Shown one piece after another: positions 1 through 64,000 of a stretch of DNA of 64,000 nt. Numbering within the stretch: the first letter of the stretch is position 1; each line of letters begins with the position of its first letter. The notes under the pieces were generated by a model. That model was not told the origin of the DNA. It did no database searches and was given only the letters and a program-made list of their open reading frames with translations. The position numbers were made by a program, and so were the translations under genes. This stretch comes from Gammaproteobacteria bacterium HGW-Gammaproteobacteria-1 (lineage in GTDB: Bacteria > Pseudomonadota > Gammaproteobacteria > Thiohalomonadales > Thiohalomonadaceae): positions 55,601-119,600 of the forward strand of contig PGZL01000009.1 in the NCBI GenBank assembly GCA_002840095.1. Reading direction: 5' to 3'.

Positions 1-1590
1 CGCGGTGGGTGCCAGGGATGTGGTCGTCACCACGCCCGGCGGCAGCGGTACCGGCGCCGGCCTGTTCACCTATCTCGCCGCCCCGACCGTGACCGCCGTC
101 AGTCCCACCGGCGGCCCCACGGCCGGCGGTACCACGGTCACCATCACCGGCACCAACTTCACCGGTGCGACCTCGGTCACCATCGGCGGCGCGGCGGCCA
201 GCGGCGTTTCCGTCGTCGATGCCACCACCATCACTGCGGTTACCCCGGCTGGCACGGCGGGTGCGCGGGACGTGATCGTCACCACGCCCGGCGGCAGCGG
301 CACCGGCAGCGGCCTGTACACCTACATCGCCGCACCGACGGTGACGGCGATCAGCCCCACCAGCGGTCCGACCGCGGGCGGCACCAGCGTTACCATCACC
401 GGCACCAACTTCACCGGCGCGACTTCGGTGACCGTCGGCGGCGCGGCCGCCTCCGGCATCACGGTGGTCAATCCCACCACCATTACCGCCGTCACCCCGG
501 CGGGCACGGCGGGTGCGCGCGACGTGATCGTCACCACGCCCGGCGGCAGCGGCACCGGCAGCGGCCTGTACACCTACGTCGCCGCCCCGACCGTGACCGG
601 CGTCAGTCCCGGCTACGGTTCAACGGCCGGTGGAACCTCGGTGACCATCACCGGCACCAGCTTCACCGGGGCCACCGCGGTGACCATCGGCGGCGCGGCG
701 GCCAGCGGCGTCACGGTGGTCAACCCCACCACCATCAACGCCGTCACCCCGGCGGGTACGGCAGGGGCGCGCGACGTGATCGTCACCACGCCCGGCGGCA
801 GCGGCACCGGCAGCGGCCTGTACACCTACATCGCCGCGCCGACGGTGACGGCGATCAGCCCCACCAACGGTCCGACCGCGGGCGGCACCAGCGTTACCAT
901 CACCGGTACCAGCTTCACCGGCGCGACCGCCGTGACCATCGGCGGCGCCGCCGCCACCGGGATATCGGTGGTGAACGACACCACCCTCATGGCTACCACA
1001 CCGGCCGGCGCGGCCGGCGCCAGGGATGTGGTCGTCACCAACCCGGTCGGCTCCGGCACCGGCAGCGGCCTGTACACCTACATCGCCGCCCCGACCGTGA
1101 CCGCCGTCAGTCCCAACAGCGGTCCGGCCGCAGGCGGCACCTCCGTCACCATCACCGGCACCAACTTCACCGGTGCCACCGCGGTGACCATCGGCGGCGC
1201 CGCGGCCAGCGGCATCACGGTGGTCGATCCCACCACCATCACGGCCACCACGCCGGCTGGCAGCGCGGGTGCGCGCGACGTGATCGTCACCACGCCCGGT
1301 GGCAGCGGCACCGGCGTCGGCATGTACACCTACATCGCCGCACCCACGGTGACGGCCATCAGTCCCACCAGCGGCCCGGCCGCCGGCGGCACCTCCGTCA
1401 CCATCACCGGCACCGCCTTCACCGGCGCGACGGCGGTGACCATCGGCGGTGCGGCAGCCACCGGCGTCACCGTTGTGAGCCCGACCACGATTACCGCCAC
1501 CACGCCTGCGGGTACGGCGGGCGCCCAGGACGTGATCGTCACCACGCCCGCCGGCACCGGTACCGGTAGCGGCCTGTATACCTACCTCGC
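1..1590 (+). repeat. Tandem 252-bp coding repeats (IPT/TIG units)
   Basis: About six consecutive units with an exact 252-bp (84-codon) period. The junction GGCCTGTACACCTAC recurs near 311, 563, 815 and 1067, with a variant near 1319. Long stretches are identical between units, including synonymous positions, which points to recent duplication or gene conversion. Copy number is likely variable, and assembly collapse is possible here. Confidence 0.9.
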
Positions 1591-3640
1591 CGCGCCCGGC
1601 GCGCCCACGGCCGTCAGCGCCACCGGCGGCAACGCCCAGGCCACGGTGAACTTCACCGCCCCGGCCAGCGACGGCGGCTCGGCCATCACTTCCTATACCG
1701 CCACCTCCAGTCCGGGCGGTTTCAGCGGCAGCTGCGCCGGTCCGGCGGCCTGTGCCATCACGGTCTCCGGCCTCAGCAACGGCACGGCCTATACCTTTAC
1801 CGTGACTGCGACCAATGCCATCGGCACCAGCGCGGCTTCGACGGCCAGCAACGCCGTGACGCCGGCGGCCACCGTGCCCGGCGCCCCGACCGGCGTCGCC
1901 GCCAGCGCCGGCGACACCCAGGCCACGGTGACCTTTACCGCCCCGGCCAGCGACGGCGGCGCCGCCATCACCACCTATACCGCCACCTCCAGTCCCGGCG
2001 GGTTCACCGGCACCTGTGCCGGGCCGGCGGCCTGTCCCATCACGGTCACCGGCCTCAGCAACGGCACGGCCTACACCTTCACCGTGACCGCGACCAATGC
2101 GACCGGCACCGGCGCGGCCTCGGCGGCCAGCAGTGCCGTCACGCCCAGCGTGGTGCCCGTCGCCGCCGCGGCGACGATGCAGTTCCAGCTCAATACGGCG
2201 GTCGCCCTCGACCTCGCACCGTACATCACGGGAACCGGGGTCAACGTCGTGGTCGCCGCGCAGCACGGCAGCACTTCGGTGAGCGGCACGCAGGTGACCT
2301 ATACGCCGTCCGCCGGCTACTTCGGCAACGACAGCTTCTCCTACGTGGCCGTCAACGGCGCTCTGACCTCCACCCCGGCGGTGGTCACCGTGACCTTTGC
2401 CGGAACCCGTCCCGATCCGACGCAGGACACCGACGTGGTCGGCCTGGTCAACGTGCAGGCGGAAACGGCGCGGCGCTTCTCGCGGGCGCAGATCTTCAAC
2501 TTCCAGCAGCGCATGGAGCGGCTCCACCGCGTGCCGCGTGCCGGCGCCGCCGCGCCGGCCGGCCTGGCGGCAAATGCACCGGCCATGGCCACGGACAGCG
2601 AGAGCTTTGCCGGTGCGGTGCGTAGCAGGGGACAGGGACGCAGCACGCTGCAGGATGAACTGGAGCAGGCGACGGCCGGCAGCGGCTCAGGCCGCCTCCC
2701 TGCACTGCTGGCCAGTTCGCTGACCTCCGTGCTGGCCACCTCGTCGCTCAACCTCGATGTGGCGGCGCTGGCCGGCGACGACGGGGCAGCGCCGGCGGAC
2801 GGCGGCCTCGACGTCTGGGGCGCCGGCAGCGTACGCATCGGTACCAGGAAAACCCCGGACGGGGCGTCGACCATCGACTACACCACCGACGGCCTCAGCC
2901 TCGGCGTCGATCGCCGCTATGGCGAGAACCTGACGATGGGCCTGGGCATCGGTTATGCCCGCGACGAGAGCACCATCGGTTCCGACGGTACGGGCAGTTC
3001 GTCGGCCGGGCACAGCATCGCGTTCTACGCCAGCTACCAGCCCGCCGCGGAGACCTTCGTCGACGGCCTGCTCGGCTATGGTGTCCTGAACATGGACACC
3101 ACCCGCTACGTGAGTTCGACGGCGGATTTCGCCCGTGCCGACCGTTCGGGCAGCCAGTTCTTCGGCTCGCTCGCCGCAGGCTATGAGTATCGCGACGAAT
3201 ATTCGCTGCTCTCGCCCTATGCGCGCTATGACTTCACCCTCGATCGCCTGGACGGTGCCACCGAGACCGGCGGCGGCGTGGGAGCGCTGAACTATGCCGG
3301 CCAGAACTCCACCTCCCAGCAGGTGTCGCTGGGTCTGCGTGCCGGCTTCCAGCGGGAAACCGGCATCGGCATGATCCAGCCGCGTGCCCGCGTCGAGTAT
3401 CAGTACCACGTCGTGGCCAGCGATCAGGCGTCCGTTGCCTATGCCGATCTGACCGGTACGCGCTATACCATGGCGGTACCGACGGTGAGTGCCAACTCGG
3501 TGCTGATCGGCGTCGGCAGCACGTTCATGCTGCACAACGGCGTCAGCCTCGATCTCGACATGCAGTTCGTGCACTCCACCGATCGCGAGGACAGCCAGGC
3601 CATCTTCGTCCGGGTGACCAAGGCGCTGGGAGGTGAGTAA
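2..3640 (+). CDS. IPT/TIG-repeat autotransporter adhesin (5' end outside window)
   Basis: The frame is open from the first base, so the N-terminus and signal peptide lie outside the window. Counting from the first in-window start-like codon (position 5), residues 1-530 are at least six IPT/TIG immunoglobulin-like repeats of 84 aa (core [17 protein letters not shown]). Two fibronectin-III-like modules follow (about 530-715), then one cadherin/Ig-like module (about 718-798, YFGNDSFSY), a linker typical of such autotransporters ([17 protein letters not shown]) and a C-terminal autotransporter beta-barrel (about 938-1211). The architecture suggests a type V secreted surface adhesin with a passenger stalk. 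The C-terminus is not the usual aromatic residue (it ends ALGGE). The family is clear; ligand and function are not visible. Confidence 0.85.
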
Positions 3641-3717
3641 GTGAGGTGGACGACGGTGCCCGGGCGCAACACGCCATGCCGGCACCGCCGTTCATTGCTG
3701 TGGACACCGGAGGCACA

Positions 3718-3740
3718 GGCGCGATCAAGCGCCGTTCTTG
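3718..3740 (+). terminator. Weak hairpin between convergent genes
   Basis: GGCGC/GCGCC stem with a 6-nt loop followed by GTTCTTGT, 78 nt after the autotransporter stop. The stem is short and the T-run poor, so this is only a candidate terminator. Confidence 0.3.
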
Positions 3741-3756
3741 TCCCGGGGCGGGCCGT

Positions 3757-5607
3757 TCATATTCCATCACTGGCGAGCTGGTTGAGCCGCTCCGCGTGGT
3801 AACCGGAATAGCGTAATTGCGGTTGCCCGTCGACTATTTCGAGAACAACGGTATCTCCGCGGCTGCGGCCCAGTCCCACCACAATCGCTTCCGATGCGGA
3901 AACCGGCTGGAGGGGAAGACGTATCTGTAGCGGCGACAACTTGGGCATGCGGTAACTGAGGCATAGCGTGCCGTGTTCGTTATGCAGCTCCAGCTGCTCC
4001 ACCGGGAAATCGGGATCGGGATTCAGGATATGGTAACGGCCGACGAAGTTTTGCCAAGTGCTGGGGATGACGCCGTCGATCCGTTGCCCCAGCACCTGCC
4101 GTTTGGCACCGTTGCGTCCGATTAATACTTCGTGCTGGTCAACGTTTTCGAAGCGTAGTTGCAACCGGCTCAATATACGCAGCCGGGCATCGTCACCAGA
4201 CCCGGTTTCGCCGCGCAGTGCGAACCAGCCGCCCGGGAGCGGAAAAAGATCGTATTGCTTCTGATACATGCAGGCACACAATTTTCCTTTCTCCGGCTCC
4301 ACGGTCATCAGTCCCAACTCGGTGGCATAGACGCCCTCCGATGGCAGCCCCGGCAGGACTTCATCCAACTGGGGCCGTGTCCAGTCCGGGCCAGCCGGCT
4401 TTTGTGCCGGCAGTTTTCCCAATGCCGTTGTCAGTGCGGCTTCGGCGATGCGTCTGACGGCAGGTCGTGCGTTACCCGCATTGCTCAGAACAATGACTCC
4501 CCAATCCGCGTCGGGCAGCACGATCAATTCCGCATTGAAATGCAAGGTGGTGCCGCCCTGGCGCACCACCCGGCCCGCCTCCGGAATGGTGTCGTATTCG
4601 AGTAGCCAGCCGAGGCCGAATCGCAGGTCAAGGTCGAGCGGGACATCGGTGTTTTGCGGCGTCCACATGTCTGCCACGGTGCCTTCGTGCAACAAGGTGC
4701 GCCGACCCGCTGCGCCGTGGGCCAGCAGCGTCTTGATGAAGGCGGCCATGTCATTGGCGGTGGTGTACAGACCAAACGCGGGACGGTCCCGGATCGGCAG
4801 TGCCTGCACCGGTACACCACCGACGTGACCGCTGGCAACCGGGCCGTCCGGCGGCAGGAAGGCGCTGCGCGCCATACCGATGCGCCTGAATACTTCATCG
4901 CGCATGTAGTCGTCGAAGGGACGTGCCGAGGTTCGCTCCACCAGAATACCGAGCAGCGAATAGCCGATGTTGGAATAGCTGAACACGGTATTCGGCGGAT
5001 AGACGGCGTATTCGTCCCGTAGTTCATGCAGTACGGTCTGAAACGGCCGGTCGCTCCACATGCCCTTGTTCAGATCGGTCGGCACGCCGGCATGGTGGTA
5101 GAGGAGCATACGCGGGGTGATGGGATCGGCGCGGCGCGCGAACCGGCTGCGCAAGGCAAACTCAGGGACATAGAGACCATAGGGCTGATCGATGTCCAAC
5201 GCACGGGTTTCGTCCAGTTGCAGCACGGCGGTGGCCAATAGCGGCTTGGCCAGGGAGCCGGCGCGAAAAACGGTGTCGGCATCGACTGCGATATCGGTGC
5301 CGGCCCGCGCGACACCAAACCCTTCGGCCCACACCACGTGCTGCCCCTTTACCAGGGCTATGGTCAGGCCGGGTACCTGATAGGCGGCCATCTCGCGCCG
5401 GATGAGGGCGGCGACCGCTTCACGTACCTGGCGCACGTCGCTGTGCACGGTGCTCTTGTCAGCGGTACGGCGGGGAGGTGGCTGTGGCGTCACCGTGGTG
5501 GGTGTGGACGGGGGGAGGGCGCAGGCGGGCAACAACCCTATGGAAAAGCCGATTATTGCCGACTTGATGGCAAATGGCCTGGGGGACGCTTTCGTAACTG
5601 GGGCCAT
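3757..5607 (-). CDS. Serine hydrolase of the beta-lactamase/esterase class C family, lipoprotein
   Basis: 616 aa with a lipoprotein signal (IGLLPAC, lipobox Cys29), so it is probably membrane anchored in the periplasm. The penicillin-binding/class C fold is shown by GSLAK (nucleophile Ser118, Lys121) and YSN at 211-213. The third motif, normally HxG or KTG, appears as R349-Q-G-G, so it is degenerate. The N-terminal 380 residues are the catalytic domain; the C-terminal 230 residues look like the beta-rich lipocalin-like tail common in these esterases. It lies 57 nt downstream of a small secreted gene, with a strong hairpin between them. Substrate unknown; an esterase, peptidase or D-amino-acid-directed enzyme is more likely than a true antibiotic lactamase. 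Confidence 0.85.
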   Translation of the reverse strand: MAPVTKASPRPFAIKSAIIGFSIGLLPACALPPSTPTTVTPQPPPRRTADKSTVHSDVRQVREAVAALIRREMAAYQVPGLTIALVKGQHVVWAEGFGVARAGTDIAVDADTVFRAGSLAKPLLATAVLQLDETRALDIDQPYGLYVPEFALRSRFARRADPITPRMLLYHHAGVPTDLNKGMWSDRPFQTVLHELRDEYAVYPPNTVFSYSNIGYSLLGILVERTSARPFDDYMRDEVFRRIGMARSAFLPPDGPVASGHVGGVPVQALPIRDRPAFGLYTTANDMAAFIKTLLAHGAAGRRTLLHEGTVADMWTPQNTDVPLDLDLRFGLGWLLEYDTIPEAGRVVRQGGTTLHFNAELIVLPDADWGVIVLSNAGNARPAVRRIAEAALTTALGKLPAQKPAGPDWTRPQLDEVLPGLPSEGVYATELGLMTVEPEKGKLCACMYQKQYDLFPLPGGWFALRGETGSGDDARLRILSRLQLRFENVDQHEVLIGRNGAKRQVLGQRIDGVIPSTWQNFVGRYHILNPDPDFPVEQLELHNEHGTLCLSYRMPKLSPLQIRLPLQPVSASEAIVVGLGRSRGDTVVLEIVDGQPQLRYSGYHAERLNQLASDGI

Positions 5608-5625
5608 ACGTTCGATAAATCACCT

Positions 5626-5654
5626 GGGTAACGGCGAGATGCTCGCCGTTACCC
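5626..5654 (-). terminator. Perfect 13-bp hairpin between two minus-strand genes
   Basis: GGGTAACGGCGAG, a 3-nt loop, then the exact complement, in the 57-nt gap between the small secreted gene and the serine hydrolase. There is no real U-run on the minus strand. It may be an attenuator, an mRNA-stabilising 3' end or a weak terminator setting the expression ratio of the two genes. Confidence 0.5.
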
Positions 5655-5664
5655 TTCAGCCGGG

Positions 5665-5988
5665 TCAGCAGATACCCAGCCCCGGATTCACGTCGAGCAG
5701 CACGTTGCCGTAGCAGTCTCCGCGACCTTGCTGCCGGGGGCGCGTCGTATCCTGCCACTGTTCAACGAACAGGACGCCGCCTTCCGTGTCGTAGCCGATT
5801 CCGGGTGGAATCGCCGTAGCCTCGGTCTCCTCCATGCCCATCATGGCCGAGGGCGTCATTTTTTTGTCCACATCGAATATGACATGGCCGGAGAGGTCTT
5901 GGTTCTCCTCCAGGCCACCATACATGCCAGCGGCAAAGGCGCCGCTTGAAAACGCCAGGACGAACAGGCTTGTCATCAGAACTTTCAT
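5665..5988 (-). CDS. Small secreted protein of unknown function
   Basis: 107 aa. A clear Sec signal peptide (MKVLMTSLFVLAFSSGAFA) is probably cut after Ala19, leaving about 88 residues rich in Met, Glu and Gly with Cys near the C-terminus (GDCYGN and a terminal Cys). The start is fixed by a consensus AGGAGGT seven bases upstream. I do not recognise the family. It is the first gene before the serine hydrolase, and the 12-bp dyad upstream suggests its own regulated promoter. Confidence 0.75.
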   Translation of the reverse strand: MKVLMTSLFVLAFSSGAFAAGMYGGLEENQDLSGHVIFDVDKKMTPSAMMGMEETEATAIPPGIGYDTEGGVLFVEQWQDTTRPRQQGRGDCYGNVLLDVNPGLGIC

Positions 5989-6030
5989 GACACACCTCCT
6001 CTAAGAGTTGACTTGCCAAAGAGCTATTAC

Positions 6031-6046
6031 CTACCGCGGTAGTCAA
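6031..6046 (-). promoter_or_regulatory. Perfect dyad CTACCGCGGTAG overlapping a -35-like TTGACT
   Basis: A 12-bp perfect palindrome (6031-6042) about 45 nt upstream of the small secreted gene. On the minus strand TTGACT (6041-6046) overlaps its edge. No convincing -10 is spaced for it. It has the look of an operator; the regulator is unknown. Confidence 0.4.
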
Positions 6047-6144
6047 CAATTGTAGACGGCGGCCGGTCCAGGGATACCCTCCCGGTCGAGAGGAAGCACA
6101 GAAATTACTTATCGATGGATGGAGCGGGTTATGAGGGGGAGCGC

Positions 6145-6168
6145 AAAAAATAGCCGGGCACCGCCCGG
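6145..6168 (-). terminator. Rho-independent terminator, minus strand
   Basis: On the minus strand CCGGGC-GGT-GCCCGG is followed within a few bases by a run of six T. It lies 163 nt beyond the stop of the small TPR gene (6331) and probably ends the transcript coming from the 12060-6331 direction. Confidence 0.7.
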
Positions 6169-6185
6169 TCGTGCGGTATTCAGCT

Positions 6186-6329
6186 GGAACCTATCTCAAA
6201 AAGCCAAAGTGCAAGGACTCAACACCGGAACACGGGAACATGGGGGATCAACAGGGATATCGATATTTCCCTGGTTTGCTCCGTGTCCTCCGGTTTGCCT
6301 GCCCGGTTCCGGAATTTGAGATGGCTTCC
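6186..6329. repeat. Intergenic long imperfect inverted repeat (element A)
   Basis: Three nested pairings: GGAACCTATCTCAAA with its near complement at 6311-6329, CAACACCGGAACACGG with GCTCCGTGTCCTCCGG, and an inner CAGGGATATC/GATATTTCCCTG. It lies directly against the stop codon at 6331. With the dyad and terminator above it accounts for most of the 5989-6330 gap; no gene is seen there. Confidence 0.65.
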
Positions 6330-6330
6330 G

Positions 6331-6882
6331 TCACTTCAATTCGGCCAGCACCTTGCGGGCGTCCGCCACCAGCGGATGCTGCGGGTAATCCTTCACGAAG
6401 GCGGTCATGGCTGCGCTGCCTTTTGCCTTGTCGCCCTGGGCAGCGAGGGCGAGGGCCTGGCCGAAACGGGCATTGGGCAGCAGGTCGCTGGCGGGGTGGG
6501 CCTGGATGAAGTCGCCGAAGGCCGTCTCCGCCTCTTGCAGTTTTCCTTCTTCCAGCAGTTGCTGCGCGGCGCCGTAACCCTGCACTTCCGCCTGGAATGC
6601 CGCGTCGTCACCCTTGTCGTCCTTCCAGTAGGGATTGATCAGGCTGGTGGTGGTTTCGCTGCCGCGGATGCCCATGGTGGCGCTCTGGCGCGGATCGGCA
6701 CTGCGACTGCCCTGCTTGGGCAGCATGCCGCTCAGGTTGCGCAGGGCGTCGAACAGGGCGCCGCTGAAGCGGTTTTCCGGCTGGGCCTTGGTGGCGGCGG
6801 GCGCGGCGGTAACCGCGGGCTCGGCTGCGGCAGCGCCGGTGGCGATGACCGACAGCAGTACGATGGCAATGAGTTGTTTCAT
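6331..6882 (-). CDS. Small periplasmic TPR protein, CpoB/YbgF C-terminal-like
   Basis: 183 aa from the ATG at 6882, chosen over a longer in-frame start (6978) because it begins a clean signal peptide (MKQLIAIVLLSVIATGAAAA) and has GGGGAAA upstream; the longer start would read into a hairpin repeat. After an Ala/Pro-rich linker, residues 100-183 form TPR-like helices (AETAFGDFIQAHPASDLL, AFVKDYPQHPLVADARKVL) of the type seen at the end of CpoB. The CpoB coiled coil is absent, so it is not a full CpoB. It follows the giant TPR/NHL gene in the same orientation. Role unknown, probably a periplasmic scaffold. Confidence 0.75.
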   Translation of the reverse strand: MKQLIAIVLLSVIATGAAAAEPAVTAAPAATKAQPENRFSGALFDALRNLSGMLPKQGSRSADPRQSATMGIRGSETTTSLINPYWKDDKGDDAAFQAEVQGYGAAQQLLEEGKLQEAETAFGDFIQAHPASDLLPNARFGQALALAAQGDKAKGSAAMTAFVKDYPQHPLVADARKVLAELK

Positions 6883-6911
6883 GTCGTTTCCCCGATGGTC
6901 GTTGTCAGGCA

Positions 6912-7033
6912 GAGATGCAAGATACAAGTGACAAGATACAAGTGAATGAATTCGCTGCGCTCGTACTGTTTCAAACAACCGTGCGCGCAGCGCATTCCTC
7001 CCACTTGTAACTTTCCTCTTTGCTCTTGTATCT
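6912..7033. repeat. Intergenic long inverted repeat (element B, ACAAGATACAAGTG family)
   Basis: The left arm carries GATACAAGTG twice; the right arm ends in CACTTGTAAC...CTTGTATCT. An inner stem pairs GAATTCGCTGCGCTC with GCGCGCAGCGCATTC around a GTTTCAAAC turn. It fills the gap between the TPR gene and the large NHL/TPR gene. Related arms occur between queA and tgt. Confidence 0.7.
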
Positions 7034-7035
7034 AT

Positions 7036-10000
7036 TCAGTTCGCCAATAGGCGGGCGAATGCGTCGTAACGGGTCTTCACCCCGGTGTCCAGGGCCCGTG
7101 CCTCGGCGAACTTTTCCTTGGCCTGGTCGAGCCGGCCCAGCTTGTAGTGGGTCATGGCCAGGTTGACCTTGATGCCGGCGTCGCTGCCGTCGATGAGTTC
7201 GGCCTGGCCGTAACTCTTCAGGGCGCGATCGAACTCGCCGCGGCTGAAGTAGATGTTGCCGCGGTTATTGTAGGCCGAACTGCTGTCCGGGTTCTTCTGC
7301 AACAGTTCGTCGAAGGTCTGGAAGGCCTTGTCGTACAGGCCGTTGCGGGCGTAGATGATGGCGATCTGCATCAGCGCCGCCTCGTTGGCGGGGTTGGCCG
7401 CCAGCATGGCGCGATAGGGCCGCACCAGCCGATCCAGGCTCTTTTCCAGCAGCAGGTTGTACTCGCGCTGCACCAGCGGGGCGACGCGCTCCTGCGCCGG
7501 TACCTCGATGCGGTAATCGGCCTGTTTCAGCGTCACCGGCACGTACTCTTCCCAGGTCTGGTGCAGCGCGATTTCCTTCAGCGTGCCGGCGGCGCGGTTG
7601 TCGCGGTACTTGCGTGCGCCCTCGGTCCAGGCCTCGGCGAAGGAGGTGGCGATCATGGTGGCCTCCAGCGGCAGCCAGATGTGGCCCTCGCGCACCGCCA
7701 GCAGGTCGTCCTGCAGGCTGATGAGGCCGGCGTCGGCGGCCGGCAGGCCGGTGTTGAACATCAGCAGCAGGTGGCCGGGCACGTCGAGGATGGCGGTTTC
7801 GATGCCGAGGTTTTCCAGCGCCGCGGCGAGCAGCACGGAGAGGTCGTCGCAGTCGCCGCTCTTGAGCTTGAGCGTTTCGCGCGCGAACTGCACGTAGTCC
7901 ACCTGGTCCGCCGCCATTTTCGAGTAGGGGCTGTTGGGATCGGTGACGTATTTGACGCCGTGGGCGGAGAGGGCGTCGAACAGGGTCATGGCGGTGACGA
8001 TGTTGGCGTTGAGCGGTCCCGGCGCCGGACGGTTTTCGTTGATGGCCTGGCGCACGAAGTCGCGCAGGGTGTCGTCGCGCGGGGTGACGAAGGCGCCGAC
8101 CATGTTGCTGCGCGACCACAGGATGGCGTTCTTGCCATACAGCGTCATGGGCTGGGTCAGGGTGATGGCGTCGTCGCGGCCGTCGCGCACGAAGCGCAGC
8201 GCCACTTCCACCTGCACGCCGGTGTCCTCGTCGATCTCCAGCACGCGGTTGTTGAAGGAGGCATGCAGCGGCAGGTCGATGATGCTGTTGGCCTTCAGCT
8301 CGGCGATGTCCTGGGCCGTGGGGAAATCCATGTAGCCCTTGATGTCGAAGGTGAGCTTGAGGTTGCCGTAATCGATGCCGCTGGTGTTGTGGATGCGGAT
8401 GGTGCCGATGGGGGCGTTGGCGTACTGCTTGTAGGCGGCGGAGAACACCGGCTGCAATTGCAGATCTTTGAGCACGATCTGCGGCGCGTTGGACTTGAAC
8501 TCCAGTGCCTTGTTCTTTTCGGCGTAGGCGGTGTCGAGCAGCAGGCGGTTGGCTTCCGACGGGTTGAGGGTGACGGCCTTGTCCAGGGCGTGTATGGCCT
8601 CGTCGAACAGGCGCCGCTTCAGGTACAGCCGGCCGAGCAGGGCCTGCGGTTCGGCGCGGGTGGCGTCGAGCAGGGCGGCCTGTTCCAGGGCGCTGCGCGC
8701 CTGGTCGAACATGTTGTTGTCGACGTAGAGCGTGCCCAGTTGCAGCAGCAGGGGCAGATCGTTGGGTTGCTTGGCCAGGGCCTGTTTGAGGTAGTTGATG
8801 GCGGCGCCGTTCTTGCCCTGGCGCGCGGAGACGGCGCCGAGCAGGGCCAGCGGTTCCACCCGTTCCGGCGCCAGGCGCACCGCCTCGCCGGCCAGCTGAA
8901 AGGCCTCCTTCAGCTCATCCTGGCGCAGCAGCACGTCGGCCAGCAGGTAGTGGGCGTCGTAGTTGTCCGGTCGCAGGGCCACCGCCCGCGCCAGCGGTTC
9001 GGCGGCGGCGGCGTACTGGCCCTGCCGGTAGTTGTACTGGCCCAGGCGCCAGGCGGCGTCGAAGGAACCGGCGTCGGCCGCCATGGCCTTCTCCAGTGCC
9101 CCGGGGACCATCTGCTCCTGCTTCATGTGGCCGTAGGCGTCGGCCAGGGCCAGCCAGGCGGCGGCATGTTTGGGCGCGCTGCGGGTGGCCTTGGTGAGGG
9201 CGATGAGGGCTTCGCCGTGCCTGCCTTCCTCCAGGGCGACCACGCCCAGCAGGTAGTGGCCGTCCCCTTCGGTGGCGCTGTGGGCGGTGAGGCCCAGGGC
9301 GATGTTGCGCACCTGGTCGAGCCGGCCCAGGGCGCGGTGGCTGCGCGCCAGCGCCAGGCGGCTTTCCAGGTCGTCCGGAGCCAGTTCCAGGGTCTTGCCG
9401 TACAGTTCGACGGCGGCCTCGTGGGCGCCCAGGCGCTGCTGGATTTGGGCGCTGCGACGCCACACCTGCGCATTGTCCGGCGCCAGCTCGCGTGCCGTCG
9501 CCAGCTCCGTCTGGCCCTGTTCCATCACGCCGAGGCGGATATAGGCATCGGCCATCATGAGGTGGGCGTTCACATTGTTGGCGTCCTGCTTGAGCGCGTC
9601 CTCCAGGCACTGCACCGCGCCGATGGCGTCGTTGAGGGCCAGGCTCAGCTCGCCGCACAGCAGGCGCAGTTCCTGGGTCGCGCCGCCGGCCAGGGCGCGC
9701 TCCACCACGCCCTTGGCCGCGACGTCGTCGCCGACGGCGCGCCAGGCGCCCACCAGCAGGCGGGCGCCCTCGGCCTCGTGGCCGGGCTGGCGGGCGAGGG
9801 TCTCGAAGTGCTGGCGCGCGGCGGCGTACTGCTGCTGCTCCATCAGGGCCAGGCCGAGGTACTGGTTGGTTTCGGCGTGACCGGAGTTTTCCTCGTATTG
9901 GCGGCGGAAGGCGGCTTCGGCCTCGGCCCAGGCGCCGGCCTGGTAGTGGGCGTAGCCGGCCTGGAACAGGTCCTGCGCCGGCTCGGAGGCGGGGCCTTCC

Positions 10001-12060
10001 ACGCCGGCGCCGCTGACGGCGGCGATGCGGTAATGGCGGCTGTGGGGCCGGGCATCGTGGTCGAGCACGGCGCGCGGCTCCTGCACTTCGGCCAGCTGCG
10101 TGTACGGGCCCTGGACCTCGGCGGCGCCGTAGACGCGATAGGCGGCGATGTAGCTGGCGCGCAGGGCGCCCCAGCGCAGTTCGGTGCGGCGGGTGCCGCC
10201 GCTGACGCTGAAGTCGGCCACCGCGGCGGGCACCTGCAGGTAGTTGAAGCCGAGCAGCTGCTTGCGCTCGCGATCGTACAGGGCCACCACCCGCTGCGCG
10301 GTGGGCGGCAGGGTCAGGTTGGCCGGTTTGGCGAAGCCGCCGGCGTCGGCGGAGCGGGCGCCGAAGGAGAAGGCCAGCTGGCGGTTGCGGTAGACCTGCA
10401 CCGTGGCCTCGTTCTTCGGCGTGGCGCACAGCACGTAGAGATTGTCGTCGGCGTCGATCTCCAGGTCGAAGAGGCCGGTGAATTTCTCGCCCGGCAGCTC
10501 GCCGCCGTCCAGCCTGGCGACGGGCTGCTTGTTTTTGTCGAACACCAGGATCTGTTTCAGTTCGCTGTCGCCGACGTAGATGTTGCCGCGCGAGTCCACC
10601 GCCACGGTGACCGGCTCCTCGAACAGCCAGGGGCGCGTCTTGGGGTTGTCGATCTTGTCCAGGTAGAGGCCGTCGCGGGAGAAGATTTGCAGGCGGCGGT
10701 TGGTGCTGTCCACCACGTGGATGCGCTCGCCGTGCAGGTAGAGGTCGGTCGGGCGGGCGAATTTGCCGTCGGTGGCGGCATCGAACTGGCTGTCGCCGGC
10801 GCCGAAGGGGTCGCTGGCCGCGGCGCGGTTGGCGCCGGAGCTGAACAGCAGGCTGCCGTCGGCGGCGAAGATCTTGAGCCGGGTGTCGTCGATGAGGGCG
10901 ATGCGATCGTCGCCGAAGGCGGCGGCCACGGGCTTCTCCAGGGTGTCCTGCAGGGTGAGGACGGTGTTGCCGTCGCCGTCGCGCAGGGCGCCGCCGGTGC
11001 GGCGGCTCAGGCACCAGTGCCGCCCCTCCGCCGCGTGGTAGGCCAGGTCGCACTCCAAGGTCAGGGTGCCGGCCTGGGTGAGGGTGGGCAGGTGCAGGCG
11101 TTGCAGCGACGGGCGGTCGCCGGGCGGCAGGCGGTAGATTTCGATCTTCTTGTTGTCGTTGTCGGCCACCGCCAGGCGGCCGTCGGACAGCAGCTCCAGG
11201 GCGGAGATTTCGCTGAACTGGCCGCGCTGGCTGCCCTTGGTGCCGAAACCGGCCTGCAACGTGCCGGTCTCCCAGTCGTACAGGTGGATGCGGCCGTTTT
11301 CGCTGTCGCCCAGGTAGATCAGGGCGGTGGCGGGGTCCACGGCCAGGGTGGTCAGGCGCATCGACTCGACCCGGGCGGCCTTGCCCAGGGCGGCGGCGTC
11401 GGTGCGGTGCAGCAGGGCGCCGTCATGGCCGAACACGGTGAGGGTGCCGCGGCTGCGTCGCTCGAACACATAGACCCGCTCGCGGTGGTCGACGTAGACC
11501 TGCTCCGGGGTGTCCAATTTGGCCCCTTCCTGGCCGCCCAGGGTGCGGAGGTAGACGCCGTCGGGGCCGAACACGCTGATGCGGTTGTTGTGCTTGTCGG
11601 CCACGTACAGGCGCCGGTTGAGCGACCAGGCCAGGCCGGCCGGGCTGTTGAGGCGGCCCTCGTCGCTGCCGCCATCGCCGAACCGGGCCACGACCGCGCC
11701 CTGGCCGTCGATGACGGCCACCTTGCCGTCGCCCTCGTTGGCCACCGCGAAACGGTCCGGGCCGAGGCGCACCAGGCCACGCACCCGGCTGGAGGAGAAC
11801 ACGCGCTCCTTGCCCGCCAGGGGCAGGGCGCTGCGCCCGTCGGCGCGAAAGTGCACCAGCAGGCCGTCGCGGCTGTCGGCGGTGTACAGGCTGCCGTCGG
11901 CGCCGGCGGCGATGGCGGTGACATAGCCGATGAGGCGTTCCTTGTCGTCGGACAGGATCTGGGTGTCGAGGCTGACGGCGGCGTGGGCGCCGCTCAGGCC
12001 GAGCAGGGGAGCGAGCAGGGCGCCGAGCAGGGCCGGGCGCAGACGGGGGGCGTTGTGCAT
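7036..12060 (-). CDS. Giant exported NHL-repeat / TPR / transglutaminase-like protein
   Basis: 1674 aa with a signal peptide (ending SGAHA), so periplasmic or secreted. Residues 30-610 are NHL-type beta-propeller repeats (LYVADKHNNRISVFGPDG). A fibronectin-like module follows (about 640-720), then a long TPR array (about 725-1190), a beta-rich segment, a transglutaminase-like domain and C-terminal TPRs (about 1565-1670). The transglutaminase-like site is credible: Cys1404 in SGDCDDLS, His1430 in PGHLLLMF and an acidic Glu1466 in WLPLEAT. These modules suggest a large envelope scaffold with possible protease or amide-forming activity. The specific role is unknown. It is transcribed towards the small TPR gene. 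Confidence 0.8.
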   Translation of the reverse strand: MHNAPRLRPALLGALLAPLLGLSGAHAAVSLDTQILSDDKERLIGYVTAIAAGADGSLYTADSRDGLLVHFRADGRSALPLAGKERVFSSSRVRGLVRLGPDRFAVANEGDGKVAVIDGQGAVVARFGDGGSDEGRLNSPAGLAWSLNRRLYVADKHNNRISVFGPDGVYLRTLGGQEGAKLDTPEQVYVDHRERVYVFERRSRGTLTVFGHDGALLHRTDAAALGKAARVESMRLTTLAVDPATALIYLGDSENGRIHLYDWETGTLQAGFGTKGSQRGQFSEISALELLSDGRLAVADNDNKKIEIYRLPPGDRPSLQRLHLPTLTQAGTLTLECDLAYHAAEGRHWCLSRRTGGALRDGDGNTVLTLQDTLEKPVAAAFGDDRIALIDDTRLKIFAADGSLLFSSGANRAAASDPFGAGDSQFDAATDGKFARPTDLYLHGERIHVVDSTNRRLQIFSRDGLYLDKIDNPKTRPWLFEEPVTVAVDSRGNIYVGDSELKQILVFDKNKQPVARLDGGELPGEKFTGLFDLEIDADDNLYVLCATPKNEATVQVYRNRQLAFSFGARSADAGGFAKPANLTLPPTAQRVVALYDRERKQLLGFNYLQVPAAVADFSVSGGTRRTELRWGALRASYIAAYRVYGAAEVQGPYTQLAEVQEPRAVLDHDARPHSRHYRIAAVSGAGVEGPASEPAQDLFQAGYAHYQAGAWAEAEAAFRRQYEENSGHAETNQYLGLALMEQQQYAAARQHFETLARQPGHEAEGARLLVGAWRAVGDDVAAKGVVERALAGGATQELRLLCGELSLALNDAIGAVQCLEDALKQDANNVNAHLMMADAYIRLGVMEQGQTELATARELAPDNAQVWRRSAQIQQRLGAHEAAVELYGKTLELAPDDLESRLALARSHRALGRLDQVRNIALGLTAHSATEGDGHYLLGVVALEEGRHGEALIALTKATRSAPKHAAAWLALADAYGHMKQEQMVPGALEKAMAADAGSFDAAWRLGQYNYRQGQYAAAAEPLARAVALRPDNYDAHYLLADVLLRQDELKEAFQLAGEAVRLAPERVEPLALLGAVSARQGKNGAAINYLKQALAKQPNDLPLLLQLGTLYVDNNMFDQARSALEQAALLDATRAEPQALLGRLYLKRRLFDEAIHALDKAVTLNPSEANRLLLDTAYAEKNKALEFKSNAPQIVLKDLQLQPVFSAAYKQYANAPIGTIRIHNTSGIDYGNLKLTFDIKGYMDFPTAQDIAELKANSIIDLPLHASFNNRVLEIDEDTGVQVEVALRFVRDGRDDAITLTQPMTLYGKNAILWSRSNMVGAFVTPRDDTLRDFVRQAINENRPAPGPLNANIVTAMTLFDALSAHGVKYVTDPNSPYSKMAADQVDYVQFARETLKLKSGDCDDLSVLLAAALENLGIETAILDVPGHLLLMFNTGLPAADAGLISLQDDLLAVREGHIWLPLEATMIATSFAEAWTEGARKYRDNRAAGTLKEIALHQTWEEYVPVTLKQADYRIEVPAQERVAPLVQREYNLLLEKSLDRLVRPYRAMLAANPANEAALMQIAIIYARNGLYDKAFQTFDELLQKNPDSSSAYNNRGNIYFSRGEFDRALKSYGQAELIDGSDAGIKVNLAMTHYKLGRLDQAKEKFAEARALDTGVKTRYDAFARLLAN

Positions 12061-12145
12061 CGTTGGTGTTCCGCTAGCTGCCGGTTCCCCAAGGGGGGGA
12101 ACACTTGTCGTTCTGCGCTTCCCTGCGCCTATGACCCGGTAAGTC

Positions 12146-14320
12146 TCAGGGTTTCAATCTTAGTACGACACCGGCCAGGGGCGGTAGCGGCAATTGCACC
12201 GACCACTGGCGGCCCATGTGGGGGATTGCCTCGCTGGCGAGGGGGCCGGCGCTGCCGATGTTGCCGCCGCCGTAGTAGCTGGAGTCGGAGTTGAACACCA
12301 CCTCGTAGTTGCCCGGGCGCGGCACGCCGAGGCGGAAGTGCTGGTGCGGCACCGGGGTGAAGTTGAGGGCCACCACCGCCAGCTCCTCGCCGGCGCGGCG
12401 CACGTAGCTTAGCAGGGAGGCGCGGTCGTCGTGGCAGTCGATCCACTCGAAGCCCTGGCCCTCGAAGTCGTAGTAGTGCAGGGCGCGCTGCTCGCGGTAG
12501 AGGCGGTTGAGATCGGTGACCAGGCGGTGTATGCCCTGGTGCTGCGGCCGCTCCAGCAGATACCACTCCAGCGGCTGGTCGTCGTCCCACTCCCGGCCCT
12601 GGCCGAACTCGTTGCCCATGAACAGCAGCTTCTTGCCCGGCATGGTGTACATGTAGGTGTAGAGCAGGCGCAGGTTGGCGAAGCGCTGCCATTCGTCGCC
12701 CGGCATCTTGTCCAGCATGGAGCGTTTGCCGTGCACCACCTCGTCGTGGGAGAAGGGCAGGATGAAATTCTCGCTGAAGGCGTAGAGCAGGCCGAAGGTG
12801 AGCATGTCGTGGTGGTAGGCGCGGTGCACCGGCTCCTTGTGCATATAGCTCAGGGTGTCGTTCATCCAGCCCATGTTCCACTTCAGCGAAAAGCCCAGGC
12901 CGCCCATGGACACCGGGCGCGACACCATGGGCCAGGCGGTGGATTCCTCGGCCATGGTGAGGGCGCCGGGGAACTGCTCGTGCACCACGCTGTTCAGTTC
13001 CTGCATGAAGGCGATGGCCTCCAGGTTTTCCCGCCCGCCGTAGACGTTGGGCAGCCAGTCGCCGGGCTGGCGCGAGTAGTCCAGGTAGAGCATGGAGGCC
13101 ACGGCGTCCACGCGCAGGGCGTCGATGTGGAACTCCTGCATCCAGTACACGGCGCTGGAGATGAGGAAGTTTTTCACCTCGTTGCGGCCGTAGTTGAAGA
13201 TCAGCGTGCCCCAGTCGCGGTGTTCGCCGCGGCGCGGGTCCTCGTGCTCGTACAGCGGGCTGCCGTCGAAGCGGGCCAGGGCGAAGGCGTCGCGCGGGAA
13301 GTGGGCCGGCACCCAGTCGAGGATCACGCCGATGCCGTTCTGGTGGCACAGGTCGATGAGATAGCGCAGATCGTCGGGGTGGCCGAAGCGGCTGGTGGCG
13401 GCGTAGTAGCCGGTGCTCTGGTAGCCCCAGGAGCCGTCCAGCGGGTGTTCGGTGACGGGCAGCAGCTCGATGTGGGTGAAGCCCATGGGCTTGAGGTAGT
13501 CCACCAGGCGCCGGGCCAGCTCGCGGTAGCCGAGGAAGTGGCACTTGTCGTCCTTCTGCCAGGAGCCCAGGTGCACCTCGTAGATGGTCATCGGCGTGTG
13601 CAGCCAGTCGCGGCCGCCGCGGGCGCGCAGCCAGTCGCCGTCCTGCCAGGGATAGCGGCTCTCGGCGTCGACCACGGCGGCGGTGGCCGGGCGCAGTTCG
13701 AAGCGGCGGCCGTAGGGGTCGGTCTTGACCACGATGGCGCCGCTGTCGCGGTGACGCAGTTCGAACTTGTACAGGGTGCCGGGCTGCAAATCCGGGATGA
13801 ACAGTTCCCACACGCCGCCGCCGCCGCGGGTGCGCATGGAGTGGCAGCGGCCGTCCCAGCGGTTGAAGTCGCCCACCACGCTGACGCGCTCGGCATTGGG
13901 CGCCCACACGGCGAACTGCACGCCGTCGATGCCGTCGATGCAGCGCGGATGGGCGCCGAGGAAACGGTAGGCGTGGTGGTGACGGCCTTCGCCGAACAGG
14001 TAGAGATCGAAATCCCCCAGTTGCTGCGGGAAACAGTAGGGGTCGTGGAAGGCGTGGTCGCCGCCGCCGCCGTCGCGCCAGCACAGGCGGTAGCGCAGGG
14101 GCACCAGGCTGCCGTTGCCGCGCCATTCGAACAGGTCGCTGTTGTGCAGCCGCCGCATCGGCAGCAGGCCGTCGCTGCCTTCGACACTGGCCTCCGCGGC
14201 CCCCGGTATCAGGCTGAGGATGACGGTGTCTTCGCCTTCCAGATGCCGTCCGAGTACGTTGAAGGGATCGTGGTGGCGGGCTTCGAGTATGCGGCGGTGG
14301 GCCTCGGGCAGTTCAGTCAT
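12146..14320 (-). CDS. glgB: 1,4-alpha-glucan branching enzyme GlgB
   Basis: 724 aa, close to the usual 728. It transfers alpha-1,4 chain segments to alpha-1,6 positions during cytoplasmic glycogen synthesis. An N-terminal CBM48-like module ([31 protein letters not shown]) precedes the GH13 barrel: [11 protein letters not shown], the nucleophile Asp405 in [10 protein letters not shown], the acid/base Glu in MAEEST and [12 protein letters not shown]-terminal beta domain ends in VVLRLKP. It is divergently transcribed from glgC over 187 nt, so the two arms of the glucan cluster share a control region. Confidence 0.97.
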
Positions 14321-14447
14321 GACGGGGTCGGCGCTTCCAGCTGTAAAGTTCAGACGCTAATTAATATCACAGCAACAGGCCTGTGGTATCGATTTATCGT
14401 CCGGTTGCGATTCACCCTTGCGGTGGCTTGGGCGATCAGGTATGAAG

Positions 14448-14475
14448 TTGGTAAAAACAGGCAGTTTCATATAAC
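14448..14475 (+). promoter_or_regulatory. Candidate sigma70 promoter for glgC
   Basis: TTGGTA (14448-14453), 16-nt spacer, TATAAC (14470-14475), placing the start about 26 nt before glgC in an AT-rich island of the glgB-glgC intergenic region. Inferred by eye. Confidence 0.45.
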
Positions 14476-14507
14476 TATTACTATAAATAAGGACCCAAGG
14501 AGACACC

Positions 14508-15776
14508 ATGCCCGAATTCAAAACCCCGCGTTTCGTCAGCCGTCTCACCCGTGACACCCTGGCCCTGATCCTGGCCGGCGGCAGCGGCACGCGCCTCAAG
14601 GGCCTGACCCAGTGGCGCGCCAAGCCGGCGGTGCCCTTCGGCGGCAAGTTCCGCATCATCGATTTCCCTCTTTCCAACTGCTTCAACTCAGGCATCCGCC
14701 GCATCGGCGTGGTGACGCAGTACAAGGCACATTCACTAATCCGTCACGTGCAGCGCGGCTGGAGCTTCCAGCGCACCGAACTGGGCGAATTCGTCGAACT
14801 GCTGCCGGCGCAGCAGCGCACCGGCACCAGCTGGTATGCCGGCACCGCCGACGCGGTGTTCCAGAACCTGGACATCATCCGTGCCCACAATCCGGAATAC
14901 GTGCTGGTCCTGGCCGGCGATCACGTCTACAAGATGGACTACGGCCCGATGCTGGCCTATCACGTGGAGCATGAGGCGGATCTCACCATCGGCTGCTTCG
15001 AGGTGCCGCTGGAAACCGCCAAGGCCTTCGGCGTGATGGCGGTGGACGACGAATGGCGCGTCACCGGCTTTACCGAAAAGCCGCCGCAGCCGGACAGCAT
15101 CCCCGGCCGTCCGGGCGAGGCGCTGGCCTCCATGGGCATTTACGTGTTCAACACCAAGTTCCTGTTCGAGCAGCTGGTGCGCGATGCGGAGAGCGCGGGG
15201 TCCGAGCGCGATTTCGGCAAGAACATCATTCCCGGCGTGATCGACAAATACCGCGTCTACGCCTATCCATTCCGCGATCCGGTCACCGGCAGCCAGGCCT
15301 ACTGGCGCGACGTGGGGACCGTCGACTCCTACTGGTCGGCCAACATGGAGCTCATCGGCGTGACGCCGGAGCTGAACATGTACGACAACGAGTGGCCCAT
15401 CTGGACCTACCAGGAGCAGCTGCCGCCGGCCAAGTTCGTGTTCGACGACGACGATCGCCGCGGCATGGCGGTGGACTCCATGGTGTCCGGCGGCTGCATC
15501 ATCTCCGGCGGCAGCCTGCGCCATTCACTGCTGTTCTCCAACGTGCGCATCAACTCCTTCGCCAAGGTGGAGGACTCGGTGATCCTGCCCGACGTGACCA
15601 TCGGCGAGCGTTGCCGCGTCCGCAAGGCGGTGATCGACCGCGGCTGCATCATCCCCGACGGCACCATCATCGGCGAAAATCTGGAACAGGATGCCAAACG
15701 CTTCCACGTCAGCGAGGGTGGCGTGGTGCTGGTGTGTCCGGAGATGCTGGGGCAAGAGTTGCACCATGTCCGCTAA
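14508..15776 (+). CDS. glgC: Glucose-1-phosphate adenylyltransferase GlgC
   Basis: 422 aa. Makes ADP-glucose from ATP and glucose-1-phosphate, the committed step of bacterial glycogen synthesis. The N-terminal nucleotidyltransferase domain shows [33 protein letters not shown] and the DHVYKMDY segment; the C-terminal left-handed beta-helix carries hexapeptide-like repeats ([18 protein letters not shown]). The start is supported by AAGGAGACACC before the ATG. It overlaps the GH57 gene by 11 bp, so translation is probably coupled. No glycogen synthase (glgA) is in the window. Confidence 0.97.
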
Positions 15777-17472
15777 GCCCGAGCCGCGTCTCAAGGTGGT
15801 GCTGTGCTGGCACATGCACCAGCCGCAGTATTTCGATCTGGAAAGCGGCCAGTACCAGCTGCCCTGGACCTATCTGCACGCCATCAAGGACTACGTCGAC
15901 ATGGCGGCGATCATCGAGGACGTGCCGGGGGCGCGGGCGGTGGTCAATTTCGCGCCCACCCTGCTGGAGCAGCTGGACGACTACGCCCAGATGGTGCGCG
16001 ACTACCTGCAGCACGACACGCCGCTGCGCGATCCGCTGTTGGCGGCGCTGGTGACGGCGGCCCCGCCGTCCGATCCGGAGCAGCGCCTGCTGCTGATCCG
16101 CAACTGCCTGCGCGCAAACGAAATGCGCCTCATCGATCGCTTTCCCCAGTTCCGCCTGTTGGCCGATCTGGCCCGCTGCGTGGAGGAGACCCCGCGCCTG
16201 GTCAGCTACCTGGACGAGCAGTTCCTCACCGATCTGCTGACGTGGTACCACCTGGCCTGGATCGGCGAGACCGTGCGCCGCACCGACAGCCGGGTGCAGG
16301 ACCTGATGGACAAGAACGCGGCGTTCACCCACGCCGATCGGCGCCAGCTGCTGGAACTGATCGGCGAACTGCTGGACGGCGTGGTGCCGCGCTACCGGCG
16401 CCTGGCCGAGGGAGGCCGCGTCGAGCTGTCGGTGACGCCCTATGCCCATCCCATCATGCCCCTGCTGCTGGACATCGATGCCGCCCGCGACGCCATGCCC
16501 GAGGCGCGGCTGCCCCTGCTGACCGAGTATCCCGGCGGCGAGGCGCGGGCGCGCTGGCACGTGCGCGAAGGCATCCGCGTGTTCGAACAGCATTTCGGCA
16601 CGAAGCCGCGCGGCTGCTGGCCGTCCGAGGGCGGCGTCAGCACGGACACCATCAGCCTCCTGGCCGAGGAAGGTTTTGCCTGGGCCGCCAGCGGCGAAAG
16701 CGTGCTGCGCAACAGCATGCACCGCCACTGCGTGGCCGGCCACGGCTGCATCCATCGCCCTTACCAGGTCGACGGCGCAGACCTGCAGTGTTATTTCCGC
16801 GACGATGGCCTGTCCGATCTCATCGGCTTCACCTACGCCAACTGGCATGCCGACGATGCGGTGGGCAACCTCATTCACCATCTGGAGAACATCGCCACCG
16901 CCTGTGCCGACGAGCCCAACCGTGTCGTCTCCATCATCATGGACGGCGAAAACGCCTGGGAGTATTACCCGGAAAACGGCTACCACTTCCTCTCCGCCCT
17001 GTATCGCCGTCTGGCCACCCATCCGGGACTGGAACTCACCACCTTCGGCGATTGCATCGATGCCGGCCTCTCCCCCACGGTGCTGCCCGGCCTGGTGGCG
17101 GGCAGCTGGGTGTATGGCACCTTCTCCACCTGGATCGGTGAGACCGACAAGAACCACGCCTGGGATCTGCTGGGCGAGGCCAAACGCGCCTTCGATGCCG
17201 CCGTGGCAGCGGGCCGGCTGAGCGGCACGCGCCTGCGCGAGGCGGAGTTGCAGCTGGGTGTGTGCGAAGGCTCCGACTGGTTCTGGTGGTTCGGCGACTA
17301 CAACCCGGCCGATTCGGTGCGCGATTTCGAACGCCTGTTCCGCATGCAGCTGGCCAAGCTTTATCGCGTCATGGGCGAGGAGCCGCCGGACACCATAACC
17401 CACGTGCTGTTCCACGGCGGCGGCAAGCCGCAGATGGGCGGCGTGATGCGCCGCGGCCAGGAAGGCAGTTAA
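15766..17472 (+). CDS. Glycoside hydrolase family 57 protein (alpha-amylase / glucanotransferase type)
   Basis: 568 aa from the ATG inside the end of glgC, preceded by GGGGCAAGAG; a longer in-frame start (15691) would overlap glgC by 86 bp and encode low-quality sequence. GH57 signatures are the opening [14 protein letters not shown], the nucleophile region [18 protein letters not shown] and the [14 protein letters not shown] motif, with [11 protein letters not shown] near the C-terminus. These retaining enzymes act on alpha-1,4 or alpha-1,6 glucans. Sitting between glgC and malQ, it probably trims, transfers or branches storage glucan. Exact specificity (amylase, transferase or branching) cannot be read from the motifs. 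Confidence 0.9.
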
Positions 17473-17506
17473 GACCCACGCACCACAAAGGACCGCAAAC
17501 CCTTGT

Positions 17507-17569
17507 CGCAGAGACGCAGAGACACAGAGAAAACTAATCGGGTTTTCTCTGTGTCTCTGCGTCTCTGCG
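17507..17569. repeat. Perfect 28-bp inverted repeat (element C, CGCAGAGACGCAGAG family)
   Basis: The left arm 17507-17534 and right arm 17542-17569 are exact complements with a 7-nt loop. The arms consist of repeated GCAGAGAC-like units. Located between GH57 and malQ. It could act as a terminator-like or mRNA-processing hairpin, but no U-run follows. Related elements lie at 29655, 38258 and 40263. Confidence 0.9.
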
Positions 17570-17642
17570 GCGAAATGGTTTTATCTTTAGAAGGGCTTGC
17601 GCCCGTGCGGCGCACCTTCACCAACGAACCGGCAAGGTCTGC

Positions 17643-19118
17643 ATGACACAGCACATAGCCCATACCCCTTTGCAGCGTCGCCAGGCCGGCATCCTGCTGC
17701 ATCCCACCTCGCTGCCGGGCCCCTGGCACTGCGGCGATCTGGGCAGCGAGGCCTGGCACTTCGTCGATTTTCTCGCCGCCGCCGGCCAGCGCGTGTGGCA
17801 GATCCTGCCGCTGGGTCCGACCCACGACGACATGTCCCCCTACCAAAGCCTGTCGGCCCACGCCGGCAATCCGCAGCTGATCAGCATCGAGGCCCTGCAG
17901 GCGCAGGGCTGGCTGGACGGTGGCATCACGCCGGACCCGCGGCCGGAGGCCAAGGCGCCGCTCATCGCGCGCGCCTGGCAGGGATTCAATGCCCGCGCCG
18001 GCGATGGGGCACGGACCGAATTGCAGCAGTTCATCGACGCCAGCCACTGGCTGGAGGACTACGCCCTGTTCCGCATCATCAAGCAGGTGGAGCAGGGGCG
18101 CGGTTGGAATGAATGGCCGGCGCCGCTGCGCGATCGCGAGCCCGCCGCCCTTGCCAGGCTGCGCGAGAGCCATGCCGACGAACTGGCGGCGATACGTTTC
18201 GAGCAGTTCATCTTCGAACAGCAGTGGCAGGCGCTGAAACGCCATGCCAACGGCAAGGGCATCACCATCTTCGGCGACATGCCCATCTTCGTCGCCCACG
18301 ACAGCGCCGACGTGTGGGCGCAGCGCCAGTGTTTCGATCTGGACGAAAGCGGCCGGCCCACCGTGGTGGCCGGCGTGCCGCCGGATTATTTTTCCGCCAC
18401 CGGCCAGCGCTGGGGCAATCCCCATTACGACTGGGAGTGGATGGAGGCCGACGGCTTCAGCTGGTGGCGGCAGCGGCTGGAGGGACAGCTGCGCCTGTTC
18501 GACCTGGTGCGCATCGATCACTTCCGCGGCTTCGAGGCCTACTGGGAGGTTCCCGTCCACGAGGAGACGGCCATCAACGGCCGCTGGGTGAAGGCGCCGG
18601 GCGACGCCCTGTTCGCCACCCTGCTGGAGCTTTTCGATCCCCTGCCGGTGGTGGCGGAGGATCTGGGCACCATCACCCCCGAGGTCACCGAGCTGCGCAC
18701 CAAATACGCCCTGCCGGGCATGCGCATCCTGCACTTCGCCTTCGACGGCAGTCCCGACAACCCCTATCTGCCGCACAACCACGACGTGAACAGCGTGGTC
18801 TACACCGGCACCCACGACAACGACACCACTCTGGGCTGGTACGACAGCCTGCCCGAGTCGGTGTGCCAGAACATGAACGAGTACCTGGGGCAACCGGGCG
18901 AGGCCATGCCCTGGCCCCTGATCCGCGCCGCCTATGCCTCGGTGGCGCGGCTCGCCATCGTGCCCCTGCAGGATGTACTGGAGCTCGGCGCCGAACACCG
19001 GATGAATACGCCGGGGACCGTCGTCGGCAACTGGCAGTGGCGTTTTCGCTGGGAGCAGGTGACTCCGGATCGCGCCCCGCGCCTGTTGCGCCTGACGGAG
19101 CTCTATCGCCGCCGCTAG
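17643..19118 (+). CDS. malQ: 4-alpha-glucanotransferase (amylomaltase) MalQ
   Basis: 491 aa, the compact GH77 form. It disproportionates maltooligosaccharides by moving alpha-1,4-glucan segments in the cytoplasm. Seen: GILLHPTSLPGPWHCGDLG, WQILPLGPT, the nucleophile region VRIDHFRGFEAYW, the acid/base region VVAEDLGTITPEV and TGTHDNDTTLGWY. The Shine-Dalgarno is weak (GCAAGG). A perfect hairpin separates it from the GH57 gene in the same orientation. With glgB, glgC and GH57 it forms a glucan storage/mobilisation cluster. Confidence 0.96.
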   Translation: MTQHIAHTPLQRRQAGILLHPTSLPGPWHCGDLGSEAWHFVDFLAAAGQRVWQILPLGPTHDDMSPYQSLSAHAGNPQLISIEALQAQGWLDGGITPDPRPEAKAPLIARAWQGFNARAGDGARTELQQFIDASHWLEDYALFRIIKQVEQGRGWNEWPAPLRDREPAALARLRESHADELAAIRFEQFIFEQQWQALKRHANGKGITIFGDMPIFVAHDSADVWAQRQCFDLDESGRPTVVAGVPPDYFSATGQRWGNPHYDWEWMEADGFSWWRQRLEGQLRLFDLVRIDHFRGFEAYWEVPVHEETAINGRWVKAPGDALFATLLELFDPLPVVAEDLGTITPEVTELRTKYALPGMRILHFAFDGSPDNPYLPHNHDVNSVVYTGTHDNDTTLGWYDSLPESVCQNMNEYLGQPGEAMPWPLIRAAYASVARLAIVPLQDVLELGAEHRMNTPGTVVGNWQWRFRWEQVTPDRAPRLLRLTELYRRR

Positions 19119-19236
19119 CGCCGTGCCCCGGCGGGAACTGTGATTCCCATAGCAGTCCGCCCCGGCGATACCCTATAACGTGGCATGGGAATCGATGCGG
19201 CGCGGCCTACGCTCCGCTTTATGCAAGGAGGTGGCT

Positions 19237-20682
19237 ATGTCGTTTGCGGATATTTTCCTGCTGGTACCGGCCTCACCGCTGTTGTCCGGCCTGATCTGGC
19301 TGGTGGTCGCCGTGGGCCTGCTCTATCTGGCGCGGCCCGCCGCGCACCTCGCCATCGCGGCGGCCTCGCGCCTGCTGCACCACGCCTGCAAGCTGGCCGC
19401 CCGTTCGGTGATGCTGGCCGAGCAGCGCCTCAAGCAGCGCAACAACGAGGTCCTGCTGGCCGCCGGCCGCGAAGCGGCGGAGCGCATCATCGAGCGTGAA
19501 TTCGAGCGCATCGACGCCTCGGTGCGGCGCGACCTGGCCGAATATCCCGCCCTGCAACGGCAGATGAGCGAGGCCATCACCCGCCTGGAGCAGGATTACC
19601 ACGACAGCAGCGAGGTGCCGCCGGAACCGCCGGCCTGGGCCAAGGTGGTGGACGCCGTGGCCAAGATTGCGCCCAAGGAGCCGGTGGTGGGCGAGATCCT
19701 GCAGGACATCCACGATTCCATGGTGCGCGCCCAGCGCGCCGCCATCGAGCAGTACCGCAACGACAACAGCAAGCGCCACCGCATCCTCAGCCGCATGATG
19801 CCGCTGTGGCGCCGCGTGGCGCAGGTGCTGGGCGAGATGGACAAGCGCGTCAACCGCCTGCTGGAACGCTCCACCGCCATCGATCGCCACATGACCTCCT
19901 ACGAGGACATCCTCAACCGCAGCCCGCGCGCCGAGCGCATGCTGTCGTCGTCATCCCTGACCCAGTTCTTCATTGCCGGCTTCGTACTGGCCATCGCCAT
20001 CGGCGGTGCGGTCATCAACTTCCACCTCATTGCCCGGCCGATGCAGGAAATGGTGGGCGGCAGCAGCTACATCATGGGCTACAAGGCGGCCAATATCGCG
20101 GCCCTGGTGATCATCCTGGTGGAGGTGGCGATGGGGCTGTTCCTGATGGAATCGCTGCGCATCACCCGCCTGTTCCCGGTGATCGCGGCGCTGGACGATC
20201 GCCTGCGGGTGCGCATGATCTGGGTGGCCTTCGCCTTCCTGCTGGCCCTGGCCAGCATCGAGTCCGGCCTGGCCTTCATGCGCGAGAAACTGTCGCAGGA
20301 CGACGCCAGCCTGGTGGCCTCGCTGGTGGGCCAGGGCGAGGCGGGCGCAGTGGCCGCCAACCTGTGGATCACCACGGCGGCGCAGATGGGCATGGGCTTC
20401 ATCCTGCCCTTCGCCCTGGTCTTCGTCGCCATTCCGCTGGAGTCCTTCATCCACTCCTCGCGCACCGTGCTCGGGCTGCTGGCGCAGGGGCTGCTGCAGC
20501 TGCTGGCCTTCCTGCTGCGCCTGACCGGCAACGTGTTCCGCCACGGCGGCAACATGCTGATCCGTCTGTACGACCTGCTCATCTTCCTGCCGCTGTGGCT
20601 GGAGGAGCGCCTGCGTGCGCGCGGCAAGCCGGCGGAGATGGCCGTGACGGACGATGCCGTGGCTACGGAGGGTCGGTCATGA
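19237..20682 (+). CDS. Polytopic membrane protein of unknown function
   Basis: 481 aa from the ATG preceded by AAGGAGGTGGCT. Residues about 10-40 form a first membrane segment; 40-235 are a long charged, coiled-coil-like cytoplasmic or periplasmic stretch (MLAEQRLKQRNNEVLLAAG); 245-470 contain about five further hydrophobic helices (FFIAGFVLAIAIGGAVINF, ALVIILVEVAMGLFLM, WVAFAFLLALASIESGLAF). The stop overlaps the start of the next gene by 4 bp (ATGA), so the two proteins are probably made together and may form a complex. No family recognised. Confidence 0.8.
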   Translation: MSFADIFLLVPASPLLSGLIWLVVAVGLLYLARPAAHLAIAAASRLLHHACKLAARSVMLAEQRLKQRNNEVLLAAGREAAERIIEREFERIDASVRRDLAEYPALQRQMSEAITRLEQDYHDSSEVPPEPPAWAKVVDAVAKIAPKEPVVGEILQDIHDSMVRAQRAAIEQYRNDNSKRHRILSRMMPLWRRVAQVLGEMDKRVNRLLERSTAIDRHMTSYEDILNRSPRAERMLSSSSLTQFFIAGFVLAIAIGGAVINFHLIARPMQEMVGGSSYIMGYKAANIAALVIILVEVAMGLFLMESLRITRLFPVIAALDDRLRVRMIWVAFAFLLALASIESGLAFMREKLSQDDASLVASLVGQGEAGAVAANLWITTAAQMGMGFILPFALVFVAIPLESFIHSSRTVLGLLAQGLLQLLAFLLRLTGNVFRHGGNMLIRLYDLLIFLPLWLEERLRARGKPAEMAVTDDAVATEGRS

Positions 20683-21332
20683 AGCGCGTATTCCTGTTGT
20701 TGACCGCCGCCGCGACGCTGCTGCTTTCCGCCTGCAGCGACGAAACCACCCACAGCCGCGGCGTCTACATGCTGCTCGACACCTCCGGCACCTACACCAA
20801 GGAACTGGACAAGGCGCAGCAGATCATCAACTTCGTGCTGGCCAAGCTGCAGCCGGGCGATTCCTTCGCCGTGGCGCGCATCAAGACCGGCAGCTTCAGC
20901 GAAAAGGACATCATCGCCCGCGTCACCTTCGACGGCCAGCCCAGCCGCGCCAACCTGCAGAAGCGGCAGTTCCGCGAAGAGATCGACAAGTTCGTCGCCG
21001 GCGTCAAACCCAGTGCCTACACCGACATCACCGGGGGCCTGTTGCAGGCCGTCGAGTACCTGGACGAGAAGAGCCCCGGCCGCAAGACCGTGCTCATCTT
21101 CTCCGACATGAAGGAGGAACTGGCGGCGGGCTACGTGCGCGAGGCCATCCCGCTGCAGATGCAGGGCTTCGAAGTGGTGGCGCTCAACGTGAGCAAGCTG
21201 CGCAGCGACAACATCGACCCGCGCGAATACACCGATCGCCTGGCCTATTGGCGCCAACGCGTCGAGGCCGGCGGCGGAACCTGGCGCGTGCTCAACGACC
21301 TGGAACGGCTGGAAGCCCTGTTCATCGACTGA
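20679..21332 (+). CDS. VWA-domain lipoprotein
   Basis: 217 aa with a lipoprotein signal (TLLLSAC, lipid Cys19). A von Willebrand A fold follows: strand VYMLLDTSGTY, with Asp34 and Ser36 as a MIDAS DxSGx, AYTDITGG as the distal Thr, and TVLIFSDMKEEL for the third acidic position. The metal site looks intact, implying metal-dependent ligand or protein binding at the membrane surface. It is translationally coupled to the membrane protein upstream and followed by a strong hairpin, so the pair forms a two-gene operon. Function unknown. Confidence 0.82.
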   Translation: MKRVFLLLTAAATLLLSACSDETTHSRGVYMLLDTSGTYTKELDKAQQIINFVLAKLQPGDSFAVARIKTGSFSEKDIIARVTFDGQPSRANLQKRQFREEIDKFVAGVKPSAYTDITGGLLQAVEYLDEKSPGRKTVLIFSDMKEELAAGYVREAIPLQMQGFEVVALNVSKLRSDNIDPREYTDRLAYWRQRVEAGGGTWRVLNDLERLEALFID

Positions 21333-21338
21333 CCTGCA

Positions 21339-21375
21339 CCGTGACCGCCGCCGCGGGCGGCGGTCACGGCTTTCC
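21339..21375 (+). terminator. Hairpin terminator after the VWA gene
   Basis: CCGTGACCGCCGCC, 3-nt loop, exact 14-nt complement, then CTTTCCC, starting 6 nt after the stop. Probably ends the two-gene operon and insulates the chemosensory operon. Confidence 0.65.
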
Positions 21376-21611
21376 CGCCACGGGGCCGTGAACCATCGTC
21401 GGCGCTCCCATTACCCCGCCTCCGTCTGCCCGCGCAAATCCCGCTTTTGTCAGAAAAAATCTTAGATATTTCCACCTGCGCAGCACGCGCAATGGACGCT
21501 CCCCGGTCTTCAGGCCCGTTCGCGACTCTTAATTTGATCGCAAACATTGTGCCGACCTTACGGCTGTGATTAAGTTAACACTTTTGTCACACACCCAGGC
21601 CGGAGGAGGCC

Positions 21612-22697
21612 ATGTTCAACAACTACATAGCGCTGTCGCACGGCGCACTGGGGCCCTACCGCGTGCTGGTGGTGGACGATATGGCCACCAACCGCTTGAT
21701 GGTCAAGGCTATTCTCGAAGCGCAGGGCTACCAGGTGATCGAGGCCGAGAGCGGCGAGCAGGCCATCACCCTTATGCTGGAGAGCAATTACGATGCCGTG
21801 GTGCTGGACGTGCTGATGCCCGGCATGAACGGTTTCGACGTCTGCACCCACATCCGTCACCTGCACGGCCAGGAATTCCTGCCGGTGATCATGCTCACCA
21901 GCCTGGGCAGCCCGGACGACGTGGCGCGCGGTTTCGACTGCGGCGCCACCGATTTCGTGACCAAGCCCTACAACAACATCGAGCTGGTGGCGCGGGTGAA
22001 GTCGGCGGCGCAGAAGAAGCGCCTCATCGACCGCCTGGACGATACCGAGTCGGTGCTGTTTGCCCTGGCGCGCATGGTGGAGGCCAAGGACCAGAACACT
22101 CGCGACCACTGCGACCGCCTGTCCCACATGGCGGTGGTGTTCGGCCGCAGCCTGGGTTACGGCTTCGAGGAACTGGACGCCCTGCGCCGCGGCGGCATCC
22201 TGCACGACATCGGCAAGCTGGGCATACCCGATGCGGTGCTGCTCAAAAGCGGCCCCCTGAGCGACAGCGAATGGATGATGATGCGCCAGCATCCGGCCAT
22301 CGGCGCCGAACTGTGCCGTCCGCTACGCACCATGAAAAAGACCGTCGACATCGTGCATTTTCACCACGAACGCTGGAACGGCAGCGGCTACCCGGAAGGG
22401 CTGCACGAATACGAGATACCCGAACTGGCGCGGGTGTTCCAGATCGTCGACGTCTATGACGCCCTGTCCACCGAGCGTCCTTACAAGCCCGCTTTCGCCA
22501 AGGACAAGGTCATCGAGATCATGGAGGCGGAGGGCGCCAAGGGCTATTGGGATCCCGACCTGCTGGAGCGCTTCCTGCACATCGTCCACGACAGCCCGGA
22601 AAAGCTGGAACTGCCGGCGGACGCCCACCAGGATGCCAGCGCGCGTATTTTTGACAGCGTCATGAAGCGCGAGCTGCAGGACTGGGACCGGCGCTGA
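21612..22697 (+). CDS. Response regulator with HD-GYP c-di-GMP phosphodiesterase domain
   Basis: 361 aa with GGAGGAGG upstream of the ATG. Residues 15-135 are a receiver domain (VLVVDD; phospho-acceptor Asp66 in VVLDVLMPGMNG; Lys in VTKPYNN). Residues 150-340 are an HD-GYP domain with HDIGKLGIP and HHERWNGSGYPEG, the residues needed for c-di-GMP hydrolysis. It is the first gene of the chemosensory operon, 1 nt before the first cheW-like gene. CheA phosphorylation would be expected to control degradation of c-di-GMP, the opposite sign to a WspR-type output. Confidence 0.93.
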   Translation: MFNNYIALSHGALGPYRVLVVDDMATNRLMVKAILEAQGYQVIEAESGEQAITLMLESNYDAVVLDVLMPGMNGFDVCTHIRHLHGQEFLPVIMLTSLGSPDDVARGFDCGATDFVTKPYNNIELVARVKSAAQKKRLIDRLDDTESVLFALARMVEAKDQNTRDHCDRLSHMAVVFGRSLGYGFEELDALRRGGILHDIGKLGIPDAVLLKSGPLSDSEWMMMRQHPAIGAELCRPLRTMKKTVDIVHFHHERWNGSGYPEGLHEYEIPELARVFQIVDVYDALSTERPYKPAFAKDKVIEIMEAEGAKGYWDPDLLERFLHIVHDSPEKLELPADAHQDASARIFDSVMKRELQDWDRR

Positions 22698-22698
22698 T

Positions 22699-23238
22699 AT
22701 GACCGAGGCGGTAACCAACCAGCCCGGGCCGGGCATGCTGCTGCTGTTCCGCTGCGCCGGGGTGGATTTTGCCCTCGACGTGGACAGCGTCGAGCGCGCC
22801 TCCTGGCTGGTGGCGGCGCAGCCTCTGCCCGAGGCCAGCGACTACGTCGTCGGGGTCACCGCCCTGCAGGGCGAGTCCGTCCTGCTGGTGGACCTGGCCC
22901 GGCGCCTGGGCCTGGAGGGTGCCGCGCAGTACGGCCTGCACACGCCCCTGGTGTGGTGCCGCGGCGGCGGCCGCCGCGCGGCACTGGCGGTGGACGAAAT
23001 CGAGGGCGTGGCGGCCGCGGCGGTGAACGGCGCCGACATGAGCGAACTGCTGTGCCAGGGGCGGGCGCCGCTGTTGGGTGCGGTGCGCCACGACGGCCGC
23101 ACCTGGCTGCTGCTCGATCCGGCGCGGCTGCTGGCCTTCGATCTGGCGCAGGAGGCAAGCGAACTCCGGCTGGATCGGGACGTCCTGCAGCGTTGGCTGC
23201 TGGCGGGCGAAGCCGCGCAGGACGACGCCGATGAATGA
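22699..23238 (+). CDS. cheW: CheW-like adaptor 1
   Basis: 179 aa, a single CheW domain (about 12-150) coupling receptors to CheA. The signature region reads VVGVTALQGESVLLVDLARR. In typical CheW this is NLRG; here the Arg used for receptor/CheA contact is Gln57. It sits directly before cheR, the position of WspB, and overlaps cheR by 8 bp. The changed residue suggests altered receptor coupling or a scaffold role. Confidence 0.85.
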   Translation: MTEAVTNQPGPGMLLLFRCAGVDFALDVDSVERASWLVAAQPLPEASDYVVGVTALQGESVLLVDLARRLGLEGAAQYGLHTPLVWCRGGGRRAALAVDEIEGVAAAAVNGADMSELLCQGRAPLLGAVRHDGRTWLLLDPARLLAFDLAQEASELRLDRDVLQRWLLAGEAAQDDADE

Positions 23239-24709
23239 ACGCGCCCCAGGCCTGCCGCCGGCCCAGATGGAGTGGCTGCTGCAACTGGTGCGCCGCCGCA
23301 CCGGCATCGTGCTGCAACCCTACCAGCTGGATAACCTGCCGCTGATCGTGCAGGGCGCCTGCGAGCGTTTCGGCTACCGCGATGCCGACGCCTACCTGCG
23401 CCACCTGGACGAAGGCGTGGCCGGTACGCCGGAGCTGGAATACCTGGTGGCGCGCATCACCGTCGGCGAGAGCTATTTTTTCCGCGACGACGAACAGCTG
23501 CGCTTTTTGCGCGAGGCCTGGCTGCCGGAGGTGATCGACCGCAAGTACCGCAGCGGCGATCGCTCCCTGCGCATCTGGAGCGCCGGCTGTGCCGCCGGCC
23601 AGGAAATCTACACCCTGGCGATTCTTCTCAGCGAGCTGCTGCCGCAGCCGGAAAGCTGGAGCCTGCACCTGCTCGGCACCGACATCAACACCGATTCCCT
23701 CAGCCAGGCGATCCGCGGCCAGTACACCGCCTGGTCCATGCGCGCCACCGACGCCGGGCTGCGCGCGCGCCACTTCGAGCAGCTGGGCGACGTGTACCGC
23801 ATCCGGCCGCAGCTGCGCGAGCTGGTGAAGTTTTCCTATCTCAACCTGCTGGAAGACAACTTCCCCACCATGCTGTCGGGCACGGCGGCCATGGACCTGA
23901 TTCTGTGCCGCAATGTGTTCATCTATTTCGATGCGGCGCTGATCCCGCCGGTGATGCAGAAATTTCACGACAGCCTGCTGCCCGGCGGCTACCTGATGCT
24001 CGGTGCCTCCGACCTCACGGCGGAGCCGATCCCGGGACTGGAGCTGCACCACTGGGGCAACACCTTCTGCTACCGCCGCGGCGACGGCCTGTCCGTCGCC
24101 GTGGCGGAGACGCGTCCCGCCGCCGCGCCGCTCTATGTACCACCGCCCGCACCGGATCCGGCGCCCGCGGCGGTGGCGGAGCCACCACCGCCCGCACCGC
24201 GTCCGATCCGCTCGCCCTATCCCGAGGTGATCCGGCTGCTGCGTGCGGAGCGCTGGGATGCCGTGGTGAGCAAGGTGGACGAATTGGCGGCACGTGACGG
24301 CATGGATGCGGAGCTGGCCCAGCACAAGGCCAAGGCCCTGGCCAACCTGGGCCTGATGGAGGACGCCGCGCGGGAAGGCGAGGCCAGCCTGGCCATGGCG
24401 CCGCTGGACAAGCATACCTACCTCATCACGGCGCTGATCATGGTGGAGCTGGGCAAGCTGGACAAGGCGCAGGAAGCCCTGCGCAAGGCGCTGTTTCTCG
24501 ACTCCAATTTCGTCGAGGCCCATTTCCAGAACGGCCTGCTGCAACTGCGCATGGGTGAGCGCAAGGCCGGGCTGCGCAGCCTGAGCAACGCACTGGAACT
24601 GGCCGAGCGGCTCGACCCGCAACGCCAGGTGCACAACGCGCCCGGCCTGGTGTTCGGCCGCCTGGCCGAGATCCTGCGCAAGGAACTGCATATGTACCAG
24701 GAGGAGTGA
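23231..24709 (+). CDS. cheR: CheR-type chemoreceptor methyltransferase with C-terminal TPRs
   Basis: 492 aa starting at an ATG inside the end of cheW. Transfers methyl groups from S-adenosylmethionine to receptor glutamates. The N-terminal helical domain contains ITVGESYFFRD; the SAM fold shows IWSAGCAAGQE, LLGTDINTDSL and ILCRNVFIYFD. A Pro-rich linker (about 340-385) leads to TPR-like helices (about 390-485, AKALANLGLMEDAAREGEAS). This CheR-TPR layout matches WspC. No receptor-binding pentapeptide is seen at the C-terminus of the local MCPs, so the TPRs may mediate receptor recognition. Confidence 0.93.
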   Translation: MNERAPGLPPAQMEWLLQLVRRRTGIVLQPYQLDNLPLIVQGACERFGYRDADAYLRHLDEGVAGTPELEYLVARITVGESYFFRDDEQLRFLREAWLPEVIDRKYRSGDRSLRIWSAGCAAGQEIYTLAILLSELLPQPESWSLHLLGTDINTDSLSQAIRGQYTAWSMRATDAGLRARHFEQLGDVYRIRPQLRELVKFSYLNLLEDNFPTMLSGTAAMDLILCRNVFIYFDAALIPPVMQKFHDSLLPGGYLMLGASDLTAEPIPGLELHHWGNTFCYRRGDGLSVAVAETRPAAAPLYVPPPAPDPAPAAVAEPPPPAPRPIRSPYPEVIRLLRAERWDAVVSKVDELAARDGMDAELAQHKAKALANLGLMEDAAREGEASLAMAPLDKHTYLITALIMVELGKLDKAQEALRKALFLDSNFVEAHFQNGLLQLRMGERKAGLRSLSNALELAERLDPQRQVHNAPGLVFGRLAEILRKELHMYQEE

Positions 24710-24725
24710 CTGGGAAATGCCGTGG

Positions 24726-24940
24726 GGTCCGCAAATGAACGCCAATGAACGCAAATTTGAGGTGAGCCTGAACACATCGATTGAATCTCGCCAAGGCGCC
24801 CAGCACGCAAAGAAAACCGCTGGCGAGGCAGTTGCGGAGGATCGGGTTCACTGCTGGGTGCAACAGTTTGTTTTTCTTGGCGTCTTGGCGAGAGTGACGG
24901 TTGTTAAATTTGCGTCCATTGGCGTGTATTTGCGGACTGG
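24726..24940. repeat. Nested double inverted repeat (element D) between cheR and cheW
   Basis: The outer arms pair 24727-24758 (TCCGCAAATGAACGCCAATG) with 24906-24938 almost perfectly. Inside, TCTCGCCAAGGCGCCCAGC near 24786 pairs with TTCTTGGCGTCTTGGCGAGA near 24872-24892. The outer family recurs at 27272 and the inner family at 35373 and 61919, so one element appears nested in another. No coding sequence is supported here. Confidence 0.85.
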
Positions 24941-24954
24941 TTGAGGTTTTCGAG

Positions 24955-25524
24955 ATGAACGAACACGACGCATCTGACAAGGCCTTCGCGCGCATGCCGC
25001 GCGGCATCGACGAACGTGCGGTGCTGCTGGATCGGCTGCGCCTGCTCGGCGCGGAGGTGGACGCCCCGGCGGAGGCGCAGGCGGGCGAGCCTGCGGTGTT
25101 GTTCCGTCTCGGTGCCGAGGAACGTTACGCCCTGAGCTACCGCCATGCCGAGGAGATCGTGCAGCGTACGGCGCTGGCGCCGGTACCCTGCACCCCGCCC
25201 TACGTGGCGGGGGTGATGAACCTGCGCGGCGAACTGGTGACGGTGCTCGATCTCAAGCAGCTGTTCCGCGCCCTGCCCGCCGAATACGACGCGCAGGCGC
25301 CGATCCTGGTGGTGGCGCTCGGTGCGGTCACCGTCGGCCTGCGGGTCGACGAGGTGCTGGGGCAGATCGACATCGACCCGGCGCGGCTGGAACCGCCGCT
25401 GCCGTCCGACGGGGTGCGCAACCTGGCCTGGGTGGCCGGCATCCACGACGGCACCGTTACCGTGCTCGATGCGGCGGCGTTGTTGTCGGGCAGCGATTTG
25501 GTGGTGGACGAGCGGGTGGGTTAA
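24955..25524 (+). CDS. cheW: CheW adaptor 2
   Basis: 189 aa from the ATG at 24955, since earlier in-frame codons lie in the hairpin repeat. One CheW domain with the canonical YVAGVMNLRGELVTVLDL, retaining the Arg lost in CheW 1. Its position after CheR-TPR matches WspD. Likely the main scaffold between the MCPs and CheA. Confidence 0.92.
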   Translation: MNEHDASDKAFARMPRGIDERAVLLDRLRLLGAEVDAPAEAQAGEPAVLFRLGAEERYALSYRHAEEIVQRTALAPVPCTPPYVAGVMNLRGELVTVLDLKQLFRALPAEYDAQAPILVVALGAVTVGLRVDEVLGQIDIDPARLEPPLPSDGVRNLAWVAGIHDGTVTVLDAAALLSGSDLVVDERVG

Positions 25525-25545
25525 TCGGCCCACACAGGGCTACAC

Positions 25546-25672
25546 AAATTTCAGAATTCAAAGTTCAAGATTCAACATGGAGCATATCTTGAGTTTCGAG
25601 TTTCGAGTTTCGAGTTTCGAGTTTCGAGTTTCGAGTTTCGAGTTTCGAGTTTCGAGTTTGAATTTTGAATCC
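25546..25672. repeat. Ten-copy GAGTTTC heptamer array in an inverted-repeat element (element E)
   Basis: Ten tandem 7-bp units GAGTTTC occupy 25591-25660 (the last is GAGTTTG). The flanks pair AGAATTCAAAGTTCAAG with TTTGAATTTTGAATCC. The same heptamer recurs at 41724-41772. Located between cheW 2 and the globin MCP. Confidence 0.9.
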
Positions 25673-25701
25673 GAACGGCAGTGGAACATGAGGTCTGGCC
25701 T

Positions 25702-27255
25702 ATGAACGAACAAAAAGACAATGCCGCCGTCGCGGCAGCCGCCGCGGCGGTGGGCATCGATGCGGAGGAGTGGCAGCGGCGCCAGCGCTTCGTCGGTTTT
25801 GGCAAGGACGACGTGGCGCTGCTGCGCGACATGGCCGACGTCGTCGCGCGCCATGCCGATGCGGTGGTGGATCGCTTCTACGACAACATCGAGCACTTCC
25901 CCGATCTGGTGAACCTGATCCGCGATTCGGGCTCCAGCATGGAGCGCCTCAAGGCCACCCAGCGCCAGTATCTGCTGGAGCTGTTCGCCGGCGATTACGG
26001 CGCCTCCTACCTGGAGCGGCGCCTGCGCATCGGCGTGGTGCACCACCGCATCGGCCTGGACCCGCGTTTTTATCTCGGCAGCTACAGCATCTACAGCCAG
26101 GCGCTGCTGCCGCTGGTGCGCAAGCGCTATCCCTGGAACCGGCAGCGGCAGGAGCGCGCGGCGCAGGCCATCACCAAGCTGCTGTCCCTGGACGCGCAGC
26201 TGGCGGTGGACACCTACATCCACCGCCTGATGCACAGCCTGGACGAGGTGAGCCTGTCGCGGGACGAGGTGGATCGCCGCGTCGCCGGTTACCGCCGCTT
26301 CATCGCCAACGTCGCCACCGGCGATCTCACCCGCCGCATCGAAGCGGTGGGCGACGACGAGCTGGGCAGTCTGGGCGATCAGCTCAACGACATGGTGCAC
26401 AAGCTGGCCAGCATGGCGCGCTCGGTGACCGAGGCGGGCAGCTCGATGATGGTGGCGGTGGAACAGTTGCAGCAGTCGGTGAGCTCGCAGTCCGCCGGCG
26501 CCGCGCAGCAGGCAAGCGCGGTGAGCGAAACGGCCACCACCCTGGAGGAGATCCGCGTCACCTCCAACCAGACCCGCGACAAGGCGCGCAGCCTGGGCCA
26601 GGCCGCCGAGCGCACCCGCGAGGAAGGCGAGCGCGGCCTGCAGACCGTGCAGGGCACCATCGCCGCCATGCAGGACATCCGCGTCAAGGTGGAATCCATT
26701 GCACGCAACATCCTCGCTCTGTCGGAACAGACCCAGCAGATCGGCGACATCACCGGCCTGGTGAGCAATATGGCACAGCAGCTCAAGATCCTCGCCCTCA
26801 ACGCCTCCATCGAGGCGAGCAAGGTGGGCGAGGCGGGCAAGGGCTTTGCGGTGGTGGCGAGCGAGGTGCGCGAACTGGCCGAGCAGTCACAGGAGGCGAC
26901 CACCCAGATCCGCACCATCCTGCACGACATCCAGCGCGCCACCGACCGCTCGGTGATGGCCACCGAGGAAGGCATCAAGGGCGTGGACGAGGGCATGCGC
27001 CTGGTGGACCAGGCGGGCACCGCCATGCGCGATCTGACCCAGGTGATACGCGAGACCTCGCTGGCCGGCCAGCAGATCGTGGCGGCGGTGGGCCAGGAGG
27101 CCTCCGGCATCGATCAGATTGCCGCGGCGATGAAGGACATCAACGGCGCCACCAAGCAGTTCCTCGCCGCCACCCAACAGACCAAGCAGACCGCTCTCAG
27201 CCTGGGCGACATCGCCGGCGCCCTGCGCGCCAGTGCCGCCGTGTACAAGGTGTGA
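25702..27255 (+). CDS. Globin-coupled sensor methyl-accepting protein (soluble aerotaxis-type MCP)
   Basis: 517 aa from the ATG at 25702 (GAGG upstream; a GTG start at 25681 is possible). No membrane segment, so cytoplasmic. Residues 15-175 form a protoglobin domain: VVHHRIGLDPRFYLGSY matches the HemAT proximal-histidine motif, making His114 the likely heme ligand. A HAMP-like stretch follows (about 190-240, ATGDLTRRIE), then the signalling hairpin (LALNASIEASKVGEAGKGF, EVRELAEQSQE). The expected ligand is O2, possibly NO or CO. It occupies the receptor place in a Wsp-ordered operon, where WspA would be a membrane protein. Confidence 0.92.
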   Translation: MNEQKDNAAVAAAAAAVGIDAEEWQRRQRFVGFGKDDVALLRDMADVVARHADAVVDRFYDNIEHFPDLVNLIRDSGSSMERLKATQRQYLLELFAGDYGASYLERRLRIGVVHHRIGLDPRFYLGSYSIYSQALLPLVRKRYPWNRQRQERAAQAITKLLSLDAQLAVDTYIHRLMHSLDEVSLSRDEVDRRVAGYRRFIANVATGDLTRRIEAVGDDELGSLGDQLNDMVHKLASMARSVTEAGSSMMVAVEQLQQSVSSQSAGAAQQASAVSETATTLEEIRVTSNQTRDKARSLGQAAERTREEGERGLQTVQGTIAAMQDIRVKVESIARNILALSEQTQQIGDITGLVSNMAQQLKILALNASIEASKVGEAGKGFAVVASEVRELAEQSQEATTQIRTILHDIQRATDRSVMATEEGIKGVDEGMRLVDQAGTAMRDLTQVIRETSLAGQQIVAAVGQEASGIDQIAAAMKDINGATKQFLAATQQTKQTALSLGDIAGALRASAAVYKV

Positions 27256-27271
27256 GGCTGAAGACGGCAAT

Positions 27272-27379
27272 GGAGTCCGCGAATGAACGCAAATGGACGC
27301 AAATATGGCGCACTCTCCATAGGGCGGGCCGTGCCCGCCGGTGTTCATTCGCTTCATTTGTGTCCATTCGCGGACTGAC
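27272..27379. repeat. Intergenic inverted repeat (element F, TCCGCGAATGAACGC family)
   Basis: GGAGTCCGCGAATGAACGCA at 27272 pairs with CATTTGTGTCCATTCGCGGA ending near 27374. A smaller perfect stem GGCGGGC-CGT-GCCCGCC lies inside. It fills the gap between the globin MCP and cheA. Same family as the outer arms of element D. Confidence 0.85.
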
Positions 27380-27395
27380 TGAGGTGAAGGGATAA

Positions 27396-29633
27396 ATGGA
27401 CCTGGATCCGGAGATCATCCAGCAGCTGCTCGCCACCTTCGCGCTGGAGATGGACGAGCAGCTGCAGCAGGTGACCGACCAGCTGTTGCAGCTGGAGAAG
27501 GGCCTGCCGCCGGAAGAGTGCGCACTCGCCTACGACACGGTGTTTCGTGCCGCCCATAACGTGAAGGGTGCGGCACGGGGTATCGGTGCCGAGGCGGTGG
27601 GCGAACTGGCGCACCAGCTGGAAACCCTGTTCAGCCAGCTCAAGCGCGGCGGCGGTGCGCCGCCGCCGGCGCTGGTGGACGTGTCGCTGGCGGTGCTGGA
27701 CGGCATGCGTCGCATCTACGGCGGCTGGTCCATGGGCGAGCCGCTGCCGGCGCGGCTGGAGAAGGAGTACCAGGCCCTGTTGCAGCGTCTGCAGGCGGTG
27801 GAGATGCCGGCGGCGGCCGCCACACCGCCGGCCCCTGTCGCCGCGCCGCCGGTACCGGCCCCGGCCGCGGCGCCGGAAATTATCGACCCGCTGCCCGCCG
27901 GCGGCGAGGTGTTGCGGGTGGAGCTGGCGCGCATGCGTACCGTATCGGCCCTGGCCGAGGAGCTGGAGGTGACGCGGGCGGAGATGCTCGATCACCTGGC
28001 ACGGGTGCGGCAGATGGAACGACGCCTGACGCACCTGGCGCAGGTATGGCAGCGGGTGCATCCGCTGTTCGAAATGGCGGCGGGCAGCGACGACGGCGAG
28101 CTGTATGGGGCGCTGCGCGAACAGGACGAACTGGTGGGCAGCCTGCGCGGCCTCGGCACGGACATCCACAAGGGACTGCGCGGCAGCACGCGGCGCTTTC
28201 ACCAGCTGTCCGACGCCCTCCAGCACAACGTGCGCATGCTGCGCCTGGTGCGGGTGTCCAACCTGCTGCGTCCGCTGATGCGTTCGGTGCGCGACATGGC
28301 GCGCGAACTGGGCAAGGACATCGATTTCGAGGTGAGCGGCGACGAGGTGGAGATCGACCGCGTGGTGCTGGACAGCATCAAGGATCCGCTCACCCATCTG
28401 CTGCGCAACGCCATCGATCACGGCATCGAGACACCGGCCCGGCGCCAGGCCGCCGGCAAGGCGCCGCGCGGAAAGGTGCAGCTGAAGGTAAGCGCGACCG
28501 GCTCGCGCATCCAGGTACGGCTGGAGGACGACGGCGCCGGCATCGATGCCGATGCGGTGGGCCGCCTGGCGGTGCAGAAGGGCGTGCTGAGCGCGGACGA
28601 ATTGCGCACCCTGGATCGCGCGCAGCGCATGGCGATCATTTTTCGCCCCGGCTTTTCCAGCAAGGAGCAGGTGACGAACCTGTCGGGCCGCGGCGTGGGG
28701 CTGGACGTGGTGAAGGCCAACATCCAGGCCCTCAAGGGCCAGGTGCGGGTGGACAGCGAGCCGGGCCGCGGCTCCACCTTCCTGCTCGACCTGCCGCTGA
28801 CCCTGGCCACCGATCAGGGGCTGGTGGTGCGCGCCGCCGGCGCCGACTATCTGATTCCGGAGACGGCGGTGGAGCAGGTGCTGGAACTGGGCCGCGACGC
28901 GGTGCGCACGGTGGAGGCGAGCCAGGTGGTGCTGTACCAGGGCCGCCCGGTGCCGCTGCGCGACCTCGGCGCCATCCTGGAGCGCGGCCCGGCGCTGCTG
29001 ACCAATCCGGAGCGCCTGCCGGTGGTCGTCGTGTCCCACGGCTGGCGCATGGCGGCGCTGCTGGTGGACGACGTGGTGCGCGATCGGGAGATCGTGGTGA
29101 AGCGGCTGGGCTGGCCGCTCAAGGCGGTGCGCAATGTGGGCGGCGCGGCGCTGACCGGCGCCGGCGGCATCATGATGGTGCTCAATCCCGCCGACCTGGT
29201 GGCCTCGGCCCTGGGGGCGGCCACCGCCGCCCTGGGCACGGCGGCGGCGGCAGCACCGGCGCCGCGTGCCGCACCGCACGTGCTGGTGGTGGACGACTCC
29301 ATCACCACGCGCATGCTGGAGCGCAGCATCCTGGAGAAGAACGGCTACCGCGTCACCGTCGCCACCCACGGCCGCCAGGCCTGGGACCTGTTGCAGAGCA
29401 ACCGTTTCGACCTGGTGGTGAGCGACGTGCAGATGCCGCTGATGGACGGCATCGAACTGACCGGCAAGATCAAGCAGAGCGACAGCTTCCGCCACATCCC
29501 GGTGATCATCGTCAGTTCCCTGGGCAATGAGATCGACAAGCGGCGCGGCATCGAGGCCGGCGCCGACGCCTACGTGGTGAAGGCGCAGTTCGAGACCGGC
29601 GCGCTGCTGGAAATCGTGCGGAGGCTGGTGTGA
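27396..29633 (+). CDS. cheA: Hybrid CheA histidine kinase with C-terminal receiver
   Basis: 745 aa. The Hpt domain carries phospho-His54 in AAHNVKGAAR. An Ala/Pro linker replaces a clear P2 domain. The dimerisation helices and HATPase follow (LRNAIDHGIETPARR, DDGAGIDAD, GRGVGLDVVKA), then the CheW-like P5 domain (about 465-600) and a receiver domain (about 628-745) with Asp677 in VVSDVQMPLMDG. The CheA-REC fusion is the WspE/alternative-function type. The attached receiver may act as a phosphate sink or modulate transfer to the separate HD-GYP, CheB and CheY receivers. Confidence 0.95.
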   Translation: MDLDPEIIQQLLATFALEMDEQLQQVTDQLLQLEKGLPPEECALAYDTVFRAAHNVKGAARGIGAEAVGELAHQLETLFSQLKRGGGAPPPALVDVSLAVLDGMRRIYGGWSMGEPLPARLEKEYQALLQRLQAVEMPAAAATPPAPVAAPPVPAPAAAPEIIDPLPAGGEVLRVELARMRTVSALAEELEVTRAEMLDHLARVRQMERRLTHLAQVWQRVHPLFEMAAGSDDGELYGALREQDELVGSLRGLGTDIHKGLRGSTRRFHQLSDALQHNVRMLRLVRVSNLLRPLMRSVRDMARELGKDIDFEVSGDEVEIDRVVLDSIKDPLTHLLRNAIDHGIETPARRQAAGKAPRGKVQLKVSATGSRIQVRLEDDGAGIDADAVGRLAVQKGVLSADELRTLDRAQRMAIIFRPGFSSKEQVTNLSGRGVGLDVVKANIQALKGQVRVDSEPGRGSTFLLDLPLTLATDQGLVVRAAGADYLIPETAVEQVLELGRDAVRTVEASQVVLYQGRPVPLRDLGAILERGPALLTNPERLPVVVVSHGWRMAALLVDDVVRDREIVVKRLGWPLKAVRNVGGAALTGAGGIMMVLNPADLVASALGAATAALGTAAAAAPAPRAAPHVLVVDDSITTRMLERSILEKNGYRVTVATHGRQAWDLLQSNRFDLVVSDVQMPLMDGIELTGKIKQSDSFRHIPVIIVSSLGNEIDKRRGIEAGADAYVVKAQFETGALLEIVRRLV

Positions 29634-29654
29634 AGGAAATCATGGAACGGCACT

Positions 29655-29753
29655 TCCAACGCAGAGGCGCAGAGGCGCAGAGGAAGCAGAAAAACACACC
29701 CATTCGCTCTCTTTCTGTTCTCCGCGCCTCTGCGCCTCTGCGTTGGGTTTGGA
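29655..29753. repeat. Intergenic inverted repeat (element G, CGCAGAGGCGCAGAGG family)
   Basis: TCCAACGCAGAGGCGCAGAG at 29655 pairs with CGCCTCTGCGCCTCTGCGTT and GGGTTTGGA ending at 29753. It fills the gap between cheA and cheB. Same family as elements C, I and J. Confidence 0.9.
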
Positions 29754-29787
29754 ATTGTCATGGCGCTGTAAGCGGCCGGGAGGAAGC

Positions 29788-30849
29788 GTGATACGGATAC
29801 TGATCACCGAGGATTCCGCCGTGGTGGCGCTGCTGCTCAAGGCCATCTTCGAGCAGGAGGCCGATTTCGAGGTGGTGGGCCACGCGCGCAACGGGCGCGA
29901 AGCGGTGACGCTGGCGGCGCAGTTGCAGCCGGACCTGATCACCATGGACATCCGCATGCCGGTGATGGACGGCTTCGAGGCGACGCGCGAGATCATGTCG
30001 ACGCGGCCGGTGCCCATCGTGGTGGTGAGCTCCAGCGTCGACGACGAGGAGCTGCGCATTACCTTCCGCGCGGTGGAGGAGGGCGCGCTGGCGGTGATTG
30101 AAAAGCCGCGCGGTTTCACCCATCCCGATTTCGAACAAATCCGGCGCGAACTGGTGACCACGGTGCGCGCCATGGCCGAGGTGAAACTGGTACGGCGGCG
30201 GCGCTGGACGGCGCCGGAGGCGGCGGCGGTCATGGCCGAGCCGGTGGCCGACATGCGTCGTTGCGATCTCATCGCCGTCGGTTCGTCCACCGGCGGGCCA
30301 CAGGCCCTGCGGATGCTGCTGGCCGGGTTGCCGCGCGATCTGCGCGTGCCGCTGGCGGTGGTGCAGCACATCGGCCGCGGTTTCATCCAGGGCCTGGTGG
30401 ACTGGCTCAACAGTTACAGCGGGCCGCAATGCAAGGTGGCGCAGCACGGCGAGGAACTGCTGCCGGGGCAGGTGTATTTCGCGCCGGACGATAGGCACTT
30501 GCAGGTGCAGCGCATCGGCCCCAGCATGGTGGCGGTGCTGAAGGATGCGCCGCCGGTGGACAACATCCGTCCCTCGGCCACGCCGCTGTTCCGTTCGGTG
30601 GCCGCCTGCTGCGGCGGCCGCGCCGCGGGGGTGGTGCTGACCGGCATGGGCGCCGACGGTGCCGAAGGCCTGCTGGAGATGCGCCGCGCCGGCTGCGCCA
30701 CCCTGGTGCAGGACGAGGAAAGCAGCGTGGTCTACGGCATGCCCGCCGCCGCCTGCGCCCTGGGCGCGGCGGAGCGGGTGCTGCCGCTGGAACGCATCGC
30801 ACCGCAGCTGTGCCGTCTGGCCGGCGGCGCGCCGGGGGCGGCGGCGTGA
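29788..30849 (+). CDS. cheB: CheB receptor methylesterase with receiver domain
   Basis: 353 aa from a GTG start preceded by GGGAGGAAGC; an upstream in-frame ATG (29743) lies inside the hairpin repeat. The receiver has Asp54 in LITMDIRMPVMDG. The esterase domain has the Ser167 region GSSTGGPQALR, His in VQHIGRGF and Asp in TGMGADGAEGL. It removes receptor methyl groups (adaptation), phosphorylated by CheA. Its stop overlaps the next start as GTGA, beginning a run of four coupled genes. Confidence 0.95.
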   Translation: MIRILITEDSAVVALLLKAIFEQEADFEVVGHARNGREAVTLAAQLQPDLITMDIRMPVMDGFEATREIMSTRPVPIVVVSSSVDDEELRITFRAVEEGALAVIEKPRGFTHPDFEQIRRELVTTVRAMAEVKLVRRRRWTAPEAAAVMAEPVADMRRCDLIAVGSSTGGPQALRMLLAGLPRDLRVPLAVVQHIGRGFIQGLVDWLNSYSGPQCKVAQHGEELLPGQVYFAPDDRHLQVQRIGPSMVAVLKDAPPVDNIRPSATPLFRSVAACCGGRAAGVVLTGMGADGAEGLLEMRRAGCATLVQDEESSVVYGMPAAACALGAAERVLPLERIAPQLCRLAGGAPGAAA

Positions 30850-31229
30850 AGCAGCAGCTGCCCGGGCTGTGGCAGGCGTTTTTCGCCGAGCTGACGGAGC
30901 GGCTCGGACGCGTGCGCCGCGATCTGGCGCAGGCGCAGGATGCGACGCTGTTCGACCGGCTGCACCAGGAGTTCGACACCCTGCACGGCGCGGCGCGGGC
31001 GGTGGATTGTGTCTGTCTGGAGCGCAGCAACCGGCGTCTCGCCGAGTACGCGCGCCAGCTCAGGCGGCGCGACGCGCCGCTGACGGAGGGGCGCGCGCTG
31101 CTGGAGCGTGCCGTCGATTTGGGACTGGGTTGCGCCGCGCATGGCCGTTGTTGCGAAGACTGTCCTTCGCTGGCGGCGATGCCCGAACTGATGGCTGAGC
31201 TGGACCGGGCCTTGGGAGAAAAGCAATGA
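30846..31229 (+). CDS. Cys-rich degenerate Hpt-like protein
   Basis: 127 aa from a GTG overlapping the cheB stop. Residues 36-75 align by eye with the Hpt helix of the CheA in this operon: EFDTLHGAAR against AAHNVKGAAR. In that alignment the phospho-His is Asp44 and the following Lys is His47, so it should not carry phosphate on His. It has six cysteines (55, 57, 96, 102, 103, 106; GCAAHGRCCEDC), unusual for a cytoplasmic signalling protein and suggestive of metal or redox binding. Its place between cheB and cheY implies a regulatory role in the pathway. No named family recognised. Confidence 0.7.
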   Translation: MKQQLPGLWQAFFAELTERLGRVRRDLAQAQDATLFDRLHQEFDTLHGAARAVDCVCLERSNRRLAEYARQLRRRDAPLTEGRALLERAVDLGLGCAAHGRCCEDCPSLAAMPELMAELDRALGEKQ

Positions 31230-31585
31230 CAACGATACTGGTGGTGGACGACAGCGCGACTTCGCGCCTCTTGTTCAAGGCGCACATGCCCAAGGAGGGA
31301 GGCTATCGCGTGGTCGAGGCGGCCAACCTGGCGCAGGCGCTGGAGCGCGCGGCGGCGGAGCAGCCCGATCTGATGTTCCTCGACTACAACATGCCGGACC
31401 AGAACGGCGTGGAGATCGCCCACAGCCTGCGCGCGGCGGGGGTGGTCGCCACCTGTTTCCTGCTCACCGCCAATACCCAGCAGAGCGTCCTCGCCTCGGC
31501 GCAGGAGGCGGGCATGCGCGGCGTGCTGGAGAAGCCCATCACCCGTGCCAAGCTGGAGCAGGCGCTGGCCGAGGCAGGACTGTGA
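31226..31585 (+). CDS. Single-domain CheY-like response regulator
   Basis: 119 aa, a lone receiver domain: TILVVDDSATSR (acid pocket), phospho-acceptor Asp53 in FLDYNMPDQNG, Thr in LLTANTQ and Lys in VLEKPITRAK. Overlaps the Hpt-like gene and the cheC gene by 4 bp each. With no flagellar genes nearby, its target is probably the adjacent PAS-GGDEF or another protein rather than the flagellar switch; CheC is the likely phosphatase. Confidence 0.92.
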   Translation: MTTILVVDDSATSRLLFKAHMPKEGGYRVVEAANLAQALERAAAEQPDLMFLDYNMPDQNGVEIAHSLRAAGVVATCFLLTANTQQSVLASAQEAGMRGVLEKPITRAKLEQALAEAGL

Positions 31586-32214
31586 AACTCAGCGAACTGC
31601 AGCGCGACGCCCTGGGCGAGATGGCCAACATCAGCGCCAGCCGCGCCGCCAAGCAGTTGTCGGCCCTGCTCGGCGACAGCATCGACATCACCGTGCCGCG
31701 GGTCGAGCTGCTGCCCCTGCCCGCGCTGCGCGAGCGGCTGAGCGCAGACGGCGACGGCACCATCGCCTGCGTCTACCAGGCGCTGTCCGGCGTGTTGCAG
31801 GGACGGGTGCACCTGATGTTCCACAACCGCGACAGCAAGGCGCTGATCCACGCCCTGGTGGGCGACGCCGGGCCGATGCTGGCCGATGCCCTGCGCGAAT
31901 ACGAACACGAGGCGATGACCGAGGTGGGCAACATCATCATCGCCACCTTCGCCGCCATGCTGGCCGATCTGCTGGGGGCGGAGCTGCGCCTGTCGCTGCC
32001 CTACTACAACGAGGGCAGTGTGGAGGAACTGATGTTCAACCTGCCGGCGGCCGAAGATGCGGCGCTGATGGTGGTGGTGGTGATCGAGACGGTGCTGCGC
32101 GCGGCGCAGCGCGACGTGTCCGGCACCCTGATGGTGGTACTCAAAGTCCATTCGGCGGAAGAGCTGCTGTCCCGCATCGACGCCATGCTGCAGCAGATCG
32201 GCGTGGAGGCATGA
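31582..32214 (+). CDS. cheC: CheC-type CheY-P phosphatase
   Basis: 210 aa from GTG. Both CheC active-site signatures are present: E-x2-N in GEMANISAS and in TEVGNIII, each followed after exactly 22 residues by Pro (ITVP and LSLP). Both sites therefore look functional. It dephosphorylates CheY-type receivers. CheC is common in Firmicutes, Archaea and Thermotoga and less usual in Gammaproteobacteria, which mostly use CheZ. No cheD partner is in the window. Coupled to CheY upstream and the GGDEF gene downstream. Confidence 0.9.
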   Translation: MKLSELQRDALGEMANISASRAAKQLSALLGDSIDITVPRVELLPLPALRERLSADGDGTIACVYQALSGVLQGRVHLMFHNRDSKALIHALVGDAGPMLADALREYEHEAMTEVGNIIIATFAAMLADLLGAELRLSLPYYNEGSVEELMFNLPAAEDAALMVVVVIETVLRAAQRDVSGTLMVVLKVHSAEELLSRIDAMLQQIGVEA

Positions 32215-33185
32215 ACGTGGAGGCGCTGCTCGACTTCCGCCTCATCTGCGAACAGCTGCCCATCGGCCTGTTCGTGTTGAACCGCGACGACCGCATCTCC
32301 TATTGGAACGACTGGCTCGCGGACAAGAGCGGCATCACCCCGGCGCAGGCGCTGGGACGGCGGCTGGAGGACCTGTATCCCGGCTGGCGCAACGAACGCT
32401 TCCAGTGGGCGGTGGAGCAGGCCATCGATTACAACATTCCCCATGTACTGTCCCAGGCCCTCAACCGTCTGCTGCTGCCCATCAAGGTGCCGTTGTCGGA
32501 ACGCCACGGCGTGGCGCTGATGCAGCAGAAGGTGAGCGTCATGCCGCTGCCCGGCGGCGACAGCGGCCATGCGCTGGTGATCATCCAGGACGTGACCGAT
32601 ACCGTGGTGCGGGCGCAGGCGGCCAACGACGTGATGCAGCGCTTCCGCGAGGTGAGTCTGCGCGACCCGCTCACCAACCTGTTCAACCGCCGCTTCATGT
32701 GGGAGTGGCTGGCGCAGGAACTGAAAAGCGCCGATCGCAACAACGCGCCGCTGGCCTGCCTGATGCTGGACATCGATCACTTCAAGCCGCTCAACGACAG
32801 CCTGGGTCACCAGCGCGGCGACGAGATTCTGCAGGGCTTCGTCGCCACCGTCGCCACCCAGCTGCGCGAGTCGGACATCCTGGTGCGCTACGGCGGCGAG
32901 GAATTCGCCGCCTTCCTGCCGCACTGCACCCTGCGCCACGCCATCATCACCGCCCAGCGTATCCGCCAGCAGGTGCGCGGCCAGGCCATCGCCGGCCTGA
33001 CGCCGGGTCAGGTGACCTGCAGCATCGGCGTGGCCCTGTACGACCCGCAGCTGCCCGGCACCGGCGCCGAGGAACTGCTGCGCGAAGCGGATCGCTGCCT
33101 GTACGAGGCGAAACACAAGGGGCGCGATCGCGTCTGTCCGGCCACCGAGGGCGAGGCCTGTGACGGCGACGACGATTACAACTGA
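32211..33185 (+). CDS. PAS-GGDEF diguanylate cyclase
   Basis: 324 aa from an ATG overlapping the cheC stop (ATGA). Residues 8-130 form a PAS-like sensor (LFVLNRDDRISYWNDW). The GGDEF domain (about 145-310) has DPLTNLFNRRF, LDIDHFKPLND and an active GGEEF at 228-232, with an intact product-inhibition site RESD five residues before it. It should make c-di-GMP. It has no receiver, unlike WspR, so coupling to the pathway must be through protein contacts or its PAS domain. It is the counterpart of the HD-GYP gene at the other end of the operon. Confidence 0.93.
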   Translation: MNVEALLDFRLICEQLPIGLFVLNRDDRISYWNDWLADKSGITPAQALGRRLEDLYPGWRNERFQWAVEQAIDYNIPHVLSQALNRLLLPIKVPLSERHGVALMQQKVSVMPLPGGDSGHALVIIQDVTDTVVRAQAANDVMQRFREVSLRDPLTNLFNRRFMWEWLAQELKSADRNNAPLACLMLDIDHFKPLNDSLGHQRGDEILQGFVATVATQLRESDILVRYGGEEFAAFLPHCTLRHAIITAQRIRQQVRGQAIAGLTPGQVTCSIGVALYDPQLPGTGAEELLREADRCLYEAKHKGRDRVCPATEGEACDGDDDYN

Positions 33186-33194
33186 GGACTGGGT

Positions 33195-35363
33195 ATGCGT
33201 TTTTTGAGCGGTTTGCGGCTCCAGCAGAAGTTGCTGTTGATGCTGTTCTTTCCCGTGTTCGGCGTGGTGGTGCTGTCCCTGGGCGCGACCCTGGATCGCT
33301 ACTGGGCCGACAGGGAACTGGCGCGGATGGAGCGCCTCACCCACCTGGCCGGCGCCGTCAGTGCGGCGGTGCACGAATTGCAGCGCGAGCGCGGCCGGGC
33401 CGCGCCCTATCTCGCCTCGGGCGGCAGCCGCTTCGGCGACGAATGGCGCGAGCAGCAGGCGCGCAGCGACGCCGCCATCGCCGCCCTGCGTGCCTGGCCC
33501 TATCATCGCCGCGAGGCCGGATTCGCCGCGGGCATCGAAGGTGCGCTGCAAACCGCCGCGCTGGCGGAACGGCGTGCCGCCATCACCGCGCTGGCCGTCT
33601 CACCCGACGCCGCCATCGCCGACTATTCGGCGCTCAATGGTGCGCTGCTGGAGGTCATCGGCCGGTTGCCGCAGGACGGCGGCGGTGATCTCGCGGTGAC
33701 ATTCAATGCCTATGTGGATCTGTTGTGGGCGGTGGAGCAGGCGGGTATCGAGCGCGCCCAGTTGGGCGCGGTGTTTACCGCCGACCGGATTACGCCGGCG
33801 CAGCGCGAGGCCCTCGCCGAGACAGTGATGGCGCAGCGCATCCACCTGCGATTGCTGGAGCGGCAGTTGCCGCCGGCGCTGCGTGACGCCCTTGCCGCCG
33901 CCGGCAAGAGCGGGCAGGGGGTGGAGGAACTGCGCCGGCGTGCCTTGCAGGCGGCACCCAACCGTACCCTCGGTGTCGACGCCGCCACCTGGTTCGATAC
34001 GGCCTCGGCGCGCATCGACGCCCTCGATGCCGTGGCCGCCGGCATGGCGCAGCACCTGGCCGAGGAAAGCGCTCGGCGCGGCGGCCGGGCGGCGGCAGGA
34101 CTGCTGGCCACGGTGCTGCTGACCGTATTCGGCATCGCCGCCACCCTGTTCCTGGCCTGGCACATCAGCCGCTGGATCACCCGCCAGGTGCGCCAGCTGC
34201 TGGAGGTGCTGCACGACCTGTCGGGCGGGCTGCTGGCGCGGCGCGTCCAGGTGGAAGGGGCCGACGAGTTTGCCGAGATCGGTTCTGCGGTGAATCGCAT
34301 GGGGCAGCAGTTGCAGGAGTCCGGCGAGCGCGAGCGCAATCGCTTCGAGCAGTGGCAGCGGCAGGCGCAGGAGTTCCGCAACGTGGTGGACCGCATCGGC
34401 GGGCGCCTGCGGCTCATTGCCTTCGGCGACCTCACCCAGCAGGTGGAGGCGGCCCATGACGACGCCGCCCTGGCCGAGCTGGTCTACCACGTCAACATGA
34501 TGACCAACGGCCTGCGCGAACTGACGCGGGAAATGATCCAGGCCACCGGTGACATCGCCGCCAGCGTCGCCCAGTTGCAGACCGCCACCTCGTCGCAGGC
34601 CGCCGCCGCGGCGGAACAGGCCGCCGCCGCCAACCAGACCATGACCACGCTGGAGGAGATCCGCGTCATCTCCGGCCAGACCCGCGACAAGGCCCAGGCC
34701 CTGGGCGAGACCGCCGACCGCGCCCTGGCCGAGGGCGATGCGGCGCGGCGCAGCATCAACCGCTCGGTGGACGGCATGGAACTGATCCGCAACCGCGTCG
34801 AAACCATAGGCGAGCGCATCCAGAAGCTCACCGAGCGCACCCTGCAGATTGAGAGCATCAATACCGCCGTGGCCAACGTGGCGCAGCAGTCGCGCATGCT
34901 GGCGCTCAATGCCGCCATCGAGGCGGCCAAGGCGGGCAAGGCCGGCAGCGGTTTCGCCGCCGTGGCGCTGGAGGTGCGGCAGTTGTCCGATCAGTCCAGC
35001 CGCGAGACGGTGGAGGTGGAGAAGATCCTGAAGGAGGTGCGCCTCGCCATTCGCGACGTGGTGCAGGGGGTGGAGGAGGGCACGCGCGAGATCGTGCAGG
35101 CGCTGCATTCGGTGGAGGACACCGGCGACGCGCTGGTGCGCCTGTCCGACGTGGCGCAGGAAACCGCCATTGCCTCCAAGCAGATCGTGGCCGCGGTGCG
35201 GCAGGAGGTCACCGGCGTCAACCAGCTGGTGATGGCGGTCAACGAAATCAACAAGGCCACCGGCCAGTTCGTCGACACCACCCGCCAGACGGAAAGCGCC
35301 GCCGCCAATCTGGGCCGCATCACCCGCTCCCTGCAGGACCACGCCGGGGTCTACGAGGTGTAA
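33195..35363 (+). CDS. Membrane methyl-accepting protein with nitrate/nitrite-sensing-like domain
   Basis: 722 aa. Transmembrane segment 1 (about 12-35), periplasmic domain 40-295 with the NIT-type opening (AVHELQRERGRAAPYLAS), transmembrane segment 2 (about 297-320), HAMP (about 325-375), a second HAMP-like stretch (GDLTQQVEA) and the signalling region (LALNAAIEAAKAGKAGSGF, LEVRQLSDQSSRET). NIT domains respond to nitrate and nitrite in characterised cases. It ends the chemosensory operon, 9 nt after the GGDEF gene, giving the pathway a second, periplasmic input. Confidence 0.9.
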   Translation: MRFLSGLRLQQKLLLMLFFPVFGVVVLSLGATLDRYWADRELARMERLTHLAGAVSAAVHELQRERGRAAPYLASGGSRFGDEWREQQARSDAAIAALRAWPYHRREAGFAAGIEGALQTAALAERRAAITALAVSPDAAIADYSALNGALLEVIGRLPQDGGGDLAVTFNAYVDLLWAVEQAGIERAQLGAVFTADRITPAQREALAETVMAQRIHLRLLERQLPPALRDALAAAGKSGQGVEELRRRALQAAPNRTLGVDAATWFDTASARIDALDAVAAGMAQHLAEESARRGGRAAAGLLATVLLTVFGIAATLFLAWHISRWITRQVRQLLEVLHDLSGGLLARRVQVEGADEFAEIGSAVNRMGQQLQESGERERNRFEQWQRQAQEFRNVVDRIGGRLRLIAFGDLTQQVEAAHDDAALAELVYHVNMMTNGLRELTREMIQATGDIAASVAQLQTATSSQAAAAAEQAAAANQTMTTLEEIRVISGQTRDKAQALGETADRALAEGDAARRSINRSVDGMELIRNRVETIGERIQKLTERTLQIESINTAVANVAQQSRMLALNAAIEAAKAGKAGSGFAAVALEVRQLSDQSSRETVEVEKILKEVRLAIRDVVQGVEEGTREIVQALHSVEDTGDALVRLSDVAQETAIASKQIVAAVRQEVTGVNQLVMAVNEINKATGQFVDTTRQTESAAANLGRITRSLQDHAGVYEV

Positions 35364-35372
35364 TCCCGAGGA

Positions 35373-35492
35373 ACTCTCGCCAAGACGCGGAGAAAGCAAA
35401 GGCAGGTTGCCGCTGCCACCGCGGCCGGCGGTGAGCCCCTTACGGGTGTAATATTCTGCTTTTCTTGGCGTACTCAGCGTCCTGGCGAGAGT
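35373..35492. repeat. Intergenic inverted repeat (element H, CTCTCGCCAAGACGC family)
   Basis: ACTCTCGCCAAGACGCGGAG at 35373 pairs with GTCCTGGCGAGAGT ending at 35492, with AGAAAGCAAA facing TTCTGCTTTTCTTGG. It lies after the last chemosensory gene. Same family as the inner part of element D and element M. Confidence 0.85.
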
Positions 35493-35539
35493 AACCGTGG
35501 TTTTCGGGTTATCGGTAATTTAGGCAGCGGATTGTCGGC

Positions 35540-36709
35540 ATGCAACGCAGCATCCTCCATGTGGACATGGACGCCTTCTTCGCGGCGGTGGAGATCCGCG
35601 CCCGGCCGGAGCTGGCCGGGCGCCCGGTCATCGTCGGCGGTCGCGCCGAGCAGCGCGGGGTGGTGGCCGCGGCCAGTTACGCGGCGCGGCGCTACGGCGT
35701 GCACAGCGCCATGCCCACGGCGACGGCGCTGCGCCTGTGCCCGGAGGCGGTGCTGCTGCCGCCGCGGCACGCGCTGTATGCCGAGGTTTCGCAGCAGATC
35801 CGCGCCGTTTTCCTGCGCTACACCCCGCAGGTGGAACCCCTGTCCCTGGACGAGGCCTTTCTCGACGTGAGCGCCAGTGAGCGGCTGTTCGGGCCGGGCG
35901 AGGCCATCGGCCGGCGCATCAAGCAGGAAATCCGCGACGAACTGGGTCTGGTCGCCTCGGTGGGCGTCGCGCCCAACAAGTTCATCGCCAAGATCGCCTC
36001 GGACATCGACAAGCCGGACGGTTTCATGGTGGTGGCCCCCGAGCGGGTGCAGGCCTTTCTCGACCCGCTGCCGGTGGGACGGCTGTGGGGCGTGGGCAAG
36101 GTGGGGGCCAAGGCCTTCGAACGGCTGGGCATCACCACCATAGGCCAGCTGCGGGCCTATACGCCGCGACTGTTGCAGCAGCATTTCGGCAATTTTGCCG
36201 CCCAGCTGTGGCAGCTCGCCCACGGCAACGACGAATGGCCGGTGGTGAGCGAGCACGAGGCCAAGTCTGTGTCCCAGGAAACCACCTTCGCCCGGGACAT
36301 CGGCGACCGCGAGGTGCTGCGCGCCTGGCTGCTGGACCTCACCGACCAGGTGGCCTGGCGCCTGCGCCGCCAGGGCCTGAAGGGGCGCACCGTGCAGATC
36401 AAGGTGCGCCTGGCGGATTTTTCCACCCTGACCCGGGCTCAAACTCTGGCGCAGCCGACCGATATCACGGATGAGATATGGCGCGCGGCGCTGCGGCTGT
36501 TCGAACAGCGCCTGCCCCAGCCGCTGCCGCCCCTGCGCCTCATCGGCGTGGGGGTCAGCGGCTTCGATGCCGTCCAGGCCGCCCAGGAGGACCTGTTCGC
36601 CGCCCAGGGGCGGCAGCGGCAGAACCGTATCGACGCGGTGATGGACCGGGTGGCCGAGCGCTACGGCCGGGGCAGCCTGTTCCGGGCCGGCACACCACGC
36701 GGCAAATGA
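35540..36709 (+). CDS. dinB: DNA polymerase IV (Y-family)
   Basis: 389 aa, slightly longer than E. coli DinB (351). Lesion-bypass polymerase acting in the cytoplasm with the sliding clamp. Catalytic residues: Asp9 in HVDMDAFFAAVE and Asp104/Glu105 in SLDEAFLDVS. The little-finger domain contains SVSQETTFARDI and QIKVRLADFSTLTRAQ. The C-terminus carries QEDLFA, a plausible clamp-binding motif. No LexA-like box was seen just upstream, where a hairpin repeat lies. Confidence 0.96.
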   Translation: MQRSILHVDMDAFFAAVEIRARPELAGRPVIVGGRAEQRGVVAAASYAARRYGVHSAMPTATALRLCPEAVLLPPRHALYAEVSQQIRAVFLRYTPQVEPLSLDEAFLDVSASERLFGPGEAIGRRIKQEIRDELGLVASVGVAPNKFIAKIASDIDKPDGFMVVAPERVQAFLDPLPVGRLWGVGKVGAKAFERLGITTIGQLRAYTPRLLQQHFGNFAAQLWQLAHGNDEWPVVSEHEAKSVSQETTFARDIGDREVLRAWLLDLTDQVAWRLRRQGLKGRTVQIKVRLADFSTLTRAQTLAQPTDITDEIWRAALRLFEQRLPQPLPPLRLIGVGVSGFDAVQAAQEDLFAAQGRQRQNRIDAVMDRVAERYGRGSLFRAGTPRGK

Positions 36710-36833
36710 GGGTTAAGCCCTTGTTTTGCCGATAGTGTGATACGTATCGCAGCCTTGGCCCCGGGGGTGCATTAGTCTTTCTCTCAGATACTCGGGCATA
36801 CCTCGTCTTCACGCGCCCGAAGGAGTTGATGAA

Positions 36834-38192
36834 ATGAACATTCCGACCACAGTGCGCAATTACCTCGCCCGCAAGGGCGGTCAGTACAAGGTACACGCCG
36901 CGTCGGCCGGTCTGTCGCTGGCGGAGGCGGTGCGTACGGCCCGCGTCCCGGTGCAGAAGCTGGTACGCAGCGCTGTGCTCAAGGACGGCTCCAGCTACCT
37001 GATGGCCGTCTATCCGGCCACCCATCGTCTCGATCTCGCGGTACTCAACGGCAACTCGCGGCGCAACTTCACCGCCTGCGCCAGCGAGGAACTGACGGCC
37101 CTGCTGGTCGACTGCGACGTCGCCGCCCTGCCGCCCCTGGGCGAGCCCTACGGCATCAAGGTCATCATCGACCGCGCCGTGGACGAGATGGACGAAGTGT
37201 TCTTCATGCCCGGCATGAGCCATCTGTTCCTGCGTGCCCAGCAGGGCGATTTCGCCCGCCTGACGGGCACCGCCCTGCGCGGTCACCGCATCTCCAGCCC
37301 GGTGACCAAGGCGACGACGCCGGCCGAGACCAAGCGCGAGGGGATGAAGGAGAAGGTGGAGCAGGTTCATACCCTGCCGCCGATGCCCGGCATCGCCACC
37401 CAGATCCTCAAGCTGCGCAACAATCCCTATGCCAACGCCAATGAGCTGGCCGCAGTCATCGAGCAGGACCCCAGCCTTACCGCGCAGTTGCTGCGCTACG
37501 CCGCTTCACCGTTCTATGCCTACCAGGGCAAGCTGACCTCGGTGGAGCAGGCCATCGTGCGGGTGCTGGGCATGGACTTCGTCATGGACTTCTCCCTCGG
37601 CCTGGCCCTGGGCAAGTCGTTCCGCAATCCCAAGGACGGTCCGCTCGGCCTGGACGCCTTCTGGCGCGATGCCCTGCACGTGGCGGCCCTGACCCAGACT
37701 CTGTGCAACGCCATCGAGTTCAGCCGCCGGCCCTCGCCCGGCGTGGCCTACATGGCCGGCCTGCTGCACAACTTCGGCTTCCTCCTGCTCGGCCACCTGT
37801 TCCCCGACCAGTTCAACCGCCTCAACAAGGCGGTGGCGGAGCAGCCGGAACGCCCGGTGCTGGATCTGGAACGCGAGCTGCTGGGCGTGACCCATACGGA
37901 AATGGGCCTGTGGCTGATGGATGCCTGGAACCTGCCCAAGGAAATCGTCGAAACCGTGCGCGAGCACCACAACGGCGATTACCGCGGCGACTTCGCCATC
38001 TACCCCAACCTGGTGCACATCGCCAACCGCCTGCTCAAGCGCTTCGGCATGGGCGATGCCTCCGGCATCGACCTGCCGGCGGATCTGCTGGAGGCCGTCG
38101 GCCTGAGCGAGGAACAGGCGGAGGCCGCTCTGGGCACCGTGCTGCAGATGCGCGAAGGCCTGCAGTTCATGGCGCGCAAGATGGCTGCCTGA
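36834..38192 (+). CDS. YbaK-type tRNA-deacylase domain fused to HDOD domain
   Basis: 452 aa with AAGGAG upstream. Residues 1-155 resemble the YbaK/aminoacyl-tRNA editing fold (LAEAVRTARVPVQKLVRSAV and YLMAVYPATHRLDL). Residues 175-380 are an HDOD domain (LPPMPGIATQILKLRNNPYA; AYMAGLLHNFGFLLLGHLFP), found in signalling proteins that sense stress or control motility and c-di-GMP. The fusion occurs in environmental Gammaproteobacteria; its role is not established. It follows the dinB gene but has its own spacer, and a strong terminator follows. Confidence 0.88.
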   Translation: MNIPTTVRNYLARKGGQYKVHAASAGLSLAEAVRTARVPVQKLVRSAVLKDGSSYLMAVYPATHRLDLAVLNGNSRRNFTACASEELTALLVDCDVAALPPLGEPYGIKVIIDRAVDEMDEVFFMPGMSHLFLRAQQGDFARLTGTALRGHRISSPVTKATTPAETKREGMKEKVEQVHTLPPMPGIATQILKLRNNPYANANELAAVIEQDPSLTAQLLRYAASPFYAYQGKLTSVEQAIVRVLGMDFVMDFSLGLALGKSFRNPKDGPLGLDAFWRDALHVAALTQTLCNAIEFSRRPSPGVAYMAGLLHNFGFLLLGHLFPDQFNRLNKAVAEQPERPVLDLERELLGVTHTEMGLWLMDAWNLPKEIVETVREHHNGDYRGDFAIYPNLVHIANRLLKRFGMGDASGIDLPADLLEAVGLSEEQAEAALGTVLQMREGLQFMARKMAA

Positions 38193-38206
38193 TTCTTCTC
38201 CCCTCC

Positions 38207-38240
38207 AAAAAGAAACGGCCCGCAAGGGCCGTTTCTTTTT
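38207..38240 (+). terminator. Strong bidirectional rho-independent terminator
   Basis: AAAAAGAAACGGCCC, loop GCAA, then the exact complement ending in CTTTTT, 15 nt after the YbaK-HDOD stop. The A-run on one side and T-run on the other allow termination in both directions, consistent with the convergent pentapeptide-repeat gene. Confidence 0.95.
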
Positions 38241-38257
38241 CCGGATGGAAAACATTT

Positions 38258-38424
38258 GCCGCAGAGACGCGGAGGCGCAGAGAAAATTCTGGCTGGATAC
38301 GTCTCACGGGGCCGATACAGCACAGCGGTGTCTGGCAAGGTTGCCGGTGTGCGGTGCTCAGGCTAGCAGTGAGCACCAGAGCTTTTGCCTCCGTTCTTCT
38401 CTGCGTCTCCGCGCCTCCGCGGCG
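38258..38424. repeat. Intergenic inverted repeat (element I, CGCAGAGACGCGGAGGC family)
   Basis: GCCGCAGAGACGCGGAGGC at 38258 pairs with TCTCCGCGCCTCCGCGGC ending at 38424, enclosing about 110 nt with a smaller stem GGTGCTCA/TGAGCACC. Located between convergent genes just past the terminator. Family of elements C, G and J. Confidence 0.85.
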
Positions 38425-38435
38425 GGTTTATTCGC

Positions 38436-39179
38436 TTACTGGCATATCCCGACCGAGTCGAAGCGGCAGCGCTTGCGGTCGATCCACATGGCACCGCCCA
38501 GTTTGGCGCCGTCGAAGCGGGTTTCGAACAGCCGGGCGTCCACCAGGGTGGCGCGGGTCAGATCGGCATCGCGCAGGTCGGTGTACTGCAGATTGGTCTT
38601 TTCCAGCCGCGCCTGTTCCAGTCGGGTACCCCTGAGGCTGGCGCGTTCCAGATCGGCCTGCAGCAGGTTGGCGCGGTAGAGGTTGGCGCCGTCCAGCCGG
38701 GCCTGTTGCATCACGGCCTGGCGCAGTTCGGCCGAGGCCAGGTCGGCGCGGCTGAAGTCCGCGCCGTTCAGGACCGTCTGATAGAAGCTGGCGCCCGCCA
38801 GTTGCGCGGCAGTCAGGATGGCTCCATTCATTTCGGCGCGGTCGAAGCGGGTGCCGCGCAGCAGGGCCCCGCTGAAGTTGGCCTGCTGCAGCTTGGCGCC
38901 GGTGAGGCGGGCGCCGGGCAGGTGGGCTTGTTCCAGGCGCGTGCCGCCCAGATCGGCAAAGTTGAGGTCGGCGCGGTCGAGGCGGGCCTGGCGCAGGTCG
39001 GCCCCGTGAAGGTTGCTGCGGGTGAGGATGGCGCCGCGCAGGTCGGCCCCGCGCAAATCGGCCCCGCTTTTGTCGCACTCGCGCCAGATCACGCCGGGCG
39101 CCGGCGGGTCGTCGCAGGCGGCATGGCCGGGCATCCAGGGAAGCAGTACGAGGGTGAGCAACAGGAGGTGACGTGGCAT
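38436..39179 (-). CDS. Exported pentapeptide-repeat protein
   Basis: 247 aa with a signal peptide (MPRHLLLLTLVLLPWMPGHA). Residues 45-235 are pentapeptide repeats of A(D/N)Lxx type (CDKSGADLRGADLRGAIL, ANLYRANLLQADLERASL), predicted to form a right-handed beta-helix. It ends in a Cys-containing tail (RKRCRFDSVGICQ). Qnr/MfpA relatives act on cytoplasmic gyrase; the signal peptide argues against that role here. Periplasmic function unknown. Confidence 0.85.
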   Translation of the reverse strand: MPRHLLLLTLVLLPWMPGHAACDDPPAPGVIWRECDKSGADLRGADLRGAILTRSNLHGADLRQARLDRADLNFADLGGTRLEQAHLPGARLTGAKLQQANFSGALLRGTRFDRAEMNGAILTAAQLAGASFYQTVLNGADFSRADLASAELRQAVMQQARLDGANLYRANLLQADLERASLRGTRLEQARLEKTNLQYTDLRDADLTRATLVDARLFETRFDGAKLGGAMWIDRKRCRFDSVGICQ

Positions 39180-39251
39180 CGGTGAAGTCGGCCTGGTTGA
39201 TTGATGGGGACACTTTACGCGATAGCGGTGTTGTTTTCAGCCCGGCGCCGG

Positions 39252-39737
39252 CTACCAGAAATCCTTGTCCCAGCGCTCCGGGTGGGCCCAGAAGCGCGGG
39301 TTGAACCATTCCGGCGTGGTCTTGTAGTCGGCCAGATCGTAGCGGTAGAGATGGGTTTCTCCGCCGTCGTCGGGGTAGCGGCCCACCAGCACCAGGCCCA
39401 GGGCGAGCAGTTCGGCCATGTCCCACTGGCTGGCCTGCTGCGGGCGGGGGCCGACGGCGAGGGTGAGCAGGAAGCGCCCGCCGTGCAGGTCGCGCAGGCT
39501 GGCCAGCAGGTGCTCGCCCTGCGGCTTGTCCAGCCGCTCCAGCAGGCCTGCGACCACGATCAGATCGAATGGCGCCAGGGTTTGCGGCGGCTCGGGCAGG
39601 TGCCGGGACAGGCGGCCGGCGGCGGCGGCGACATAGTCGCGCACGGATTCGGGGCAGGGGGCGCCCAGGCACAGCACGCTGCGCGGCTGTATTTGCGCCA
39701 GTACCCGGTCCAGGTCTGTTTTATACTGCGCGTCCAT
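39252..39737 (-). CDS. Conserved hypothetical protein, SAM-methyltransferase-like fold
   Basis: 161 aa. A Rossmann-like pattern is visible (SVLCLGAPCPESVRDYV, then FDLIVVAGLLERLDKPQGE and GGRFLLTLAVG), resembling a reduced class I methyltransferase; the glycine-rich SAM loop is poor, so activity is uncertain. I think it belongs to the DUF6231 group of gammaproteobacterial proteins. It diverges from the small proline-rich gene at 39835. Confidence 0.65.
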   Translation of the reverse strand: MDAQYKTDLDRVLAQIQPRSVLCLGAPCPESVRDYVAAAAGRLSRHLPEPPQTLAPFDLIVVAGLLERLDKPQGEHLLASLRDLHGGRFLLTLAVGPRPQQASQWDMAELLALGLVLVGRYPDDGGETHLYRYDLADYKTTPEWFNPRFWAHPERWDKDFW

Positions 39738-39834
39738 ATTTCCATGTCGTGTATCGGCCCGGGCGGGCCGCTGTTTCTATTGTGGACGCCGATCCCCGGG
39801 AGGGAAAGGTGGTCGCGCCGGCTGAGAGCGTGTT

Positions 39835-40254
39835 GTGAGGAAAACGTCCGTTTGGAGCGTGTTGTGCCTGTGCGGCGGCCTGTGCGCCGCCGTGCCGCTG
39901 TGGGCGCAGGAGATGCCGGCGCCGGTCGACGTGGCGGTTCCCGAGGTGGATGTGGCCGACAGCGTGCGGCGCATGCTGGAGGCCGCGCGTGCCCAGCAGG
40001 GACCAGGGGCTGTGGAGGATACGGTTGCGCCGGGGCAGGATGAGGCGCCGGTCCCTGCTCCTGCTCCCGCCACCCCGCCCCCTGCTCCGGTCCCGCCTGC
40101 ACCGGCGCCCGCTGCAGCGCAACGGCCGGCGCCTGTCCCCTCCGGTCACGTCCCTTTGCCCGAGCGCGAGTTCACCATCCGCAGCGTGGACGACATACGC
40201 GAGCTGGCCCGCGAACTGGAAGAGGCCAAACAGCGCCAGCGGCGCCGGGAATAA
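39835..40254 (+). CDS. Small exported Pro/Ala-rich protein
   Basis: 139 aa from GTG with GAGAG upstream. A signal peptide (ending AVPLWAQ) is followed by an acidic stretch, an extended low-complexity Pro/Ala region (about 65-105) and a charged, probably helical C-terminus (DDIRELARELEEAKQRQRRR). No family recognised. The Pro-rich tether and helix suggest an envelope-spanning or peptidoglycan-crossing adaptor, but this is inference. Confidence 0.6.
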   Translation: MRKTSVWSVLCLCGGLCAAVPLWAQEMPAPVDVAVPEVDVADSVRRMLEAARAQQGPGAVEDTVAPGQDEAPVPAPAPATPPPAPVPPAPAPAAAQRPAPVPSGHVPLPEREFTIRSVDDIRELARELEEAKQRQRRRE

Positions 40255-40262
40255 AAGTCTTC

Positions 40263-40423
40263 AACGCAAAGACGCAAAGGGCGCAGAGAGCCGCAAAGTG
40301 ACCGAAGTGTTCTTCAGTTCGGGGCGATTCAGGCGGCCGATGAAGACTGCTTCCCCGGACTGCCACGATGAGAACGCATTGCCAGACTTTGCGTTCTTCG
40401 CGCCCTTTGCGTCTTTGCGTTTA
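40263..40423. repeat. Intergenic inverted repeat (element J, CGCAAAGACGCAAAGGGCGC family)
   Basis: AACGCAAAGACGCAAAGGGC at 40263 pairs with GCCCTTTGCGTCTTTGCGTT ending near 40422, separated by about 85 nt. Located between convergent genes. Confidence 0.9.
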
Positions 40424-40451
40424 ACGCTTTTGTTTTTGGGGTATGCCTTCG

Positions 40452-41693
40452 TCAGTCCAGCAGGTGCGACACCAGGCCGTCGGCCAGCTTGGGCTCGAAC
40501 CAGGTGGACTTGGGCGGCATGACTTCGCCGGCATCGGCCACGGCCATCAGCTGCGCCATGGAAGTGGGGTGGAGGGCGAGGGCCACGGCCATCTCGCCGC
40601 TGTCGACGCGGCGTTCCAGTTCGGCCAGGCCGCGAATGCCGCCGACGAAGTCGATGCGCTTGTCGCGGCGCGGATCGGCGATGCCCAGCACCGGTTCAAT
40701 GAGGTTGTCCTGCAACAGGCTGACGTCCAGGCGCTTGACCGGGTCGTCCTGCGGGATGCGTTCCGGCTTGATGGTGAGGCGGTACCACTGACCCTGGAGG
40801 TACAGGCCGAACTCGCCGGCGCGGGCGGGTTTGTACTGGCCGGTGGTCTTGTCCACCGTGAAGGCGGTGTCCAGGGCGGCGAGGAAGGCGTCCGGCGTAT
40901 GACCGTTGAGGTCCTTGATCACGCGGTTGTAGTCGAGGATCTGCATCTGGTTGTCGGGGAAGATCACCGACAGGAAGTAGTTGTAGGCCTCGTCACCGCT
41001 GTGGTTGGGGTTGGCGGCCTTGCGCGCCGCGGCGACGCGGGAGGCGGCGGCGGAACGGTGGTGGCCGTCGGCGATGTAGAGGCAGTCCATGGCGTCGAAG
41101 GTGCGGGTGATGAGGTCGATCTGCGCCGGGTCGGTGACGCGCCACAGGGAATGGCGCACGCCGGTGTCGGCGGTGAGATCCATGTCCGGCGCGCCGGTGG
41201 TGACTTTCGCCGCCAACTCGTCGATGGCCCCGTGGTGCCTGTAGGTGAGGAACACCGGGCCGGTCTGCGCGCTCAGGCTGTCGATCTGGCGCACACGGTC
41301 GTCTTCCTTGTCCGGGCGGGTGAACTCGTGCTTGCGGATGCGGTTGCTGTCGTAGTCGCTGACACGGGCGGCGGCGACCAGGCCGATCTGCTGGTGGCTG
41401 CCCATGATCAGGCGGTACAGGTAGTAACACGGCGCGGCGTCCTGTTGCAGCACACCCTCCTTGAGCATGCGCTCGAAATTCTCGCGCCCCTTGGCATAGA
41501 CCGCGGCGTCATAGGGATCGGTATCCGGCGCCAGGTCGATCTCCGGCTTGGAGATGTGCAGGAAACTCCACGGCCTGCCGGCAGCACGGGCGCGCGCCTC
41601 GCTGCTGTCCAGCACGTCGTAGGGCGGTGCGGCAACCTCGGCGGCACGGCTGGGGGCGGGGCAGAGACCGGCGAAGGGGCGGATCAAAGGCAT
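40452..41693 (-). CDS. DUF1015 family protein
   Basis: 413 aa, the usual length. Diagnostic opening LIRPFAGLCPAP with VAAPPYDVL, then RKHEFTRPDKEDDR, FLTYRHHGAI and YIADGHHRSAAA. An archaeal member (SerK) is an ADP-dependent serine kinase; the bacterial function is not settled. Transcribed in the same direction as the ycgL-like gene upstream, but separated from it by a heptamer repeat element. Confidence 0.9.
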   Translation of the reverse strand: MPLIRPFAGLCPAPSRAAEVAAPPYDVLDSSEARARAAGRPWSFLHISKPEIDLAPDTDPYDAAVYAKGRENFERMLKEGVLQQDAAPCYYLYRLIMGSHQQIGLVAAARVSDYDSNRIRKHEFTRPDKEDDRVRQIDSLSAQTGPVFLTYRHHGAIDELAAKVTTGAPDMDLTADTGVRHSLWRVTDPAQIDLITRTFDAMDCLYIADGHHRSAAASRVAAARKAANPNHSGDEAYNYFLSVIFPDNQMQILDYNRVIKDLNGHTPDAFLAALDTAFTVDKTTGQYKPARAGEFGLYLQGQWYRLTIKPERIPQDDPVKRLDVSLLQDNLIEPVLGIADPRRDKRIDFVGGIRGLAELERRVDSGEMAVALALHPTSMAQLMAVADAGEVMPPKSTWFEPKLADGLVSHLLD

Positions 41694-41721
41694 GACGTAT
41701 TCCTGTCGGTTATTCTCGTTG

Positions 41722-41822
41722 TAGTTTCGAGTTTCGAGTTTCGAGTTTCGAGTTTCGAGTTTCGAGTTTCGGAACGGTTGTGTCCAGGTTTTCGGAATTC
41801 GAAACCCGCAACGCGAAACTTG
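41722..41822. repeat. Seven-copy GTTTCGA heptamer array in an inverted-repeat element (element K)
   Basis: Seven 7-bp units (41724-41772), a rotation of the GAGTTTC unit of element E, followed by a diverged complementary arm GAAACCCGCAACGCGAAACT. Located between DUF1015 and the YcgL gene. Confidence 0.85.
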
Positions 41823-41823
41823 T

Positions 41824-42084
41824 TTAGGGGGTGACGCGCATATCCAGCAGCGGATCTCTGGGCGGCATCTGCAGATAGAAGCCCTTCTCCTGCAGGCCGG
41901 CGATGACCTCGGCGCTGTCGGCGCGGGCCAGTTTGCGCTCGGGGGTCAGTTCCAGCTCCATCACGAAGGCCGCGGTGCCCATGGTCTCCATCAGAATGGC
42001 CGGCACCTCGGCGAAATCGTCCTGCTTCGGCAGGTAGAGGTAGAGCTGTTCCTTCTTGCTGCTTTTGTAGATGTAGCACTTCAT
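41824..42084 (-). CDS. ycgL: YcgL domain protein
   Basis: 86 aa, typical for the family. Seen: MKCYIYKSSKKEQLYLYLP, KQDDFAEVP and EKGFYLQMPPR, the conserved core of YcgL. A small cytoplasmic alpha/beta protein of unknown biochemical role, widespread in Gammaproteobacteria. It lies 22 nt from the cation exchanger gene in the same orientation. Confidence 0.9.
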   Translation of the reverse strand: MKCYIYKSSKKEQLYLYLPKQDDFAEVPAILMETMGTAAFVMELELTPERKLARADSAEVIAGLQEKGFYLQMPPRDPLLDMRVTP

Positions 42085-42106
42085 GGTTCGGGTTCCGTTT
42101 GGGGTC

Positions 42107-43912
42107 TCAGGCCGGGGTGGACACGGTCAGGCCGGGATCGGGGCGCAGGGGCTGTTTCTCCGTTGCTGCCGGATGCAGGGCGATGAGCAGCTCTCCCGCC
42201 TGCGGCTGCACCGTGCCGCCGCTGACCACGTGCAGCGCGCCCTGCGCGGTCAGCAGGAACAGGGGCAGCAGCCGGTCGTGCTGTTCCACCTCTTCCGGCG
42301 TATAGGCGCGGATCTCGCCGCCGCGGCCCAGCAGTCCGCCCAGCTGCGTCAGGGTGAGTTCGCCGCCGAACAGGCGGGTGGCGGCGTACTGCCGGCCGAT
42401 GGCGCTCTTGCCCACGGCGCGTCGTTCCTCCGCGGTGAGCAGGGAGTAGACGCGGCCGCCGAATTCGCTACCGTAGCGCTGGCAGGCCAGGGCGTTGAGC
42501 GCGGGCCGGTGGGACATGGCGAGCAGGTGGCCGATGCCGACGAGATCCAGGCTGCGGTCGGCCTGTTCGGAGATTGGGTTGCCGAGATAGGTGGCGAGGC
42601 CGTCCATGCGCGCCTGCTGGATGTCCTCCCAGTCGGTGTCGGCCAGCACCGCGCGCACCCCCTGGCCGTCGAGGGCGCGGGCGATGGCGCGGGCCACGGC
42701 GTGGGCACCGATGATCAGCACGCCGCGCGGCTCCGTCTCGGCCACGCCGAGCAGCCGTCCCAGCGGGTGGGCGGTGAGGTTTTGCAGCAGCAGCGACGCC
42801 AGCACCAGCAGCAGGGTGAGGGGCAGCAGGGGTGCAGCGATGCTCGCCTCGACCCCCGGCGCCTGCAAGGCGAACAGGGCCGCCACGGCGGTGGCCATGA
42901 TGCCGCGCGGCGCAATCCAGCCCGCCAGCAGGCGCTCGCGCCAGCTCAGCGCCGAACCCAGGGTGGCGAGGATGACCGCCAGGGGGCGGGCCAGCAGCAG
43001 GGTGACGGCGAGCAGCAGCAGGACCTCGGCGGCAGGCAGCGCCAGCTGCGCCGGCTCCAGCTGCGCCGCCACCAGCAGGAGCAGCAGGGACAGGAGCATG
43101 GCGCTCAGGCTTTCCCTGAAGTCCACCGCCTCGCGCAGGGCCAGATCCTTCATGTTGGCTAGCACCATGCCCATGACGACCACGGTCAGGAGGCCCGCTT
43201 CATGTTCCAGCGCATTGGCCAGGGTGAAATTGACCACCACCAGGGCCAGGGCGGTGACGTTGACCAGGTGGGGCGGCAGCAGGTGGTGACGCAGCAGCAG
43301 GGCCAGCAGGTAGGCGCCGGCGATGCCCAGGGCGCCGCCGGCCAGCAGGGTGCTGGCAAAGGCGAGCAGGGGATCGGCCAGCGGGGCGGCGACCACGCCG
43401 GCGTGGATCAGGACGGCGAGCAGGGTGGCCAGTGGGGCCAGGATGGCCGCCTCCTGGCGCAACAGGGCAGCCAGGCGGGGACCGGGCCGGGTGCGGCGCA
43501 GCAAGGGCAGCAGTTCGCTGCCGCCGGTCACCAGGGCGATGGCGCCGAACAGGGCGGCCAGGGCCCAGGGCAGGCCCAGCAGGAAATGGCCGGCGGCGGC
43601 GATGACGGCACCGTTGAGCAGGGCGCCGAAGCTGGCCAGACGGAATACGGCGCCGCCCAGGCCGGTGATATCGTTGAGCCGGAAGGTGAGGCTGCCCTGG
43701 AACAGCACCACGGCGACGGCAAGGGAGAGCAGGGCGGGCAACAGGTCGCCGAACAGGGCCGCCGGCTGCAGAAAGCCGTTGACCGGTCCCATTACCGCCC
43801 CGGCGCCGAGGAGGAGCAGGACGACGGGCAGGCGCAGCCGCCAGGCGAGCCACTGGCAGCCCACGGCGATGAATGCGATGCCGGCCAGGGTGATGATGGT
43901 GTGGTCAAACAT
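42107..43912 (-). CDS. CPA-type sodium/proton exchanger with TrkA-N domain
   Basis: 601 aa. Residues 1-390 form about 12 hydrophobic helices of the monovalent cation:proton antiporter fold (LRLPVVLLLLGAGAVMGPVN, VVLFQGSLTF, LAGWIAPRGIMATAVAALFA). Residues 400-520 are a RCK/TrkA-N-like Rossmann domain (GVLIIGAHAVARAIARAL) and the tail may be a TrkA-C-like lobe. Acts in the inner membrane in pH and Na+ or K+ homeostasis. Probably co-transcribed with ycgL. The exact ion is not readable. Confidence 0.88.
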   Translation of the reverse strand: MFDHTIITLAGIAFIAVGCQWLAWRLRLPVVLLLLGAGAVMGPVNGFLQPAALFGDLLPALLSLAVAVVLFQGSLTFRLNDITGLGGAVFRLASFGALLNGAVIAAAGHFLLGLPWALAALFGAIALVTGGSELLPLLRRTRPGPRLAALLRQEAAILAPLATLLAVLIHAGVVAAPLADPLLAFASTLLAGGALGIAGAYLLALLLRHHLLPPHLVNVTALALVVVNFTLANALEHEAGLLTVVVMGMVLANMKDLALREAVDFRESLSAMLLSLLLLLVAAQLEPAQLALPAAEVLLLLAVTLLLARPLAVILATLGSALSWRERLLAGWIAPRGIMATAVAALFALQAPGVEASIAAPLLPLTLLLVLASLLLQNLTAHPLGRLLGVAETEPRGVLIIGAHAVARAIARALDGQGVRAVLADTDWEDIQQARMDGLATYLGNPISEQADRSLDLVGIGHLLAMSHRPALNALACQRYGSEFGGRVYSLLTAEERRAVGKSAIGRQYAATRLFGGELTLTQLGGLLGRGGEIRAYTPEEVEQHDRLLPLFLLTAQGALHVVSGGTVQPQAGELLIALHPAATEKQPLRPDPGLTVSTPA

Positions 43913-44007
43913 GGGTGAACGGCGTCCTCGGCATCAACCCGCCGGGTGTCCGGCAGGGGCGGCAAGTTTAGCGTTTCGCCGCAGGCGAGGGGAAGCAGCA
44001 GGCGGCG

Positions 44008-44217
44008 TCACGCCGGGACTTGCTGCTCCACTTCGGTCACTTTCTGACCCAGGCCGTCCAGTTCGTTGCGCACCCGCTCCAGGTTGGCGATGAGATCGCG
44101 CATGGCCTGGTTCTGGGGTGGGCCGTCCTGCTCCATGCCGCTGAGCAGTTCGATGGCGGTGGTGACGCAGAAACTGGCGTCGGAGATGTCGTGGCGGATG
44201 TTGTCGTAGCTGTTCAT
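44008..44217 (-). CDS. Small coiled-coil hypothetical protein
   Basis: 69 aa, soluble. The C-terminal half (RDLIANLERVRNELDGLGQK) is predicted helical/coiled coil. No family recognised. It is divergent from soxB, about 95 nt upstream of the exchanger gene. Codon use resembles its neighbours. Confidence 0.55.
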   Translation of the reverse strand: MNSYDNIRHDISDASFCVTTAIELLSGMEQDGPPQNQAMRDLIANLERVRNELDGLGQKVTEVEQQVPA

Positions 44218-44394
44218 GGGGGGACCGCGTGCTGTATGGCGTAGCCACAGTATGGGATTTGCCGCGGCGTCCGTCCACCGAGCTAAATTCTCAACAATCC
44301 GCCCCGCCGTGGAATAATTCCGCTTCCTGCCGCCACTCTAGCCACATACGCCGGTTCTGCCGGTCACCTATTAAAACAGTCCTGAGGAGTAGTA

Positions 44395-46155
44395 ATGTCT
44401 CTTACGCGTCGTCAGTTCATACAGTTGATGGGTATCGCCGGTGCCGCCGGCATGGTCCCCGGCCTGGCCTTCGGCAAGAAGGGCGGCAGCGCCCTGTACG
44501 ACATGCCGAAATTCGGCAACGTCAGCCTGCTGCACATCACCGACACCCACGCCCAGCTGCAGCCCGTGTACTTCCGCGAGCCCAGCGTCAACCTCGGCCT
44601 GGGCGGCTCCCTGGGCAAGGCGCCGCACCTGGTGGGCGACAAGCTGCTGGCCCATTTCGGCATCAAGCCCGGCTCCATCGAGGCCCATGCCTTCAGCTAT
44701 CTGAACTTCACCGAGGAAGCGCGCAAGTACGGCAAGGTCGGCGGCTTCGCCCACCTGGCCACCCTGGTCAAGCAGATCCGCGCCGAGCGCGGCGACGGCA
44801 ACTCCCTGCTGCTGGACGGCGGCGACACCTGGCAGGGTTCCGGCACCGCGCTGTGGACCCGCGGCAAGGACATGGTCGGTGCCTGCAACCAGCTGGGCGT
44901 GGACATCATGACCGGCCACTGGGAGTTCACCTACCTGGACAAGGAAGTGCTGGAGAACGTCGACGAGTTCAAGGGCGAATTCGTGGCGCAGAACATCAAG
45001 GTGAAGGAGGAGGCCCTGTTCGACGGCTTCCCCTCCTTCGACGAGAACACCGGCCACGCCTTCAAGCCCTACACCATCCGCAACGTCGGCGGCGTCAAGG
45101 TGGCGGTGATCGGCCAGGCCTTCCCCTACACCCCCATCGCCAATCCCTCGCGCTTCATCCCCAACTGGACCTTCGGCATCCGCGACGAGGCGATGCAGGA
45201 GATGGTGGACAAGGTGCGCAATGAGGAGAAGGCCGAGCTGGTGGTGGTGATCTCCCACAACGGCATGGACGTGGACCTGAAGATGGCGTCCGTCGTCTCC
45301 GGCATCGACGTGATCTTCGGCGGCCACACCCACGACGGCATGCCGGCGCCGTCCATCGTCAAGAACCGCGGCGGCCAGACCCTGGTCACCAACGCCGGCT
45401 CCAACGGCAAGTACCTGGGCGTGATGGACCTGGACGTGCGCGGCGGCAAGGTGCGCGATTTCCGCTACCGCCTGCTGCCGGTGTTCTCCAACCTGCTGCC
45501 GGCCGACGTCGAGATGCAGGCCTACATCGACAACGTGCGCAAGCCCTACCTGGGCCAGCTCAACGAGAAGCTGGCCACCGCCGGCGAGCTGCTCTACCGC
45601 CGCGGCAACTTCAACGGCACCTTCGACCAGATCATCTGCGACGCCCAGCGCGTGGTGGGCGATGCGCAGATCGCCCTGTCGCCGGGCTTCCGCTGGGGCA
45701 CCACCGTGCTGCCGGGCCAGGACATCACCATGGAGCACGTGCTGGATCAGACCTGCACCACCTATCCGGAAACCTACGTGCGCGAAATGAGCGGCGAGGA
45801 GGTCAAGCTGATCCTGGAGGACGTGCTGGACAACCTGTTCAACGAAGACCCCTATTACCAGCAGGGCGGTGACATGGTGCGCGTGTCCGGCCTCGACTAC
45901 GTGTGCGACCCGACGGCGAAGATGGGCGGCCGCGTCAGCGAGATGCGCCTGGACAACGGCAAGCTCATCGAGGCGGGCAAGAAGTACAAGGTGGCCGGCT
46001 GGGCCACGGTCGGTGCGCAGTCGCCGGGCCGTCCCATCTGGGAGATCGTGGCCGACTACCTGCGTGACCAGAAGGTGGCCAAGGTGACGAAGTTCAACAC
46101 TCCCAAGCTGAAGAGCATCGCCGGCAATCCGGGCATTGCCGGCTATTCCGCCTGA
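44395..46155 (+). CDS. soxB: Thiosulfohydrolase SoxB
   Basis: 586 aa with a Tat signal (LTRRQFIQLMG) and CTGAGGAG upstream. Periplasmic dimanganese enzyme of the Sox thiosulfate-oxidation pathway that hydrolytically releases sulfate from the SoxYZ-bound cysteine-S-thiosulfonate. Metallophosphatase-fold motifs: HITDTHAQL, DGGDTWQGS, TGHWEFTY, SHNGMDVD and GGHTHDG, with a C-terminal 5'-nucleotidase-like domain. No soxXYZACD genes are in the window, so it is an orphan locus here. It has its own terminator. Confidence 0.96.
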   Translation: MSLTRRQFIQLMGIAGAAGMVPGLAFGKKGGSALYDMPKFGNVSLLHITDTHAQLQPVYFREPSVNLGLGGSLGKAPHLVGDKLLAHFGIKPGSIEAHAFSYLNFTEEARKYGKVGGFAHLATLVKQIRAERGDGNSLLLDGGDTWQGSGTALWTRGKDMVGACNQLGVDIMTGHWEFTYLDKEVLENVDEFKGEFVAQNIKVKEEALFDGFPSFDENTGHAFKPYTIRNVGGVKVAVIGQAFPYTPIANPSRFIPNWTFGIRDEAMQEMVDKVRNEEKAELVVVISHNGMDVDLKMASVVSGIDVIFGGHTHDGMPAPSIVKNRGGQTLVTNAGSNGKYLGVMDLDVRGGKVRDFRYRLLPVFSNLLPADVEMQAYIDNVRKPYLGQLNEKLATAGELLYRRGNFNGTFDQIICDAQRVVGDAQIALSPGFRWGTTVLPGQDITMEHVLDQTCTTYPETYVREMSGEEVKLILEDVLDNLFNEDPYYQQGGDMVRVSGLDYVCDPTAKMGGRVSEMRLDNGKLIEAGKKYKVAGWATVGAQSPGRPIWEIVADYLRDQKVAKVTKFNTPKLKSIAGNPGIAGYSA

Positions 46156-46165
46156 CGACAAGCGC

Positions 46166-46208
46166 AATGGGCTCCACCGCCGTAGCGCGGCGGCGGAGCC
46201 CATTTCCT
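46166..46208 (+). terminator. Terminator after soxB
   Basis: AATGGGCTCC...GGAGCCCATT stem with inner CCGCCG/CGGCGG pairing, followed by TTCCTC, 10 nt after the soxB stop. Suggests soxB is transcribed alone. Confidence 0.75.
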
Positions 46209-46332
46209 CACCGCGAATTCACACACTCTTTCCCGACAATTTTTTATGCTAGCCTAGGCCCACATCGGACCTGGGCCCCTGTGCCATGGCTGCGATTCCC
46301 GTATACCCGAAACCCGAAGCCATTCCTATCTG

Positions 46333-49300
46333 ATGCGTCCATCATTCCTGTTCCGCAGCAAGACCAGCCTCGGCATACTGGCCGTGCTGGTGCTGCTGCT
46401 CGCCGCCCTGTTGTGGCGGCAGCACAACCTGGAATGGACCGCGGCGGAACGGCACCAGCGCGCCCAGGTCACCGCGGCTGCGGATCTGGTGGCGGCGGCG
46501 TTGCGGCAGAGTGTCGTGGCGGGCGATGCGGCCGAGGTGGAACGGCTGGCCCGCATCCTGGCGGACGGGCGCTGGCTGGTCTATGTGCGGGTCTATGGCC
46601 GGGACCAGATGTTCGTGGAGACCGGTACCCCGCCGGTGATCGGCGGCGCGGCCGCCCCGGCGCTGGTGGCCGATGCGCTCATTGCCGATGGCGACTATGC
46701 CTACGGCCGGGTCGAGGTGGGCCTGACGCCGCTGGTGGAGGCCCATGTCTCGCGCTGGTTCGGTTTCGATACCTTCGACATCATGCTGCTGCTCGTCGCC
46801 GCGGGTATGGGCGTCGCCTTTGCGCTGCAGGGGCTGCTGTTCCGTGATCTGCGCCGTCTGAAGGAGGGGGCGCGGCACATCGCCACCGGCGAATACGGCT
46901 ATCAGCTGCCGGTGGAGGGCAATGATGCACTGGCACAGGCGGTGGCCGCCTTCAACGGCATGTCGCGCAGCCTGCAGCAGGCCCACTCCCTCGACGTGGA
47001 ACGGGAGCGCGCCCTGCGCCTGAGCGAAATGCGCCTGGCCGAGGCACAGCGCATCGCCTCGCTGGGGCACTGGGAATGGAATTACGCTACCGATCGCATC
47101 TACTGGTCGGACGAAATCTACCGCATCTTCGGCCTGTCGCCCCAGGCCGTCGCCGCCACCTATGAGGACTTCCTCTCCTTCGTGCATGCGGGCGATCGCG
47201 CCGCGGTGCGCGAGGCCATCGATGCGGCGCTCACCCGGCAGCGCCCCTTCAACCTGTTGCACCGCATCGTGCGCCACGACGGCGAGGAACTGCGGGTGCG
47301 TCAGCGCGGCGAAGTGTTCCGCGCCGCCGACGGCACGCCGCTGCGCATGGTCGGTACGGTGCAGGACGTCACCGAGGTGCGCCGCGCCACGGAGGAATTG
47401 CGCAGCCAGCAATACTGGCTGGAGACCCTGCTCGATGCCATGCCCGACTTCGTCTGTTTCAAGGACGGCGCCGGGCGCTGGCTGGTGGCCAACCGTTTCG
47501 GCTTGCAGATATTCGGCCTGGAGGAGGTGGACTACCGCGGCAAGACCGACAGCGAGCTGGCGCAGCACAGCCGATTCTATCGCGACGCCCTGGAAGCCTG
47601 TGCCGACAGCGACGGCGCGGTGTGGCAGTCGGGCGAGTCGCAGTGGTCGGAAGAGGTGGTCCCGCGTCCCGACGGCCCCAGCCTCCTGTTCGAAATCACC
47701 AAGGTTCCGCTTTACAACGCCGACGGCAGCCGCAAGGGCCTGGTGGTGGTGGGCCGCGACGCCACCGAGCGGCGGCGCGCCGAGGCGGCCTTGCAGGAGA
47801 AGAGCCGGCAGATCATTTCCCTGCTGGAAAGCACCACCGACGCCTACCTCGCCGTGGATCGTCATTGGCACGTGACCTACTTCAACGCCGAGGCCGAGCG
47901 GCTGCTGGAGGTGACGCGGCAACAGGCGCTGGGGCAGGAACTGTGGGACGTGGCGCCGGAACTGGCCAGCAGTTTCTACAAGCGCTTCGCCCAGGCCCTG
48001 AAGCAGCAGCAGCACCAGCAGTTCGAAGGCTACTATCCGCCCCTGCAGAAATACTTTGAAACCCATCTCTATCCGTCGGAGGACGGCCTGTGGGTGTTCT
48101 TCCGCGACGTGACCGAACGGCACGAGAACGAGGCGGCGCTGCGCGAGAACAGCGCCCGCAGCCAGGCGGTGCTGGAAAACATCCTCGACGGCATCGTCAC
48201 CATCGACGGCAGCGGGCTGATCACCGGCTTCAACCATGCCGCCGAGCAAATCTTCGGCTACAGCGCCGCCGACATCCTGGGCAGGAGCGTGACCCTGTTG
48301 ATGCCGGAACCCTATCGCAGCCAGCACGATGCCTTCGTGCGGCGCTACCTCTCCACCCGCGACAACGCCCAGGCATTGGGGCGTTCGCGTGAGATGATCG
48401 GCGTGCGCAACGACGGCAGCGCCTTCCCGCTGGAAATATCCCTGTCCGAGGCCACCCAGCACGAACAGCCGCTGTTCATCGCGGTACTGCGCGACCTGAC
48501 CGAACGGCGCACCGCCGACGAGAACATGCGCCTGGCGGCCAAGGTGTTCGACAACAGCGTCGAGGGTATCCTGGTCACCGACGCCGCGGGTCGCATCATG
48601 CGCGTCAACCGCGCCTTCAGCGCCATTACCGGCTATGGCGAGGACGAGATACTCGGCAAGACCCCGGCGGTGCTCAAGTCCGGACGCCACGACGAGGATT
48701 TCTATCAGGCCATGTGGGGGCGCCTGCGCGCCGAAGGCAAGTGGCAGGGGGAGATCTGGAACCGGCGCAAGAACGGCGAGGTGTATCCGGAATGGCTGTC
48801 CATCAACCAGCTGCCCGACGCCAGCGGCCAGGTCAGCCACTACGTTGCCATCTTCAGCGACATCACCGAGAAGAAGGAGGCGGAGCAGCGCATCTACCAT
48901 CTCGCCTATTACGATCCGCTGACCGAACTGCCCAACCGCACCATGTTCCACGGCCGCCTGCTGCAGGCCATGGCCGAGGCCAAGCGCAACCGGCGCATGG
49001 TGGCGCTGCTGTACATCGATCTGGATCGCTTCAAGAACATCAACGACACCCTGGGCCACTTCATCGGCGACGAACTGCTCAAGGAAGCGGCGCGGCGCCT
49101 GCTCGACAGCGTGCGCGAGTGCGATACGGTGGCGCGCCTCGGCGGCGACGAGTTCGTCATCATGCTCACCGATCTGCATCACGAAACCGAGATCGCACAC
49201 ATCGCCCAGCAGGTACTGGCGGCGATGGGCGTGCCGTTCCAGTTGCAGGGGCACGAGGTGTTCGTGACCACCAGCGCCGGCATCAGCGTGTACCCGCTCG

Positions 49301-50223
49301 ATGCCGATACGCTGGAAGACATGATCAAGTACGCCGACACCGCCATGTACCACGCCAAGGAGGCGGGACGGAACAACTACCAGTTCTATCGCAGCGAGAT
49401 GAACGCCTCCGCCTTCGAGCGCCTGGTGATGGAGAACAGCCTGCGCCGCGCCCTGGAGCGCGGGGAATTCGAACTGTATTACCAGCCGCAGAACTCGCTC
49501 AGCGACGGCCGCATCGTCGGCGTCGAGGCGCTGCTGCGCTGGCACCATCCGGATCTGGGGACGGTGATGCCGTCCCAATTCATACCGGTGCTGGAGGAGA
49601 CCGGCATGATCCTGCCGGTGGGGGAGTGGGTGCTGCGCAGCGCCTGCCGGCAGATCGCCGCCTGGCAGGCTGCCGGCTACGGCCCGCTGCGGGTGGCGGT
49701 CAACCTGTCGCCGCGCCAGTTCTGCCAGAGCGGCCTGCTGGAGTCGGTACGCGCCGCCTTGCAGGACAACGGCGCCGATCCGACCTGGCTGGAACTGGAG
49801 ATCACAGAAGGCAGCCTGATGGGCAATGCCGAGGCCGGCGTCGCCACCCTGCGCCAGCTCAAGGAGCTGGGCGTCTGGCTCTCGGTGGACGATTTCGGCA
49901 CCGGCTATTCCTCGCTCAGCTATCTCAAGCGTTTCCCCATCGACACCCTGAAGATCGATCAGTCCTTTGTCCGCGACGTCACCTCCGATCCGGACGATGC
50001 CGCCATTGCCGGCACCATCATCGCCATGGGCCACAGCCTCAATCTGCACGTGCTGGCGGAGGGGGTCGAGGCGGAGGATCAGTTGCAGTTCCTGCGTGCC
50101 CACGGCTGCGATCAGGTGCAGGGCTATCTGTTCAGCCAGCCGCAGCCGGCGCAACGTATCGAACAGATGCTGGGCGAGGGGCGGCGGCTGGCCCTGGGAC
50201 ATATGCCGGAGCCCGGCGCCTGA
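46333..50223 (+). CDS. Multi-PAS GGDEF-EAL membrane protein
   Basis: 1296 aa. Two membrane segments (about 12-30 and 150-175) flank a periplasmic domain; a HAMP-like region follows, then four to five PAS domains between about 230 and 850. The GGDEF domain has RECD (I-site) five residues before an intact GGDEF at 937-941. The EAL domain has Glu1065 in GVEALLRW, DDFGTGYSSLSYL and IDQSF. Both catalytic sites look intact, so net activity on c-di-GMP depends on regulation. Stands alone downstream of soxB; the PAS ligands are unknown. Confidence 0.93.
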   Translation: MRPSFLFRSKTSLGILAVLVLLLAALLWRQHNLEWTAAERHQRAQVTAAADLVAAALRQSVVAGDAAEVERLARILADGRWLVYVRVYGRDQMFVETGTPPVIGGAAAPALVADALIADGDYAYGRVEVGLTPLVEAHVSRWFGFDTFDIMLLLVAAGMGVAFALQGLLFRDLRRLKEGARHIATGEYGYQLPVEGNDALAQAVAAFNGMSRSLQQAHSLDVERERALRLSEMRLAEAQRIASLGHWEWNYATDRIYWSDEIYRIFGLSPQAVAATYEDFLSFVHAGDRAAVREAIDAALTRQRPFNLLHRIVRHDGEELRVRQRGEVFRAADGTPLRMVGTVQDVTEVRRATEELRSQQYWLETLLDAMPDFVCFKDGAGRWLVANRFGLQIFGLEEVDYRGKTDSELAQHSRFYRDALEACADSDGAVWQSGESQWSEEVVPRPDGPSLLFEITKVPLYNADGSRKGLVVVGRDATERRRAEAALQEKSRQIISLLESTTDAYLAVDRHWHVTYFNAEAERLLEVTRQQALGQELWDVAPELASSFYKRFAQALKQQQHQQFEGYYPPLQKYFETHLYPSEDGLWVFFRDVTERHENEAALRENSARSQAVLENILDGIVTIDGSGLITGFNHAAEQIFGYSAADILGRSVTLLMPEPYRSQHDAFVRRYLSTRDNAQALGRSREMIGVRNDGSAFPLEISLSEATQHEQPLFIAVLRDLTERRTADENMRLAAKVFDNSVEGILVTDAAGRIMRVNRAFSAITGYGEDEILGKTPAVLKSGRHDEDFYQAMWGRLRAEGKWQGEIWNRRKNGEVYPEWLSINQLPDASGQVSHYVAIFSDITEKKEAEQRIYHLAYYDPLTELPNRTMFHGRLLQAMAEAKRNRRMVALLYIDLDRFKNINDTLGHFIGDELLKEAARRLLDSVRECDTVARLGGDEFVIMLTDLHHETEIAHIAQQVLAAMGVPFQLQGHEVFVTTSAGISVYPLDADTLEDMIKYADTAMYHAKEAGRNNYQFYRSEMNASAFERLVMENSLRRALERGEFELYYQPQNSLSDGRIVGVEALLRWHHPDLGTVMPSQFIPVLEETGMILPVGEWVLRSACRQIAAWQAAGYGPLRVAVNLSPRQFCQSGLLESVRAALQDNGADPTWLELEITEGSLMGNAEAGVATLRQLKELGVWLSVDDFGTGYSSLSYLKRFPIDTLKIDQSFVRDVTSDPDDAAIAGTIIAMGHSLNLHVLAEGVEAEDQLQFLRAHGCDQVQGYLFSQPQPAQRIEQMLGEGRRLALGHMPEPGA

Positions 50224-50227
50224 GCGG

Positions 50228-50250
50228 CTCCCGGCTTGAGGCCGGGGCGC
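50228..50250 (+). terminator. Candidate terminator after the GGDEF-EAL gene
   Basis: CCCGGC-TTGAG-GCCGGG stem starting a few nt after the stop, followed by GCGCTTATTG. The U-run is weak. Confidence 0.4.
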
Positions 50251-50421
50251 TTATTGATTACTATCACGCCCCGTATGTTTATCACGCCGCCATAAAACAC
50301 TCTCCGGTTTTCTCCTGTGGGCCATCGCGCCCACGCGCCGACGCCGTCCCCAAGCACCTTCGTGCCGCAGCCACGCCCCCTGGTTGTGACGTTCACTTGA
50401 ATTTATGCAGGTTTTTTCTGA

Positions 50422-51900
50422 ATGATTAAATCCGTACGCAGCAGCTGGTTTTCCAATATCCGCGGCGACGTGCTCGCCGGCCTGGTGGTGGCGCTGGCGC
50501 TGATCCCCGAGGCCATCGCCTTTTCCATCATCGCCGGGGTCGACCCCAAGGTGGGCCTGTATGCTTCGTTCTGTATCGCGGTGGTGATCGCCTTCGTCGG
50601 CGGCCGTCCCGGCATGATCTCCGCCGCCACCGGCGCCATGGCCCTGCTGATGGTGACCCTGGTGAAGGAGCATGGTCTGCAATACCTGCTGGCCGCCACC
50701 CTGCTCACCGGCGTGCTGCAGATCATCGCCGGCTACATCAAGCTCGGCTCGCTGATGCGCTTCGTGTCGCGTTCGGTGGTCACCGGCTTCGTCAATGCGC
50801 TGGCGATCCTGATCTTCATGGCACAGCTGCCTGAGTTAACCAATGTGACCTGGCACGTCTATGCCATGACCGCCGCCGGCCTCGGCATCATCTATCTGTT
50901 CCCCTACATCACCAAGGCGATCCCCTCGCCGCTGGTGACCATCGTGGTGCTCACCGCCGTTGCGATGGTATTGGACCTGGATATCCGTACCGTGGGCGAC
51001 ATGGGCGAGCTGCCTGACACGCTGCCCATCTTCCTCTGGCCCGACGTGCCGCTCACCTTCGAGACTCTGGCCATCATCTTCCCCTATTCGGTGTCGCTGG
51101 CGATGGTGGGCCTGCTGGAGTCGTTGATGACCGCCACCATCGTCGACGACCTCACCGACACCGGCAGCGACAAGAACCGCGAGTGCAAGGGCCAGGGCGT
51201 AGCCAACATCGCCTCCGGCCTGATGGGCGGCATGGCCGGCTGCGCGATGATCGGCCAGTCGGTGATCAACGTGAAATCCGGCGGTCGTACGCGCCTGTCC
51301 ACCTTGACCGCGGGCAGCGTGCTGTTGCTGCTGGTGGTGTTCCTCGGCGACTGGGTGGCGCAGATCCCCATGGCGGCCCTGGTGGCGGTGATGATCATGG
51401 TGTCCATCGGCACCTTCAGCTGGGAGTCGCTGCGCAATCTGCGCAGGCACCCGGCCAGCACCAGCCTGGTGATGGTCACCACCGTGGTGGTGGTGGTGGC
51501 CACCCACAACCTGGCCTATGGCGTGTTTGTCGGCGTGCTGTTGGCGGCGATGTTCTTCGCCAACAAGGTGGCGCAATACAAGTATGTGACGTCGGCCCTG
51601 AGCAGTGACGGCACGACCCGCACCTATACCGTGGTGGGGCAGGTGTTCTTCGCGTCGGCGGACAAGTTCGTCGAGTTCTTCGATTTCAGGGAAGTGATCG
51701 ACCGGGTGGTGATTGATCTGTGCCAGGCCCACTTCTGGGACATCACCGCGGTGGCCGCCCTGGACAAGGTGGTGCTCAAGTTCCGCCGCGAGGGCACCGA
51801 AGTTGAAATCATCGGCCTCAACGAGGCCAGCGCCACCATCGTCGATCGTTTCGCCGTGCACGACAAGCCGGATGCCGTGGACCAGCTGATGGGCCACTGA
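50422..51900 (+). CDS. SulP family anion transporter with STAS domain
   Basis: 492 aa. About 11-12 hydrophobic helices ([49 protein letters not shown]) followed by a C-terminal STAS domain (about 400-490, [16 protein letters not shown]). Inner-membrane carrier; SulP members move sulfate, bicarbonate or other anions, and the substrate cannot be told from sequence. The Shine-Dalgarno is poor. A UspA-tandem gene follows after 13 nt, a common SulP-Usp pairing. Near soxB, sulfate is an attractive but unproven substrate. Confidence 0.93.
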
Positions 51901-51913
51901 GGAGAACAACAAC

Positions 51914-52756
51914 ATGACCAACGTGATCGCCTGCATCGACGGCACCGCCGTCACCCCCGCCGTGTGCGACTACGCCGCCTGGGCCAGCCTGCGCCTGGAG
52001 GCGCCGCTGATCCTGCTGCACGTGCTGGACAAGTCGGAATATCCCATCGAGAGCAACCTCACCGGCAACATCGGCCTCGGCAGCCGGGAGGCCTTGCTGG
52101 AGGAATTGGCGACGCTGGATCAGAAACGCGGCCGGCTGGCCCTGGAGCAGGGCCGCCTGATGCTGGAAGAGGCGCAGCACCGCGTCATCAACGACGGCGT
52201 CGCCGAACCGATCACGCGTCAGCGCCACGGCAGCCTGATCGAAACCCTAGTGGAAATGGAACCGGATACCCGCCTGCTGGTACTGGGCAAGCACGACGAA
52301 AACCTCAACGAGCACATTGGCAGCCGGCTGGAAAACGTGGTGCGTATCATGCACCGCCCGATCCTGGTCACCACCGATGTCTATCATCCGCCACGCCGCT
52401 TCCTGGTGGCGTTCGACGGCAGTGAAACCACCCGCAAGGGCGTGGAGATGATCGCCGCCAGCCCATTGTTCCTTGGCCTGCCCTGTCACCTGCTGATGAT
52501 CGGCGCCGACAGCAAGGCGAACCAGGGACAACTGGCGTGGGCGCGGGATTGCCTGGAGGCCGCCGGTTTCGAGGTTCACACCGCACTGCGCGCAGGCGAT
52601 GTGGAGCGCACGTTATGCGACTACCGCGCCGAGCAGGATATCGATCTGCTGGTGATGGGCGCCTACGGCCATTCCGTCATCCGCCGCTTCCTGGTGGGCA
52701 GCACCACCACCAGCGTGATGCGCAACGCCACCGTGCCGGTACTGCTGCTGCGCTGA
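51914..52756 (+). CDS. Tandem universal stress protein
   Basis: 280 aa, two UspA domains. The first (about 1-155) is more diverged, with an insertion. The second (about 160-280) carries the ATP-binding-type motif GAYGHSVIRRFLVGSTT. GAGGAGAA lies upstream. It follows the SulP gene in an operon and likely modulates or reports on transporter activity. Only 1 nt separates its stop from that of the convergent gene. Confidence 0.93.
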   Translation: MTNVIACIDGTAVTPAVCDYAAWASLRLEAPLILLHVLDKSEYPIESNLTGNIGLGSREALLEELATLDQKRGRLALEQGRLMLEEAQHRVINDGVAEPITRQRHGSLIETLVEMEPDTRLLVLGKHDENLNEHIGSRLENVVRIMHRPILVTTDVYHPPRRFLVAFDGSETTRKGVEMIAASPLFLGLPCHLLMIGADSKANQGQLAWARDCLEAAGFEVHTALRAGDVERTLCDYRAEQDIDLLVMGAYGHSVIRRFLVGSTTTSVMRNATVPVLLLR

Positions 52757-52757
52757 A

Positions 52758-55700
52758 TTACGGGGCGGGCTCCGCCGCCGGGGCGTAGACGGCGTAGTCG
52801 TTCTTGTTCCTGCGCTTGACGGCGTACATGGCCTGGTCGGCGCAGCTGACCAGCGTTTCCGGATTATCGGCGTGCAGCGGATAGAGGCTGATGCCGATGC
52901 TGGCGCCGATGTGGAATTCGTGGCCGTCGATGTGGAAGGGCATGCACAGGCTGGCGATGATCTTGCCGGCCACGGCCTCCGCGTTGATGGGGGTGCTGAT
53001 GTTGCGCAGGATGACGGTGAACTCGTCGCCGCCCATGCGTGCCACGGTGTCGGACTCGCGCACGATTTCCTGCATGCGCTGCGCCACTTCCCGCAACACG
53101 CGGTCGCCCATGTCGTGACCGCAGGTGTCGTTCACTTCCTTGAAGCCGTCGAGGTCGAGGAACAGCAGTCCGACGGCGCCGCCGTTGCGGCGTGCGGCGG
53201 CGACGGCGCGCTCCAGCCGGTCGAAGAACAGCGGACGGTTGGGCAGGTTGGTCAGCACGTCGAAATGGGCCAGGTGTTCCAGCCGTGCCTCCAGCTCCTT
53301 GCGCGCGCTGATGTCGTGCTTGATGGCGACGTAGTGGACGATGTGGTCCTGGCTGTCGCGCACCGGCGCAATGGCCATGATCTCCGTATAGAGCGAGCCG
53401 TCCTTGCGCCGGTTGATGATTTCCCCGCGCCACACCTTGCCCGTCGTGATGCTGCCCCATAGCTGGCTGTAAAAGGCCGTTCCCTGCTGGCCGCTCTTGA
53501 GGATGCTGGGCCGCTGGCCGATGGCCTCCTCGCTGGTATAGCCGGTCATGGCGGTGAAGGCGGGATTGACGTATTCGATGGTGCCGTTCGGATCGGCGAT
53601 GACCACGGCTTCCGCCGCCGCCTCGATGGCGACGCTGCGGGTGTGCAGGGCCTCGCGGATGCGGCGCTGTTCGGTGATGTCGCGGGTGATGCCGAGGATG
53701 CCGTTGGGCTTGCCGTCGGCACCGCACATCAGGGTGACCATGACGTCGGTCCACACGGTGGAGCCGTTCTTGCACGGCTGTTCCAGTTCCCAGTGGTGCT
53801 GCAGCACCTCGCCGGTTTCCAGCACGTGGCGGATGCCTTCCCCGGCGATGCGCGCCGAGTCCGGTGTCAAGGCCTGCTCCATCGTCTGTTGCATCACCTC
53901 TTCCACGGTAAAGCCGCGCAGGCGTTCCACCGACGGGCTGACGTAGGTGAATTTGCCGCCCAGATCCATGGTCCAGATGACATCGAAGGCGTTCTCCGCC
54001 AGCAGGCGGTAGTGCCGTTCGCTGTTGCGCAGGGCCTGTTCGATGCGCTTGCGTTCGCTGATGTCGTTGAAGGAGACGAAGGCAGCCGGCTTGCCGTCGA
54101 AGGTGGTCACCGCGGCGGACAGATAGACCCAGAACTCGTCGCCGCTATCGTCCTTCAGCCGCGCCTCGAAATCGGTCACCTGGCCGTGGCTGCGCAGCAG
54201 GCCGTGCATGATCTCGCGCTGCTGCGGATCGGCCCAGTAATCCGGCGCGCTACGGCCGATGGCGGCGCGCTTGCTGAGGTTGAAACTCTGCTCGGCACGG
54301 TGGTTGATGTAGAGCACGCTGTTGTCGGCCAGATTGGTGACCACCACCGGGAACGGCGCCGTTTCGGTCAGGGTGCGGTAGTTTTCCTCCGAACTGCGCA
54401 GCTGTTCCTGCAGGCGGTTGCGCTCGGTGACGTCGATGGCCAATGCCACTACGCCGCTGAGTCCACCGTCCACATCGCGCAGGGCGGCGTTCATCCATTC
54501 GCACAATATCCGCTCGCCGGATTTGGTCAGGTTCCAGTTGATGGAGCGGCTGTCGGGCGCCTGGTCCACGACTGCCTGCACCGCACGCCGGACCTCGGCA
54601 CGCTCGCCGGGCGGCACCATGAAATCGAGGAAGTTGCGTCCCAGCACCTCCTCGGCGCGCCAGCCGAAGATCTGTTCCGCCTGCCGGTTCCAGGCCGTCA
54701 CCTGTTGCCGTTCATCGGAGACGATGATGGCCATGGGCGCATTCTGGTACACCACGCGGTAACGCTGCTCGCTGATGCGGAGGCGGCGGTTGAGCCGCAT
54801 GATATAGAGGATGATGCCGCCGCCCAGCAGCGTGATCAGCCCACCGAGACCGATGGACCAGTAAAACAGCGTCAGGTCCACCTGCGGGTTGGGGTCGAAC
54901 AGAAAACCCTCGAAGTCATAGTTCTGCGGCAGCATGCCCAGGTTGGCGTAGCTGCCGGCAATGTGGCGCCAGCGCCACGGGTTCATATAACCCAGCTCGA
55001 TGAGCTCGGGCAGGATCAGGCGCTGCAGGGTGCGCGCCTCGTAGAGCAGGTGCTCGGTGCTGCGCTGGCTGTTGTACTCGCGCTGGATCAGTTCCGCGAT
55101 TTCTTCCGGGTGGGCGAGGGCATAGGCCCAGCCGCGCAGGCTGGCGTCGCGGAAGGCGCTGACCAGGGCGGGCGAGCGTTCCGCCAGCCGGGTGCTGGTG
55201 AACAGGCTGTCGCCGTAGAAGTCGATGCCGGCAGAGCGCGGGGTGATTTCCAGAAAGTCGATCTTGCGTCGCAGCAGTTCGTAGGGTTCGTCGGTGGAGT
55301 AGGCGGCCACCGCGGCGACGCGCTCGTCGATCAGGTCGTCCAGCCGTTCGTTGCGCGGCTCCAGCCTGAAATCCGCGGGTTTCAGTCCCATGGCCTGGAT
55401 GAAGGCGGACAGTTCGTGTTCGTGCGGCACCACCTGGATGGTCTTGCCGATGAGGTCGTGTACCGTCTCCACGTCGGGCCGCCGTTTGGCCAGCAGGATC
55501 AGCGGCGAATGCTGGAACACCACCGCCACCGCCACCACCGGCTTGCCCGCGGCGTGGGCCAGCAGCAGTTCGGAGGCGCCGATGCCGAAGTCCGCCTTGC
55601 CGGCGATGACATCGGCCACGGGATCCCGCTCCGGGTGTCCTTCCCTGAGGGTGACGTCCAGCCCGGCATCGCGGTAGTAGCCCTGGGCCAGCGCGGCGTA

Positions 55701-55841
55701 GTAGCCGGCGAACTGGAACTGGTGATACCACTTGAGCTGCAGGGTCAGCGGACGCAGTGGCACGTCGGCGGCCTGCGCGCCGGCGCACAGCAGCAGGAGC
55801 GGGAGGAGCTTGAGCAGTAGGCGGTGTAGCGGGAATGTCAT
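52758..55841 (-). CDS. NMT1/THI5-like periplasmic sensor with PAS and GGDEF domains
   Basis: 1027 aa with a signal peptide (ending GAQA). Residues 28-300 are an NMT1/THI5-like substrate-binding domain (LQLKWYHQFQFAGYYAALAQ), a fold used for pyrimidine, taurine or sulfonate binding. A membrane helix follows (about 330-355, GGLITLLGGGIILYIM), then about four PAS domains and a C-terminal GGDEF with RESD (I-site) before an intact GGDEF. No EAL domain. It should convert binding of a periplasmic small molecule into c-di-GMP synthesis. The ligand is unknown; sulfonates or thiamine precursors are possible from the fold. Confidence 0.92.
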   Translation of the reverse strand: MTFPLHRLLLKLLPLLLLCAGAQAADVPLRPLTLQLKWYHQFQFAGYYAALAQGYYRDAGLDVTLREGHPERDPVADVIAGKADFGIGASELLLAHAAGKPVVAVAVVFQHSPLILLAKRRPDVETVHDLIGKTIQVVPHEHELSAFIQAMGLKPADFRLEPRNERLDDLIDERVAAVAAYSTDEPYELLRRKIDFLEITPRSAGIDFYGDSLFTSTRLAERSPALVSAFRDASLRGWAYALAHPEEIAELIQREYNSQRSTEHLLYEARTLQRLILPELIELGYMNPWRWRHIAGSYANLGMLPQNYDFEGFLFDPNPQVDLTLFYWSIGLGGLITLLGGGIILYIMRLNRRLRISEQRYRVVYQNAPMAIIVSDERQQVTAWNRQAEQIFGWRAEEVLGRNFLDFMVPPGERAEVRRAVQAVVDQAPDSRSINWNLTKSGERILCEWMNAALRDVDGGLSGVVALAIDVTERNRLQEQLRSSEENYRTLTETAPFPVVVTNLADNSVLYINHRAEQSFNLSKRAAIGRSAPDYWADPQQREIMHGLLRSHGQVTDFEARLKDDSGDEFWVYLSAAVTTFDGKPAAFVSFNDISERKRIEQALRNSERHYRLLAENAFDVIWTMDLGGKFTYVSPSVERLRGFTVEEVMQQTMEQALTPDSARIAGEGIRHVLETGEVLQHHWELEQPCKNGSTVWTDVMVTLMCGADGKPNGILGITRDITEQRRIREALHTRSVAIEAAAEAVVIADPNGTIEYVNPAFTAMTGYTSEEAIGQRPSILKSGQQGTAFYSQLWGSITTGKVWRGEIINRRKDGSLYTEIMAIAPVRDSQDHIVHYVAIKHDISARKELEARLEHLAHFDVLTNLPNRPLFFDRLERAVAAARRNGGAVGLLFLDLDGFKEVNDTCGHDMGDRVLREVAQRMQEIVRESDTVARMGGDEFTVILRNISTPINAEAVAGKIIASLCMPFHIDGHEFHIGASIGISLYPLHADNPETLVSCADQAMYAVKRRNKNDYAVYAPAAEPAP

Positions 55842-55860
55842 AAAGCCTGTGCCGTCCAGT

Positions 55861-55941
55861 CCGCGGGCCTGCCCGCGGCAACCGTATTACTGTACCCGTT
55901 CAGGCCGGAATTGTCCGCAGGGCAGGGGTGCCTGCGGCGGA
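55861..55941. other. Hairpins between the NMT1-GGDEF gene and tRNA-Leu
   Basis: A perfect CCGCGGGC/GCCCGCGG stem at 55861-55878 and a looser CCGCAGG/CCTGCGG stem at 55914-55938. The second could end tRNA transcription on the minus strand, though no T-run follows. Confidence 0.35.
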
Positions 55942-55970
55942 TAAGTGACTGTAATTGATTGTTATTGGAA

Positions 55971-56057
55971 TGGTGCCGAGGGTCGGAATCGAACCGACAT
56001 GGGGTTGCCCCCGGCAGATTTTGAGTCTGCTGCGTCTACCAGTTTCGCCACCCCGGC
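55971..56057 (-). tRNA. tRNA-Leu (anticodon CAA)
   Basis: 87 nt including an encoded CCA. The acceptor stem GCCGGGG pairs with CCTCGGC (one G-U), the anticodon arm GCAGA-CTCAAAA-TCTGC gives CAA (decodes UUG), there is a variable arm as expected for class II tRNA, and the T-arm is GTCGGTTCGATTCCGAC. A consensus promoter lies just upstream. Confidence 0.97.
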
Positions 56058-56069
56058 AGGGGAGGGCGC

Positions 56070-56098
56070 ATTATAGGGAAACGTATGCGCGGCGGCAA
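56070..56098 (-). promoter_or_regulatory. Promoter of tRNA-Leu
   Basis: On the minus strand TTGCCG (56093-56098), 17-nt spacer, perfect TATAAT (56070-56075), followed by a GC-rich discriminator GCGCC. This is typical of stringently controlled stable-RNA promoters and places the start a few bases before the mature tRNA. Confidence 0.8.
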
Positions 56099-56131
56099 AG
56101 GCCGCGTGTTATTTGTTAACATGCGCGCCCC

Positions 56132-58338
<2,207 letters not shown>

Positions 58339-58395
58339 TCCGGGCCTTTCGCGGGCCTCCCGCGTCCACCCACACAGAAACTGGAAGGAAAACTC

Positions 58396-58734
58396 ATGAG
58401 CTTCTTCATCTCCGATGCCTGGGCCGAAGCCGCCCCCGCCGCCGCACAGCAGCCGGACCTGTTCAGCGCCCTGATGCCTTTCGCGATCCTGTTCGTCGTG
58501 TTTTATTTCCTGCTCATCCGGCCGCAGCAGAAGCGTGCCAAGGAGCATCGCAAGCTGATCGAAAACCTGGCCAAGGGTGATGAAGTGGTCACCGGCGGCG
58601 GCCTGGTCGGCAAGGTGGTGGATCTGGGCGACAACTTCATCGAGGTCGAAGTGGCCGACAACGTGCGCGTCAAGGTGCAGCGCCAGATGCTGGCCAGCGT
58701 CCTGCCCAAGGGCACCATCAAGGGCGGTCTGTAA
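58396..58734 (+). CDS. yajC: Preprotein translocase accessory subunit YajC
   Basis: 112 aa, one N-terminal membrane helix (LMPFAILFVVFYFLLIRPQQ) followed by a small cytoplasmic domain (GDEVVTGGGLVGKVVDLGDN). GGAAGGA lies upstream. Associates with SecDF-YidC in the inner membrane. Confidence 0.97.
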   Translation: MSFFISDAWAEAAPAAAQQPDLFSALMPFAILFVVFYFLLIRPQQKRAKEHRKLIENLAKGDEVVTGGGLVGKVVDLGDNFIEVEVADNVRVKVQRQMLASVLPKGTIKGGL

Positions 58735-58763
58735 CACCCACCAAAACAAATCAGTACCCCGGT

Positions 58764-58790
58764 CCGCCGCCTTGCGCGGCGGGCCTTTGG
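58764..58790 (+). terminator. Attenuator-like hairpin between yajC and secD
   Basis: CCGCCGC-CTTGC-GCGGCGG followed by GCCTTTGG, ending about 10 nt before secD. It may reduce read-through or shape secD translation; it is too close to the secD start to be a full operon terminator. Confidence 0.4.
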
Positions 58791-58800
58791 AGCTGCACAC

Positions 58801-60660
58801 ATGAACAAGTATCCCCTGTGGAAATATCTGCTCATCGCTGTCGTACTGCTGGTGGGCGTGTTCTATGCACTGCCCAACCTGTACGGCGATGACCCGGCGG
58901 TACAGGTCCTGGCGACGCGCGCCGGCAAGGTGGACGGCGCCACCCTGGGCCGGCTGGAGCAGGCGCTGAAGGCGCAGGGGATAGAACTGAAGCGGGCCGA
59001 GCTGGCGGGCGACACCCTGTTGCTGCGCTTTACCGGCACCGAACCGCAGCTCAAGGCCTATGAACTGGTGCGCGAGACCCTGGGCGGCAATTACGCCGTG
59101 GCGCTCAATCTGGCCCCGGCCACGCCGGGCTGGCTGCGCGCCATCGACGCCCTGCCCATGTACCTGGGCCTGGACCTGCGCGGCGGCGTGCACTTCCTGA
59201 TGCAGGTGGACATGGATGCGGCGGCGGCCCAGGCGCTGGAGCGTTACGTCAGCGACTGGCGCACCCTGCTGCGCGAGAACAAGCTGCGCTACCTTACCGT
59301 CGCCACCAATGCGGGGCAGGTGGAAGCCCGTTTCCGTAGTGCCGAGGAGCGCGACCAGGCGCAGGAACTGCTGCACAAGGAATACCGCGACCTGCTGCTG
59401 GACGCCACCGAGCGCGAAGGCACCTTCCTGGTGCAGGCCGGCCTGAGCGAGCAGGAGCTGCGCGAGATCAAGAAGTTCGCCCTGCAGCAGAACATCACCA
59501 CCCTGCGCAATCGCGTCAACGAACTGGGCGTGGCCGAGCCGGTGATCCAGCAGCAGGGCGACGAGCGCATCGTGGTGCAGCTGCCCGGCGTGCAGGACAC
59601 CGCCCGCGCCAAGGACATCCTCGGCGCCACCGCCACCCTGGAATACCACCTGGTGGACGAGGAGCGCAGCGTGGAGGAAGCCGTGGCCGGCCGGGTGCCG
59701 CCCATGAGCCGTCTCTACCGCGACCGCCAGGGCCAGCCGATCCTGCTGCTGCGCCAGGTGATCATCACCGGCGACCAGATCATCAACGCCGCCTCCGGCA
59801 TCGACTCGCAGAGCGGCGGCCCGATGGTCAGCGTGACCCTGGACGGCCAGGGCGCGCGCCGCATGGACAACACCACCCGCGACAACGTCGGCAAGCGCAT
59901 GGCGGTGGTGTTCGTGGAGAGCAAGACCGAAACCAAGCTGGTCAACGGCGAGCCGCAGCGCAGCACCTCGCGCAGCGAGGAGGTGATCAGCGTCGCCGTG
60001 ATCCGCGATCGTTTCAGCAAGCGTTTCCAGACCACCGGCCTGGACAGCCCGGAAGAGGCCCGCAACCTGGCCCTGCTGCTGCGCGCCGGCGCCCTGGCGG
60101 CGCCGATGGAAATCATCGAGGAACGCACCATCGGTCCCAGCCTCGGCCAGGACAACATCAATCAGGGTGTGGCCTCGGTGCTCATCGGCTTCGCCCTGGT
60201 GGTGGGCTTCATGGTGTTCTGGTACCGCGCCTTCGGCCTGGTTGCCAATGTCGCCCTGCTGCTGAATCTGGTGCTGATCGTGGCGGTGCTGTCCTTGCTG
60301 CAGGCGACACTGACCCTGCCCGGCATCGCCGGTATCGTACTCACCCTGGGCATGGCGGTGGACGCCAACGTGCTGATCTTCGAACGCATCCGCGAGGAGC
60401 TGGGCAACGGCAATTCGCCGCAGGCCAGCATCAACGCCGGCTACGAACGGGCCTTTGCCACCATCGCCGACGCCAACATCACCACCCTGATCGCGGCAGT
60501 GGTGCTGTTCGGCTTCGGCACCGGCCCCATCAAGGGTTTCGCCGTGACGCTGTCCATCGGCATCCTGACCTCGATGTTCACCGCGGTGATGGTGAGCCGC
60601 GCGGTGGTGAACCTGACCTACGGCCGCCAGCGCCGTCTTACCAAGCTGCCCCTGGCATGA
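58801..60660 (+). CDS. secD: Protein translocase subunit SecD
   Basis: 619 aa, normal length. One N-terminal membrane helix (YLLIAVVLLVGVFYALPNLY), a large periplasmic domain starting LGLDLRGGVHFLMQVD, and five C-terminal helices with the RND-type core (GIVLTLGMAVDANVLIFERI). Uses the proton-motive force to drive late protein export with SecF. Co-transcribed with yajC and, across an unusual 190-nt hairpin spacer, secF. Confidence 0.97.
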   Translation: MNKYPLWKYLLIAVVLLVGVFYALPNLYGDDPAVQVLATRAGKVDGATLGRLEQALKAQGIELKRAELAGDTLLLRFTGTEPQLKAYELVRETLGGNYAVALNLAPATPGWLRAIDALPMYLGLDLRGGVHFLMQVDMDAAAAQALERYVSDWRTLLRENKLRYLTVATNAGQVEARFRSAEERDQAQELLHKEYRDLLLDATEREGTFLVQAGLSEQELREIKKFALQQNITTLRNRVNELGVAEPVIQQQGDERIVVQLPGVQDTARAKDILGATATLEYHLVDEERSVEEAVAGRVPPMSRLYRDRQGQPILLLRQVIITGDQIINAASGIDSQSGGPMVSVTLDGQGARRMDNTTRDNVGKRMAVVFVESKTETKLVNGEPQRSTSRSEEVISVAVIRDRFSKRFQTTGLDSPEEARNLALLLRAGALAAPMEIIEERTIGPSLGQDNINQGVASVLIGFALVVGFMVFWYRAFGLVANVALLLNLVLIVAVLSLLQATLTLPGIAGIVLTLGMAVDANVLIFERIREELGNGNSPQASINAGYERAFATIADANITTLIAAVVLFGFGTGPIKGFAVTLSIGILTSMFTAVMVSRAVVNLTYGRQRRLTKLPLA

Positions 60661-60842
60661 GAGCTCGGGCCAACATCCCTTGCCTACTGCGGCTGTCCCT
60701 GAAAACGCCTGGCGGCGTTGCGGGGACCCCGAAATTCGCTTACGTAGGTCTGGCTACGCGCGCCAATTTCTGCACCCCGCGCCTTGCCAGACGTATTCAG
60801 GGCCTCCCTCGCTACGGCAAGGGATGTTGGCCCAAGCTCTGA
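60660..60842. repeat. About 180-bp long palindrome between secD and secF (element N)
   Basis: AGAGCTCGGGCCAACATCCC at 60660 pairs with GGGATGTTGGCCCAAGCTCT ending at 60840. Inside, CCCTGAAAACGCCTGGC pairs with GCCAGACGTATTCAGGG, then GCGGGGACCCCGAAATTC with its near complement, leaving a small apex. The secF Shine-Dalgarno GAGG lies immediately after the stem. It resembles a compact palindromic mobile repeat (ERIC-like in architecture, not in sequence). Confidence 0.9.
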
Positions 60843-60851
60843 GGATTCATC

Positions 60852-61796
60852 ATGCAGATTTTCGCTAACACCAATTTCGATTTTCTCGGCAAGCGCAAGC
60901 TGGCGATGGTGGTGTCCATCGTGTTGTTCGTGCTGTCCATCGGCGCCCTGGCCACCCGCGGCCTCAATCTCGGCATCGACTTCACCGGCGGCACCCTGAT
61001 CGAACTGGGCTACGGCAAGCCGGCGGAGCTGACCGAGGTGCGGGCGGCCCTGGTGAACAAGGGCTACGGCGACGCGGTAGTGCAGAACATCGGCAGCGCG
61101 CGCGAGGTGATGGTGCGCGTGCCGCCGCGCGAGGGCATGACCTCGGCCACCCTGAGCAATGAAGTGCATATGGCGCTGCAGCAGGCGGCAGGCGAGCCGC
61201 TGGAATTGCGCCGGGTGGAGTTCGTCGGTCCGCAGGTGGGACAGGAACTGCTGGAGAACGGCGGCCTCGCCATCCTCTACGCCCTCATCGGCATCCTGAT
61301 CTACGTCGCGCTGCGTTTCGAATACCGTCTCGGCGTGGGCGCCATCGTCGCCCTGATTCATGACCCGATCCTGATCTTCGGCCTGTTCGCCCTGTTCCAG
61401 TGGGGCTTCGACCTGACGGTGCTGGCGGCGATCCTGGCGGTCATCGGCTATTCGCTCAACGACACCATCGTGGTCTACGACCGCATCCGCGAGAACTTCC
61501 GCAAGATGCGCAAGGCGACGCCGGTGGAGGTGGTCAACGCCTCCATCAACCAGACCCTGTCCCGCACCGTGCTGACCTCCGGTACCACCTTGCTGGTGGT
61601 GCTGGCGCTGGTGATCTTCGGCGGCGAGATGATCCGCGGCTTTGCCGTCGCCTTCCTCATCGGCATCGTGGTCGGCACCTATTCCTCGGTCTACGTGGCC
61701 AGCGCCGCGGCGCTGGCACTGGGCATCAGCAAGCAGAACCTGATGCCGGTGAAGAAGGAAGGCGAGGGCGAGGAAAACCTGGAGGAGTTGCCCTAG
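60852..61796 (+). CDS. secF: Protein translocase subunit SecF
   Basis: 314 aa. N-terminal helix (LAMVVSIVLFVLSIGALATR), then LNLGIDFTGGTLIELGY, the periplasmic domain and five helices with IGYSLNDTIVVYDRIRENFR and TSGTTLLVVLALVIFGGEMI. Partner of SecD in the inner membrane. Its ribosome-binding site directly follows a long hairpin, which could influence its expression relative to SecD. Confidence 0.97.
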   Translation: MQIFANTNFDFLGKRKLAMVVSIVLFVLSIGALATRGLNLGIDFTGGTLIELGYGKPAELTEVRAALVNKGYGDAVVQNIGSAREVMVRVPPREGMTSATLSNEVHMALQQAAGEPLELRRVEFVGPQVGQELLENGGLAILYALIGILIYVALRFEYRLGVGAIVALIHDPILIFGLFALFQWGFDLTVLAAILAVIGYSLNDTIVVYDRIRENFRKMRKATPVEVVNASINQTLSRTVLTSGTTLLVVLALVIFGGEMIRGFAVAFLIGIVVGTYSSVYVASAAALALGISKQNLMPVKKEGEGEENLEELP

Positions 61797-61844
61797 CTGC
61801 ACGGAACATTTCACCGGCAGCCGGGCTGACCGCCGGAGCAGAAG

Positions 61845-61882
61845 ACAGGGCCGGGCCGCAAGGTGCCGGCCCTGTGCTTTTG
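61845..61882 (+). terminator. Terminator of the queA-tgt-yajC-secDF operon
   Basis: ACAGGGCCGG, 11-nt loop, CCGGCCCTGT, then GCTTTTGG, 48 nt after the secF stop. Confidence 0.8.
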
Positions 61883-61918
61883 GGGGCCGCGTGCAATGAG
61901 TGTGGACACGGCCTTTGT

Positions 61919-62038
61919 ACTCTCGCCAGGACGCCAAGAAAGACAAGGAAGGAGCAAACCCAGGGCCCGCTCAGTCCGATGGCTGAGCCCAGCGACGGAG
62001 TTGGTGAGTAGTCTTTTTTTGGCGTACTGGGCGAGACT
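61919..62038. repeat. Intergenic inverted repeat (element M, CTCTCGCCAGGACGCC family)
   Basis: ACTCTCGCCAGGACGCCAAG at 61919 pairs with TTGGCGTACTGGGCGAGACT ending at 62038. An inner stem GCTCAG/CTGAGC lies near 61970-61987. Family of element H and the inner part of element D. Confidence 0.85.
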
Positions 62039-62084
62039 AAAGCGATTTTGCGGATTACGTCTGAGGCCCGGCCGGGGGGAATAG

Positions 62085-62264
62085 TCAGGCCGCGTGGCTG
62101 TCCTGCTGGTCGTGCGGCGCCTCGATGGCGATGATCTCGAACACCCCGGGGGTGCTCTGCCAGGCGAAGCCGCTGGCCAGATCATCCAGGCCGTCGAGGA
62201 CCTCACGCATGGTGAGTTCGAGCGGGGTTACCGTATTGATGCGGAGTGCCTGCACTGATTCCAT
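62085..62264 (-). CDS. Possible small hypothetical protein
   Basis: 59 aa, ATG at 62264, stop at 62085; it begins MESVQALRINTVTPLELTM, continues REVLDGLDDLASGFAW and ends in a polar tail. Codon use resembles the neighbours (many G/C third positions), but there is no clear Shine-Dalgarno and no recognised family. It could be a genuine small gene downstream of suhB or a decayed remnant in a repeat-rich gap. Confidence 0.35.
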   Translation of the reverse strand: MESVQALRINTVTPLELTMREVLDGLDDLASGFAWQSTPGVFEIIAIEAPHDQQDSHAA

Positions 62265-62330
62265 CCCGTCGGCTGAAGAAGAAGTCCTCCAGTTTGTCGG
62301 TCACGGGCGCGGGAACTTGAGTGCCGCACG

Positions 62331-62406
62331 ACTGTAGGAGCCGAGTCCCCTCGGCGAATGTGTCGGGTTCAGACGTCGCTTCGCCCACGGAGTGGGCTCC
62401 TACAGT
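62331..62406. repeat. REP-type palindrome pair (BIME/REPIN-like, GTAG...CTAC)
   Basis: ACTGTAGGAGCCGAGTCCCC at 62331 faces AGTGGGCTCCTACAGT ending at 62406. Each half folds by itself (CCGAG-TCCC-CTCGG and GCCCAC-GGA-GTGGGC). This is the GTAG-class REP described in Pseudomonas and other Gammaproteobacteria, mobilised by RAYT (TnpA-REP) transposases. It lies 8 nt beyond the suhB stop. Confidence 0.85.
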
Positions 62407-62413
62407 ACCGCGC

Positions 62414-63217
62414 CTAGCGCCGCAGCGACTCCGGCAGGGCCGGCTGGATGGTCTTGAGGATGGCGCCGTGCAGCTTCAGGTTGCCGCCGACGATGTTGCC
62501 GCTCTGCAGGAAGTTCTGGCCACCGCCGAAATCGCTCACCACGCCGCCGGCCTCCTGGATCAGCAAGGCGCCGGCCGCCATGTCCCACGGCGACAGGCCG
62601 AACTCCCAGAAGCCGTCGAGGCGGCCGGCGGCGACGTAGGCCAGGTCCAGCGCGGCGGAACCGGCGCGGCGGATGTCGGCCACCTTGGGCGCCATGGCGC
62701 GGAAGGTGTTGAGGTAGGGATCGAGCAGGTCCGGCTGGCGGAAGGGAAAGCCGGTGCCGATGAGGGTGCCTTCCAGATCGTTGCGGCGCGAAACGCGCAG
62801 GCGGCGGTTGTTGAGCTGGGCGCCGCCGCCACGGCTGGCGGTGTACAGGTCCTGGCTCACCGGGTCATAGATCACGGCTTGGTCCAGCTGCCCCTTCACC
62901 ATCAGTGCGATGGACACGGCGTACTGCGGGAAGCCGTGGAGGAAGTTGGTGGTGCCGTCCAGCGGGTCGATGATCCACTCGTAGGTGTCGGAGCTGGCCC
63001 GGTGCGCGCCGCTTTCCTCCGCCATGATGGCGTGGTGCGGGTAGGCCTTCTGGATGATTTGGATGATTTCCTGCTCGGCGCGGCGATCCACCTCGCTGAC
63101 GAAATCGTTGTGCGACTTGCTGGTGACGGTGAGGCCATCCACATGTTCGGCGGAACGGGCGATAATGTCGCCGGCCCGGCGCGCTGCGCGGACCGCGATA
63201 TTGAGCATGGGGTGCAT
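62414..63217 (-). CDS. suhB: Inositol-1-monophosphatase SuhB
   Basis: 267 aa with GGAGAG upstream. Metal site motifs: MAEESG, IIDPLDGTTNFLHGFP and WEFGLSPWDMAAGALL. Hydrolyses inositol phosphates in vitro; in Enterobacteria SuhB also joins the antitermination complex on rRNA operons. Divergent from trmJ over 70 nt, the usual gammaproteobacterial arrangement. Confidence 0.96.
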   Translation of the reverse strand: MHPMLNIAVRAARRAGDIIARSAEHVDGLTVTSKSHNDFVSEVDRRAEQEIIQIIQKAYPHHAIMAEESGAHRASSDTYEWIIDPLDGTTNFLHGFPQYAVSIALMVKGQLDQAVIYDPVSQDLYTASRGGGAQLNNRRLRVSRRNDLEGTLIGTGFPFRQPDLLDPYLNTFRAMAPKVADIRRAGSAALDLAYVAAGRLDGFWEFGLSPWDMAAGALLIQEAGGVVSDFGGGQNFLQSGNIVGGNLKLHGAILKTIQPALPESLRR

Positions 63218-63287
63218 GGAGGCACTCTCCGATTGTTAAAGAGTAAAGAACAGGGAAGGGCGCTAGTTTAATGGGAACAGGGGAAAA

Positions 63288-64000
63288 ATGCAGCCTGCCG
63301 CCGACAATTTGATGGCCCTCACCCGCCTGCGCGTGGTGCTGATCGAGACCAGCCACCCGGGCAACATCGGTGCCGCCGCCCGCGCCATGAAGGTGATGGG
63401 GTTGTCGCGCCTGTACCTGGTGCGGCCGCACCAGTTCCCCTGTGCCGAGGCCACCGCGCGCGCCTCCGGCGCCGATGATCTGCTCACCCGCGCCGTGGTG
63501 TGCGACAGCCTGGAAGAGGCCCTGGCCGATTGTTCCCTGGTGCTGGGTGCGAGCGCGCGGCTGCGTTCGCTGCCCTGGCCGCTGTCCGATGCGCGCAGCG
63601 CGGCGCAGCGTGCCGCGGCGGGGGCGGCGGCCGGGCAGGAGGTGGCGCTGGTGTTCGGCCGCGAGCACTCCGGCCTCAGCAACGAGGAGCTGCAGCACTG
63701 TCACTACCTGCTGCACATTCCCGCCAATCCCGACTTCAGCTCGCTCAACCTGGCGGCGGCGGTGCAGGTGGTGAGTTACGAACTGCGCATGGCCCTGCTC
63801 GGCGACGAGCCGCTGGCGCCCGACGAGGGCGACTACGCCAGCGCCGACGAGCTGGAGTCCTTCTATGCGCACCTGGAACAGACCCTCATCGCCGTGGGTT
63901 TTCTCGACCCCGCCAACCCGCGCCAGGTGATGCGCCGCCTGCGCCGGCTCTACAACCGCGCCCGCACCGAGCGCGTCGAACTCAACATCCTGCGCGGCAT
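63288..64000 (+). CDS. trmJ: tRNA (cytidine/uridine-2'-O)-methyltransferase TrmJ (3' end outside window)
   Basis: At least 237 residues from the ATG at 63288 (GGGGAAAA upstream), open to the end of the window. SPOUT fold: LRVVLIETSHPGNIGAAARA, MKVMGLSRLYLVRP, ALVFGREHSGLSNEEL and ANPDFSSLNLAAAVQVVSYE (knot and SAM-binding loops), followed by the C-terminal extension expected of TrmJ. Methylates the ribose of position 32 of several tRNAs. It is often followed by isc genes, not visible here. Confidence 0.93.
   Translation, partial: MQPAADNLMALTRLRVVLIETSHPGNIGAAARAMKVMGLSRLYLVRPHQFPCAEATARASGADDLLTRAVVCDSLEEALADCSLVLGASARLRSLPWPLSDARSAAQRAAAGAAAGQEVALVFGREHSGLSNEELQHCHYLLHIPANPDFSSLNLAAAVQVVSYELRMALLGDEPLAPDEGDYASADELESFYAHLEQTLIAVGFLDPANPRQVMRRLRRLYNRARTERVELNILRG

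Follow-up and report, generated by a model that had tools for sequence, protein, structure and literature searches.

Does the Wsp-like chemosensory operon described here, with its heme-globin receptor, address the synthesis and breakdown of c-di-GMP as separate pathways, or does it couple them? As for the genes, a genuine twelve-gene operon is confirmed in the window, by which we mean the whole 64,000-nucleotide stretch that was analysed. All its genes lie on one strand (Table 1), and those from CheB through the cyclase are joined by 4-base overlaps. Each of the eleven genes named in the initial annotation has a Pfam match, while a twelfth, between CheB and CheY, had been overlooked; it encodes a histidine-less CheA-P1-like protein, hereafter pseudo-P1. 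A promoter scan returned 0 sites (0.9 expected), and the 12 terminator-like sites (6.5 expected) were left out of the interpretation.

Table 1. Genes of the operon, in window coordinates. The starts of CheW 2, the globin receptor, CheB and the cyclase are the likely ones.
Feature	Position	Strand	Pfam matches (E-value)
REC-HD-GYP response regulator, predicted c-di-GMP phosphodiesterase	21612..22697	+	HD_5 3e-29, REC 5e-28
CheW 1	22699..23238	+	CheW 7e-22
CheR methyltransferase, C-terminal TPR	23231..24709	+	CheR 6e-44, TPR_11 8e-6
CheW 2	24955..25524	+	CheW 2e-30
Soluble protoglobin-HAMP-MCP receptor	25702..27255	+	Protoglobin 2.5e-42
CheA-REC hybrid kinase	27396..29633	+	Hpt, ATPase, CheW, REC
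CheB methylesterase with REC	29788..30849	+	CheB 2e-58
Histidine-less CheA-P1-like protein (pseudo-Hpt, pseudo-P1)	30846..31229	+	Hpt 3e-4
CheY, single REC domain	31226..31585	+	REC 6.5e-23
CheC, predicted CheY-P phosphatase, two ExxN sites	31582..32214	+	CheC 5e-16
PAS-GGDEF diguanylate cyclase without its own REC	32211..33185	+	GGDEF 4e-44
Membrane NIT-HAMP-MCP receptor	33195..35363	+	NIT 5e-41

By gene content, from which the class was read, the operon is near certainly an ACF-class, Wsp-like chemosensory system: it combines REC-HD-GYP with CheR-TPR, and CheR-TPR plus multidomain response regulators is an ACF mark (PMC3447774). With Wsp of Pseudomonas (PMC8552884, PMC8846402), it shares this class, two CheW, CheR-TPR, CheA-REC, CheB and a c-di-GMP output. 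To that extent the earlier view that it copies Wsp was right, but receptor position, receptor type and output all differ. Published Wsp clusters show synteny from the receptor gene wspA to wspF (PMC8552884), whereas the order here is CheW-CheR-CheW-MCP-CheA-CheB, the globin receptor following the second CheW. The Wsp receptor is of the membrane type with a 4HB periplasmic domain (PMC8846402), whereas the window has a soluble globin receptor and NIT as its membrane receptor. WspR and WspH are the only outputs reported for 794 surveyed Wsp clusters (PMC8552884), whereas the operon has neither: as the initial annotation had said of WspR, no REC-GGDEF gene was found among its genes, nor any REC-kinase gene apart from CheA itself. 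To the Wsp set, the window adds REC-HD-GYP, pseudo-P1, CheY, CheC, PAS-GGDEF and NIT-MCP. Judged by these genes, the operon is, strictly speaking, not a Wsp system.

The globin receptor has a Protoglobin domain and no TM-like segment, which bears out its initial description as a soluble globin-coupled MCP. A proximal-type His114 and Tyr60 are present in 41/41 globin receptor sequences, and we infer that gas (O2 or NO) binds at the heme. The NIT receptor has two TM-like segments, and nitrate/nitrite sensing is suggested solely by the Pfam name of its domain. The signalling arms of both receptors are equally long (C-arm, 143 residues each), and the operon has a single CheA, whose H54 and REC D677 are conserved in 37/37 sequences. 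Since there is one CheA and the arms are equal, the inputs are more likely to be pooled in one array, and with a single CheA both outputs are more likely to be fed from one phosphate source. This argues against the initial proposal that O2/NO and nitrate control synthesis and degradation separately; the two are probably coupled via one kinase. Globin-MCPs with experimental support, including HemAT and Atu1027, are aerotaxis receptors built of globin, linker and signalling domain (PMC13401364). The window receptor shares with them the globin-MCP fusion and the His and Tyr, but it also matches HAMP, and the operon around it is of ACF type and encodes c-di-GMP enzymes. The putative aerotaxis cluster of Corallococcus coralloides Cc-5 (PMC6194562) likewise dedicates a chemosensory cluster to a cytoplasmic MCP that serves as oxygen sensor, but its receptor is PAS plus Bac_globin and it has two monooxygenases; "CheC" is absent from that paper's main text.

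At the output end, the operon encodes two potentially opposed c-di-GMP enzymes whose key catalytic residues are conserved apart from an Asp-to-Asn change in HHExxD of most HD-GYPs, in keeping with the two outputs proposed initially. HD-GYP domains carry an HD pair and HHExxDGxGYP. Across 26/26 HD-GYP sequences, window included, REC D66/T96/K118, H166, H198-D199, HHE, G and GYP are conserved, the motif being HHExxN in 21 (among them the window) and HHExxD in 5. PAS-GGDEF has GGEEF and an RxxD I-site in 15/15 sequences. CheY retains D53 and K103 in 16/16 and T81 in 15/16; CheC, whose phosphatase members carry paired ExxN motifs, has E and N intact at each of its two sites in 15/15; and CheB retains D55, S168 and H195 in 33/33. 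The survey of CheC covered 27 loci, four of them within che operons. In 26 of the 27, CheC either has a CheY-like REC ahead of it or is fused to one, and in 26 a PAS protein comes after it. In some such triads elsewhere (L030, L039), the third gene encodes a PAS protein whose similarity is kinase-like and not to GGDEF.

A globin-domain scan of GTDB contigs returned 80 loci, 36 of which are Wsp-like operons of the window type, found in Gallionella, Sulfuricella, Hydrogenophilus, Mariprofundus and others; several of these are bacteria of oxic-anoxic boundaries. Such recurrence rules out chance clustering of the genes. REC-HD-GYP is present in 26/36 operons, at the front in 14 and internally in 12, so its position varies while its membership stays. 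The CheY-CheC-PAS-GGDEF module is present in 14/36, in 13 of them together with HD-GYP (one locus per GTDB species). Since both outputs recur in these 13 other loci, the idea of two outputs goes beyond guesswork. HD-GYP was not seen in 10/36 operons (the front of one, L116, is cut off) and CheC in 22/36 (some incomplete); both modules are dispensable, and some operons end in REC-REC-GGDEF (L114-L116, L140). Where both operon ends can be seen (26 loci), CheC occurs in 13/18 with HD-GYP vs. 1/8 without (Fisher p 0.009, only a guide because the species are kin; counts compiled by hand). This set retains L145, with only about 1 kb past its CheB, while ten rows (L116, L118, L120, L121, L122, L132, L137, L141, L146, L152) were left out because one operon end is cut off. 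The operon is shared, whole or in part, among several environmental bacterial groups. In the open-access literature, we found no described system of exactly this composition, as had been claimed, but what the window holds belongs to a recurring family and is not a unique locus.

Pseudo-P1 scores under the Pfam gathering threshold for Hpt and lacks the phosphoacceptor His of HxxKG. Its D44, which aligns to phosphoacceptor H54 of the cognate CheA, is Asp in 21/21 pseudo-P1 sequences, in the diverged L152 copy and in 9/9 strong genome matches, and this Asp rules out a true Hpt at the canonical position. Q41, E42, D44 and R51 are invariant in the 21 sequences, all of which have QE[FL]D, and the pattern proposed to define the family is [HY]QE[FL]D[ST]-x(3)-[AG]-x-R. 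One helical turn before D44, H40 is His in 20/21 and Tyr in 1/21; it is unlikely to be an unusual phosphate acceptor. A possible likeness between QE[FL]D and the phosphatase motifs of CheZ or Spo0E is kept as a lead; in the register compared by eye, the catalytic pair of CheZ fell out of alignment. The AF2 model (pLDDT 90.8) predicts a CheA-P1-like helical bundle. Its closest folds (VIA) are CheA P1 structures 1i5n and 3kyi, with Z 16.4 and rmsd of 2.4 over 123 and 1.9 over 119 residues, respectively, helical bundles with Z under about 13 being liable to share a common arrangement only. Foldseek returned nothing at E ≤0.001 (best 0.013, CheA P1), and no PDB sequence matched the pseudo-Hpt profile with an E-value of 1 or below.

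Across genomes, pseudo-P1 is fused in frame to CheY in 8 related loci, and since all 8 fall in one CheA-tree clade, the fusions may represent a single event; the model of the fusion is too weak to read (pLDDT 74, pTM 0.50). Because the profile detected a diverged copy in L109 where the BLAST query had found none, we re-searched the 36 loci by profile, which added only L152. By profile search too, pseudo-P1 is absent from 9/27 operons visible past CheB (L113, L114, L115, L116, L129, L131, L140, L144, L145), including that of the window's same-genus relative. Among 398 sampled genomes, a full-length globin-MCP match (cut-off E 1e-80) occurs in 9, which are also the 9 that have a strong pseudo-P1 match, all with Asp; 12/12 weaker matches have His. 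This perfect pairing is not general, because of the nine operons without pseudo-P1. Five loci (L124, L133, L134, L136, L148) have pseudo-P1 and no CheY-CheC behind it, so CheY is not its sole partner. FimL of Pseudomonas aeruginosa (PMC3019171) is likewise a stand-alone protein resembling the CheA N terminus, with its phosphoacceptor His replaced and a second-messenger link. However, FimL has Gln for His, resembles ChpA residues 1-563 and acts on cAMP, whereas pseudo-P1 has about 130 aa, Asp and QE[FL]D, and is operon-encoded and sometimes CheY-fused. Rhodobacter sphaeroides CheA3/CheY6 (PMC2924250), whose P1-CheY6 complex is 3kyi, similarly pairs a P1-fold partner of CheY with dedicated CheY-P removal, but CheA3 P1 bears a phosphorylated His and the phosphatase there is a kinase-like protein.

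The reading that we favour, and consider fairly probable, is that a single CheA serves two c-di-GMP arms of opposite effect while CheC and pseudo-P1 tune CheY-P. Gas binding to the heme of the globin receptor and the input from NIT would be pooled to set CheA activity; CheA-P would phosphorylate the REC-HD-GYP hydrolase, a step that we regard as likely, and, separately, free CheY. CheY-P would then exert control in trans over the PAS-GGDEF cyclase, in the manner of a "split WspR," with CheC as the partner and phosphatase of CheY-P; action of CheY/CheC on the cyclase is slightly favoured. Pseudo-P1, which should be unable to carry phosphate at the canonical site, would dock on CheY as CheA P1 does and shorten or gate CheY-P; its action on CheY is about an even call, and phosphatase activity is doubtful. 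With a single kinase driving both making and breaking of c-di-GMP, the outcome would be a coupled switch or pulse, not separately addressed pathways.

Could the operon still be an ordinary Wsp system with an exchanged receptor? It shares with Wsp the parts running from CheW to CheB, and the REC-REC-GGDEF endings of some relatives would suit this, but the receptor is neither first nor of the membrane 4HB type, and the outputs of the surveyed clusters are missing. The CheA tree sets most globin-operon rows apart from a larger non-globin group, with non-globin rows L074, L082, L112 and L080 intermixed; its deep forks are poorly resolved and row L111 is mis-extracted (very long branch), which limits what the tree can tell of the ancestry of outputs. 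This explanation appears highly improbable. That CheY instead targets flagellum or pili in aerotaxis, the c-di-GMP enzymes being accessory, would match the role of experimentally supported globin-MCPs (PMC13401364), but CheR-TPR with multidomain regulators marks ACF (PMC3447774), and the gene for CheY overlaps that for CheC in this operon and, in relatives, forms a fusion with pseudo-P1. Moreover, because the genome has 11 more CheW-domain matches on six other contigs, other chemosensory systems could serve motility, and we consider this alternative improbable.

A phosphate sink is a less remote, if still unlikely, alternative: CheY, CheC and pseudo-P1 would form a drain terminating signalling to HD-GYP and CheB, the cyclase being under its PAS ligand alone and merely co-transcribed. 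CheC retains both phosphatase sites, an output domain is missing from CheY, CheA has a REC of its own, and CheY6 with the bifunctional CheA3 has been modelled as a sink (PMC2924250). However, some loci with a CheY-CheC-PAS triad show no chemosensory operon (e.g., L011/L022, L013/L024), which ties the PAS protein to CheY-CheC and not to the array. Beyond the favoured two-arm reading lies a bolder and tentative one, in which the operon would represent a new ACF class, a "globin two-arm c-di-GMP system," and pseudo-P1 a new histidine-less family acting as CheY-P phosphatase or gate, together producing an O2/NO-triggered pulse. Pseudo-P1 would then target the array's response regulators, chiefly CheY, and the pulse would arise in bacteria of redox gradients.

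If the proposed mechanism is true, it would link direct heme gas sensing to c-di-GMP via a chemoreceptor array, with the same kinase feeding synthesis and breakdown, whereas the published Wsp survey lists single outputs only. The recurring gene set offers a test case for one chemosensory kinase driving a pair of second-messenger enzymes with opposite effects, and in the histidine-less P1 family there is a concrete new candidate for the control of CheY phosphorylation.

The operon comprises 12 genes on the + strand, encoding REC-HD-GYP, CheW, CheR-TPR, a second CheW, a globin-MCP, CheA-REC, CheB, an Hpt-like protein, CheY, CheC, PAS-GGDEF and a NIT-MCP. Pfam matches confirm all 11 genes named in the initial annotation, from which the Hpt-like gene, whose product matches Pfam Hpt weakly and under the gathering score (E 3e-4), was absent. 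Adjacent genes overlap or lie close together, except at four junctions of 140-245 bp, which measure at most 38 bp in a same-genus species. The long junctions contain small palindromic repeats or a tandem array and look like sites where small repeat elements have inserted; the length of the array could be variable and alter expression. Outside the operon, the pairing of tRNA_edit and HDOD domains in one frame is, to our knowledge, new. The genome holds 14 CheW-domain matches, three in the operon and 11 on six other contigs, and the operon is therefore probably one of several chemosensory systems.

Coordinates of the operon and associated features
Feature	Sequence	Position	Strand	Description
Chemosensory operon	window	21612-35363	+	
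Hpt-like gene	window	30846-31229	+	127 aa, between CheB and CheY; 4-base overlap with each neighbour
Long junctions	window	24710-24954, 25525-25701, 27256-27395, 29634-29787		
Palindromic repeats	window	near 24908 and 27274; 29656-29746		First two are related copies
Tandem array	window	25591-25659		Perfect 7-bp repeat, GAGTTTC x 9.9 copies, ending ~40 bp before globin-MCP start
Open frame	window	19180-20682		500 aa, upstream of operon; no Pfam match at E 0.1
tRNA_edit-HDOD fusion	window	36834-38192		YbaK-like; downstream of DinB-type polymerase gene
CheB-CheY gap	L021	16374-16473	reversed	100 bp; no histidine-less P1 gene

The operon is also present in a same-genus genome (G016, locus L021; L-numbers denote genome stretches compared with the window), with per-gene identities of 62-86%, without the Hpt-like gene and with a NIT-MCP that is truncated where the contig ends; locus L113, from MAG UBA3588, has the same gene order. 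The gap between CheB and CheY in L021 is perhaps a deletion scar. At the level of the taxonomic order, the search covered 20 genomes, all of one family, 10 of which have CheC-like matches; among 369 genomes of the class, CheC was matched in 15 (E 1e-20) and CheA in 56 (E 1e-90), the own genome being counted in each case. The gene contexts of selected matches revealed more operons in which a globin-MCP is combined with other outputs. When 13 aligned globin domains were used to scan GTDB contigs, 100 relatives were obtained, the best 80 of which were retained. Of these best 80 of 100, 36 lie in operons of the CheW, CheR, CheW, globin-MCP, CheA, CheB type (L113-L146, L148 and L152; contig ends truncate some of them, and L138 gave no CheB match), while the remaining 44 lie outside such operons, with L150, L176 and L183 near other che genes. 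The HD-GYP/globin-MCP operon L136 comes from a MAG named Phycisphaerae (Planctomycetota); either the operon has moved between phyla or its contig was misbinned.

When domain matches were assigned by frame in these 36 loci, REC-HD-GYP was found in 26 (including L137, with the HD part only, at a contig end), at the operon front in 14 and inside the operon in 12. CheC, CheY and PAS-GGDEF occur together in 14/36 loci and NIT-MCP in 11/36. CheC and HD-GYP are found together in 13/36. Where both operon ends are visible (n = 26), CheC occurs in 13 of the 18 operons that carry HD-GYP and in one of the eight that do not (p 0.009 in a Fisher test, a guide only since the species are related). The Hpt-like gene was found in 18/36 loci (17 by BLAST, L152 by profile); it is present in 18 and absent from nine of the 27 loci visible past CheB. 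Seven loci carry complete sets of HD-GYP, globin-MCP, NIT-MCP, CheA, CheB, Hpt-like, CheY, CheC and PAS-GGDEF (L117, L119, L125, L126, L127, L130, L135), including MAGs of Sulfuricella denitrificans (L125) and Hydrogenophilus (L135). Other outputs exist: four operons (L114, L115, L116, L140) end in REC-REC-GGDEF with no HD-GYP or CheC detected (L116 is truncated at its front), and the Mariprofundus/Zetaproteobacteria loci L133 and L148 combine HD-GYP with other GGDEF proteins. In operons with an internal HD-GYP gene (L117-L120, L122, L126, L127, L130, L135, L138, L139, L142), the globin-MCP frame measured from putative starts reaches 644-675 aa, versus 507-537 in most others, which suggests an extra segment.

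The Hpt-like protein resembles a CheA P1 domain that has lost its phosphoacceptor. Its predicted fold (pLDDT 90.8) has CheA P1 as top match (1i5n and 3kyi, Z 16.4), and profile alignment with cognate CheA P1 domains (probability 87.7) places D44 on CheA H54, with GAAR kept. Q41, E42, D44 and R51 are invariant in 21/21 Hpt-like sequences; the L152 copy, outside these 21, reads QEYD and has Ile at the R51 position. Pfam Hpt matches 13/18 members at E up to 1 (best 4e-6). A profile search of 398 genomes of the phylum gave 21 matches at E 1e-5. The nine strong ones all have Asp, and the 12 others all have His (HSLKG or HSIKG), which in 10 cases lies in an open frame of at least 735 aa, a length expected of CheA. 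The nine Asp-bearing genomes, from four families, are the same nine that match the globin-MCP over its full length at E 1e-80 (three further genomes match the MCP part only); three of them (window, G508, G578) supplied profile sequences and six did not. This co-occurrence is not general, because nine globin operons of our named set lack the histidine-less P1. Eight loci encode the protein and CheY as an in-frame fusion; since all eight group within a single clade of the CheA tree, the fusion may have had one origin. A precedent for such a protein is FimL of P. aeruginosa, in which Gln replaces the His (PMC3019171).

Signalling residues are otherwise strongly conserved (window sequence included in all counts). 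In HD-GYP, REC D66, T96 and K118, the HD pair and GYP are kept in 26/26, with HHExxN in 21 and HHExxD in five. CheY retains D53 and K103 (16/16) and T81 (15/16), CheC has E and N at both sites (15/15), and the cyclase has GGEEF and an RxxD inhibitory site (15/15). Likewise conserved are His114 and Tyr60 of the globin domain (41/41), His54 and REC Asp677 of CheA (37/37), and D55, S168 and H195 of CheB (33/33). In the window, hairpin to C terminus spans 143 residues in both globin-MCP and NIT-MCP, which is consistent with mixed receptor arrays; by our own count each arm has about 20 heptads, which we take to be the 40H class.

The CheY-CheC-PAS module also exists apart from the array. Of 27 short CheC loci from two genome searches, among which L038 and L041 overlap, four lie in chemosensory operons (L009, L010, L027, L028). 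In 26/27, CheC has a CheY-like REC either in front of it or fused to it (none was detected for L038, whose frame is 327 aa long), and in 26/27 a PAS protein comes after it (none detected in L032). GGDEF was detected in 16/27, some of the remainder being truncated. Triads and REC-CheC fusions outside window-type operons (L011-L020, L029-L041) include two whose third gene is kinase-like, the PAS proteins of L030 and L039 showing weak kinase-core similarity. The constant third part is thus the PAS protein, which favours CheY and CheC acting through PAS.

Arrays of MCP, CheW and CheA with adaptation by CheR and CheB are known from these families, as are CheC as a CheY-P phosphatase and the activities of HD-GYP and GGDEF proteins. 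The gene set, its conservation, the fusions and the conserved residues are direct results of the analysis. In the mechanism that we propose, heme gas sensing would set CheA activity, CheA-P would feed HD-GYP and CheY, and CheY-P with CheC would control the cyclase; the histidine-less P1 could dock on CheY and change CheY-P lifetime. The initial annotation had O2/NO and nitrate/nitrite inputs controlling c-di-GMP synthesis and degradation separately. However, this would need arm-specific kinases, of which the operon holds none, and the hydrolase and cyclase arms are likely coupled because there is only one CheA. Arm-specific phosphate removal by CheC likely substitutes for such kinases; coupling might, for example, pair a cyclase arm that acts fast and turns CheY-P over rapidly with a hydrolase arm that is slower.

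Wsp is classed as an ACF-type system in a review on the sensing of c-di-GMP (PMC8846402). In a survey of 794 Wsp clusters, the reported outputs are only WspR or WspH and the reported hosts only beta- and gammaproteobacteria (PMC8552884). Varied regulators are known in ACF pathways: where clusters with CheR-TPR were analysed, the REC fusion partners included GGDEF, EAL, Hpt, "metal-dependent phosphatase" and others (PMC3447774), so that a regulator of REC-HD type in this setting is not without parallel. The accessible part of a Gallionella/Sideroxydans comparison treats globins, che genes and GGDEF proteins and does not describe a window-type operon (PMC3770913). The claim that no described system has this composition stands within the open-access full texts searched, where we found no description of this gene set. 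Judged by its sequences, the operon is a genuine and conserved system that adds a new variant to the ACF/Wsp-like chemosensory pathways; its mechanism is predicted, and the histidine-less P1 family is its most surprising part.
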